Positions 1-41,958 of a stretch of DNA of 41,958 bases are shown piece by piece. This DNA comes from a bacterium (GTDB lineage Bacteria > Vulcanimicrobiota > Xenobia > Xenobiales > JADMJV01). The notes under the pieces were generated by a model. That model ran no database searches. It worked only from the letters and a program-made list of their open reading frames with translations, and had not been told where the DNA came from. Each line of letters starts with the position of its first letter. The stretch's first letter is position 1. A program made the position numbers and the translations under genes. The DNA lies in contig JASBRJ010000033.1 of NCBI GenBank assembly GCA_030149525.1, forward strand, positions 1 to 41,958, read 5' to 3'.

Positions 1-592
1 AAGCGGTGGCCCGAAAGACCGAGAGGAGAACAGCCACAGCGAGCACGGAGGTACAGAGGGCGAAGTCTGACCAGCCCGCCCCTGAGAGTTTTCCGGCTGT
101 CCAGTGAAGAAGTTCGAAAAGATCGGATTCCTTGAGGATGAGCAGGCCACTACTGGCGGAGCCAAAGAAAAACGCCAGAGTTAGGCCGGCTAGAATCAGA
201 CGCTCCCGCGGGAAGGCTCCTGAGGAGGTCATGAGGAGAATGGCCGTGCCGCTCGTAGCCCCTCCCACCAGAGCTGCCATGAGAATGGTGGTGGCCGAGA
301 CCGAACCGGCGAACAGAAGGACGACGACGACGGCGAAGACGGCGCTCTGGTTGATACCCAAAAGCTCCGGTTCGCTCAGGGGGTTTTGGGTGGCTAACTG
401 AAGCAGATTGCCGGCTAGCGCAAGGGCGGCCCCCAGGGCTACTCCCGTAAGGAAGCGAGGGAGTCTCACTTGATAAAGGGTGTACTGAGGATCCACCGAG
501 TCCGGTCCTATCGTCACCGAGAGAACAGCCAAGCCGACGAGGGCCAGGGTGCTTGCGACAAGAGAGGGCCAAAAGGAGGCCGCGCTGGTCAT
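1..592 (-). CDS. FecCD-type iron/siderophore ABC transporter permease (partial, C-terminus off the window)
   Basis: Reading the reverse strand from an ATG at 592 gives an open frame to the window edge (about 197 residues). It is very hydrophobic and has the FecCD-family region RLPRFLTGVALGAALALAG near residues 45-65, followed by NPLSEPELLGIN, the usual permease start. The family forms the inner-membrane channel that imports iron-siderophore complexes with a binding protein and an ATPase. Its ATG overlaps the TGA stop of the upstream binding-protein gene (ATGA at 589-592), so the two are translationally coupled. An ATPase gene would be expected just outside the window. The family call is firm; the substrate is inferred from the neighbour. 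Confidence 0.9.
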   Translation of the reverse strand, partial: MTSAASFWPSLVASTLALVGLAVLSVTIGPDSVDPQYTLYQVRLPRFLTGVALGAALALAGNLLQLATQNPLSEPELLGINQSAVFAVVVVLLFAGSVSATTILMAALVGGATSGTAILLMTSSGAFPRERLILAGLTLAFFFGSASSGLLILKESDLFELLHWTAGKLSGAGWSDFALCTSVLAVAVLLSVFRATA

Positions 593-2757
593 TGGCCCGT
601 GCTTTGGAGAGCGACTCCCTGGCTTTGTTTAAGGAAGTCGGCATACATTTCTAGAATTTTTTGAGCGGCGATGGGGCCTCGTGCTCGGGACCAGAGGTCT
701 CGATCAATGTGAAGAACCCTGTCCTCTTTGAAGGCTGTGAGTTGGGTGTAGAGGGGATGATCGTTCCAGCGCTTTGGGTCGCCGTAAACAAAGAGAAAGT
801 CCGGGTCGAGATCGGCAAGACCCTCCACCGTAATCTTGGCCACTTCAGTTTGGCTCTCAGAAGCGGACGGTGCCCCTTTAAAGAGGTAGTTGGCGCCCAC
901 ACTTTTGAAGAGAGAGCCGATGAACGACCCCTGTGTCCAGGTAGAAAATTCGTCTTCGAACGCGCCCACGACCAGAACCGTCGGTTGTCCGTCTTGAATT
1001 TCCCGCGTTGAAGAAAGAGAGTTCTGCAAACTCTCAGTGAGGGCTCTGCCCTGCTCCTTCTTGTCGGTGATGATCGCGAAAAGCTCCGTCATACTAACGA
1101 TATCTTCTAGGGAGTCGTCGGTGAGGGCGATGGTTGGAGCTATTGTTTCAAGTTGAGAGCGAATCATCTTGTGCCGGTCGGGATTCGCCACGATAAGGTC
1201 CGGCTCCAGCGAGAGTATCACTTCCAGATTGGGCTGCTTGCGTTCGCCCACGAAAAGAGGCGTCTCTCCGGGTATTTGGCCCTGGAGATAGACGGGAACG
1301 GTTTTTTCCGAGGTTCCTGCGAAACCCACCACAGGCTGCTGGAGTGCAGTGAGGCTGTCCAGAAAGGGGAGGTCCAGAACGACAATCCGTTGGGGCCTGG
1401 TCGGCACATCGGTGGCTCCCCAGGCGTGTTCTACTTTGGTAGAGGGGCCCTGAATGGCGATCGGATTTGGCGCGTTACCCGACTGGCATCCTGTGAGAAA
1501 GATAAAGGCGAAAACCGAAAGCAGAGCCGACGGCCTGATAATTTTCTGTCCCAGGGTTTTGGGAGGGAAGAGAAGACCCACCGAGACCAGGCATCCAAAT
1601 CCCATCGTGAAAACGGCGCTTCGAGGGTCGAACTGCTCGGCCACCAGGCCCACCAGCATCACGCCAAGGGGGATCAGGCCACGGTCCATAAGGGCAAGAC
1701 CCATCATCCTACCCGCCTTTTCGCGGGGCACGATATCTTGAAAAAGCATCCGTGAGGACGTCCGATAAGCTTGACCGAAAAAGCCCACGGCGAAGAGGAC
1801 GACCGCCGCGCTGAGGAAGCCTTTCACCTGGGAGAGGCCCACAAGGCTGATGCCGAAGAGCCCGGCATACAGGCGAGTGTAGTTCCAGTTGGAGGCACAC
1901 GGACGCATGGAGAGTTGTGAGGAGGCTAAAAGCGCTCCGGCTGCCGAGACGGCAAGGAGTGAGCCGAACTCCTCCGAGCCCAGTCCCAGCATGGAGTCGG
2001 TAACCAGGGGCAGCATCGCTGTGAACGGAAAACCGAAGAACATCACGGGAACGGCTAGAAAGATAAGTTTTCTGAGCTGAGGAAACTCTTTGAGAGTTTC
2101 GCGGAAAGAGAACTTGGCCTCACTTTTTTTGCTAGGTGAAGGCTCCTGATGCTCTTGCAACGGGGGCAGGGAGTTCAGTATCCAACTGTAGGCTGCCGTG
2201 GTGAAAGCTGCGGCCAGGAAAGTGGTCATGCTTCCGGTGGAGGCGAGCATGACACCCCCGAGAACGGGGCCCACGATTCGGCCGAGATTCATCACAGAGG
2301 CGTTCTGGGCGACCGCTTGCTTGAGGCGCTGACCCTCGAAAATGCTGCATAGAAGAGCGTTTCTAAACGGCCCCTCGGCGGCTGTGACGACAGCTCTCAA
2401 GAAGACCAGCGCGGCGCAGACCCCGAAAGGCAACTGGAGCCACAACGAAAGGCCGATTGCCAGAATAAAAAGCGTGTTCAGTCCATTGGCCAGCGTATTG
2501 AGCTTCTGGCGGTCGAAACGATCTGCCATCTGGCCGGCTGGAATCGAGAAGATAAGGTTCGGAAGCAGCCGACAAGTGTTGATGGCAGCGAGAAGCAACG
2601 CCGATTCTGTTTGCACGAAGACCACCCAATTGAGGGCAACAGTAAAGAGCCACTCGCCGATGCGGGCGGATAGAAATCCAGCGTTGTACCTAAGTAAGGT
2701 GTCCTTAAAGAGAAAGTTAGGCAAACCTAGCGGAGTATATTCAGTGACCCAAACCAT
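589..2757 (-). CDS. Fusion of an EntS-like MFS transporter and a FecB-like iron-siderophore binding protein
   Basis: One uninterrupted 722-residue frame. Residues 1 to about 400 are a 12-helix MFS transporter of the EntS/MFS_3 type, with the loop 2-3 signature GQMADRFDRQK at 75-85. Residues 408-424 form a hydrophobic stretch ending in a lipobox-like LTGC (Cys424). Residues 425-722 are a periplasmic binding protein of the FecB/BtuF class (PQRIVVLD near 455, LEPDLIVAN further on). In the family, MFS members of this type export siderophores, while FecB binds the iron-loaded form for import. The fusion topology is coherent: a cytoplasmic MFS C-terminus, then one helix that puts the binding domain outside. 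Alternatively these are two genes in one frame, the second starting at a non-ATG codon (a GTG at 1581 is available, with no strong ribosome site). It is coupled by ATGA to the permease gene. Confidence 0.85.
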   Translation of the reverse strand: MVWVTEYTPLGLPNFLFKDTLLRYNAGFLSARIGEWLFTVALNWVVFVQTESALLLAAINTCRLLPNLIFSIPAGQMADRFDRQKLNTLANGLNTLFILAIGLSLWLQLPFGVCAALVFLRAVVTAAEGPFRNALLCSIFEGQRLKQAVAQNASVMNLGRIVGPVLGGVMLASTGSMTTFLAAAFTTAAYSWILNSLPPLQEHQEPSPSKKSEAKFSFRETLKEFPQLRKLIFLAVPVMFFGFPFTAMLPLVTDSMLGLGSEEFGSLLAVSAAGALLASSQLSMRPCASNWNYTRLYAGLFGISLVGLSQVKGFLSAAVVLFAVGFFGQAYRTSSRMLFQDIVPREKAGRMMGLALMDRGLIPLGVMLVGLVAEQFDPRSAVFTMGFGCLVSVGLLFPPKTLGQKIIRPSALLSVFAFIFLTGCQSGNAPNPIAIQGPSTKVEHAWGATDVPTRPQRIVVLDLPFLDSLTALQQPVVGFAGTSEKTVPVYLQGQIPGETPLFVGERKQPNLEVILSLEPDLIVANPDRHKMIRSQLETIAPTIALTDDSLEDIVSMTELFAIITDKKEQGRALTESLQNSLSSTREIQDGQPTVLVVGAFEDEFSTWTQGSFIGSLFKSVGANYLFKGAPSASESQTEVAKITVEGLADLDPDFLFVYGDPKRWNDHPLYTQLTAFKEDRVLHIDRDLWSRARGPIAAQKILEMYADFLKQSQGVALQSTGQ

Positions 2758-2856
2758 GTCAATCGAAGTTGGTAAAAAAGATGTGAAATGTTCGGCTTAT
2801 TGCGTGTTTGGGTTTGGTTGTTGGGCGTCGCTGGAAAAACTTTTGCGGAGGCTGAC

Positions 2857-3420
2857 GTGAAAAAACTTGTTCTATTGTTGTTGCTCTGCTTGATCGCGAC
2901 CGGTGGTGCCAAGCAGACGACTATCCCCATCGGCGGAGATGTTCCTAACTTTGTCTTGACCGATCAGTCCGGTCAAAAAGTCGCCCTCTCCGAATTCAAA
3001 GGGCGAGGTGTCGTGGTGAGCTTTCTGTATACCCGGTGTCCTTATCCGGATAAGTGTCCGATGATCGGGAAGAAGCTGACAAGCTTGGCCGAACTGGGGA
3101 ATAAGCTCGGGCAATCCGATAAATTGCAAGTCATGGCTATCACGCTCGACCCCGCTCATGACAAGCCGGAAGTGCTCAAAGCCTACGCTCAAGGGTTTGA
3201 TAAGGACCACAGTAACTGGAGTTTCCTGACGGGGACGGAGCAGGAAATCGCCCGAGTGGCCGGTGCCTTCGGGGTGCTGTTTTGGGAAGAGAACGGTGTG
3301 ATTGAACATAATATGAGGACGGCTTTCATCGATCCCTCCGGTCGCCTTCGGCTCCTCAAGAGCGGCAGTGACTGGAAGGCCGGTGAGTTTGCCGCCCAGA
3401 TTCGCCCGTTTCTCAAATGA
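2857..3420 (+). CDS. Sco1/SenC-family thioredoxin-fold protein
   Basis: This exported protein has a hydrophobic signal segment (residues 3-14) and then a thioredoxin-like fold with GDVPNFVLTDQSGQ near 27-40. Family members carry copper to, or reduce, cytochrome oxidase Cu sites, or act as antioxidants. The metal/redox cysteines are Cys61 and Cys67 in CPYPDKC, a spacing of five residues rather than the classical three. The third ligand is probably His151 in IEHNMRTAFID. I chose the GTG at 2857 because GGAGG lies at 2847-2851; an ATG at 2788 would add 23 unlikely residues. It is divergent from the iron-uptake operon. No oxidase subunits are nearby, so the partner is unknown. Confidence 0.8.
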   Translation: MKKLVLLLLLCLIATGGAKQTTIPIGGDVPNFVLTDQSGQKVALSEFKGRGVVVSFLYTRCPYPDKCPMIGKKLTSLAELGNKLGQSDKLQVMAITLDPAHDKPEVLKAYAQGFDKDHSNWSFLTGTEQEIARVAGAFGVLFWEENGVIEHNMRTAFIDPSGRLRLLKSGSDWKAGEFAAQIRPFLK

Positions 3421-3531
3421 AGAAGCCCGTCTACTGCCAGGCGGGGGTTTCGTACTCATAGACCGGCTGTTTCTCCCACAGAGAGCAGGGATGTTTCCCT
3501 TTTTCTTGGAAACTTCGCCCTGAGGCGACCC

Positions 3532-3951
3532 ATGAAAGTTGATTCCCAGGTTCGAGCAAAGGACAGTACCCAACTCCTTGTAGGAGGGGGATGCTTAGTG
3601 TCCGTACCACTGGCCATTGGATTCGTATTCAAGTACTTGCTGGGATACGCCAAAGCCAAGGAGCATCAGTTCGCTCACCAGGTGGAAGAAGTGGAGTTGG
3701 AGGGGGAGGCGGCTATGCTCGCCGAGGAGGCCCATAGTACCAAGGAAGCGGTGCTTCGATTCTCCAAAAAACTCGACCGCATCACCGAACAGTACTCCAA
3801 AATGGGCGGCCGGTTCAGTCCCGACGACTTCGAGGCGGAAAAGAAACGCCTGGATAGGTTGCGGGAGCGACTGGCCAAAGAAGAAAAAGATCCCGAATCA
3901 GCGAGTCTGTTAGACAAGGCTCAGCGGCAACTTCAGCAGTACGCCCCTTGA
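3532..3951 (+). CDS. Small single-pass membrane protein with coiled coil, unknown function
   Basis: I do not recognise a family. The 139-residue product has one hydrophobic segment (about residues 14-37, LLVGGGCLVSVPLAIGFVFKYLL), then a Lys/Glu-rich region predicted by eye to be alpha-helical coiled coil (about 45-135, many heptad-like E/K/L patterns). GAGG precedes the ATG at 3532. Its last codons overlap the TTG start of the next gene (3948-3951), so the two are likely co-translated. The layout, membrane anchor plus cytoplasmic or periplasmic coil, suggests an envelope-associated structural role; this is inference. Confidence 0.7.
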   Translation: MKVDSQVRAKDSTQLLVGGGCLVSVPLAIGFVFKYLLGYAKAKEHQFAHQVEEVELEGEAAMLAEEAHSTKEAVLRFSKKLDRITEQYSKMGGRFSPDDFEAEKKRLDRLRERLAKEEKDPESASLLDKAQRQLQQYAP

Positions 3952-4472
3952 GCCGAACCTCGCCCAACCGCTTTGCCGCAGTCTTGGTCCTGTGCCTTCT
4001 TTTTCTCGTTCTGTTGACTCCGGCCGTTTGTCAGGTCCGAACCTTCAAGACATCCGACGATAGGCTGAGTCTCAAAACCGACGAGGAGTTTGAGAGCACC
4101 TTCAATCCTCACGCTCTTCTCAGTCTGCAAACGCCGGAAAAATCGGTTGTGATCGTGACTCGAAAGAAGAAAGAGTTCACTATCACCGAACTCTACGACG
4201 GCATCCCCTCCACTTTTACCGACGGAGTGGTCTGCCAGGGGCGAGTTTTGCTCGCTATCGACGGCGAAGAGGCTCCCGCCTTTCTCGTTGAGGGGATGTT
4301 TCCCCCGGAAGAACCCACCCACCACACCCTGTTCGTGGTGGTCAATCACGAGAAGTTCGAATACACCCTGATGATCCACTATCCGGAAGAGATGGGGGAT
4401 GCGGGATTCGAGTGGGCCACGGGTTTGCTGCAGAAATTTCAATGGAATGACGCATCAAGCAGGAATTCATAG
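3948..4472 (+). CDS. Secreted or envelope protein, unknown function
   Basis: The 174-residue product starts at a TTG that overlaps the preceding stop. It has a clear signal peptide (about residues 9-28, AAVLVLCLLFLVLLTPAVCQ) and a mature region that alternates short hydrophobic strands with charged residues, consistent with a beta-rich extracytoplasmic domain. The Cys at the end of the hydrophobic core could be a lipobox (TPAVC is atypical) or just part of the signal. No catalytic motif was recognised. It is co-transcribed with the coiled-coil membrane gene ahead of it, so both may act in the envelope. Confidence 0.7.
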   Translation: MSRTSPNRFAAVLVLCLLFLVLLTPAVCQVRTFKTSDDRLSLKTDEEFESTFNPHALLSLQTPEKSVVIVTRKKKEFTITELYDGIPSTFTDGVVCQGRVLLAIDGEEAPAFLVEGMFPPEEPTHHTLFVVVNHEKFEYTLMIHYPEEMGDAGFEWATGLLQKFQWNDASSRNS

Positions 4473-4549
4473 TAGTTGCGTACTAATAAGCTAATCTGGG
4501 CAGCCTGTCTGGCTTGCTCGGATGTATATCATCACTTTCGGGGGTCATC

Positions 4550-4780
4550 ATGACAAGAATACATCCTATTCATCCGAATCATCGGCCCACGGCGACCGTT
4601 GTATCAGGATCTTCACAAGAAGCGACGGAGCCTTCTGGAGAGCGCAAGGCGCTGACCGGCAGAAGTTCTGCTCAACGTGTCAATGAACTTTTGCGAGCTT
4701 TCAGCGACACTGCCTACTCTATTGAAGAGGAAGAACATTCCTGGGAATCTTGGAATTATAGCCGCTTGTCGGCATTCTGA
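4550..4780 (+). CDS. Small hypothetical protein
   Basis: A 76-residue frame starting at ATG 4550 after a purine-rich GGGGG. The N-terminus (MTRIHPIHPNHRP) is basic and proline/histidine-rich, the middle is Ser/Thr/Gly-rich, and the C-terminus has an acidic aromatic stretch (EEEEHSWESWNY). No family recognised. It stands as a monocistronic unit followed by a strong terminator at 4794-4831, which supports a real transcript. The start style resembles three other proteins in this window (25968, 32536, 36631). Confidence 0.55.
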   Translation: MTRIHPIHPNHRPTATVVSGSSQEATEPSGERKALTGRSSAQRVNELLRAFSDTAYSIEEEEHSWESWNYSRLSAF

Positions 4781-4793
4781 CAGGGATTGAATG

Positions 4794-4831
4794 AAAAAGC
4801 CTCGATCTTTCTCAGGTCGAGGCTTTTTTTT
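4794..4831 (+). terminator. Rho-independent terminator
   Basis: Twelve-base stem AAAAAGCCTCGA / TCGAGGCTTTTT with an 11-base loop and an eight-T tail (4824-4831). It ends the small gene at 4550-4780. The T tract touches the ATG of the next gene at 4832, and the 3' stem arm holds CGAGG, the only Shine-Dalgarno-like sequence for that gene. Confidence 0.9.
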
Positions 4832-5986
4832 ATGATTGAACTGAAAACAACCCAACAAGCACGGGACTTTATTCAAGGGGACAACTTCCAGCCTGCAGCG
4901 TATCGCGATCTGGACCTGACCGACTTTACCAAAGAGATCCTGGATCGCGATTTCGGCGCCAGTCTTTTTCTCGGTTGCGAGCTGGAGGGAGAGGCCATCT
5001 GTCATCTCGCCCAGGGTGGTGCTTATCTCATTCATGATATGGACGGGTTCTCGTTTCCCGTTCACCGAGCCCGACTGTATACTCCTGAGGAACTTTTTCA
5101 CGGTCTTGAGATGGACCGTCTCTCTTCTCGATACGATACCCTCGATCATAAGATTTTTGAGGAATATCTGCAGTCAGGTCGAGAGCAGGGGGATTCCATC
5201 AAGGTGACTCTGGCTCGCCGGCTGCACGACCACAGCATTACCCAGGCGCTCTATCCCGAGTTAGAGGGGCGAGAGGTGGCAGCCATCATGGGCGGGCACG
5301 GCCTAGAGCGAGCCAGTGCCGAGTACAGGAAAGTGGCACAGATTGCCAGGCGACTTACTGCAGAGGGATTTCTGTTGGTGAGCGGAGGCGGCCCGGGAGC
5401 CATGGAGGCTTGTCATTTAGGAGCCTTTTTCGCCACTCGCTCGGAAGATGTCATGTTGGAAGCCATCGACGCCATGTCGATTCGTCCCGAGAACGGCAAA
5501 CCCGGTAAGGAGTATGCTGATGAAGATTGGCTTCACAGGGCATGGAGGGTCAGGCAAGATTATCCCGTTCCTCAGGGTGATGAGGAGAAGTGCAAGAGTA
5601 TCGGTATACCGACCTGGACTTACGGCCACGAGCCGCCCGCTGTCTTCGCGACCCATATCGCTAAATACTTTGCCAACAGTGTTCGCGAAGACGGTCTTCT
5701 TCTGATTGCGACTCACGGTGTGATTTTTGCTCCCGGAAGCGCGGGCACCATCCAAGAAATTTTTCAAGATGCTTGTCAGAACCATTATCTGGTGGCCGAA
5801 GGTCAGTGTTCTCCCATGATATTGTTGGGAAGGGATTACTGGACCAGGACCAAGCCGGTGTGGTCTCTGCTGTCCAAGCTTGCTGAGGAACAGCCTTACG
5901 GCGAGCTTCTTTGTCTTACTGATAGCATCGATACGGTGGTGAGAAGGCTGCTTTGCTATCGTCCGGATCTCTACACGTTCAGCTGA
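4832..5986 (+). CDS. LOG-family Rossmann protein (nucleotide 5'-monophosphate nucleosidase-like)
   Basis: The 384-residue protein has a C-terminal LOG/lysine-decarboxylase-like Rossmann domain with the two family motifs: GGGPGAMEA at residues 185-193 and PGSAGTIQE at 301-309 (family consensus PGGxGTxxE). Known LOG enzymes remove ribose-5-phosphate from nucleotides. The protein is about twice the length of plant-type LOG and has an extra N-terminal region of about 140 residues, as in longer bacterial relatives. I chose the ATG at 4832; a TTG at 4787 would put 15 codons through the terminator hairpin. Substrate not determinable from sequence. The methyltransferase gene begins 11 bases downstream. 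Confidence 0.8.
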   Translation: MIELKTTQQARDFIQGDNFQPAAYRDLDLTDFTKEILDRDFGASLFLGCELEGEAICHLAQGGAYLIHDMDGFSFPVHRARLYTPEELFHGLEMDRLSSRYDTLDHKIFEEYLQSGREQGDSIKVTLARRLHDHSITQALYPELEGREVAAIMGGHGLERASAEYRKVAQIARRLTAEGFLLVSGGGPGAMEACHLGAFFATRSEDVMLEAIDAMSIRPENGKPGKEYADEDWLHRAWRVRQDYPVPQGDEEKCKSIGIPTWTYGHEPPAVFATHIAKYFANSVREDGLLLIATHGVIFAPGSAGTIQEIFQDACQNHYLVAEGQCSPMILLGRDYWTRTKPVWSLLSKLAEEQPYGELLCLTDSIDTVVRRLLCYRPDLYTFS

Positions 5987-5997
5987 AGTCTCCTGGA

Positions 5998-6795
5998 ATG
6001 CCAAGTCATGAGCAAAACTACCAGATTTGGAACAACTCCTACGACTGGAGCCGCTATCAGGGCGATGAGTGGTCGGCCAAGTGGGGCGGAACGGATATGC
6101 AATGGTACTGGACGATCTATCCAAGGATTCGATACCATTTGCCCGCCCAAACTATCCTTGATATCGGGCCCGGCCAGGGTCGCTGGACCCGTTATCTTTT
6201 GCAGCATTGTGACAACATGGTGCTGGTGGACTTGTCGGAGAAGTGCATCAACGCTTGCCGGCGGAGGTTTGGAGAAGACAGAGTCCTCTACAAAGTCGGC
6301 TCGGGGGATTCCATCGATTTCTTGGAGGATGAATCCATCGATTTTGCCTTCAGTTGGGAGACGCTGGTCTATGCTGAAATTGAGGCCGTCCGAGGATACC
6401 TGGAGGGACTGGCCCGAAAACTGAAGCCCGACGGGCGAGCTTTTCTTCACCATTCCAACTTGGCGTCCTATTCAGCCTACTTCGATCTCACGATTAAGAT
6501 GCCCAAAAGACTCCGAGACTTTCTCAAGACCAGAGGTTTGCTGGATTACGACCAATGGAGAGCCAGAAGCGTTACAGCGGAGCTTTTCGCTCGGTGTGCC
6601 GAAGAAGTTGGACTACGGGTGACCACTCAGGAACTGATCCCCTGGGGGGGTCGAAGACTGATAGATTGCTTCACAACGCTGACCCGCTCTTCGGGAGGCG
6701 CCTCACCCCGGTTCAAAAAGAACCCCAACTACCACACGCGCGCCTATCATATACAGGAATTATCCTGGTTGTACGGCGAGGGCGTGCCCTGGTAG
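5998..6795 (+). CDS. Class I SAM-dependent methyltransferase
   Basis: The 265-residue protein has a Rossmann methyltransferase fold: motif I ILDIGPGQGRW at residues 53-63, acidic motif II VLVDLS (Asp78), and a later DFAFSWETLVY region in the motif IV position. The enzyme would transfer a methyl group from S-adenosylmethionine, but the acceptor cannot be read from the sequence. The N-terminal YQIWNNSYDWS resembles methyltransferases of surface polysaccharide or glycolipid clusters; that is only suggestive here. It starts 11 bases after the LOG gene and is probably co-transcribed with it. The ATG at 5998 is preferred over a longer form from 5953 inside the LOG gene. Confidence 0.8.
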   Translation: MPSHEQNYQIWNNSYDWSRYQGDEWSAKWGGTDMQWYWTIYPRIRYHLPAQTILDIGPGQGRWTRYLLQHCDNMVLVDLSEKCINACRRRFGEDRVLYKVGSGDSIDFLEDESIDFAFSWETLVYAEIEAVRGYLEGLARKLKPDGRAFLHHSNLASYSAYFDLTIKMPKRLRDFLKTRGLLDYDQWRARSVTAELFARCAEEVGLRVTTQELIPWGGRRLIDCFTTLTRSSGGASPRFKKNPNYHTRAYHIQELSWLYGEGVPW

Positions 6796-6830
6796 AGGTT
6801 TTCGACTTCTGAACACAAACTCAAGCCCTT

Positions 6831-7199
6831 ATGCCCGAAAGACGCGATTCGGTGAGTTCTCAACCCTTCGACTACGAAGCCACCCTGGACAGGGTTAAGG
6901 GAAAAGTTTCGCTTATCCAGCGTCTGGTTAACACGTTTTTGCGAACCTCCGACCCCATCTTGGAGAATCTCAAGAAGGCCGTCGTTGAGAGCGATTTTCA
7001 GGAAGTCTACCGTCTGGCTCATTCTCTTCGGGGAGCCTGCCTGAATTTCAACGCCTTTCCGGCGGCCCGGCGTGCGGAAGTGATTGAGCAACAAGGACTG
7101 GAGCGAGATTTGAGCAACGTGGACGAAAATCTTCAGGCCTTCGAATGCGAATACGCCAGGCTGAAAGAAGCGCTACAAGGAGTTTTGGAACCAGAGTGA
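6831..7199 (+). CDS. Histidine phosphotransfer (HPt) domain protein
   Basis: The 122-residue protein is essentially one HPt four-helix domain. The phosphorylatable histidine is His64 in LAHSLRGACLNF, matching the HPt consensus HxLKGxxxxxG. HPt proteins relay phosphate between receiver domains of hybrid sensor kinases and response regulators. No histidine kinase or receiver is encoded in the window, so its partners lie elsewhere. The stop overlaps the GTG start of the aminotransferase (GTGA at 7196-7199), an unexpected pairing of a phosphorelay protein with a metabolic enzyme. Confidence 0.8.
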   Translation: MPERRDSVSSQPFDYEATLDRVKGKVSLIQRLVNTFLRTSDPILENLKKAVVESDFQEVYRLAHSLRGACLNFNAFPAARRAEVIEQQGLERDLSNVDENLQAFECEYARLKEALQGVLEPE

Positions 7200-8446
7200 C
7201 CGCAGAATCTATCCCAGGGATCCGACAAGTCCCACGAACCGGTGTAATCTTCGTCATGCACGAGGCTGCGAAAGAAGGTTTTGTCTACGGACATCCTGAG
7301 TGGGCCAATTTGGGTCAGGGTTCTCCTGAAACAGGTGACCTACCCGGGGCTCCACCACGAATAAAAGAGATCTCCATCGAGCCGGCTCGTCACTCCTACG
7401 GCCCGGTGGAGGGCGCCCTCGACCTTCGCCAAAAGGTCGCTGACTTTTACAATGAAGTTTTTCGTAAGGGCAAGAAAAGCCAGTATACCTATAAAAATGT
7501 GAGTTTGGCCGGGGGCGGTCGTACCGCGCTGACCAGGCTGGCGGCTTCTATCGACGCCTGTAATATCGGTCACTTTATTCCCGACTACACGGCCTATGAA
7601 GAACTCCTGGCAAACTTTCGTTCCTTCATCCCGATTCCGATTCTGCTGGATAGAGAACAGGGCTATCGTATCAGCCTGGAGACCTTGGAAAAAGAGATTG
7701 CAGGTCGGGGCCTTCGCCTTGTCCTGTTATCCAATCCGTGCAATCCCACCGGCCAAGTGATTCAAGGGCAAGAGCTGAAAAGTTGGGTCGACCTGGGGCG
7801 AGAAAACTCTTGTACCTTTGTCTTCGATGAGTTCTACTCTCGATTTCTCTACACCGGTGAACCGGGAGAAGCTGTTTCGGCGGCTGAGTTTGTGGAAGAT
7901 GTGGAGACGGACCCTGTTGTCTTGGTCGACGGCTTAACGAAAAACTGGCGCTATCCCGGTTGGAGACTTTCCTGGACTTTGGGGCCCAGCAAAGTGATTG
8001 AGGCTATCGCCAGCGCAGGCTCGTTTCTCGACGGCGGGGCCAACAATCCGCTCCAGGCTCAGGCTCACATTTTGCTCGATCCCGAACGGGCCAAGCAAGA
8101 ATCGGTGGCCATCAGCAAGCATTTTCGCTTGAAGCGAGACTTTGTCGTCAATAGGCTGAAATCGATGGGCGTTCGTTTGGCCTCCAAGCCCCAAGGAGCC
8201 TTTTATGTGTGGGCCGACCTGAGCGATTTGCCTCCCTCCATTCGTAAAGGTATCGACTTCTTCCGAGCGGGACTCCAGGAAAAGGTTATCACCGTGCCGG
8301 GAGTCTTCTTCGACGTGAATCCCGGCCGTCGTCGCGCCCATTCGCGTTTTGCCAATCTCTGTCGGGTCTCATACGGTCCTCCGATGGAGTCTCTAGAGTT
8401 GGGAATGAACGCCCTGCAACGAGTTATCGAGAAAGCAACTCAATAG
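7196..8446 (+). CDS. PLP-dependent aminotransferase, class I/II
   Basis: The 416-residue protein has the fold type I motifs in order: SNPCNPTGQV (about 179-188), FDEFYSRF (210-217, the PLP-ring Asp and Tyr), the Schiff-base Lys249 in GLTKNWRYPGWRLSW, and a C-terminal Arg in the RFANLCRVSYG region for the substrate carboxylate. It catalyses amino-group transfer from an amino acid to a keto acid; specificity is not evident. The GTG at 7196 overlaps the HPt stop and has AAGGAG about 12 bases upstream. The last 23 bases overlap the 3' end of the convergent GAF gene. Confidence 0.85.
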   Translation: MTAESIPGIRQVPRTGVIFVMHEAAKEGFVYGHPEWANLGQGSPETGDLPGAPPRIKEISIEPARHSYGPVEGALDLRQKVADFYNEVFRKGKKSQYTYKNVSLAGGGRTALTRLAASIDACNIGHFIPDYTAYEELLANFRSFIPIPILLDREQGYRISLETLEKEIAGRGLRLVLLSNPCNPTGQVIQGQELKSWVDLGRENSCTFVFDEFYSRFLYTGEPGEAVSAAEFVEDVETDPVVLVDGLTKNWRYPGWRLSWTLGPSKVIEAIASAGSFLDGGANNPLQAQAHILLDPERAKQESVAISKHFRLKRDFVVNRLKSMGVRLASKPQGAFYVWADLSDLPPSIRKGIDFFRAGLQEKVITVPGVFFDVNPGRRRAHSRFANLCRVSYGPPMESLELGMNALQRVIEKATQ

Positions 8447-11234
8447 GATTTAACTCGGCCTTAAAGCCGTCTTCCGAAGCGAATAGTTTGACGCGGGAAA
8501 TCTTGGCCGGGAAGTATCCCTTTTTCTGAACGCGTACACTGACTAGCGGGGGTTCGTCCCCGGCGAAGTTTCCACTGTAGAAATACTGAGTCTCCTGATC
8601 CTTGAGTTGCAACACGACACGCATATTCTGAGAGGGAAAGAAAAGGATCACCTCCACCGGATCATGGGAGTTCAGGTCCTCTCCTTCCACGAACACTTCG
8701 CCTGAGATCGTCACCGGAGTGAGGTAGGTGGTGTCGTCTCCCTGGAAGGGCCAGAAGAACTTCCAAGCACGCTTGATGAAGGACGGCTTTGACTTTTTGC
8801 GGCCGGGGTCGGTGGAGCCGGTCTGGGGGGCTCTGGCTACGGTCTCTTCCGAGGGAAAATCGTAGGAGTCTTCCTCCTCGAGTTCAGGTGCGGCAGTGGA
8901 GCTTTCGTCGGGCTTCGATGGGGCCTGGGGAGGATCCGGTTTGAGGAGCGATTTTAGGATATCGTCGTCAGGGAGCGGCTTCTTTTTCTGAAGTGGGCTT
9001 TCCGACTTTAGAAGATTCTGAAGAATGTCGGGTTCGGAGGGTTCTTCTTTGAGTTTGCCCAGCTTGGCAGAGATATCCTGGACCGAATGGGGTAGATCGG
9101 GGGAAAGGAAGAGCGCCTCCGCCGAGTCGGCTTCGGAACTTTCGAACTCCGGCTCAATCTCTCTTGAAGGCTCCTCGTCCGACCTTGAGCCCACCCCGGG
9201 ATCAAGGGAGTGGGGCTCAGCAACCGGTTCGGGCTCTACCAGGCTTTCCGTGGGAAGCGTTGGCTTGAGCTCCGGCGCTGTTGCAGTCTCCATGTTCGTC
9301 TCGGGATCGACGTCTTCGTGATTGTGAGGAGCAGGTTGCACGCTAGATGGTGAGACGCTCTCCAAGTCCGGTTCGAGTTGCGCCAAAGACTCGACTTGCA
9401 AAGACGGCTCCATTTCCGGGAAATCGGCCAGCGGGTCGTCCGTCTCAAAGTCGCCGAAGAGCGTGTCGTCGGCCTGGGGAACCATCTGTTCGCCATCCTC
9501 GAATTCCTCAGGCTCTAGATCGGCTGGGGTGAGTGAGGCGATGAGTTCCTCCGGTGTCGGTGTACGGTCCTCACCCCAGGAGGAGACTTCCTGATGCCGA
9601 TCCGGCGGTTCGAAGCTCATGCCGGCCGGCTTGACCTCTTCCAAGGACTCCTCCGACTCTTCGTCGGACGGTGAGTTCAACTCTTCCTTCTCTTTGCGCA
9701 TGGCGTCGCGAAGAGCGATAGCGGCTTCCAAGGTAACCTCTATGGTGGAGTCGGAGGTCATTTCTTCGAGCGCTTCTCGATCTCGCGCCAGCATGTCCTC
9801 GTCGATATCTACCGGTGGAATAAGGTCCTCGGTGGTATCCAGCAGAGCTTCTAGACTGGAAATCTCTTCCTCAAGTTCTCTTTCCACGGTGATGACGTCG
9901 GAGTCGTCGCTCTCTTGTGCTGCGGTCTCGGAGGCGTCGTCGTTGGGGAAGAGCGATTGAGGATCGTTAGCAGCTATTTCACTGAAGGAGAGAGAGTCGC
10001 CTGAATCGGGCTGGTAGGGAGGGGTCTCCGGTATTGCAAAGGCTTTCTCTGTTTTTTCCGCTTGCAGAGCCTCGGCTTCCTTTTTCTCCTGATCGGCCTT
10101 GGTAAAATAACTGCCCACCACGTCCAGTAGGCTCTCCAGATCGTCGTCGGGATAATCTTCGAACTCGTTGGGTTGGGGAGATGCCTCCAGTTCGCGCTCT
10201 AGTTCCAGAACCGGCTCCCCGGAGGGAGGAGACGTTGGCTCTGAATCGAGGGCCTGTTCCGTGTCTGGCTCAAGCTGTGTTGCCGGCTCGATTTCCGTTG
10301 CCGGCTCAGAGAATTCTATCGGTTCAGGGACCGACTCCGGCTCCATGGATTCCAGGGACGGGAGCGTCGATTCGGCATCGGTCGCTTCGTTGGGCCCGTC
10401 GATGCTGAGAAGCCACGCCAGTTCGTTTTCAAGCGAACCTGCCAGCCTTTCCAGTATCAACAGCTCGGAACCGTCAAAAAGGTTGGGAGTTGTTGGTGAG
10501 TCTAACAGTATCAATCCTTGGACGGACCCGTTGGAGGCTTTCAGTGGGCAGCAGGCAACAGAGCGAGACTCGCCTGGGGGAGGCTGTTCGATTCCCAGTT
10601 CCCTCCACTCTTCTTCTGCTTGGGCATCCTGGAGGAATGAGGCTCTCTTAAGGCCGATGAGTGACTCGAGCATGACGTTTGTGATGCCTGGGGCAGGAGT
10701 GAAAGGTTCGTCCTTCTGTCTCTGAGCGGCCAGGCTGGTGAGATTTCCGTCGTGTCTAGCGAAGATACTGGCCCTCTCCGGTTTCAAGACTCGAAGAATA
10801 ATATCCAAAGTGGCTCGGGCCGATTTTTTGGCTTTATCTAGAGATTGCCCGGCAGGTTGAGGGCGCTTTTGGTGGTTGGTTCGTTCCTCGATCTGCTTTC
10901 GCAACTTTTGCAAGATGGCATAGTCAATGTTCTTGAGTCGTCGAGGGGCTTTCACCTCAAGGTACATCACGCCGTCGACCGCCCCGCCTCCGTCGAGGTA
11001 AGGCACGGCCAAAATGCCCAATTCTTTATTGGATTCGGAGAAGGGCTCGCCGGATTCAACGACTCTACCCACGACCTTGGGATTGGGTTTTCGCTTTTGC
11101 TCGGCAGGCTCGGCGGCAAAGACTACAGCGTCTCCCGGACCGCAAACAACGGCGGCGAAGTCTGGCTGGAGCGCCTGAACCATTCGCTTGAGAAGCGCGC
11201 GTTCAAATTTTCCGCTGCTCTTCAAGAAGCCCAC
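8424..11234 (-). CDS. GAF-domain protein with long acidic linker and C-terminal beta domain
   Basis: A 936-residue protein from a GTG at 11234. Residues 1-120 resemble a GAF sensory domain (AVPYLDGGGAVDGVMYLEVKA), and about 130-275 a second one (SVACCPLKASNGSVQGLILLDS). About 500 residues follow that are extremely rich in Glu, Asp, Ser and Pro and have almost no hydrophobic core. Near DNA 8935-9035 there are two copies of a short motif, DILQNLLKSE and DILKSLLKPD. The last 110 or so residues (after a basic KKSKPSFIKRAWKFFWPF patch) look like a beta-sandwich. GAF domains sense small molecules or serve dimerisation; no output enzyme is present, so it may be a scaffold. Function unknown. Confidence 0.75.
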   Translation of the reverse strand: MGFLKSSGKFERALLKRMVQALQPDFAAVVCGPGDAVVFAAEPAEQKRKPNPKVVGRVVESGEPFSESNKELGILAVPYLDGGGAVDGVMYLEVKAPRRLKNIDYAILQKLRKQIEERTNHQKRPQPAGQSLDKAKKSARATLDIILRVLKPERASIFARHDGNLTSLAAQRQKDEPFTPAPGITNVMLESLIGLKRASFLQDAQAEEEWRELGIEQPPPGESRSVACCPLKASNGSVQGLILLDSPTTPNLFDGSELLILERLAGSLENELAWLLSIDGPNEATDAESTLPSLESMEPESVPEPIEFSEPATEIEPATQLEPDTEQALDSEPTSPPSGEPVLELERELEASPQPNEFEDYPDDDLESLLDVVGSYFTKADQEKKEAEALQAEKTEKAFAIPETPPYQPDSGDSLSFSEIAANDPQSLFPNDDASETAAQESDDSDVITVERELEEEISSLEALLDTTEDLIPPVDIDEDMLARDREALEEMTSDSTIEVTLEAAIALRDAMRKEKEELNSPSDEESEESLEEVKPAGMSFEPPDRHQEVSSWGEDRTPTPEELIASLTPADLEPEEFEDGEQMVPQADDTLFGDFETDDPLADFPEMEPSLQVESLAQLEPDLESVSPSSVQPAPHNHEDVDPETNMETATAPELKPTLPTESLVEPEPVAEPHSLDPGVGSRSDEEPSREIEPEFESSEADSAEALFLSPDLPHSVQDISAKLGKLKEEPSEPDILQNLLKSESPLQKKKPLPDDDILKSLLKPDPPQAPSKPDESSTAAPELEEEDSYDFPSEETVARAPQTGSTDPGRKKSKPSFIKRAWKFFWPFQGDDTTYLTPVTISGEVFVEGEDLNSHDPVEVILFFPSQNMRVVLQLKDQETQYFYSGNFAGDEPPLVSVRVQKKGYFPAKISRVKLFASEDGFKAELNPIELLSR

Positions 11235-11319
11235 CGAAAGAAGGCACGGGAATTTAGACTACTCTGAGGGTGTCGCTCGTCCTTCATCATTCAACCAGAT
11301 CGCTACGGTGCACTCTAAA

Positions 11320-11335
11320 CAGGGGGCGCCCCCTG
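11320..11335. repeat. Perfect 16-base GC-rich palindrome
   Basis: CAGGGGGCGCCCCCTG is its own reverse complement. It lies in the 195-base gap between two minus-strand genes, downstream of the 11430-12095 gene. On that strand it is followed by TTTAGAG, a weak T run, so it may act as a transcription terminator or attenuator, or be a protein-binding site. No gene is seen in the gap. Confidence 0.5.
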
Positions 11336-11429
11336 AGGTTTGCACCCAAAGGCAACAGGTTTCCTCTCTTTCAAAGAAACCGGCTTGACACTTTGGGTGA
11401 CTCGGTAAACCAGTGGAGGGCTCAATCTT

Positions 11430-12095
11430 TCATCGGCTGAACGATTCGGCTTCCTCGGTGACGATCTCATGAGTTTCCGGGTCGTAGAAGCAGACGCCCC
11501 GGAAGGTGCTCCGGAGAAGTTCGCCTTCCGGAATGAGAAGAAAGAAGCGCATGACGTAATGGGGAAAGCGGGAGAAACGTTGCAACTGGTTCTCCAGGTC
11601 CAACAGGCCGGTCTCGAAAAGATCGTCCAGGCTTTGAAGTTCCTGGCCGGTGTTCTCATAGTAGAGGCGGATCAGTTGCCCGTCGGGGGAGAGTCGGATC
11701 TCGTTGACCCGGTGATGGGGTGTCGTTGTCAATCGAGAAACCACATGTTTGGTTCCGTCGGGATGGAAGAAGCAGTGGCTTTCCAGTTTCCCTTGCTGGT
11801 CAAAGCCTGGGGCCGCCTCCAGGACTTTTTCTTGAGAGACGTTGTAAATCCGAATATACTCACCGGCCAGATTGATGTCGTCCCACTCTTCCACGGTATC
11901 GATCAGCTGAGGAAGTTGATCCAGACGGGATTGAAATTCCGGCCAGGCGGAGCGAAATTGCCGTCGTTTTGAGAGCGCGCTACTCATTTCGAATCCATCG
12001 GCAGCGGGCCGCGACGTGGTTTTCTTCGGGCCGGACTTTGAGGACGTTCCCGACTTTTTCTTGCGCAGGTCTATGTTGAAAGAGAAGCGTCGCAT
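11430..12095 (-). CDS. Hypothetical protein
   Basis: The 221-residue product begins with a very basic, Ser/Lys-rich segment (residues 10-30) and continues as a soluble mixed alpha/beta region without a signal peptide or membrane helix. No known motif was recognised. HCFFHPDGTKHVV and ENEIRLSPDG-like strand-turn patterns give it the look of an intracellular beta-rich domain. It lies upstream of, and probably in line with, the GAF-domain gene, separated by 195 bases with a palindrome. A good promoter lies only about a dozen bases ahead of the ATG. Confidence 0.65.
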   Translation of the reverse strand: MRRFSFNIDLRKKKSGTSSKSGPKKTTSRPAADGFEMSSALSKRRQFRSAWPEFQSRLDQLPQLIDTVEEWDDINLAGEYIRIYNVSQEKVLEAAPGFDQQGKLESHCFFHPDGTKHVVSRLTTTPHHRVNEIRLSPDGQLIRLYYENTGQELQSLDDLFETGLLDLENQLQRFSRFPHYVMRFFLLIPEGELLRSTFRGVCFYDPETHEIVTEEAESFSR

Positions 12096-12106
12096 CAGGT
12101 GCTTAT

Positions 12107-12134
12107 TTTATACCTCCAAAACATGATCTGTCCA
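12107..12134 (-). promoter_or_regulatory. Sigma-70-like promoter for the 11430-12095 gene
   Basis: Read on the minus strand: -35 TGGACA (12134-12129, five of six consensus bases), a 16-base spacer and -10 TATAAA (12112-12107, five of six). The -10 ends 11 bases before the ATG at 12095, so the transcript would have almost no leader, and no Shine-Dalgarno is visible between them. Confidence 0.5.
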
Positions 12135-12242
12135 CGCGGGGAGAGTCCGGAGCTCACCCGATCTCACCCATTCGGGTCATATACGGCCGAAAGCTGCAGA
12201 TGATAGCGTCAGGTCATAACGCCCAGGTTTTTAGGAGAGTGT

Positions 12243-13331
12243 ATGTTTAATCTTGCGGAGTATCTTTGGATCGACGGAACCGAACCGAATCCCATTATTC
12301 GTTCGAAGGCGAGGGTGGTTCATTTCTCCAAAGCGAAAGAAGTTAGCCTGTCTGACTTCCCCGGCTGGAGTTTCGACGGCTCCAGTACGAACCAAGCAGC
12401 GGGTAACGACTCCGACTGTATGCTGAAGCCGGTGAGCTTCGTGAAAGACCCGATCCGAGGCGACGGAAACTACCTCGTGATGTGTGAAGTCTTCCTGCCC
12501 AACGGAGAAGCGCATCCGACCAATACGAGAGCGAAGCTCCGTGAGGTCTTGGAGAAAGGTGGCGCGGCCCACGAGCCCTGGATCGGATTCGAGCAAGAGT
12601 ACACCATGTTCGACGGTAACATCCCTCTTGGATGGCCGGAAGAAGGTTTCCCCGGACCTCAAGGTCCTTACTACTGCAGTGCCGGTACCGGTCGTGTCAT
12701 CGGACGCGAACTGGTTGAGCGACACACCAAAGCGTGTTTGGATGCCGGAATCATGCTGTACGGCATCAATGCAGAAGTCATGTATGGGCAGTGGGAATAT
12801 CAGATTGGATACCGTGGAGTTGTGGGCGAAAGCGCCGACGTACTCAACGTGTCCGACCATTTAATTTTTGCACGTTGGTTGATGGAAAGACTGAGCGAGG
12901 ACTTCGGTATTGGTATCTCGCTCTCGCCTAAGCCGATCAAGGGTGACTGGAATGGAGCAGGTAACCACTCCAACTTCTCCACAAAGTCGATGCGTGACCC
13001 CTCGACCGGCCAGGCTACCATCGATTCAGCCATTGAGAACCTCCGCAAGAACCACGATCTGCATATCCGTAACTACGGTGCGGGGCTTGCGGACAGACTC
13101 ACTGGCCTCCACGAAACCTGTCACATCACCGAGTTCAAGTCGGGTCGAAGTGACCGGGGAGCCTCTATCAGGATCCCCGCTCAGGTGGCTATCGACGGCT
13201 ACGGTTATATCGAAGACCGTCGTCCCGCCGCCAACTGCGACCCTTATCTGGTGTCGGCTTTGTTACTCAATACGATCTGTGACCTGGGCGTGGAGTTGTT
13301 CGAAGAAAAGCGAGTGCCCGCACTCGCCTAA
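12243..13331 (+). CDS. glnII: Glutamine synthetase type II
   Basis: The 362-residue enzyme makes glutamine from glutamate, ammonia and ATP. Length and motifs match the eukaryotic-like GSII class rather than the roughly 470-residue bacterial GSI: FPGWSFDGSSTNQA at residues 39-52, the metal-site GFEQEYTMF, the GAGNHSNFSTKSMR ATP-site block, and SGRSDRGASIRIP near the C-terminus. GSII occurs in rhizobia, actinomycetes and scattered other bacteria. AGGAG sits just before the ATG. It is a monocistronic unit: divergent neighbour upstream, tandem hairpins downstream. There is no Tyr adenylylation site of the GSI type, so control is probably transcriptional. Confidence 0.93.
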   Translation: MFNLAEYLWIDGTEPNPIIRSKARVVHFSKAKEVSLSDFPGWSFDGSSTNQAAGNDSDCMLKPVSFVKDPIRGDGNYLVMCEVFLPNGEAHPTNTRAKLREVLEKGGAAHEPWIGFEQEYTMFDGNIPLGWPEEGFPGPQGPYYCSAGTGRVIGRELVERHTKACLDAGIMLYGINAEVMYGQWEYQIGYRGVVGESADVLNVSDHLIFARWLMERLSEDFGIGISLSPKPIKGDWNGAGNHSNFSTKSMRDPSTGQATIDSAIENLRKNHDLHIRNYGAGLADRLTGLHETCHITEFKSGRSDRGASIRIPAQVAIDGYGYIEDRRPAANCDPYLVSALLLNTICDLGVELFEEKRVPALA

Positions 13332-13404
13332 CCCAGATGAAACCGTTCAACTGGGTTTAGTGGATGGCAACCCCGTAAGGCTCGCTGTATGGCGAGCCTT
13401 TTTT
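13330..13404 (+). terminator. Tandem hairpins ending in a Rho-independent terminator
   Basis: First hairpin AACCCAG / CTGGGTT spans 13330-13357 and begins at the glnII stop. The second, AAGGCTCGC / GCGAGCCTT (13377-13400), is followed by a T run to 13404 and is a standard intrinsic terminator for glnII. Confidence 0.8.
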
Positions 13405-13460
13405 CTATTCGAGTCCGATCGTTTCAGGGGGTTGTGGCGCCTGCTCTTGAAGACAACCTT

Positions 13461-13895
13461 ATGAAAAAGGTTATACCTCTACTCGTGTTCGTGTTGCTGG
13501 TAGCGGCCTGCGTTGTCTCAGAACCCTTCACTAACTCTCATGTCGAAGGGAACGTCCCTGAACAGGCACAGTTCTTTCAGTATCTTGAAAGAGATGTGAA
13601 GGCGTATTTGAAGTGTGAGGACGTTTCGGTTGAGCTGCTTCGTAAGAAGCCGACTCAGGTGGGTCTGGCTTATCCAAAATACTACGCCTGGGTGGTGGGG
13701 AAGAAAAGCGGCAAGGTTGCGACTCAAGGGGCTATGAGAATCGCAGCCATCGACAAAGAGATGTTTGAAGTGACTCATTACTTTACCGCCCGAGAGTTAC
13801 GCGAGAACGAGGAGCTTGCCCGCAACACGTTCCCCAAGCCGCTCGTGGCGGAGGTTCTTCGTCGAGCAAAGCAAGCGGGGGACTCATCTCTTTGA
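13461..13895 (+). CDS. Putative lipoprotein, unknown function
   Basis: The 144-residue product from ATG 13461 (MKKVIPLLVFVLLVAAC) has a signal sequence ending in a lipobox LVAAC, so it is probably lipidated at Cys17. The mature part is a small alpha/beta domain with no recognised motif; it has YPKYYAWVVGKKSGK and ends with an Arg/Glu-rich helix. An upstream in-frame ATG at 13389 lies inside the glnII terminator and is rejected. It sits 18 bases before the VWA-domain gene, and the two are probably co-transcribed, suggesting a shared envelope role. Confidence 0.7.
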   Translation: MKKVIPLLVFVLLVAACVVSEPFTNSHVEGNVPEQAQFFQYLERDVKAYLKCEDVSVELLRKKPTQVGLAYPKYYAWVVGKKSGKVATQGAMRIAAIDKEMFEVTHYFTARELRENEELARNTFPKPLVAEVLRRAKQAGDSSL

Positions 13896-13913
13896 ATCTC
13901 GAAGTTTTTTGAT

Positions 13914-14876
13914 ATGAAGCAGAGAGTCGCCATACTGGTCGCTATCTTCGCAGCCATCGCCATTCTGATCAGAATGGATAGAAATGATCCTGTTCTGGAG
14001 CCTTCCCCGAAAACGACTCCGGCCTTCGCAAACACCGTCGAGGCAGATGTCCAGGTGGCCCTCATTCTCGATACCAGTTCCAGTATGGACGGTCTGCTCA
14101 ATCAGGCCCGAACCCAGATTTCGGACATGGTCGCCGACTTGCGCAAAGACCGAGAGGGCCGGGACAAGACTGTGGCTGTTACCGTCTATCATTACGGCAA
14201 TGCTTCTGCTTCCGAGGCCGAGGGGTATGTCGAGCAACTGGTGCCCTTCACATGGGATATCGAGACCATACGAGAGGGACTCGAGCAGGTGAGAGTAGGT
14301 GGAGAACGCGAGTTTGCTCCGTCTGCTCTGAAAAAGGCGATTCTGGACTCTTCCTGGAGCCAAAAATCGGAGGTGCAAAAGCTTATTGTGATCGTGGGCA
14401 ACGAGGGCTTTAGCCAGGGTCCCCTGGGTGTTCAAGAGGTCATGGATTTGGCTCGAGCACATAATATCGCGGTTGTGCCCATTTATTGCGCGGATAAGTC
14501 TACCAGCAAGGCAGCCGTTTCCAGTTGGCGGAGAGTCGCAGGGCTCGCCGGCGTGGAATTCATGTCCATCGATCCCAATCAACATATCAGCAGCGTCGAG
14601 ACACCTCTGGACGCAGAGATTCTTGCCAAGTATCGCAAGCTCTATCGTGATGAGGATCGAAATCTCGACATCGATGCTTTGCCGCCGGTTGCCGATTATC
14701 GAAAAGGCGTGCCGACCGCCGCGGCACCAAGTGCTGAAGAGCGCCAATTGAGAAAAGAGATCGAGACTCTGCAGAAGAAGCGGTCGGCCTATCTTGTCGG
14801 TAGTTCCAGGAGAGATAGCAGCAATCTGCGCTCCAGTTTCAATCGCGGAGCAAAGTCGGTCTTAAAGGGTTACTGA
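13914..14876 (+). CDS. Membrane-anchored von Willebrand factor A domain protein
   Basis: The 320-residue protein has an N-terminal hydrophobic anchor (residues 5-20) and then a VWA fold. The metal-ion-dependent adhesion site is intact at its first motif, DTSSSM (residues 53-58, DxSxS). Further VWA features are the TVYHYGN strand and the LIVIVGNEGFSQGP region. VWA domains bind protein partners through a divalent metal. The C-terminal part (about 255-320) is a charged helix and a Ser/Arg-rich tail. It follows a lipoprotein gene closely, so both may act outside the membrane. The ligand is unknown. Confidence 0.8.
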   Translation: MKQRVAILVAIFAAIAILIRMDRNDPVLEPSPKTTPAFANTVEADVQVALILDTSSSMDGLLNQARTQISDMVADLRKDREGRDKTVAVTVYHYGNASASEAEGYVEQLVPFTWDIETIREGLEQVRVGGEREFAPSALKKAILDSSWSQKSEVQKLIVIVGNEGFSQGPLGVQEVMDLARAHNIAVVPIYCADKSTSKAAVSSWRRVAGLAGVEFMSIDPNQHISSVETPLDAEILAKYRKLYRDEDRNLDIDALPPVADYRKGVPTAAAPSAEERQLRKEIETLQKKRSAYLVGSSRRDSSNLRSSFNRGAKSVLKGY

Positions 14877-14937
14877 ACAAAGGTCTTTTAAGCAAGTCCA
14901 CGCACACCCTCACGGGGGATGTTTCCTAGGAGAACGG

Positions 14938-15756
14938 ATGCTTGAGATTGCAAAAGAGATAGCCTTAGAAGCCGGTGCTTTGCTGAAAGAAGGCCAGGAG
15001 AAGGGGTTTTCCCTGGATCGAAAGTCGACCAGTATCGATCTGGTGACGGAGTACGATCAACTGGCGGAGAAGCTTGTGGTTTCAAGTTTGGTGAAGGCCT
15101 TCCCCGACCACGGCTTGGTAGCAGAAGAAGGCAGTTCCAGAGAGTGTCGTTCGGCAGAGGGGTATCGCTGGTATATCGACCCGCTGGACGGTACCAACAA
15201 TTTTGCTCACCATATCCCTCAATTCTCCGTCTCCATTGCGCTCTATAAGGAAGACGAGCCGGAGATCGGCGTTGTGTGCGACCCCATGCGCGGTGAGTTG
15301 TTCTGGGCTCAGCGAGGCCAGGGCGCTTTTGTCAATGGTCGACGCCTTCAGGTTTCCGATGCCCCAAAGGTGGGTGACTCTATTTTGGCCTCGGGCTTCC
15401 CCTACGACCGTCACACCGACGTGGTGGACAACCTGGAACAACTTGGTCGCTTCATAAAAATGTGTCAGGGCTTTCGTCGCTTCGGATCATGTGCTCTCGA
15501 TCTGGCATTTCTGGCGGCCGGTCGCTACGACGGCTTTTGGGAGTTCAAGCTGTCCTCGTGGGATTTGGCCGCAGGTATCCTTCTGGTTCAAGAGGCGGGC
15601 GGTAAGGTCACTCGGATCGACGGTCAACCCATGGGTTACCTCACCGAACGTAACCATATAGTGGCCAGTAACGGTCTCATCCATCAGGAGATGCTGGATA
15701 CTCTGGCACCCACCCTCACTCCGGCCCACTTGAAGACCGGCGACCCCGTGCTCTAA
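14938..15756 (+). CDS. Inositol monophosphatase-family phosphatase
   Basis: The 272-residue enzyme has all family metal-site motifs: Glu63/Glu64 (VAEEGS), DPLDGTNNF at residues 81-89, and WDLAAGILLVQEAGG in the C-terminal third. Members hydrolyse inositol-1-phosphate, histidinol phosphate, PAP or fructose-1,6-bisphosphate with Mg2+; which one cannot be decided here. AGGAGAAC just upstream of the ATG is a good ribosome site. It heads a plus-strand run with the luciferase-like oxidoreductase and a phosphoribosyltransferase-like gene, with no obvious shared pathway. Confidence 0.88.
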   Translation: MLEIAKEIALEAGALLKEGQEKGFSLDRKSTSIDLVTEYDQLAEKLVVSSLVKAFPDHGLVAEEGSSRECRSAEGYRWYIDPLDGTNNFAHHIPQFSVSIALYKEDEPEIGVVCDPMRGELFWAQRGQGAFVNGRRLQVSDAPKVGDSILASGFPYDRHTDVVDNLEQLGRFIKMCQGFRRFGSCALDLAFLAAGRYDGFWEFKLSSWDLAAGILLVQEAGGKVTRIDGQPMGYLTERNHIVASNGLIHQEMLDTLAPTLTPAHLKTGDPVL

Positions 15757-15810
15757 CCTGTCGCGGTCTCTCGAACAGGTCGCGGCGAACGAGCCTGCGA
15801 AGGCCGGTAG

Positions 15811-16812
15811 ATGAAATTCGGTGCCTTTACTCCTCAGGGCTGGAGACTCGATCTCCTCGGTTACGACAACGGTTTTGAACAGTACAAAGCCATGCGAGAC
15901 GGCGCGCTCGAAATAGAGCGTCTGGGCTACGACAGCGTCTGGCTTTACGATCATTTTCACACCGTTCCCGAGGCTCTCACTGAGGCAACCTTCGAGGTCT
16001 GGACATCGACTGCCGCCATCGCCGAAGCCACCTCCACTATTCGCCTGGGGCAAATGTGCGGCTGTAACATCTACCGGCCGCCGGCACTCCTGGCAAAAAT
16101 GACTTCGGTGATCGATTGTATTTCCAACGGTCGCCTAGACTTCGGATTGGGAGCCGGTTGGTACGAACACGAAACGGTGGCCTACGGTTACGATTTTGAA
16201 AGACCCGCCCTTCGTATCGGTCAACTCGACGAGGCCGTTCAGATCATCCAAGGCATGTGGACCGAAGATCACTTTCAGTTTGAGGGTCGACACTACCAGA
16301 TTGGCGTGGGCGAGGTGAAAGACTACAGCGGCAAGCCAACCTCCTTGAAAGGTGCCATCAATCATCCCAAGCCGATTCAGAACCCTCACCCGCCTCTCTG
16401 GATCGCCGGTGGAGGAGAGCAACTGACGCTGAAAACTGTGGCTCGCTACGCCGATTACTCCAATTTCGGTGGCTCCCTAGAGCAAGTGCAGCATAAAAAT
16501 CGCGTGCTCGATAAGCACTGCGCCGATGTGGGGAGAGACCCGGGCCATATTACCCGCACTATGAATATCAACGTCATGTTGGCAACCGATTCCGAGATTG
16601 AGCGCCTGCTCAAAGAGAGCGGTCGTTCCCCCGATCTCGTCCAAGCTGTAAAGAAGATGCTCTTTCCCCAAGAACCTCAGGCTCTCATCGATCGTCTGGC
16701 CGAGTACAAAGAGAAAGCGCGTATCGATTATGTCATCTGCTACTTCCCCGACTTCGGCAAGGGTGATTCGGTCGGGCGATTCGCCGAAGAAGTCGCGCCC
16801 GCATTGAGGTAA
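15811..16812 (+). CDS. Luciferase-like (LLM class) flavin/F420-dependent oxidoreductase
   Basis: The 333-residue protein has the TIM-barrel pattern of the bacterial luciferase-like superfamily: MKFGAFTPQGW at the start, GYDSVWLYDHFH near residue 44, LGQMCGCNIYRPPALLAKM near 90, GRLDFGLGAGWYEHE near 108 and PPLWIAGGGEQ near 195. Such enzymes use FMN or coenzyme F420. The form resembles the F420-type subgroup, but cofactor choice cannot be proven without F420 biosynthesis genes, none of which are in the window. Eight bases separate it from the next gene, so they are co-transcribed. Confidence 0.85.
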   Translation: MKFGAFTPQGWRLDLLGYDNGFEQYKAMRDGALEIERLGYDSVWLYDHFHTVPEALTEATFEVWTSTAAIAEATSTIRLGQMCGCNIYRPPALLAKMTSVIDCISNGRLDFGLGAGWYEHETVAYGYDFERPALRIGQLDEAVQIIQGMWTEDHFQFEGRHYQIGVGEVKDYSGKPTSLKGAINHPKPIQNPHPPLWIAGGGEQLTLKTVARYADYSNFGGSLEQVQHKNRVLDKHCADVGRDPGHITRTMNINVMLATDSEIERLLKESGRSPDLVQAVKKMLFPQEPQALIDRLAEYKEKARIDYVICYFPDFGKGDSVGRFAEEVAPALR

Positions 16813-16819
16813 GGGACCT

Positions 16820-17776
16820 TTGAAGCTTTACAAGCGCCGGCCGGGTTGCACTCTCTACGAACTGAGTGACGGGGTTTTTATTGCCACCACACCGCAGACC
16901 AGAGCGATCTGCAACGACCCACTCATCTACGGTCTGAGTTATACTCGAAAACTTCGCCAGGGGTGTGTTTCTGTTCTGAAGACTCTACAACCTGAGCTTG
17001 TAGAAGCGCAGACGGTGGTGGCTCATCTCTTGAGAGGTGGCCTCAATTTTGGGCTTAGGGAAGCGTTGGGAGAGGCTTTCGGGTGGAACGCACACGGCTC
17101 GACGTTTCTGTCGGCCCAAAGAAAACGAACCACAGGCGACCCGGAAAGCTGGGAGATCCGGGAATCGGAGTATCGAAAGTTAGTTGTTCCTCCGGAGGTG
17201 AGCTTCGTCTTGGGCGATGTGGTGGCAAGTGGAGCTAGTCTGGAGTATGGATTAACGACTCTGGCTGATGCGGTCAAAGAGCGGGGGGCGTCTCTTCGTT
17301 CGATCCTCTTTTTTACCATCGGAGGTCCACGCACGGAAGAGGTGTTTCACGCTATGGATGCTCGTCTTCGGCGAGAACATGAGACTTATCAGGGGTCGAT
17401 CTTGATTTATTTGGAGGGGAGATTCCCCCTGGCAGACCGTGAAACATCACTTAAGATCAAGATTACCGGCACCGATTTGCTCCGCCATGGCGGCGATATG
17501 GCCCCGGAATTCCTCGAATCTCAATATGAATGTCCAATGTTTCCCGTGGAACGTTGCACGATCTACGACGCCGGTTCCCGAGCTTTCGAGCCGGACTGTT
17601 ATCTGCAGGACGTTTTAGAGTATTGGGAGCAAGTGGCCAAGTTTCACGAACTGAGTTTCACGGATTACCTCAAAGAGCGAGCGCCTTCCCTCGAGCCGAC
17701 TCGATTTCAAGTGGCCTCTCTGTCCGAACTCGCCGAGATGCAATGTGAGAAGCTGAGAGCCGAACTCAGGGTGTAG
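16820..17776 (+). CDS. Phosphoribosyltransferase-like protein
   Basis: The 318-residue product starts at TTG 16820 with AAGGGA upstream. It shows the core of the type I phosphoribosyltransferase fold: a hydrophobic strand then VLGDVVASGASLE at residues 130-142, resembling the PRPP loop consensus VxxxDDxxxTGxT but with only one acidic residue and Ser-Gly-Ala in place of Thr-Gly-Gly. A preceding VVAHLLRGGLNFGLREALGE resembles the region that positions pyrophosphate. The substrate is unknown and activity is uncertain because of the altered loop. The C-terminal 130 residues have no recognised domain. Confidence 0.6.
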   Translation: MKLYKRRPGCTLYELSDGVFIATTPQTRAICNDPLIYGLSYTRKLRQGCVSVLKTLQPELVEAQTVVAHLLRGGLNFGLREALGEAFGWNAHGSTFLSAQRKRTTGDPESWEIRESEYRKLVVPPEVSFVLGDVVASGASLEYGLTTLADAVKERGASLRSILFFTIGGPRTEEVFHAMDARLRREHETYQGSILIYLEGRFPLADRETSLKIKITGTDLLRHGGDMAPEFLESQYECPMFPVERCTIYDAGSRAFEPDCYLQDVLEYWEQVAKFHELSFTDYLKERAPSLEPTRFQVASLSELAEMQCEKLRAELRV

Positions 17777-17803
17777 CAGGCTGATGCAAAACTCTCCCGT
17801 CGC

Positions 17804-18484
17804 TTAGGGGAATGGATGAATTCCCAGCACATGGTTTTCCAGCTCATCTTGATCGTCCGGATGGCCGGGGAAAGCTTCTTTCAGGCGCGCTTTGGTCTCC
17901 TGAAGAGCGAGCTGAAAAGCCTCCCCATGTTTGCCCTCGGCCAGTGCTTGCGTCCCTCTGGCTGTAATCTCAGCCAACCCCTCGGTTCCAAGGACTTCCT
18001 TGGCTCCACGGTCGGCCAGGACAACCAGCTTACGTTCGGCCAGGGAGATATAGAAGAGCACACCGTTGCGCTGGTCGGTATGGCTGATCTGGTGTTTCCC
18101 GAAGAGGTGAGTTGCCGCTTTCTCCACGGCCACATCTTGCTCGCTTCGTGTGGCAAAAAGAAGAAGCATGGGGGCCAAACTTCGGGAGATCAGCGAAAAG
18201 GCCAAAAAGCCCCCAACCACGCCGAGGAAGGCTGAAAAGAAGGGGACGGAGGCCAGGTGGCTCCAGTCGCCGACCGGATGATTCAAGTGGTCGACCGAAC
18301 CGGCCAGAACCAGCCCGAAAAGCGCCCCTGCGAGCGACCACCAACCGGCCGCCCTGTCGTAAGCTGCAGAGCGGGTGGCAACGGCCATAAGGTACTCACA
18401 GCAAGTCTCCTTTTCAGCTTCAGCAATAGCCGACTTCAGATCTTGTCTTTCCTCTTGGGAAAGCCAGTTAGCTCCTGTTACCAA
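17804..18484 (-). CDS. TPM-domain membrane protein
   Basis: The 226-residue protein has two transmembrane helices (about residues 45-65 and 80-110) and a TPM/YgcG-like domain split around them: CCEYLMAVATRS at 28-39 and GVLFYISLAERKLVVLADRG at about 140-159. TPM domains (TLP18.3/Psb32/MOLO-1) occur in membrane-associated proteins implicated in photosystem repair and envelope processes. TTG start at 18484; the sequence overlaps the stop of the upstream TPM gene by seven bases, with GGAGG ahead of it. The pair is a familiar arrangement, often with LemA, which is absent here. Confidence 0.75.
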   Translation of the reverse strand: MVTGANWLSQEERQDLKSAIAEAEKETCCEYLMAVATRSAAYDRAAGWWSLAGALFGLVLAGSVDHLNHPVGDWSHLASVPFFSAFLGVVGGFLAFSLISRSLAPMLLLFATRSEQDVAVEKAATHLFGKHQISHTDQRNGVLFYISLAERKLVVLADRGAKEVLGTEGLAEITARGTQALAEGKHGEAFQLALQETKARLKEAFPGHPDDQDELENHVLGIHPFP

Positions 18485-19422
18485 CTTCCCGTCGCTCCTC
18501 CGCCACCGCCGAAATCAAAGCCGCCTCCCCCGAAACCTCCACCGCCAAAACTGCTGCCGCCGCCCCAGCCGCCGCTATCCCAACTGCTGTAACCGAAGTA
18601 GCCACGACCTCCACCTCCCATGTCGTACCAAATGAAAACGATCATCAGAATAATGAATAGGACTCCTTTGGCGAGCAGTTCCGCGTAGCCGTCGGTGAAG
18701 AAGTGAACGATGCCACCGCCGAAAAATGTGACGACTCCAAGAATCAGGCCCAACCAAACCAGGCCCCCCATGCTTCTGTTCCCATCAGCCGATTTGGAGG
18801 TGATCCCCAGCACAAAAAGCCCGATAGACAACAGAATGGAAGGGATGACGGCGGCTGTGGGGAGACCGGTGTAGGGGGCGATTCGACCGCCCCAGTTGGA
18901 GAGGGCGAGAACGGCCGGGCTGGTCTTCTCTTTTCGGGTGGCCATAACGTTCAAGGAGCGAACCATGTCGCCTAGACCGTCTGAATACTTCTGCTTCCGG
19001 AAAGACGGCACGCCCTTGCCTTGCATAATGTGTTCGCATTCTGTGTCCCAGCCATGGCCCCAGGCTTCCCCCAGCTCAATTCGAGACTTTCGATCCTCCA
19101 CACTGAGCAGTACAAGGATAGAGTTTTCATCGGCCCCAAACTCGGTGAGTTTTTCTCTCAAAAACCACTCGGTATAGCCTTCAATCTCTTGGGCGTTGGC
19201 GCCATACTCGGCAAGATTGCGAACGGTGATAACCCAGACGGGCGAACCGTGCTTTTCCAGATAGGAGTCACAAGAAATCTGGAGTTCGCCCTCTTTGCTT
19301 TTGCTTAGAACTTTTCCGTAATCCCAGACATGACTGTCTTTCTTGCCTTCTGGGAAAGTTTCGGCCTTTGCTAAGGTGGCGAGAAGCAAGAGAAGGAAAA
19401 GGAAGATTCGTAAATGCCCCAT
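18478..19422 (-). CDS. TPM-domain (YgcG-like) membrane protein with Gly-rich tail
   Basis: The 314-residue protein has a signal peptide (residues 5-20), an extracytoplasmic TPM domain (about 30-170) with the strand-turn ENSILVLLSVEDRKSRIELGEAWG, three transmembrane helices (about 190-275), and a C-terminal tail of Gly/Ser/Phe repeats (SFGGGGFGGGGFDFGGGG, about 290-310). This order matches the YgcG/TPM_phosphatase family, whose Gly-rich tail is typical. Members are often next to LemA; exact function unsettled. It is the first gene of a two-gene minus operon with the smaller TPM protein. Confidence 0.85.
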   Translation of the reverse strand: MGHLRIFLFLLLLLATLAKAETFPEGKKDSHVWDYGKVLSKSKEGELQISCDSYLEKHGSPVWVITVRNLAEYGANAQEIEGYTEWFLREKLTEFGADENSILVLLSVEDRKSRIELGEAWGHGWDTECEHIMQGKGVPSFRKQKYSDGLGDMVRSLNVMATRKEKTSPAVLALSNWGGRIAPYTGLPTAAVIPSILLSIGLFVLGITSKSADGNRSMGGLVWLGLILGVVTFFGGGIVHFFTDGYAELLAKGVLFIILMIVFIWYDMGGGGRGYFGYSSWDSGGWGGGSSFGGGGFGGGGFDFGGGGGATGSW

Positions 19423-19494
19423 GTTTTAGACTTTTCTTTCCGTATAGAGAAAGGACCTCTTTTGACGATAGATGCGTGACGATTCTTTAACGGA

Positions 19495-19752
19495 ATGACG
19501 GTACGGTATAGGCGGATGAGAATGCAGCGAACCAAACAACTAGCCTACCAAACAGACTATCTCCTGGAAGAGAACAGATTCCCGTCGGGCTTCTGGGGGA
19601 CGGAAGACATCTGTGAACCGCAAGCCGAAGAGCTCGCTCGGGAGAAATGGGCTTCCGAAGGGACGGGACTGGGGCTTACCTGGGCCTATACTCTTTGCAA
19701 CTCCGGAGCCAACGGTTCTAATCCCGCTCGCCGTATAAGTACCGTTCGGTAA
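19495..19752 (+). CDS. Possible small hypothetical protein
   Basis: An 85-codon frame between the TPM operon and the nucleotidyltransferase pair. The stretch DYLLEENRFPSGFWGTEDICEPQAEELAREKW reads like real protein, and without it there would be about 300 bases of empty DNA. It overlaps the convergent nucleotidyltransferase gene by 35 bases at its end, the last 25 residues look random, and no clear ribosome site precedes the ATG at 19495. TTGACG at 19462-19467 could be a -35 box but its -10 is poor. Treat as tentative. Confidence 0.35.
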   Translation: MTVRYRRMRMQRTKQLAYQTDYLLEENRFPSGFWGTEDICEPQAEELAREKWASEGTGLGLTWAYTLCNSGANGSNPARRISTVR

Positions 19753-20587
19753 TCTCCACCACAAGCTTTTCCGCCGTTGCGTGATCCGGTTCTTGCGGGA
19801 GTGAAGATTCCGTTTCCAGTTTAGAAAGCGTCTTTTCCCTATCTTTGACCCAGTTAAGAAGCTCAGTATAGCTCATGCTTCCCGCGCGAATTCCCCGCAA
19901 CCAATCAGCGTCCGGCCGATAGACCAGCACTTGACCGCTCTCCAAAATTTCGCATCCCATGTTGAGGAGACGACACAGATGCATAGCGTGCTTTGTGTCG
20001 TAGCCGTGTTGAGCTTCCAGTTCCGCTCGTTTCGGATTGCGGTTTTTTCGCCATTCGCGGTAGGCACGGAAGTGCTTCACCGCTCCTCGATAGGCTCTTT
20101 CTGAAGCTGTGTCGGGAAATTTCGGACTGTTCTCTCCCCGTTTGGCTCCAAAATCTTCCGGTTGAGGTTGGGATGGAGGTTCGGAGGTTAGCCAGCGATA
20201 GTGACGCTCGATCTTTTGCAACTGATGAATGGCGTATCGTCCGAACTTCGTTCCCACATTCTTGGACAAGAAAATGTGGCGATGAGCGATCAGCGGCTCG
20301 GACAGAGCGTGAGAAAAAAGCCAGTCTTCGTGGCGGGTGAAAAGAGTCTCAATGATATTTGGATTACCTTCAAGGGCTAACTTTATGAACTTTTGCAGAG
20401 AGAACAGAACATGATCGCCGCCTTCCGACTGCCACTGTTCGAAATGGGATAACCCCAGAAGATATCTTTTGGGAGGAATGCAGACGCCACGAGTATCGTG
20501 ATCGGACTCAGCGGTGTCGAGGCCATGGGCCCGGCTGCCGCTGAGAACTTTGAAGAGAACCCGCTGATGGGCCCAATGCTCACTCAC
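19718..20587 (-). CDS. RlaP-type nucleotidyltransferase (second of tandem pair)
   Basis: The 289-residue protein belongs to the DNA polymerase beta-like superfamily, COG3541/RlaP type. The catalytic core is near the N-terminus: SGSRAHGLDTAESDHDTRG at residues 16-34, with metal-binding Asp29 and Asp31. The rest is helical with a conserved-looking GYDTKHAMHLCRLL block near 195. RlaP proteins are known from RNA-repair associations with RNA ligases, but no ligase is encoded here. The start overlaps the stop of the homologous upstream gene by four bases. Confidence 0.82.
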   Translation of the reverse strand: MSEHWAHQRVLFKVLSGSRAHGLDTAESDHDTRGVCIPPKRYLLGLSHFEQWQSEGGDHVLFSLQKFIKLALEGNPNIIETLFTRHEDWLFSHALSEPLIAHRHIFLSKNVGTKFGRYAIHQLQKIERHYRWLTSEPPSQPQPEDFGAKRGENSPKFPDTASERAYRGAVKHFRAYREWRKNRNPKRAELEAQHGYDTKHAMHLCRLLNMGCEILESGQVLVYRPDADWLRGIRAGSMSYTELLNWVKDREKTLSKLETESSLPQEPDHATAEKLVVEITERYLYGERD

Positions 20588-21351
20588 GCGCCAAGAGATT
20601 TGCGAGCCCGAACCAGATAGTCGGAGAGGGCGTCCCGGTTGTTGACGCTTTCCGGCAATGTGCTGGCATCGAAGGCGCCGTCCAAACGTTTCTCCAGTTC
20701 ATTGAGTCGGATGAGGTGAACCTGAACCAGTTCCGGGTCTAAGACTTGCTTCTCCGCACCCTCCACCTTGAGTGTGACCAACTCTTTGAGGCCTTCTATC
20801 GAGTAATGATCGGCTAAAACAGGGAGTTGGGCCTCGATCTTCCCGGTCTCCAAGACATAAATTCCGGAAAGCAGAACGCGATAGGCATAGAGGACCGACT
20901 TCGCTGTGGCGCCGGCCTTGGCCATCATCTTACATTCGTTGTTGTAAAATCCGCGATAGTGATGATAGAGGTAGCGGACGATACACGCTTCTCCCAGTTC
21001 ACGAAGCTCATCCAGCCACTGGCCGCCGTGGACGACAAGTGGAGAGTAAAGTTGCTCCAGAACGTAGCCGTTTTTCTTCATCATCATCTCGATGAACTTT
21101 TTCACGTCGTGGGCCACCCAGTCCACCTCAAGCCCGTTGATCTCCTTGGAGACCTGCCAGGTCTCTTCGGCCGATTCCAGACCGATAATTTTGTCGATGG
21201 GTAAAACGAAAGATCCACGGATGTCGACATCGCTGTCGGCTGAGGCAAAACCGTAGAGGTGGGCCCCACTTATGGTTGCGAAGAGTGGAGTAGGACCACT
21301 GGCGACAATCGGCTTCAGGGAAGCCAAATCGAGTTCACGGCTATCTTGCAT
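20584..21351 (-). CDS. RlaP-type nucleotidyltransferase (first of tandem pair)
   Basis: The 255-residue protein has the same core as its neighbour: ISGAHLYGFASADSDVDIRG at about residues 27-46 with Asp41 and Asp43 as metal ligands. Later VDWVAHDVKKFIEMMMKKNGYVLEQL and VLYAYRVLLSGIYVLETG match the RlaP body. It differs enough from the other copy to suggest a divergent rather than recent duplication. The pair is translationally coupled (ATGA). The likely role is nucleotide addition to RNA or another acceptor; acceptor unknown. Confidence 0.85.
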   Translation of the reverse strand: MQDSRELDLASLKPIVASGPTPLFATISGAHLYGFASADSDVDIRGSFVLPIDKIIGLESAEETWQVSKEINGLEVDWVAHDVKKFIEMMMKKNGYVLEQLYSPLVVHGGQWLDELRELGEACIVRYLYHHYRGFYNNECKMMAKAGATAKSVLYAYRVLLSGIYVLETGKIEAQLPVLADHYSIEGLKELVTLKVEGAEKQVLDPELVQVHLIRLNELEKRLDGAFDASTLPESVNNRDALSDYLVRARKSLGA

Positions 21352-21450
21352 CTGGAAAGGTTGGCAGCGAAGGTGGGGTCCTCCTGCCAGAGGGCCTCCC
21401 GGTGACGTTAACAGAGGAGCAAAGGGGCGAGATCACCAACAGTTTCCAGC

Positions 21451-21900
21451 ATGGCAAAGACGAGTCGAATCGAACAGTATCTAGACTTCATGATGTATGT
21501 TTTGAGGGCCGATGGTGTGGTGGACCGGAATGAGAAGGTTCACATGTTGGGCCTCATGGTCGATGGTCTTCAACTGGATCCCGAGCTGATTGAAAAGTAC
21601 AAACAGGAACTGGAAAAGGACGAGTGGGAACCGGTCACCGACGAGGAGCTTCTTAAAGTCACCGAGGGTTTAGAGCCGAGTTCCTTAGCTCATATGGTCA
21701 AAGATGCCTACAGTCTGGCCGCCTCCGACGGAGTCATTCATGAAGCGGAGATTTCCGTCGTTCGACGTTGTCTGAAAGTGCGGGGCATCCCTCTGGAGAA
21801 GTTCTCAGATATCGACCTCTGGGCCCGGCAATCCCTCGCTCTCGCTCACCGAGGGACTTTGCTTCTGACTGTCGGAGACGGCAACACCGATCAAGCCTAA
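21451..21900 (+). CDS. TerB/DjlA-N-like helical protein
   Basis: The 149-residue helical protein has two copies of an EF-loop-like acidic pattern typical of the TerB family: VLRADGVVDRNEKVHMLGLM (about residues 17-36) and LAASDGVIHEAEISVVRRCL (about 89-108). TerB-like domains bind metal ions and membranes or partner proteins. No tellurite-resistance genes (terC, terD) are present, so the name says nothing about tellurite here. Start ATG 21451 has only a weak ribosome site. Confidence 0.72.
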   Translation: MAKTSRIEQYLDFMMYVLRADGVVDRNEKVHMLGLMVDGLQLDPELIEKYKQELEKDEWEPVTDEELLKVTEGLEPSSLAHMVKDAYSLAASDGVIHEAEISVVRRCLKVRGIPLEKFSDIDLWARQSLALAHRGTLLLTVGDGNTDQA

Positions 21901-21945
21901 AGCCTGAGGGCTTAAAGAGATCTGGTCCTCAACGCCTGTGACAGC

Positions 21946-21964
21946 GTCCGCGTAACGCGCGGAC
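21946..21964 (+). terminator. GC-rich hairpin after the TerB-like gene
   Basis: Perfect seven-base stem GTCCGCG / CGCGGAC with a five-base loop, 46 bases after the TerB stop. It lacks a T run, so it is either a Rho-dependent or stabilising hairpin, or a binding site. The gap 21901-22117 otherwise shows only a 12-base palindrome. Confidence 0.35.
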
Positions 21965-22088
21965 CCACCGAACTGGGCGTCCATCTCGAAAGACGCCAGA
22001 GAAAAAGCCGACAGTTTGTTCCAGGTCATGAGAGGAATCTTCTTGCTACCAGGTGGAGAACCTTGCCGCGTGAAAGCGTTTCAAAATA

Positions 22089-22100
22089 ACCCGATCGGGT
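22089..22100. promoter_or_regulatory. 12-base perfect palindrome, possible operator
   Basis: ACCCGATCGGGT is a perfect inverted repeat 17 bases before the glycerophosphodiesterase start. It is in position to be a repressor site or to overlap a promoter; no clear -10 or -35 was seen. Confidence 0.35.
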
Positions 22101-22117
22101 ACGTTTACTGTTGAGGC

Positions 22118-22912
22118 GTGGTGAAAGTTCCTGACAAAATAATGGACGTTTTGGAAGTCTGGTTCAACCGAGGCTATGGTTTGTTGCCGCGCGTTAAAAG
22201 GCGCGTGGAGAACCAGCCTGTGGTTGTCGGGCATCGTGGAGTGTGCGGTCATCCCGCCGTTAAAGAGAATACTCTTGAGGCTTTTGATATCGCCGTAGGT
22301 TTGGGTGGCGGTATCGAACTCGATCTTCGATTGACCAAAGACGGTGTTCCTGTTGTGAGCCATGATCCCGATCTCCAACGGATTCATGGGGCCGAGGGTG
22401 AAATCGCCGAATTAGAGCTTTCCGTTTTGAGAGAGCGGGCCCCTCAAATGCCCACTCTAGATGAAGTGTTTGGTCGTTACGGTACCCGTTGTGCTCACTA
22501 CTTCCTTGAGTCGAAGGTCTATCACCCTGAAGAGGAAGCTTCCCGGCTCATCTCCGAGATTCGAAAGTCGATTCAGCGCTATCAACTGCAAGGCCGAGTG
22601 ACTCTCTTCTCTCTCGATGCTCGGCCGCTGGATGTGGCCCGAAAAGTTTTTCCCGAGCTCCCGAAGGCCTACGTTTTCGGTGTTTCCCCCAAAGAAGCTG
22701 TAGACTATGCCTTGAGCCACAAAGACACCGGTGTGGCGGGCTGGTATTTCAGCTTTCCCGGTCGCATTCGAAAGTTTCTCGCTGAACGCGATCTGCACGA
22801 GGGAGTGGGTCACATTGACTACAGGAACACCCTGACTGCCTGCTCCAATCGGGGTTTCCGCTACGTTTTCACCAATCGAATCGACCGCGTTGTCAACCCT
22901 GAGAACTCATAG
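22118..22912 (+). CDS. Glycerophosphodiester phosphodiesterase
   Basis: The 264-residue enzyme hydrolyses glycerophosphodiesters from lipid turnover to glycerol-3-phosphate and an alcohol. The GDPD TIM-barrel motifs are intact: GHRG (His39-Arg40), ENTLEAFDIAV (Glu50), GIELDLRLTKDGVPVVSHD (Glu67, Asp69, His82), and later LESKV. The start is a GTG at 22118, or the adjacent GTG at 22121, after GAGG. There is no obvious signal peptide, so it may be cytosolic or membrane-associated through its amphipathic N-terminus. Confidence 0.88.
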   Translation: MVKVPDKIMDVLEVWFNRGYGLLPRVKRRVENQPVVVGHRGVCGHPAVKENTLEAFDIAVGLGGGIELDLRLTKDGVPVVSHDPDLQRIHGAEGEIAELELSVLRERAPQMPTLDEVFGRYGTRCAHYFLESKVYHPEEEASRLISEIRKSIQRYQLQGRVTLFSLDARPLDVARKVFPELPKAYVFGVSPKEAVDYALSHKDTGVAGWYFSFPGRIRKFLAERDLHEGVGHIDYRNTLTACSNRGFRYVFTNRIDRVVNPENS

Positions 22913-22978
22913 GCCACAAGCTCCTCGACTACCGTTTTGACAGGGATTCCCTGGAATCGGCAGGAACCTAAACTATTA

Positions 22979-23725
22979 ATGTTGAGGAAGCTCTTTCAAG
23001 GTCTGCGCGCATTGCGCAAGGGGGACGACGATCCGGACTGGCAGTATGATGAGCGCCGCGAACTTGTCCGCATGCGCTGCCACTACGATGTAGAATACAA
23101 ATTCCGGGATAAGCGCCATAAGGGACAGATCGTAGATATGAGTCTCGGTGGCATGAAGCTTCGATGCTTTCAGCCTCCCCAGGTGGGAGATGTGGTGGAT
23201 GTCACCTATCAGGTTCCTGCTGTGAATGTGCAAAACCAATCCGTCCCTTGCAAGGTACAATGGGTGAGAGCCCGGGAGCGAGATTTCGTCCAGTTTGTAG
23301 GTCTGGCCTACGATGCTAGCGACGAAGTCTTACGTCAGTCCTGGGTCAAGATGGTTCTCAAACAGTTGGGCTTTCGCCCCGATAAGATTTTTCAGCGTCG
23401 TAAGTATGTGAGGGCCGAGTGTTTCGTTCCCGTGAGGGTTGTCTTCGAACGGGTGAAGAACTTCGACGGTCGGCTCTACAATCTGGGTGTCCAGGGAGCC
23501 CTCGTGGAGGGGCCGACCGATCTCGACCCCGGTGAAATCGTAGAGCTTCATATCGGCCCGTTCGAAGAGCTTCCGTTCTTTCAGGTAACCGGTGTGGTCG
23601 CTCAGAGGACCAATCAGCATAAGAACTATCTTTTGGGTGTCAAGTTTGATGAGATGAGCGAGAGAGCTACGGATTGTTTGGGTCGGTATATGCGGCATCT
23701 CTTATTGAATCATTGGGAGGCCTGA
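22979..23725 (+). CDS. Double PilZ-domain protein
   Basis: The 248-residue protein has two PilZ domains in tandem. Domain 1 has RRELVRMRC and DMSLGGMKL, matching the c-di-GMP-binding RxxxR and D/NxSxxG motifs. Domain 2 has QRRKYVRAE but NLGVQGALV, with Gly in place of the Ser, so it may bind c-di-GMP weakly or not at all. The tail (SERATDCLGRYMRHLLLNH) is a helix. ATG 22979 is chosen; a TTG at 22937 would add 14 residues. It heads a likely operon with the CPXCG and kinase genes, linking c-di-GMP and Ser/Thr signalling by position. Confidence 0.82.
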   Translation: MLRKLFQGLRALRKGDDDPDWQYDERRELVRMRCHYDVEYKFRDKRHKGQIVDMSLGGMKLRCFQPPQVGDVVDVTYQVPAVNVQNQSVPCKVQWVRARERDFVQFVGLAYDASDEVLRQSWVKMVLKQLGFRPDKIFQRRKYVRAECFVPVRVVFERVKNFDGRLYNLGVQGALVEGPTDLDPGEIVELHIGPFEELPFFQVTGVVAQRTNQHKNYLLGVKFDEMSERATDCLGRYMRHLLLNHWEA

Positions 23726-23730
23726 GGGGC

Positions 23731-23913
23731 TTGGAAGAGGCGTTCTTTACCTGTCCTCACTGTTGGGAGACAGTCAGCATTCTGGTGGATATCAGTCTTG
23801 ACGGTCGTCATCGATTTGTTGAGGATTGCGAAGTTTGCTGCAATCCTATCGATTTTGTCGCCCTGGTTACGGAGCATTCCGTGACAAATCTGGAGGCGAA
23901 TCCCGCTCAATGA
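23731..23913 (+). CDS. CPXCG-motif cysteine-rich small protein
   Basis: A 60-residue protein from TTG 23731, preceded by GAGGGG just after the PilZ stop. It has the CPXCG family pattern: FTCPHCWETVSILVDIS (first CxxC) and VEDCEVCCNPIDF (second). This is a compact zinc ribbon of unknown function and normal family length. Its stop overlaps the kinase ATG (ATGA, 23910-23913), so the kinase is translated by coupling. Confidence 0.75.
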   Translation: MEEAFFTCPHCWETVSILVDISLDGRHRFVEDCEVCCNPIDFVALVTEHSVTNLEANPAQ

Positions 23914-25883
23914 ATCTTCAACCCGGCGTCATTCTGGATAACCGATACGAGCTGTTGGAACTTCTCGGCGAAGGTGGCATGGGTCAGGTCTTTAAGGCGC
24001 GCCACAAACGACTGGGCAAGCTTTTTGCCGTGAAGTCTCTGCGGAACTTGTCTCCGGATCCTCATGAGCAAGCCAAGTTTCTCGATGCCTTTGAGTCGGA
24101 AGCTCGCACGCTGGCGGAGCTGGATCACCGGGCCCTGGCGAAGGTGAGCGATTTCTTTGAAATGGGCAACATCCATTTTCTCGTCATGGAGTTTATCGAC
24201 GGAAAAACGCTGGCCCGTGTGGTGGAATTGGCCCCTCGAAATCTGTCCCAGCGCCGGGTTTGTCAGTGGGCGGAAGAACTGAGCCAGGTTTTGGCCTACT
24301 TGCATAGTCGCAAGCCTCCGGTGATCGTTCGAGATCTGAAGCCGGAGAACATCATGATCGACAGCAAGCGCAGGCTTCGCTTGATCGACTTCGGCATCTC
24401 CAAACGGCTTAAGCCTGGGGAGGGAACTCACGACATCGTCAAGGGGATGGGGACGGCTGAGTATGCGCCTTTGGAACAGTACGGTAATAGCAGCACCGAT
24501 CAGCGTTCCGATATTTATGCTTTGGGCGCCACACTCTACTTTCTTTTGACCGAGATCGCTCCACCGCCCGCCTGGAAAAGAGCCTCCGAAGGCACCGAGC
24601 CGATCCCTCCATCCCAGGTCAATCCCTCGGTCACTCCTGAATTCGAAGCACTGGTGCTTTCCATGATGGCTCTTCGCCGGGAGGACCGCCCTCAAACAAT
24701 CGAGACAGTGATCCAACAGCTGGGCCGAGTGACGAAAGAGGCCGTTCAATCTCCATCCGCGCCTCCAGCGGTACGGCCTCCAATGGCTCGACCCGTGACC
24801 CCTCCGGTCCAGCAGCCCGCACCAAGGACTCCGGCCCAGGTGACGCCTTCGGCGGTTTATGAAAGCCCGTCCGCCGGAGAATCTCACCGATACGGGATGC
24901 CCGGCTCCTCTCTAGACCGTCCGAAAATGGCCGTGAAGCCCACAGTGACCGGTCGCGTCCCCCAGGTTCGGGTAGTGAGTTGCAAGAGCCTCAGGCGCTA
25001 CGCAACCATCCCTCAGGCCGTGAAAACCTGCCCCGGCAAGCCGCTGGTGGCGGTGGCCGGGCGCTATCTCCAGATGTGGAGTTTGGAGACGGAGCAGATG
25101 GAGTCGAAACTTTGGTCGGGTGAGCAGCAGATGACTACGGTGGACTTCTCTTCCGATGGTCGGCTGCTCTTTGCCGGTGAGTTGGAAGGCAAGATCCGCC
25201 AATACGAGGCTGCTACGGGCGCCAAGCGTGAAACTTTGGGGAGACGGAGTTGGGGTTTGTTTCCCGACCGCGTTAGGGATATCGCCTGTCTCTACGGTCA
25301 GTCAAAGGTGGCCGTGGCCTCCGATGCATCCAACATTCGTATCTTTGATGCCGGGTCGGGGAAGGTGGTGAAAACCCTGGATTGGCATCAAACGAGTCTG
25401 CTTTCAAAGTGGAGTAAGAAGACTCTGAGTCTTGCCGCCTCAAGAGACGGCTCACTTGCCTCGGGTGGTGCCGGCGGTTCGATCTGTGTCTACGGCAAGG
25501 GCGACCAGGAGGTGCTTTTTCGGCAGTCTGTCGGCAAGGGCGATATCATTGCTCTTGAGTTCAGTGCCGACGGCCAGTTTTTGGCCGCTGCCGACTCGCG
25601 GGGGTCCGTCTTCATTCTCAAGAGCCCCGATTTTTCCACAGTTCACGAGCTGAAACATCCCTCCACCCCCAACGCCGTGACTTTCTCTCATGACCTTCGT
25701 ATCGTCGCCACCGGGTCGGCCGATTGCCAGATCAGGCTGTTTCATCTCCCCACCGGGAAAGAGTTGTTGACTTTGAGCCACCATACGGGTGGGGTTCATG
25801 ATTTGGACTTCGACGATGTGCTCCCCAAGTTAGTGTCGGTGGGCAACGATCGCCGCCTTTATCTCACTCATCTCGCCTGGTAG
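23910..25883 (+). CDS. Ser/Thr protein kinase with C-terminal WD40 repeats
   Basis: The 657-residue protein has an N-terminal PknB-type kinase domain (about 12-275): G-loop LGEGGMGQV (19-27), Lys42 in AVKSL, catalytic loop VRDLKPEN (140-147) in which Val replaces the His of HRD, DFG at 160-162, and APLEQY in place of APE. A Pro-rich linker (about 285-345) is followed by WD40 repeats from about 365 to the end (SPDGRLL, SADGQFLAAADS, DLRIVATGSADCQIRLF). There is no transmembrane helix, so it is cytosolic. WD40 repeats probably recruit substrates or sense state. The gene is coupled to CPXCG by overlap. Confidence 0.9.
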   Translation: MNLQPGVILDNRYELLELLGEGGMGQVFKARHKRLGKLFAVKSLRNLSPDPHEQAKFLDAFESEARTLAELDHRALAKVSDFFEMGNIHFLVMEFIDGKTLARVVELAPRNLSQRRVCQWAEELSQVLAYLHSRKPPVIVRDLKPENIMIDSKRRLRLIDFGISKRLKPGEGTHDIVKGMGTAEYAPLEQYGNSSTDQRSDIYALGATLYFLLTEIAPPPAWKRASEGTEPIPPSQVNPSVTPEFEALVLSMMALRREDRPQTIETVIQQLGRVTKEAVQSPSAPPAVRPPMARPVTPPVQQPAPRTPAQVTPSAVYESPSAGESHRYGMPGSSLDRPKMAVKPTVTGRVPQVRVVSCKSLRRYATIPQAVKTCPGKPLVAVAGRYLQMWSLETEQMESKLWSGEQQMTTVDFSSDGRLLFAGELEGKIRQYEAATGAKRETLGRRSWGLFPDRVRDIACLYGQSKVAVASDASNIRIFDAGSGKVVKTLDWHQTSLLSKWSKKTLSLAASRDGSLASGGAGGSICVYGKGDQEVLFRQSVGKGDIIALEFSADGQFLAAADSRGSVFILKSPDFSTVHELKHPSTPNAVTFSHDLRIVATGSADCQIRLFHLPTGKELLTLSHHTGGVHDLDFDDVLPKLVSVGNDRRLYLTHLAW

Positions 25884-25886
25884 CTT

Positions 25887-25908
25887 TTTCGTGATTGTTT
25901 CGTGACTG
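25887..25908. repeat. Tandem 11-base direct repeat
   Basis: TTTCGTGATTG followed at once by TTTCGTGACTG, one mismatch. It lies just after the kinase stop and 59 bases before the next ATG, where a regulator of the glycine-zipper gene might bind. Confidence 0.35.
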
Positions 25909-25967
25909 TTCTTCCCAGAGGCCTTCAGGCCGATTCCCTAGAGTGAATCCATCGGAGGAAAGAAACT

Positions 25968-26474
25968 ATGCAAATCTCAACCACACGTCTTCAAAAATTC
26001 GCTCTCAAACCGGCTCAGGCCAGACCTCAGGAAAATTCGCAAGAAGAGGTCCCGAAGGATTCCTTTACCTTCAGTTATCGCTCTCGCCGCAATAGAAAGA
26101 AAATCATGAAAGGCGTGGCCATCGCAGCCGGTGCCACTCTGGGGGCGGTAGGTTTGGCCGCTTTTACCGGTGGTCTTACCGCCACTGCCGCAAGTGTTGC
26201 AGGCGGGGTGAGCGGCGGCGTTGTCGGTGGGGTTGCCGGATGTATGGGTGGTATCGCCGTGGCGGCAGCCGTCACTAAGGACAAGAGTGGATTTAACGGG
26301 CTGGCTGCCGCTTTTATGGGGGCTGCCGTGGGTGGTGTCCTCGGGGCCGCTGGAGGCGCTGTGGGTGGCGCACAATTGGGCATCGGAGCGGGGAATGTTC
26401 TTGGATATGCCGCCGGAGCCATCGCCGGTGGAACCGTGGGTGGGTTCGCCGCTAAGGGCTTCCTGGACTCCTAA
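25968..26474 (+). CDS. Glycine-zipper hydrophobic protein
   Basis: The 168-residue protein has a basic, Gln/Pro-rich leader (MQISTTRLQKFALKPAQARP) and a short basic RSRRNRKK, then about 115 residues of Gly/Ala-rich helices with repeated GxxxG (VAGGVSGGVVGGVAGCMGG, AVGGVLGAAGGAVGG, GAIAGGTVGGFAAKG). Such glycine-zipper segments pack closely in membranes; bacterial examples include outer-membrane lipoproteins and bacteriocin-like proteins. GGAGGAAAG seven bases before the ATG is a strong ribosome site. No secretion signal of standard type was seen. The last 23 bases overlap the convergent ureohydrolase. Confidence 0.7.
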   Translation: MQISTTRLQKFALKPAQARPQENSQEEVPKDSFTFSYRSRRNRKKIMKGVAIAAGATLGAVGLAAFTGGLTATAASVAGGVSGGVVGGVAGCMGGIAVAAAVTKDKSGFNGLAAAFMGAAVGGVLGAAGGAVGGAQLGIGAGNVLGYAAGAIAGGTVGGFAAKGFLDS

Positions 26475-27399
26475 CTCCAGGGAGAACGCACAGCATTTCA
26501 AACAGCAGGTTGGCCGCCACCAGAGCAGTGTTGCCTGATGTGTCGTAGGGTGGAGAGACCTCGACGAGATCTGCGCCAACCATGTCCAGGCCCTGGCATC
26601 CACGGATGACTTCCAGGGCCTGAACGCTTGTGAGTCCTCCGATTTCCGGCGTTCCGCAACCGGGGGCTACTGCCGGGTCGAGACTGTCGATATCGAAACT
26701 CAGATAAACGGGATGGTCGCCCATCTGTTCTCTCACCTCCGACATCAGAGGAGCCAGAGACCGGTGCCAGCATTGCTCCGCCTGGACTACTCTGAACCCT
26801 TGCCGGCGAGACCAGTTGAAGTCATCTGCCGAGTAGCCCGAGCCGCGCAAACCGATCTGGACCACTCGACCCTGAGCCAGAAGCCCTTCTTCCTGGGCTC
26901 TTCGAAATGTTGTGCCGTGGGCAATCTTCTCGCCGAACATAGTATCGTTGATGTCGGCGTGAGCATCCACATGGATGAGTCCTAGGGGTCCGTTTTTCTT
27001 GGCGCAGGCTCTCAGGATGGGGAGGGTGATAGTGTGATCGCCACCCAGGCAAAGCGGTCGGCAGTTGTGGCGGAAAATCTCGGAGAACGATTTCTCTATA
27101 ATGCTCATTGAGTGGAGCAGGTTGAAAGTGTTGATAGCTACATCGCCCAGATCGGCGACCTGGAGTTTCTCGAATGGGGCGGCGCCGGTGCCCATGTTGT
27201 AGGGCCGGATAAGCGTTGATTCGGCGCGAATCTGGCGCGGTCCGTAGCGGGTCCCGCTGCGATGAGAGGTTCCGATGTCCAGAGGGACGCCCACAAAGCA
27301 AGCATCCAGACCTTCGGCCGTGGGTTGGGTGGGCAGTCGCATCATAGTGCCCGGTCCGCCGAATCTCGGCATGTCGTTTCCGCCCATGGGTTGGTTCAT
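26452..27399 (-). CDS. Ureohydrolase of the agmatinase/guanidinobutyrase group
   Basis: The 315-residue binuclear-metal enzyme hydrolyses a guanidino compound to urea plus an amine. Metal ligands are complete: GGDHTITL (His122), HVDAHADIND (Asp145, His147, Asp149) and SFDIDSLDP (Asp236, Asp238). The N-terminal block SHRSGTRYGPRQIRAES, then RPYNMGTGAAPF, and DLGDVAINTFNLL are characteristic of the agmatinase/guanidinobutyrase/guanidinopropionase branch rather than true arginase. Which guanidino substrate is used cannot be decided from sequence. It is a single gene, convergent with the glycine-zipper gene, and shares an upstream gap with the PilZ unit. Confidence 0.85.
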   Translation of the reverse strand: MNQPMGGNDMPRFGGPGTMMRLPTQPTAEGLDACFVGVPLDIGTSHRSGTRYGPRQIRAESTLIRPYNMGTGAAPFEKLQVADLGDVAINTFNLLHSMSIIEKSFSEIFRHNCRPLCLGGDHTITLPILRACAKKNGPLGLIHVDAHADINDTMFGEKIAHGTTFRRAQEEGLLAQGRVVQIGLRGSGYSADDFNWSRRQGFRVVQAEQCWHRSLAPLMSEVREQMGDHPVYLSFDIDSLDPAVAPGCGTPEIGGLTSVQALEVIRGCQGLDMVGADLVEVSPPYDTSGNTALVAANLLFEMLCVLPGVRSPGSP

Positions 27400-27506
27400 T
27401 CTATAGCACTCACTCCCGCCTCTGCGAGGTTTTCCGCGACTTTGTGGTCCGCCCTGCAGTTAGGATTTCTGAGTTTTTCTTAAATTGTAAAATCGGTGTT
27501 AAAATA

Positions 27507-27547
27507 TTGCTTAAAAAGAATTGCTCCGGTATTGTGTTCAGTATAAG
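27507..27547 (+). promoter_or_regulatory. AT-rich promoter region for the PilZ gene
   Basis: The gap 27400-27625 turns AT-rich. Candidate 1: TTGCTT (27507-27512), 17 bases, TATTGT (27530-27535). Candidate 2: TTGCTC (27521-27526), 15 bases, TATAAG (27542-27547). Neither is perfect, but such clustering is absent elsewhere nearby. Confidence 0.35.
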
Positions 27548-27625
27548 AAAAAAAGAGCCTTATGACTTTGTTTACGTGCAGTATTCGGGTTAAAGGGCCG
27601 AAATGACCTTAAGGAGGTCAACCAT

Positions 27626-27994
27626 ATGAATACAACAGAAAATAGCGATGATTCTCTCAATCCCTGGGAACGAAGAATAGCCCCTCGTTACCGCCGCGAA
27701 CTCGTGGTGGGAATGGAGTTTTCCTCCAGCCAGTTTTGTCAGAGTCACTCTATCAACATATCTGCCACCGGCTTGCGTTTGGTCGTCGACCAGGCGCTCG
27801 GTTGCAAGCGTCCCGTTCACCTCACTCTTTGTCTCGACGAAGAGAACGTGATCGAAATCGATGCCAAAACCGTCTGGCAGGAACGGCTCGGAAGCCTGGG
27901 CACTCACATCGTGGGTGTGGCCTTCGACCAGCAAGACGAGGCGCCTCAACGCCGCATCCGAAGCTGGCTCAAAGCGCAAGGTTACGCAGCCTAG
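27626..27994 (+). CDS. PilZ-domain protein
   Basis: The 122-residue protein is a single PilZ domain, presumed to bind c-di-GMP through ERRIAPRYRRE (RxxxR, about residues 15-25) and NISATGLRL (NxSxxG, about 45-53). Both motifs are intact, unlike the second domain of the other PilZ protein. The ribosome site is a full AAGGAGGT at 27611-27618, seven bases before the ATG, and lies partly in a small hairpin (GACCT / AGGTC, 27605-27619). A terminator at 28009 follows, so this gene is largely its own unit. Confidence 0.82.
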   Translation: MNTTENSDDSLNPWERRIAPRYRRELVVGMEFSSSQFCQSHSINISATGLRLVVDQALGCKRPVHLTLCLDEENVIEIDAKTVWQERLGSLGTHIVGVAFDQQDEAPQRRIRSWLKAQGYAA

Positions 27995-28008
27995 TTAGTG
28001 ATACAATC

Positions 28009-28042
28009 GACCCCGACTTTGTTTGGGGTCTTTTGGTTTTTA
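28009..28042 (+). terminator. Intrinsic terminator after the PilZ gene
   Basis: Six-base stem GACCCC / GGGGTC with a ten-base loop (28009-28030), followed by TTTTGGTTTTT. It is moderately strong. Confidence 0.6.
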
Positions 28043-28145
28043 GTAAGTTTTTTTGAGGGTGGGCTTGAGTCATTTCGCCTGAAGACCCCCGAGCGGGGAC
28101 TGCTCTTGTAGATGGAGCCAAGTCCCATTCCGCGAATATCGCCTT

Positions 28146-28331
28146 ATGAAGCGCTTCTTTACAAACCTGTTCACTCTCTTCTCCTCCAAGAATCCGGAGT
28201 CATCTAGCGATGACGAACGAGAACGTTTGCTGGACTATATGATTTTGGCGATCACGGAAGGAAACAATCTCGTCGAGGCACGGGAGACCACGGAGGCTCT
28301 CGTTTCGAAAGGCGAAGGTTCTTCAGTCTAA
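28146..28331 (+). CDS. Small hypothetical protein
   Basis: A 61-residue product: a hydrophobic/basic start (MKRFFTNLFTLFSS), a polar Ser/Asp/Glu stretch and an amphipathic helix (ERLLDYMILAITEGNNLVEARETTEALV). No family recognised. Start ATG 28146 has no clear ribosome site. It is eight bases upstream of the next small gene in the same direction, which supports its being real. Confidence 0.5.
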   Translation: MKRFFTNLFTLFSSKNPESSSDDERERLLDYMILAITEGNNLVEARETTEALVSKGEGSSV

Positions 28332-28338
28332 GGAGAAG

Positions 28339-28581
28339 ATGAGCAATGTGCCGGTTCCCTCCGTATGTAAAAAGGCTCACGCATCTTTATTGGCTTATTT
28401 AGAACACCATCTTCGATTTTTGGACGAGGGTATCGCCGTTTTCCAGAACGCCGCTGACACCGGAGACATGGACATGGCCAGGTTCAACGCCCACCTAAAA
28501 ACGCTCAGCGAGGCTTCAGCTCTGTCCGCAGCATTGAAGGTTGAACACGACAGGATCGCTCAACAGTACAAGTTGCGCTAA
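28339..28581 (+). CDS. Small helical hypothetical protein
   Basis: An 80-residue, mostly helical product (KAHASLLAYLEHHLRFLDEGIAVFQNA, then LKTLSEASALSAALKVEHDRIAQQYKL). Ribosome site AAGGAGA is well placed before ATG 28339. No family recognised; length and helices would fit a coiled-coil adaptor, but that is a guess. Probably co-transcribed with 28146-28331. Confidence 0.65.
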   Translation: MSNVPVPSVCKKAHASLLAYLEHHLRFLDEGIAVFQNAADTGDMDMARFNAHLKTLSEASALSAALKVEHDRIAQQYKLR

Positions 28582-28604
28582 GGGAAGGCGTCGACTGCCG
28601 AGCT

Positions 28605-29801
28605 TCAATATCGCGACAACAAGAGATGGTTGTGGAGGCAAAATTCATCCAGCCCATCCACAAACTCCTCCGGAAGCCCGACCTTATCGTCTCTTTTGGC
28701 CATCCCGTCGAGAATATCACCAATGATGACGCCGAGTTCACCCAGCCGAGTGAGCCATTTCAGGTCTCTCTTGTAATCGAAATCCACGACCTTTGATTTC
28801 CTAGGTCGAAGATGATCCGACATTTCTCGCAAGCCTCTCACCACAGCATCGTTCGGAAAAAAGGCCTGAGGCTCCCGAATACCCCATTCACTCAGGTCCA
28901 TCTGGAGATGGTCTCCTGGGCAAACGATCTGAATTTTCACACCGCTTACTGGCTGGTCTAGTTTGATCGGTCCAAGCAAGGCTGCGTCTCGGAGCCAGAA
29001 GACCTCGGTTCCTGGTGGTTTTCGCCGACTGATCGAGCCCGCGATGAGGATACTGGAGCAAGGGGCAATCTCATCCTCGGACTTGAGGGTTTTGCTGGCG
29101 ATTAAGAACGGCTTCGTTTTCTTTGAGTGTGTCGCTTTAGCGTAGTAGGAGAAAGCATTTTCTTTGACCTCGCTCCCTTCGAACCACACAGCGGCAAAGT
29201 CTGACTGCACGAGAATGGCGGGGTGCTGCCGAGAGACGACCCTGCCGTCTGCGGTCACGGGTATGGGAGTGAGAGCGCACTTGTCGCACAAGTGCTTGTA
29301 TTCGGCTGGCCCGAAGAAGGCTATCGGTTTCTCATTTGGCGGCAACTGGAGCGTCAATTCAAGAGTATCGACTTCATTCCGGCAAGTTGCAATGTGGGTC
29401 TGAGGCTCGCCGTCGACAAACTCGACTGTATCTTGCTCGCCGTCGATGGAAGAGACCCAGCCCCAGCGCGGAGATTCCCTGTTAAAGAGGCTTCGTAGTG
29501 CCACGATCCAGTGATGAAGTGCTCGTTCTTTAGGCGGTTGTCCGGATAGCAAGAGCTTGAGGAGGTCGGAAGCTCGAGGCACGGGCGGGCCGTAGATACA
29601 GCAACTGATCTGCTGACGACCAAATTTAAACTCGACTCCGAAGCAGTCTGCGGCCACGGCCCCCTGTACCATCTTGACACCCCAGAGGGCCGGGTCCGGC
29701 AGCTGAAAGCGTCCCAATTTTCGAAGAGCTGCTAAAGTGTTGACGGTAAATTCAGAGTCTTTTTCAATCGGCGTCCCAAGACCGGAGAGAAATTGGTCCA
29801 T
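28605..29801 (-). CDS. Large hypothetical protein
   Basis: A 398-residue product that I do not recognise. It begins MDQFLSGLGTPIEKDSEFTVN, then an amphipathic helix ending LWGVKMVQGAVAADC that vaguely recalls the N-box helix of GHKL ATPases, but the Gly-rich ATP-lid motifs are missing. The middle holds LLLSGQPPKERALHHWIVALRSL, and there is a CDKCALTP pair near residue 172. No signal peptide or membrane helix. The base content is like the rest of the chromosome (34 G/C in 60 at 29161-29220), unlike the adjacent cassette. The start lacks a clear ribosome site. It is convergent with the small gene at 28339. Confidence 0.6.
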   Translation of the reverse strand: MDQFLSGLGTPIEKDSEFTVNTLAALRKLGRFQLPDPALWGVKMVQGAVAADCFGVEFKFGRQQISCCIYGPPVPRASDLLKLLLSGQPPKERALHHWIVALRSLFNRESPRWGWVSSIDGEQDTVEFVDGEPQTHIATCRNEVDTLELTLQLPPNEKPIAFFGPAEYKHLCDKCALTPIPVTADGRVVSRQHPAILVQSDFAAVWFEGSEVKENAFSYYAKATHSKKTKPFLIASKTLKSEDEIAPCSSILIAGSISRRKPPGTEVFWLRDAALLGPIKLDQPVSGVKIQIVCPGDHLQMDLSEWGIREPQAFFPNDAVVRGLREMSDHLRPRKSKVVDFDYKRDLKWLTRLGELGVIIGDILDGMAKRDDKVGLPEEFVDGLDEFCLHNHLLLSRY

Positions 29802-30120
29802 TGTGTGTGAAATTCAGTTATGGGGGCCCTAGGCCCTTTAGATGAAGTTTGCTGAAGAGATGTCGGATGATGATTGAGGAGAGATAGTCCTGTCTCAAAT
29901 TTCCAACGACGGTTTTTCGCCGAGGATGCTCCGACAGCAATCTGGTCATTCGGAAATGCCATCCAATCTTGCAAAATGAACCCGTCTTCCTGAATCTCGA
30001 CGACATTCTTCAAGTCCATCAGGATATGAGCTTTACTGAAAGCGGCGATGGTATCAGAGATATTGCCCTTGTATCAATGGTGAAGAAGGAGCCCCTCGGA
30101 AGGCTGAAAGCTAAGACTCA
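29802..30120. other. Intergenic DNA upstream of the NYN cassette
   Basis: About 320 bases between divergent genes. A 95-codon minus-strand frame (29732-30019) exists, but it overlaps the 28605-29801 start, has no ribosome site and no recognisable content, so it is not called. No clear promoter seen. Confidence 0.4.
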
Positions 30121-30141
30121 CGAAATCCCGTAGGGGATTTT
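30121..30141. repeat. Left inverted-repeat element of the NYN/HNH cassette
   Basis: CGAAATCCC, then GTA, then GGGGATTTT. This 21-base near-palindrome is nested in a larger hairpin because CTCAC at 30117-30121 can pair with GTGAG at 30146-30150. The reverse complement of 32142-32162 matches it at 19 of 21 positions. Could also act as an attenuator before the NYN gene. Confidence 0.6.
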
Positions 30142-30167
30142 CATAGTGAGAGACAGGAGCTTGGACT

Positions 30168-30917
30168 TTGTGGTTGATGGTTCTTCAAAAACGGATTAGC
30201 CCCGATGAAGGACAGAGAATTTCCCGCGACAAGTTTGATAAGTTCTCCGCAAAGAGCGGAGAGGACTGGAACCGGGAGTTGGCATTGACCAAAGAGAAGC
30301 GATGGATGCTATTTGTAGATGGAGAGAACTTTGCGATCGAAGGCAAGAAGATTCTGGACTCGGCCGACCTTTCGCCCGAAGAGAATCGGGCCTATTGCTG
30401 GGCAGGTTGCTTTCTCTGGCTCCCAGCACTTGACCCGACAGAGTCACATAAGTGGATTCCGAGAATAACGGCCCGTGACGGCAAGCAGCTTGAGAGCATC
30501 TTGATTGCAAATAGTGCTGAAAAATGTCGGTACTACACCACAATCAGTGGAGGCGATGACCGGCAACCCGATTTGCTCCGCAAGGTTATCTGGAATTCGA
30601 AATTCGAACCCGTTGTGTACAAAAAGAAAGACGGAAACTCAAAGTTTGTGGACATAAAACTCGCTGTAGACGCGGTATCAAGCTATTGCCAAAAAAAGTA
30701 CGATGTTGCTGTCTTGATTGCAGGAGACAAAGACTACTGTCCTCTTGTGGAGGAACTGAAGCGACTCGGTGCGGAGGTCTGCGTGGCTTTCTGGGACGGC
30801 AAGGAGCGAGGCATGTCAGCAGAATTGAAGGCTGAAGCTGATGTCTTTGTGGACCTTACGCCGACCCTGAAGAAATTCTGGACTTCCATGAGAACCGCTC
30901 CAGCTCTGAGAACTTAA
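30168..30917 (+). CDS. NYN-domain (PIN-like) putative ribonuclease
   Basis: The 249-residue protein has a NYN/LabA-like PIN-fold nuclease domain: WMLFVDGENFA (Asp51, Asn54) at about 47-56, KFVDIKLAVDAVS (Asp162, Asp168) at 159-171, and VLIAGDKDYCPLVEELKRLGAEV (Asp187, Asp189) at about 182-204. These acidic residues form the usual metal-dependent RNase site. The N-terminal 45 residues are charged and unassigned. The TTG at 30168 has AGGAG eight bases upstream; the ATG at 30177 is a second choice. Composition is AT-richer than most of the window. It probably forms an operon with the HNH gene 75 bases downstream. Confidence 0.8.
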   Translation: MWLMVLQKRISPDEGQRISRDKFDKFSAKSGEDWNRELALTKEKRWMLFVDGENFAIEGKKILDSADLSPEENRAYCWAGCFLWLPALDPTESHKWIPRITARDGKQLESILIANSAEKCRYYTTISGGDDRQPDLLRKVIWNSKFEPVVYKKKDGNSKFVDIKLAVDAVSSYCQKKYDVAVLIAGDKDYCPLVEELKRLGAEVCVAFWDGKERGMSAELKAEADVFVDLTPTLKKFWTSMRTAPALRT

Positions 30918-30992
30918 GGGACCGACCCAAAGTGGGGATCATGCACTTTCTTCCCCGGCTCAAAGAGTCCGAACGGAAGGTCTTCATCGTCG

Positions 30993-31979
30993 ATGGCAAA
31001 GAAAACGTTTATGAGATGTCGGTTCTGTAACGGTGAAATTTCCGGCCGAGAACGCACAAATGAGCACATAGTACCAGACTGGCTGTTAAAGCACCTTGGT
31101 ATCAGCGACCTGGAACTGTTCCCAACACATCTGGGTATGAATGCAGACGGGAGTGAGCCAGAGTTTATATCGCTCGAAGAGTTTGATGCCGACAATCTGA
31201 AGGTCAAGAGTCAAAGGAAGCACGCTGCAAAGAACTTACTTTTGGGCGGTATCTGTGCCAATTGCAACAACGGGTGGATGAGCAGGCTTGAAGCCGAATG
31301 TAAAGACAGTCTTCTGAGCCTTATTGACAAAGAATGTTCGCTCGACAAGTTGATGCCGAAGGACAAGTTCAAGATAGCGCGTTGGGCAACAAAAACGGCC
31401 TACTGCTTGAACGCCGGTTCGAACTATTTCAAAATTGTCCCAGATGAACACTTCCGTTTGCTCTTTTCGCAGCCGAAGCTTCTGCCAAAAGGTTGTGCGG
31501 TTTTTGCCTATCAATCAGAAATCTGGGATGAGCCCATCTTCTGGACCCAGTCTAGAAGCTGGACTGAGGTTCATTCGCCTAGACCGGCTGAGGAGCTTGG
31601 AGACATAATAAGGCGAACTTACAAAGTTCTCCTTAGCTTTCGGCACTTAATACTACTCGTAGCCTATTGCCCGACTGAAGATAATTGGAGGTTTCAGATA
31701 GATCCAGATGCTCATTTTATGCTGTGGTCTTGGCAACGGGCTTGTGGCATCTCGCGAAGGGAGAAAGAGTTCCCGAAGGAGACTATCCCTTTGTGTGGTC
31801 GCGTCAATCATAGCTTAGGTCTCAACGACGTAGCGGAGGAGCATCTTTCCGCTGTTAATCTCAGCAAAAGGTATCGAGGACGAAAAATCGGTGCCAACGA
31901 ACCCTGTTGGTGTGGTGGAGGCCTAAAATTCAAGAAATGCCACGGCTCAATATATGGGACTTCCGGGAGTCAAGCTTGA
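30993..31979 (+). CDS. HNH-like nuclease with C-terminal SEC-C zinc motif
   Basis: The 328-residue protein begins with a zinc-finger HNH pattern: CRFC (Cys9, Cys12), RTNEHIVPDW (His25) and CANCNNGW (Cys88, Cys91, then Asn92-Asn93). This is a DNA-nuclease-type beta-beta-alpha-metal arrangement. The middle, about 120-290, is unassigned. It ends with a SEC-C motif, GANEPCWCGGGLKFKKCHG (Cys305, Cys307, Cys316, His317), a zinc-binding tail best known from SecA that helps target partners. Base content is low (28 G/C in 60 at 31381-31440). The start at 30993 has GGAAGG 14 bases upstream; an ATG at 31011 is possible. Confidence 0.75.
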   Translation: MAKKTFMRCRFCNGEISGRERTNEHIVPDWLLKHLGISDLELFPTHLGMNADGSEPEFISLEEFDADNLKVKSQRKHAAKNLLLGGICANCNNGWMSRLEAECKDSLLSLIDKECSLDKLMPKDKFKIARWATKTAYCLNAGSNYFKIVPDEHFRLLFSQPKLLPKGCAVFAYQSEIWDEPIFWTQSRSWTEVHSPRPAEELGDIIRRTYKVLLSFRHLILLVAYCPTEDNWRFQIDPDAHFMLWSWQRACGISRREKEFPKETIPLCGRVNHSLGLNDVAEEHLSAVNLSKRYRGRKIGANEPCWCGGGLKFKKCHGSIYGTSGSQA

Positions 31980-32141
31980 CTAGATCCTAACTAGACACAG
32001 AGATTTCCTGGAATTCCCGTCAAATGAGGGGCTCCCGCCAAGTTCTTGGACAAAAAAACCAAGGGCCTTGAGGCTATCTTGACAGTGAGGGGGCACCAGG
32101 TCGACTTCATATTTCACAGAGATTCCCGACAGGCCTCAAGC

Positions 32142-32162
32142 AAAATCCCCTGGGGGATTTCG
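32142..32162. repeat. Right inverted-repeat element of the NYN/HNH cassette
   Basis: Its reverse complement reads CGAAATCCC, then CCA, then GGGGATTTT, differing from 30121-30141 only at two central positions. The asymmetric ends (CG on one side, TTTT on the other) show that the two copies are inverted rather than direct. Confidence 0.6.
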
Positions 32163-32169
32163 CCGAGTC

Positions 32170-32189
32170 GAGCATTGTTTTCAATGCTC
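32170..32189. repeat. Perfect hairpin next to the right repeat
   Basis: GAGCATTG, TTTT loop, CAATGCTC: an eight-base perfect stem seven bases after the right inverted-repeat element. Confidence 0.6.
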
Positions 32190-32535
32190 AGAATCCTGGC
32201 CGGCTCCCCGCAGACCCCAGAGCTATAAGCCCGATGAAATGAAGCCGACACGTTCTTCTAGACCTGAGCCAAACCCAATTCCACCAAGCTGCTCAGGTAC
32301 GACAGAAAGGTCTCCGGCAACCGAGCACTTCTGCCGCGAGACTGTTTGAATTTATCGAGAATTCAGAAGCGCTCGGCCGGCTAAGTCACATACGTTCGCC
32401 GTCACAGTTTTGCAGCATCAAACATTCATGTCAAAGAGATCTAGACAATATTCAAATCCACCCTATGGCGTATGACACTTTTTTGACGTCAAGGACGTAC
32501 TCTCTGGAAAAGTTCGACAAAGAATTGAGACAGAA

Positions 32536-32880
32536 GTGAGCAACTTTGTATCTATAGATTTTCCCATCAGACGCACTCCGCCGAAGCCGCTTCAACAGCG
32601 CTCGGAAGAATTGAAGAAAAAGCTGGAGAGATTTGAATCGCAAAACAAGCCTCCGGTATACACTGGCCCGGAGGACCGAGTGGACCATTCGCCACAGTTG
32701 GAGGCCGCCACGCGCTCCATTCTTACGACTGGAGCAACCACTGCATACGGCGCTTTGAATGGATTGCTTCTCGGCGGCGCACTCACGATGTGTGGTGCAA
32801 GTGCGTCCACCGCAACAGCGGCTATGACCCTTTGCGCCGGAGTAGGGTTTCTGGTCGGCATTAGCCTGAACCGACCATAG
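32536..32880 (+). CDS. Small membrane-associated protein with Gly/Ala-rich C-terminal helices
   Basis: The 114-residue product from GTG 32536 has a polar, Pro/Lys/Glu-rich N-terminal half (PIRRTPPKPLQQ, then EELKKKLERFES) and a hydrophobic C-terminal half (AYGALNGLLLGGALTMCG, AAMTLCAGVGFLVGISL) that could form two membrane helices. Architecture resembles the glycine-zipper protein at 25968. No family recognised. TTGACGTCAA lies 44 bases before the start. Confidence 0.6.
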   Translation: MSNFVSIDFPIRRTPPKPLQQRSEELKKKLERFESQNKPPVYTGPEDRVDHSPQLEAATRSILTTGATTAYGALNGLLLGGALTMCGASASTATAAMTLCAGVGFLVGISLNRP

Positions 32881-33013
32881 AACCCCAGCAGCCATTGGCC
32901 GATAAATCTCCCGAACTGACGAACGCTAAATCAGACCTAAGCCCGGGCTATCCAAGAAGTTTTGTGGCCGACTTCTCCACCTTACGGAGCGAGAGCCACA
33001 CTAACCCTCAAGG

Positions 33014-36000
33014 CTAAACAAAATTCAAATCAACCCTCTGCTGCCCACTCAACCCCTCAAAATGAACCTCATACCGAACCAACCCATCCTTTCCAGGCTT
33101 CTCCTTGATGGAGTAAGGCGGGCAGTTTTCGCCTTTGACAGGTCGTTTGCCGCGGGGGAGCGGGGGAGTTTCTAGGACGAGTTCGGGGACGGCGTCGAAG
33201 TTGCCGTCCAGGTTGAAGCGGTAGCTTTCCTGGTCTTTTTTGTAGTCGTGGGTGACTTCCCATTCGTGGGCGCTGCCGGGGTTGGTGAACTTCATGGAGA
33301 CGGGACCCTGTTGAGTGCCTTCGGGGAGGTGGGGGATGATGTCCATTCTGGTGGGGACGCCGGCATCACGATGGAGGCGAACTCCGCCGACCACCTCGAT
33401 CATGGCCCAGGGCACGGTGGCGTTGGTCCAGCCGAAGCCGGGGCCTTCACCTTGAGTTTCCTCGTAGCGACCTTTTTGCACCGGGGGATGCCCACCCTTA
33501 ACCACGTCGTAGCGCTCGAGAATGATTCCGTCTTCGGAGTGGACCTTGTCGATGGTGTCCAACCATTTCTGAGTGTGGCGAGCGGCGGCGTCATGGCGGC
33601 CGAACTGCACTTCTGACTCGATGGCCATCATGTGGAGAGGCGCCCAGCCACTTGGGCCGTTCCACTGCATCTCGGGATGTCCGTAGTCTTCGGCGGTGGC
33701 GGCCAAGCCGTGATCTTTTTCGAAGAGAGAGATGTTGTCGAGGCTGCGCTCGATCATTTCCTTCTCTTTGGGGTCGTTGGGGTCGAGCATGCCAACCCAC
33801 AAAGGAGCGACTACGGCCGAGAGGGCGTCCTCGTCTTTTTGCAGACCCTGATTCTCACCCTGAAATCGATAGTCGCGGAACATTCCGCTCTCTTCGTCCC
33901 AGCAGTGCTTGATAACATCATGCTTGATCTGCTTGGCTTCGTTGCCCCAGAAAGCACCCTCGCTGCTGTATTTGAGAAAGTCTTTCTGGTTGCCCTCTTC
34001 TTGAGCTTTGTCGCGAAGACGGAGAGCGATCGCCTCCATGTCTCTGGAATATCCCCACAGGAAGGCGTTGAGGTCTGGGGGCGCCAGGTCCATGGTCTTC
34101 CCGTAGAAGCGAGACGTTGTATCGAACCCCGACTCATCCATGGCGAACTTGTGGTTGGGGCCGCCCCACCGAGACAGGTGAACCTTCTCACCGTTGATTT
34201 CGCCCACATTGCGGCCGCCGTCTTCCCGCCAGAAATCATGGAAGTCGGAAGACATCACGTCGTAGGCTTCTTTGACCCACTTTTCCGTGGCTTTGTCGCC
34301 GAAGGTTCGTTTGCGGATCGGCTCCGACATACGGACCAGCGATGGTAAGAACGGGGGCTGAGACTTGTTCAGATAGACAGAGCGAGCGGCGTTGGGGACG
34401 CGACCGGTGCTCTTCAAGAGATAGAGCAGATTGTCGGTCATCCCGGAAACGGTCTCTTCCTGGCCCTGGAGTTGCATACCCTTGGCCATGAACATGGTGT
34501 CCCAGTTGAATTGGGTCTTGAAAATGCCAAGGCTTGGTACGGCGGCGGGGTTGAAGTACTGCATCGCCGTGTCGTGGTCTTTGACGGACGGCTCGATGGT
34601 AAGCGGCTTCCAGTTCTCGCCGATCTTGTTGTAGAGCTTGGTCCAGCCGGGGCGACCCTCTACGCCGTTCACTTCACTCCTAGGCCCGGTTTTGATGGAT
34701 ATCCAATCACGGTTGGCGTGATAGAAGCTTTCCAGTTGGGGGTTGCCTCCGGCCATGTGGAAGGCGCCCAGGATGTCCTTGGGGATGTCCACCTTTTCCG
34801 GATCGGTAAATTGGTCCAATCCGTAGGCTTTGTCCCCGAAAACGAGGTGATCGTCGGTTTTGGTGACGTTGAGCTCCTGACCGTTGCGGCGAAGTTTGAA
34901 GGCGTTTTCGCCCAGTTTGGCCGCCTCTATGCCGGGCATATTCAGCGCTAGTTCGGTGGAGCCGAGTTTGAGGCTGTCACCCTCTAGAGGTTGATACCGC
35001 AGCTCTTGAGGTTGTGCCGGCTTGACCTCACCGTTGTCAAAATCAATACCTAGAAAGACCTTGTCCAGGCCCTTTTCCTTCAGTTCGCGGATCACCGGCA
35101 GAGAGACCAGACTCTTGTCCATCTGGCGCAGGCGTCTGTCTAGCGCACTAGCCTCACGAACATTGACTTTGGGAGTTTCCGTTTGTCCCAGATTGCCCGC
35201 CGCCTGGCGAAGGCGAGAGAGGCCTTTGGGAGAGACCCACGCTTCCAAGCCTTCTTCGCTTTCCTTAGCAGGGGTTGTCGGAGCCTCCAGCAGGGCCCTG
35301 GTGGAGAGGCCCACAGTGGAAGTGTCGTCGGAGGAGAGAGCCAGTTTGGCCGCATGGTTAAGCTTCTGGGCTTCCGCCTTGAAGCCGTACTTTTCCAGCC
35401 CCTGGGCAAACCCTAAGAGATCGCGTGACTGGGCGGGCGTGTCGGCCTTACGGTCCCAAACGGCTGTCCCGTCGGGCTGCAAGAATTGCCGTGTCGAGGA
35501 GGCCAGCCGTGTGGCCATGGCCATCTCTTTAGGATTGTTTGGGTCCAAGAGTCCGGCTTCCAACACGGCCAGAGAGGCCAGGGTTTTCACCTGGGAACGT
35601 TGTCCGTCGGCCACTTTCAAGTCGTGAAAAAGGCCGCTTTTCTCATCCCACATCTTGTCCAGAATGGTGGCTTTGCGTTGAGACGCCTTGTCGCCCCACT
35701 CTTTGGCCTTCTTGGTCCATGAACTGTCCTTGGTGCGAACCGCCATCTTGAGAGCCATACTTTGCAGATCCCGCTCGGTTCGATAGAGATGAGCATTCAG
35801 ATCCACGGGGTTGAACGGCATGGGGTCGCCGTCGTAGCGAGCTTTGTTCTTGGCTCCCCCGGACTCTTCGAGAGTAGCGTCGTGAGAGTAGTCCACATCG
35901 CAGAAGCGATTCAGACCGTTCTTGCTCTGTTTGAAGTATCCGTCGGACCAACTGTGCTTGTGGTCGTCGGCGATCACTTGGTAAGAGCGCTGAAGAAATT

Positions 36001-36631
36001 CAGGGTCCTCGTGGCGATTCGCTTCTTCTAGAAGCAAAGAGGAAAGGCGGGGCATTCCCGCCCGGCCTAAATCGTTGAGTTGGTTGGTTCCGGGGAGAGC
36101 GGTGTACTTCTCACCAAGGGCCAGCCAGTTTTCCAGCACTCCACGAGCCTGGGCGTGACCCCCTTTGGCCCTCAATCCCCGTACCACAACGTCAACGTCG
36201 TTTTGCTCCATGCGACCGTTGCTGTCGCCGGGATAGGGGAACGGCACGTCGATCTTGTCGGGATGGTACTCCGGGGTGAAGGTGAGATTCTTCGACCAAT
36301 CGTCTCGCTCTTGGCCTTCGAAAACAGAGAGAAACTTCTCGGTGTGGAGAGTTTCCGGCCGCAGCAGAGGTGAAAGCGCGGGAACCGCAACCTTAGGACG
36401 TTGCTGGGTGAGAGTGGCCGGAGGAGCCGACGACTCTCCGGATCGTCCGGCTTCGTTGGTCCCTGTATCGGTCTTTTGAGATTCCAGAGACTTGAGTTTG
36501 GCGGCCAGGACCCTTTTGTCCACCGGATCCTTCGGCGCCTCAACTTTTTTCTTTTCAATAGCTGGGGTGGGCGCTTTGAATTTCTTAACAGGCGTAAAGA
36601 CGACCCGGTCTACTTCGTTGTTAATTTTCAT
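33014..36631 (-). CDS. GH37 trehalase-like protein with duplicated (inactive) N-terminal half
   Basis: A 1205-residue protein. The second half (about residues 655-1105) carries the GH37 trehalase signatures: FKTQFNWDTMF, MDESGFDTTSRF (catalytic acid Asp), MQWNGPSGWAP, LERYDV (catalytic base Glu) and GPGFGWTNATVPWA. The first half (about 85-455) repeats parts of the same helical barrel (VDLNAHLYRTERD versus PDLNAFLWGYSRD; MWDEKSGLFHD versus CWDEESGMFRD), but ESGFD becomes ESGGA and the WD block is missing, so it is probably non-catalytic. No signal peptide; the first 70 residues are basic, Pro/Lys-rich. The C-terminus (about 1110-1205) is beta-rich. ATG 36631 has GGAG six bases upstream; a GTG at 36643 would overlap that site. 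Trehalase hydrolyses trehalose to glucose. Confidence 0.85.
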   Translation of the reverse strand: MKINNEVDRVVFTPVKKFKAPTPAIEKKKVEAPKDPVDKRVLAAKLKSLESQKTDTGTNEAGRSGESSAPPATLTQQRPKVAVPALSPLLRPETLHTEKFLSVFEGQERDDWSKNLTFTPEYHPDKIDVPFPYPGDSNGRMEQNDVDVVVRGLRAKGGHAQARGVLENWLALGEKYTALPGTNQLNDLGRAGMPRLSSLLLEEANRHEDPEFLQRSYQVIADDHKHSWSDGYFKQSKNGLNRFCDVDYSHDATLEESGGAKNKARYDGDPMPFNPVDLNAHLYRTERDLQSMALKMAVRTKDSSWTKKAKEWGDKASQRKATILDKMWDEKSGLFHDLKVADGQRSQVKTLASLAVLEAGLLDPNNPKEMAMATRLASSTRQFLQPDGTAVWDRKADTPAQSRDLLGFAQGLEKYGFKAEAQKLNHAAKLALSSDDTSTVGLSTRALLEAPTTPAKESEEGLEAWVSPKGLSRLRQAAGNLGQTETPKVNVREASALDRRLRQMDKSLVSLPVIRELKEKGLDKVFLGIDFDNGEVKPAQPQELRYQPLEGDSLKLGSTELALNMPGIEAAKLGENAFKLRRNGQELNVTKTDDHLVFGDKAYGLDQFTDPEKVDIPKDILGAFHMAGGNPQLESFYHANRDWISIKTGPRSEVNGVEGRPGWTKLYNKIGENWKPLTIEPSVKDHDTAMQYFNPAAVPSLGIFKTQFNWDTMFMAKGMQLQGQEETVSGMTDNLLYLLKSTGRVPNAARSVYLNKSQPPFLPSLVRMSEPIRKRTFGDKATEKWVKEAYDVMSSDFHDFWREDGGRNVGEINGEKVHLSRWGGPNHKFAMDESGFDTTSRFYGKTMDLAPPDLNAFLWGYSRDMEAIALRLRDKAQEEGNQKDFLKYSSEGAFWGNEAKQIKHDVIKHCWDEESGMFRDYRFQGENQGLQKDEDALSAVVAPLWVGMLDPNDPKEKEMIERSLDNISLFEKDHGLAATAEDYGHPEMQWNGPSGWAPLHMMAIESEVQFGRHDAAARHTQKWLDTIDKVHSEDGIILERYDVVKGGHPPVQKGRYEETQGEGPGFGWTNATVPWAMIEVVGGVRLHRDAGVPTRMDIIPHLPEGTQQGPVSMKFTNPGSAHEWEVTHDYKKDQESYRFNLDGNFDAVPELVLETPPLPRGKRPVKGENCPPYSIKEKPGKDGLVRYEVHFEGLSGQQRVDLNFV

Positions 36632-36720
36632 GATTCGCTCCACACCGACTGAGCGACAGAACTCTCGCCGGTTCTTTACCTTCTTGCCGTTCGGCCTCAG
36701 GTCTCCTCTCCCATGATGGG

Positions 36721-37629
36721 CTAGTCAGGTGGGCAATTCAAGGGTTTTGACATTTTGTTAACTTCTCGCAACGCTATAAGGACGGCTGGACGGGGTTCAG
36801 AACCGCAGAAAAGCTTGATTTTTCGTCCGTCCGAAGTGGCTATTCCGTTCACTCGGATCTGCTTGCCGATGTAGAGGGGGCCTTTGAAGCTCACATCGGC
36901 TCGAACAGGCTTTTCTGTTTGAAGCTCTTCCAGTCCGCTGCAAGCCCTAGCTACGCCCCACATCCCGTGGGCCAGATCTTGGGGAAAACCGAAGAGGCGG
37001 GCCGTCCAGGGGGAGATATGGATCGGATTGTAGTCTCCGGTGATAGAGGCATAACGGCGGCCTGTATTTCCCGGTATATCGAAAGGAGTCAACTCTTCGC
37101 CCTCTTCAGGCCAATCGAAGAGTCCGGCAAGCGGACTTGCCGGGTCTTCGGTGGAGAGCTTCTTTCTGACCAGAAAGGTGCTCACTTCAGCCCACACCAG
37201 TTCCTCGCCCACTCGGGCTTCGGTTTCTAGATCGAATTCGATCCCCTGAGGGCGAAATCGAGCTTGCCCGGTGGAGACGAAGAGGTCGAGTCGCTCCTCG
37301 ACCGCGATGGGCCTGTAGCGAACGGCATGATTACGAAGATGGAGCGAGCCGAGTAACCCGAGGGGAAACTCCGGCTGAGTCATGAGCGACAGGTGGAGTG
37401 GGCTCACCAGAACATGGGGGAAATGGAGAGGTAAGCCCGGCTCGCTCTCTACCTCACAGCAGGCTCGGTACCGGGAAAGTTGCTTCTCATCGATCTCCAA
37501 GCCCCGCCAATTGGCTGTCAAGCGCGGGAAATCTTGGCTTTCAGAGATCCCGCTCCGCCGGGTGAGTAGAAATCTTCCATAAGCTCTCCAGAGAGAGGGC
37601 GTGTGGCGATATTCCAAGGAGCGAGCCAA
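36721..37629 (-). CDS. MaoC-like hot-dog hydratase
   Basis: The 302-residue protein is a double hot-dog MaoC/FabZ-type fold. The C-terminal domain has the hydratase motif: RRYASITGDYNPIHIS (Asp and His of the YxxxSGDxNPIH consensus), followed by FPQDLAHGMWGVARAC. The N-terminal hot dog is degenerate, with HFPHVLVSPLHLSLM. Members hydrate enoyl-CoA or similar thioesters; the exact substrate is unknown. The TTG at 37629 starts three bases after the stop of the peptidase-like gene, so it is tightly coupled, although no functional link between the two is obvious. Confidence 0.78.
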   Translation of the reverse strand: MARSLEYRHTPSLWRAYGRFLLTRRSGISESQDFPRLTANWRGLEIDEKQLSRYRACCEVESEPGLPLHFPHVLVSPLHLSLMTQPEFPLGLLGSLHLRNHAVRYRPIAVEERLDLFVSTGQARFRPQGIEFDLETEARVGEELVWAEVSTFLVRKKLSTEDPASPLAGLFDWPEEGEELTPFDIPGNTGRRYASITGDYNPIHISPWTARLFGFPQDLAHGMWGVARACSGLEELQTEKPVRADVSFKGPLYIGKQIRVNGIATSDGRKIKLFCGSEPRPAVLIALREVNKMSKPLNCPPD

Positions 37630-37631
37630 AC

Positions 37632-38771
37632 TCAGAGACTCAACTCTTCGCCCATATCGTAGCGTTTCTTGCGGCCACTTCTGTCGAAGACGTAAACGCC
37701 GTCTTTCTGTCCTAGCGACCTGGCTTTGGTGTCTTCCATCTGGTCCAGAAGTAGGAAGCTCCCCTCGTTGAGTCCCACGCAGACTTGTTCCCCGAAACGA
37801 TGGGCCAAATAGGCCAGATTGTGAGGGTCGTCCACTTGAATGCGGTCGTCGCAATGGGGGAAGATTTGAAGGTTACGGACCATTCCAAACCCGCGGTCGA
37901 ACAGCTGAAACTCTTTGCCGTGAGCAAAATCGTCGAAGATGATGATCCGTTCGCATAGAATCAGTGAACCTGCGGAAACCGTGATAAAAGTCGTTCCCCT
38001 GCGCAGAGCTTCCACGAAGGCGCTTCTCAGATGAAAGAAGTTGAGAGCTCGGTGCAGCTCCTCCAAATGTCCGCCGAAGATAATGACGGTGCTGGATTGA
38101 AGCAGTGTGGCCTGCAGCCGGTCACGCAACTCTAAGTAGAGCGGATTGTAAAAGAGTCCTACCCCTTCTCGAAACTGATGATCGAGATCGGTGATGAGTC
38201 GAGTGAGTCGATGATCATTTTCCACCAATCGAGATACTGTGTCTTCGAGATCCTGAACCAGAAAATCGGAGAGGAGTTCGATGCCTCGGAATCGCCCGGG
38301 GATGCGGTGAGCTTTCTGGGTGGTTCGGCTGAGCACCGTGCTCAGATCAACGTTGGGTTGAAACTGCTTGAGGTGTTCGAAGGCTCGACGCATTTGGGCG
38401 ATATAGAACCCGTTCTTCTCCAGATAGATGGCCCTGGTTCGCCGAATGAGTTCGTCCCGCTCGGCGTAGGCGTGGGCCATGGCCGGTTCTTTTTTCCGGA
38501 ACTCTTTGAGAGCGTGGAAGACCGAGAGATTGACCACTCGCTGATCGTAGTCACCCTGGTAGCGCGGCTCGATACCGATCTCGTAGAGGGCTTTCTTGAT
38601 GTGCGATTCCTGGTGTTCATTATCTCGCCAGGCCGCCGTGATTAAAGTGACGGTTCTCTCTTTGCGGATTTGGGGGTCCTGGTGGCGAGATTCCAGGATG
38701 TGCTCTCGGGTCGCGTAGATGAGGTCTTCCTCGGCTCGCGCGTTCCCGTTAATGATCATTCGTCCGGCCAT
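37632..38771 (-). CDS. Peptidase S51/cyanophycinase-like protein with helical insertion
   Basis: The 379-residue protein has the S51 core: RTVTLITAAWRDNE (about 39-52), VIIFGGHLEELHRAL (229-243) and the nucleophile elbow TFITVSAGSLIL (Ser266 at the SAGA position). Typical S51 enzymes are about 230-280 residues. Here about 130 residues of helical sequence (about 90-220, FRKKEPAMAHAYAERDELIRRT through LELRDRLQATLL) separate the first strand from the GG motif. The C-terminus has FGEQVCVGLNEGSFLLLDQ. Members cleave acidic dipeptides or cyanophycin. No cyanophycin synthetase is in the window. ATG 38771 chosen over a longer 38822 start. Confidence 0.72.
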   Translation of the reverse strand: MAGRMIINGNARAEEDLIYATREHILESRHQDPQIRKERTVTLITAAWRDNEHQESHIKKALYEIGIEPRYQGDYDQRVVNLSVFHALKEFRKKEPAMAHAYAERDELIRRTRAIYLEKNGFYIAQMRRAFEHLKQFQPNVDLSTVLSRTTQKAHRIPGRFRGIELLSDFLVQDLEDTVSRLVENDHRLTRLITDLDHQFREGVGLFYNPLYLELRDRLQATLLQSSTVIIFGGHLEELHRALNFFHLRSAFVEALRRGTTFITVSAGSLILCERIIIFDDFAHGKEFQLFDRGFGMVRNLQIFPHCDDRIQVDDPHNLAYLAHRFGEQVCVGLNEGSFLLLDQMEDTKARSLGQKDGVYVFDRSGRKKRYDMGEELSL

Positions 38772-38878
38772 GGGCGCTTTCTCTTCTGAGAAAGGTGGCT
38801 CTCTCCTCGGAGGGCGGAGCAACTCCGGTCCACCAAGGCGCGGAAGGTTCGGAATCAGAATGTCGGGAACACGGCTCT

Positions 38879-39982
38879 ATGCCACCTGAGGCCAAAGAAC
38901 CCGAAAAAAAAGCTATCGACGAATTTCGTGCCTTCCTGGAGAATCATCGGGATGAAAAGCATGTCATTGTCATTCAGGATTACCCCGATCCTGATGCGAT
39001 TTCATCAGCCCTGGCTCACCAGCTGATTGCGGGTGAATACGGGATCAGTTCCGATATCGTCTATTGCGGGGAAGTGAGCCATCCGGAGAACCTGGCTCTG
39101 GTCAGAGTGCTTGAGGTGGAGATGATAAGCTGGACGCCCGAGTTTGAAGCAGCGAGCTACGACGGGGCCATCTTTATCGATAACCAGGCGGTCAATACCA
39201 CTCTCTGGCCCAAATTACAGGAGGCCGGCGTGAAGCCTCTGGCTGTGGTAGACCATCACTCCATGCAGGGGGGGCCTCAAGTAGAGTATTGCGATCGACG
39301 TCCCCTGGGCGCGACAGCGACGATTTACACCGAATACATTCGCGACGGGATGCTTGAGTTAGAGAGTGCCAACCGCACCCACACACGGCTCGCCACGGCT
39401 TTGATGCATGGAATTCGCACCGATACGGCCAACCTGGTGAACGCCCGTCAAGAGGATTTTGTAGCAGCAGCTTTCTTGAGTCGTTTCATGAACTCCAATC
39501 TCTTGGGCGAGATTCTTGGAGTCAAGCGGAGCAATCGGGTCATGGAGGGGATCGAGAAAGCCTTGAGTACCCGCCGCCAGGTCAACCATCTGACTCTCGC
39601 CGGAATCGGTTATCTCCGTCGTAAGGACAGGGACATCATTCCCCAGGTGGCCGACTTCTTGCTCACCGAAGAAGATGTCCACACCGTGGTGGTCTATGGG
39701 GTCGTTATGACCGACGAGACCGGGGAGTCGATTGTGGGAAGTCTGAGAAGTTCCAAGCTCACGCTGAGTCCGGACGAGTTCCTCAAGGATGCCCTGGGAG
39801 TAGACTCGGAAGGAAATCACTACGGCGGCGGTCGGCGCAATGCCGGTGGCTTTGAGATTCCCCTCGGCTTTATGTCCGGGAGCTACGACGACGAATACGA
39901 CCAGCTTAAATGGCAACTGGTTGAGAAGAAGATACAACAGATGATTCTCGGCAAATTGGGGGCCAAGGATAAGGCCACCTAA
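38879..39982 (+). CDS. DHH/DHHA1-family phosphoesterase
   Basis: The 367-residue protein has the DHH metal motifs: IQDYPDPDAISSAL (about 31-44), AIFIDNQ, VVDHHSM (about 120-126) and LMHGIRTDTANL. The DHHA1 part ends with GGGRRNAGGFEIPLG, in which Arg replaces the His of the usual GGGH motif. Such enzymes act on nano-RNA, PAP or cyclic dinucleotides; the absence of PAS/GGDEF parts makes it NrnA-like rather than GdpP. ATG 38879 follows a short divergent gap with the peptidase gene. It ends at a shared terminator. Confidence 0.85.
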   Translation: MPPEAKEPEKKAIDEFRAFLENHRDEKHVIVIQDYPDPDAISSALAHQLIAGEYGISSDIVYCGEVSHPENLALVRVLEVEMISWTPEFEAASYDGAIFIDNQAVNTTLWPKLQEAGVKPLAVVDHHSMQGGPQVEYCDRRPLGATATIYTEYIRDGMLELESANRTHTRLATALMHGIRTDTANLVNARQEDFVAAAFLSRFMNSNLLGEILGVKRSNRVMEGIEKALSTRRQVNHLTLAGIGYLRRKDRDIIPQVADFLLTEEDVHTVVVYGVVMTDETGESIVGSLRSSKLTLSPDEFLKDALGVDSEGNHYGGGRRNAGGFEIPLGFMSGSYDDEYDQLKWQLVEKKIQQMILGKLGAKDKAT

Positions 39983-40003
39983 GATCGGCTAGGATGGTCG
40001 GAA

Positions 40004-40036
40004 CAAAAAAAAGCGTGGTCCGAAAACCACGCTTTT
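40004..40036. terminator. Bidirectional Rho-independent terminator
   Basis: A-tract, nine-base stem AAGCGTGGT / ACCACGCTT (40011-40034), T-tract. Its symmetry serves both the DHH gene (plus) and the convergent BI-1 gene (minus). Confidence 0.9.
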
Positions 40037-40056
40037 TTGTTTGCTTAGTCTTTGTT

Positions 40057-40857
40057 CTAGTCGCGTCCACCAGCGATGAGCAGGTGAAGGATGGCTTGGA
40101 ACAGGTTGAACACACCGGCGAAGAGCATAAGCGCTCCAGCGGCGGGGCTGTTGAATTTGGGATTGGTCACCAGCATGCTGGTTGTTGAAGCGAGTTGGTA
40201 AGCACCGATGACACCGATTACCAGCGACACGCCCAGGCTCAAAATCGAGCTTTGCAAGAACATGTTGGCCGGGATAGCGATGACGGCGAAACCGAACAGG
40301 CCGGCCATGAGCATTCCGCTCATCTTGATCTCGGCTTTGTTCAGGAAGACGTAGCCGGTGATGGCGGCAAAGATAGCACCGGTGACCACCACGGCGGTGG
40401 AGACGAGGTTTGTGCCGTTCTCTGCTCCTGCCCCAGAGAGGTGCAGTCCTACAAATACTAGCGGTGCTAGTGCCAGTCCGGCTACTCCTCCGTTAACAAG
40501 GAGAGCCGGTACAGCCAGACGAGGGCTATTTTCCGCAATTTTCAGCGCGACGTTGGGAAGGGCGTTGAGAACGAACATCAAGGCGATCCACAGCAGGAAC
40601 CCGCCTCCCAGCATCATTCTCAAAAAGCCTTCAGAGTGAGAGCCGAACCAGGCCCCACCCATACATCCGACCACAGAGACCGCTAGATATAGGTATGTGG
40701 TGTGGAGCATATTCTGACGACGAGCGGCTTCCCTGGAATCGGGAATGGTCGCTCCACCCTGAACTGTGTAAGGGTAGACCGAGCGCTGGTCGTCTACAGG
40801 TACGTGGTGGGATGCTCCCAGGGCCGCACCATCGTGATTTCTATCGTAATGACTCAA
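40057..40857 (-). CDS. Bax inhibitor-1/YccA-family membrane protein
   Basis: The 266-residue protein has a polar N-terminus of about 50 residues and about seven transmembrane helices, as expected for the BI-1/YccA/YbhL family (TTYLYLAVSVVGCMGGAWFG; AAITGYVFLNKAEIKMSG; SILSLGVSLVIGVIGAYQL; ending FNLFQAILHLLIAGGRD, a very typical family C-terminus). Bacterial members leak Ca2+/protons or modulate FtsH. TTG 40857 has GGAGG five bases upstream. It is divergent from ribD. Confidence 0.82.
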   Translation of the reverse strand: MSHYDRNHDGAALGASHHVPVDDQRSVYPYTVQGGATIPDSREAARRQNMLHTTYLYLAVSVVGCMGGAWFGSHSEGFLRMMLGGGFLLWIALMFVLNALPNVALKIAENSPRLAVPALLVNGGVAGLALAPLVFVGLHLSGAGAENGTNLVSTAVVVTGAIFAAITGYVFLNKAEIKMSGMLMAGLFGFAVIAIPANMFLQSSILSLGVSLVIGVIGAYQLASTTSMLVTNPKFNSPAAGALMLFAGVFNLFQAILHLLIAGGRD

Positions 40858-41036
40858 GAGTACCTCCAATAAGGTCTGTCTACAGAAATTCGACTCTTAT
40901 GCCAGGACACCTCGTCAAGAGGGACGGAAGGTCCTCTTTCAACAGGTAGTCTGTCTCGAATTACAAATGTTTCTTCAAAGATTGTAACCGATAACCCGTT
41001 TGGAGGTTCCCCGGTTGCGTTGGAAGAGTGTTAGAA

Positions 41037-41958
41037 TTGGATTATCAAGTTGCAAGCCAGCAGTACCACATGCAGCGAGCCATGCAGTTGGCTGCGGGAG
41101 GATTGGGTCGGACCAGTCCCAACCCGGCCGTGGGAGCAGTTATCATCAACGAGGGTAGGGTTGTAGGCGAAGGCCTACATCTCCAAGCCGGAGAGGCTCA
41201 CGCCGAGGTCTTTGCCCTGGCCGAGGCCGAAGACAAGGCCAAAGGGGGCACCATGTACGTGACCCTGGAGCCGTGTTGTGTCCACGGACGAACTCCGCCC
41301 TGCGTGCCCCAGTTGATCGAAGCAGGTATCGCCCGGGTCGTGGTTGGTTTGGTGGACCCCGACCCTCGAGTGCAAGGACGCGGAATCAAGCAACTTCAAG
41401 AAGCGGGGATTAAAGTTGAAATGGCCGACTCCGATATTCAAGAGTTGTGCGCCGAACTCAATCGCGGTTTCATCCGTCGAATCACCGCCGGGCGGCCTTA
41501 CGTCACTCTCAAGTTTGCCTCATCGTTGGACGGCAAGATCGCCACCCGAACGGGAGATTCCAAATATATCACCGGTGAGGAGGCTCGCCGTTGGGTTCAC
41601 AGAGAACGAGACGACCACGACGGGATCATGGTGGGAATCGGCACCGTGTTGGCAGACGACCCGCTTCTCACCACTCGAGACCCGGCAGGCCGAACTCCTA
41701 CTAAGATCATCGTCGATAGCCAGGGGCGGATGCCCACTGAAGCTCGTCTTTTCGACGATACGGAGAACGGGGTGATTGTGATCACCACGGAGGAAGGCGC
41801 GGCAAAGCTCACCGGTCGCAAGGATATTCAGCTCGTAACGACCGGTGCGCGGGAAGGTCGAGTCGATTTGCAAGAGGCCCTGAAGAAGCTGGGCGACATC
41901 GGCCTCAACACCATTCTCTTGGAAGGTGGCTCGAAGCTGAACGGTTCTATGCTTGACC
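41037..41958 (+). CDS. ribD: Riboflavin biosynthesis protein RibD (partial, 3' end off the window)
   Basis: The open frame runs to the window edge (307 codons). The N-terminal deaminase domain has GLGRTSPNPAVGAVI, HAEVFAL and LEPCCVHGRTPPC, the zinc site ligands. The C-terminal reductase domain begins PYVTLKFASSLDGKIAT, then ITGEEARRWVH and DGIMVGIGTVLADDPLLTTR. The bifunctional enzyme performs the second and third steps of riboflavin synthesis. A TTG at 41037 has GGAAGAG at good spacing; GTG 41028 and ATG 41070 are alternatives. No FMN riboswitch consensus was found in 40870-41036, only a hairpin near 40917-40940. Confidence 0.92.
   Translation, partial: MDYQVASQQYHMQRAMQLAAGGLGRTSPNPAVGAVIINEGRVVGEGLHLQAGEAHAEVFALAEAEDKAKGGTMYVTLEPCCVHGRTPPCVPQLIEAGIARVVVGLVDPDPRVQGRGIKQLQEAGIKVEMADSDIQELCAELNRGFIRRITAGRPYVTLKFASSLDGKIATRTGDSKYITGEEARRWVHRERDDHDGIMVGIGTVLADDPLLTTRDPAGRTPTKIIVDSQGRMPTEARLFDDTENGVIVITTEEGAAKLTGRKDIQLVTTGAREGRVDLQEALKKLGDIGLNTILLEGGSKLNGSMLD

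Follow-up and report, generated by a model that had tools for sequence, protein, structure and literature searches.

The window, as we call the whole 41,958 nt stretch analysed, has near its start a large open reading frame on the minus strand, running from 2757 to 589. It has 722 codons and no internal stops, and would code for a protein of about 78.7 kDa. Pfam assigns residues 27–393 to MFS_1 (E 2.5e-27) and MFS_3 (E 1.7e-26), and residues 479–687 to Peripla_BP_2 (E 2.4e-17, 63.6 bits for a cut-off of 27.5). The original prediction was that a single frame joins a transporter to a siderophore-binding domain, and this is what we find: The frame is uninterrupted and both domains are complete. 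The features at the locus are as follows:

589..2757, minus strand: fused open reading frame, 722 codons from the ATG at 2757, or about 711 from the TTG at 2724
1558..2700, minus strand: MFS exporter half, residues 20–400, with 12 TM helices and the SfaA-like motif MDRGLIPLG (from Pfam, the tree and the helices of the model)
1486..1560, minus strand: junction K400–C424, with a positive n-region, a 15-residue helix and the lipobox LTGC, similar to a type II signal peptide
619..1440, minus strand: siderophore-binding half, residues 440–713, HtsA/FecB-like (from Pfam, the model and Foldseek)
2734..2762, minus strand: promoter-like pair TTGACA-17-TATACT, 11/12 matches (one found, 0.6 expected in shuffled sequences)
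2722..2724, minus strand: TTG of residue 12, right past the -10 element, probably the true start codon
2712..2730, no strand assigned: DtxR/IdeR-box-like palindrome, 14/19 matches, second best (tied) in 105 kb of this genome
2..592, minus strand: FecC-type permease, cut by the contig end and completed by contig C379 through a 20-base overlap

The -35 box of the promoter-like pair overlaps the ATG at 2757, so the TTG at 2724 is the likelier start. It lies a few bases past the expected start of transcription, and the product would then have about 711 amino acids. The operon of NIS synthetases found on contig C174 of the same genome has the same near-leaderless layout as the fusion read from this TTG. 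No Rfam RNA elements are found in positions 1–9000 of the window. A SCO1/SenC-like gene (2788–3420, plus strand) is divergent from the fusion and begins about 30 bases away from it. The window also contains a serine/threonine kinase domain fused to a WD40 propeller (23826–25883, plus strand) and a 1209 amino acid protein that matches trehalase and MGH1-like glycoside hydrolase (33014–36643, minus strand).

The stop codon of the fusion shares bases with the ATG (592) of a FecCD permease, so that the fusion lies directly upstream of an import permease, as predicted. The window is one complete contig (C132), whose end cuts the permease. Contig C379 starts with the part of the permease that is missing in the window: When the two contigs are joined by their 20 shared bases, a single open permease frame is obtained. 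This join is based on the overlap and on the continuity of the frame. After FecC, C379 codes for a second permease and a FecE-type ATPase. Next come a regulator of the DtxR family, which has DNA-binding, dimerisation and FeoA domains, and an aldo/keto reductase. The order in the operon is fusion, FecC, FecD, FecE and DtxR-family regulator. Both the SBP-FecC-FecD-FecE order and the stop/start overlap between SBP and FecC are those of FecBCDE-type import operons. On the other hand, the SBP has here an N-terminal exporter, and the operon closes with a regulator of the DtxR family. The same contig (L071) contains a gene coding for a very long acidic low-complexity repeat of the ELED type (8828–10840, minus strand), directly upstream of another binding-protein-like lipoprotein gene (8001–8831).

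The operon is probably regulated by iron. We have scored 105 kb of sequence from this genome against TTAGGTTAGSCTAACCTAA, the IdeR/DtxR box consensus. The best DtxR-box-like site (15/19) is found just upstream of the pair of NIS genes, and the second best (14/19, tied with one more) at the promoter of the fusion. A third site (14/19, L071 3888–3906) lies near a small glycine/methionine-rich ORF. The fusion operon thus has a box-like site at its promoter and a DtxR-family gene among its members, as in a DtxR-regulated iron operon. Since box-like sites are found at both promoters and a DtxR-family gene ends the operon, the sequences suggest that the fusion operon and the NIS pair may form a single iron-responsive regulon.

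The two NIS synthetases on C174 are adjacent, with the NIS2-NIS1 order of Bacilli loci. Among named NCBIfam models, rhizoferrin FslA and staphyloferrin B SbnF come closest to them, both with scores far below cut-off. There is no transporter gene beside this pair, and C174 is not linked to the fusion in the assembly: The fusion adjoins importer genes instead.

In several Bacilli genomes, among 399 sampled, both halves are found as separate genes within single loci. The gene order is SBP-NIS-NIS-MFS in two of these loci (L202, L203), racemase-SBP-FecC-FecD-MFS with adjoining NIS genes in L204 and SBP-FecC-FecD-MFS in L205, while four others have NIS-NIS-MFS (L209, L211, L212, L213). Staphylococci have the same gene pair in their staphyloferrin A locus, in the places of sfaA and htsA, whose roles have been described in the literature (PMC12709192). 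At the gene level, these relatives place both halves in one siderophore system.

The transporter had been described as an EntS-like protein with 12 helices. The helices stand: Pfam gives a MFS_3-type fold, and the top matches of the structure model are MFS proteins. The EntS label should be replaced, SfaA-like fits better: The NCBIfam EntS model (PRK10489) gives 68.5 bits for a cut-off of 324, and the exporter half also falls below the curated cut-off of TIGR00900. SfaA, the MFS exporter of staphyloferrin A, is of the same MFS_3 type. The exporter half is 34–43% identical to exporters of Bacilli NIS loci, and 29–33% identical to the products of the staphylococcal genes at the SfaA position. 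In the tree, it is placed together with a paralogue from its own genome inside the Bacilli NIS-locus exporters (support 99/98), while the rest of the MFS proteins of the phylum fall apart from them. The tree tool warns that the grouping of the exporter half with this paralogue may be a long-branch effect. The paralogue (C232:2711-3826; L044 2600-3871, minus strand) is a second SfaA-like MFS, 37–38% identical to the fused exporter. It has no adjoining iron gene and could either serve as a backup or be the original exporter.

The binding domain had been described as FecB-like. The siderophore-binding fold is found, although it is closest to both HtsA and FecB, not to FecB alone. The NCBIfam FecB model (PRK11411) gives 136.7 bits, below its cut-off of 320. 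The two halves were modelled separately because a joint alignment misaligned exporter and receptor rows; the model of the receptor half has a mean pLDDT of 90.6. Its best solved match in Foldseek is HtsA with staphyloferrin A (3li2, E 4.5e-26, TM about 0.83), followed by the Vibrio FecB with citrate and by YfiY with schizokinen. Residues R506, R528, R686, R691 and R693 align with R104, R126, R299, R304 and R306 of HtsA, five arginines of its carboxylate pocket. The alignment shows no equivalent of HtsA R86. In HtsA, R104 and R126 are ligand contacts (PMC10553834). The structural match to HtsA and the five equivalent arginines point to a citrate-based, carboxylate siderophore as the probable ligand. 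Identity to HtsA itself is only 26–28%, compared with 38–47% for the receptors of Bacilli NIS loci. In the tree, the receptor half falls within a clade of receptors from Bacilli, most of them belonging to NIS loci (support 99/98). Both halves have long branches in their trees. No close relative of the receptor half has been found elsewhere in the phylum (149 genomes, E 1e-10). Judging from these sequence comparisons, gene transfer into the host followed by fusion would fit best.

The junction preserves the ends of both proteins. SfaA and its Bacilli relatives are separate proteins which end about 6 residues past TM12, whereas the fused chain continues into the receptor. Alignment with the separate orthologues shows that the exporter part is homologous in frame through the end of TM12 (MGFGCLVSVGLLF vs MGAGCIAVTLLIL). 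The receptor part lacks a free N-terminus and its own start codon, unlike HtsA, but it keeps the positive stretch, the 15-residue helix and the lipobox at the position found in orthologues: LTGC (residues 421–424, ending at Cys424), compared with LSGC, LAGC or MSGC. A short hydrophobic segment followed by the pattern [LVI][ASTVI][GAS]C is thus present at the junction, and the lipoprotein signal segment is internal, after TM12, rather than N-terminal. MFS proteins have 12 helices with the N-terminus inside. TM12 would therefore end inside, and the thirteenth helix would point outward and carry the receptor to the outside of the membrane. Both the lipobox-like helix and an orientation suitable for an anchored binding domain are as predicted.

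We consider, with a probability of about 75%, that this is a real fusion: a SfaA-like exporter and a HtsA/FecB-like receptor, both from one NIS carboxylate-type siderophore system, which head an iron-regulated import operon. The case is based on a single draft assembly, with no second fusion in the genomes searched. Further points against it are that the NIS pair is found on another contig, that the direction of transport by the exporter half is a prediction, that the second SfaA-like MFS could be the real exporter and that each half has a long branch.

The original prediction also mentioned two overlapping in-frame genes, with the receptor made separately. Starts for such a gene do exist, as ATG385 and GTG393 are in frame inside TM12. 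The rest of this proposal fares worse: Neither has a ribosome site (-0.2 and -3.4 kcal/mol, with an internal background mean of -3.0). This is not decisive, since many genes in this genome have no Shine-Dalgarno sequence; a ribosome site of -6 kcal/mol or lower lies near the start in about half of those examined. A frame shared in a comparable way, by an AraC regulator and a binding protein, is found in a Paenibacillus genome, where there is a strong internal ribosome site. In our case, however, a product started at ATG385 would bear a TM12 segment ahead of the signal helix, and, as the exporter part does not end in a stop codon, the read-through product would still be made. We consider separate production of the receptor unlikely.

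An even less probable explanation is an artefact of sequencing or assembly, in which two normal neighbours were joined by a base error or by the loss of intervening DNA. The assembly is a draft in 398 contigs, the exporter and receptor genes of Bacilli relatives are separated by other genes, and a single substitution at codon 400, 403, 404 or 405 would create a stop. Such a stop would not be enough. From residue 394, past the exporter, up to the lipobox there is no in-frame ATG, GTG or TTG and hence no canonical start, so no single base error would provide both the exporter stop and the canonical receptor start that two normal genes would need. Insertions or deletions do not help: The other two frames, with their nearest downstream stops at residues 427 and 442, contain no pair of start and stop codons from which a single insertion or deletion would make two normal genes. 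The junction is in frame, with the end of the exporter and the receptor lipobox both intact, and no run of at least 13 bases at the junction recurs in the stretches of the same genome that were checked.

Export of something else by the MFS half, a drug or a metabolite, its joining to the receptor having no functional meaning, is the least probable explanation: The substrate of a MFS protein cannot be read from its sequence, and this one falls below the EntS and TIGR00900 curated cut-offs, but its clade belongs to NIS-siderophore loci, most of the members examined adjoin NIS synthetases or FecCD genes, and a DtxR-box-like site is found at its promoter.

The same fusion in relatives had been proposed as a check of the prediction, and none has been found, so conservation cannot be used as a test. 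A search of about 1,070 genomes, in which two large sets were scored for top candidates only, has detected no second fusion, and none of 58 genomes from its own phylum has one. The wide searches took the two best candidates per genome, in Bacilli, the phylum itself and one further phylum (through a record labelled Chloroflexi). In 72,556 plasmid records, no place covers 80% of the protein, and a first scan of genome contigs with a single query (P0001) gave no match. The fusion may well exist in other genomes.

Several candidates were discarded. A match in a Shinella plasmid, spanning residues 324–703, resembled a second fusion but runs into a TonB-dependent receptor gene by chance. The 559 amino acid exporter frame in L204 has its extra length upstream of the exporter and not in a receptor. 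Long frames around MFS matches in the phylum (L034–L040) have no receptor match beside the MFS. The 658 amino acid frame in Paenibacillus (L100) is not a MFS fusion: This stop-to-stop frame (Paenibacillus sp. S150, about 3440–4505) combines an AraC-type regulator with a binding protein, a FecB-like lipoprotein, and contains a strong ribosome site ahead of an internal GTG. It may correspond to two in-frame genes or to a membrane-anchored sensor.

Returning to the fusion of exporter and receptor, its chain would most likely be synthesised as one precursor. The siderophore made by the NIS pair on C174 would leave the cytoplasm through the MFS half. As the junction helix would span the membrane with its N-terminus inside, the binding half would face outward, capture the ferric siderophore and hand it to FecCDE. 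The only TonB-dependent receptor plug domain found in this 8.3-Mb genome is a weak match (C267:39722-39994, E 3.1e-7).

Exporter and receptor would thus be made as one chain, probably either as a tethered export-and-recapture unit or as a polyprotein matured by Lgt and LspA at its internal lipobox. LspA is encoded in this genome. Lipidation of Cys424 and cutting there by LspA, which would give exporter and lipoprotein in a 1:1 ratio from one chain, has somewhat less than even odds; permanent tethering of exporter and receptor is a more doubtful possibility. We lean slightly towards cutting because the receptor has retained its own lipobox and short helix. No description of an exporter–receptor fusion, tethered or as a polyprotein, appears in the literature searched, which left out most subscription journals. 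The GlnPQ and OpuA types are ABC importers with permease-fused binding domains, so that a binding domain is likewise tethered to a membrane transporter. In these cases it is fused to the importer that it serves, whereas here it is fused to an exporter of another superfamily.

In summary, the fusion joins both ends of the journey of a siderophore, export and recapture, which are separate proteins in every other system we have compared. By association, it lends support to the role assigned to SfaA-like exporters. If cutting occurs, the protein would offer a clean test of whether a lipobox inside a polytopic protein can be matured by lipoprotein signal peptidase. If exporter and receptor remain tethered, nature would provide a test of the benefit of having the two side by side, for example in siderophore privatisation.
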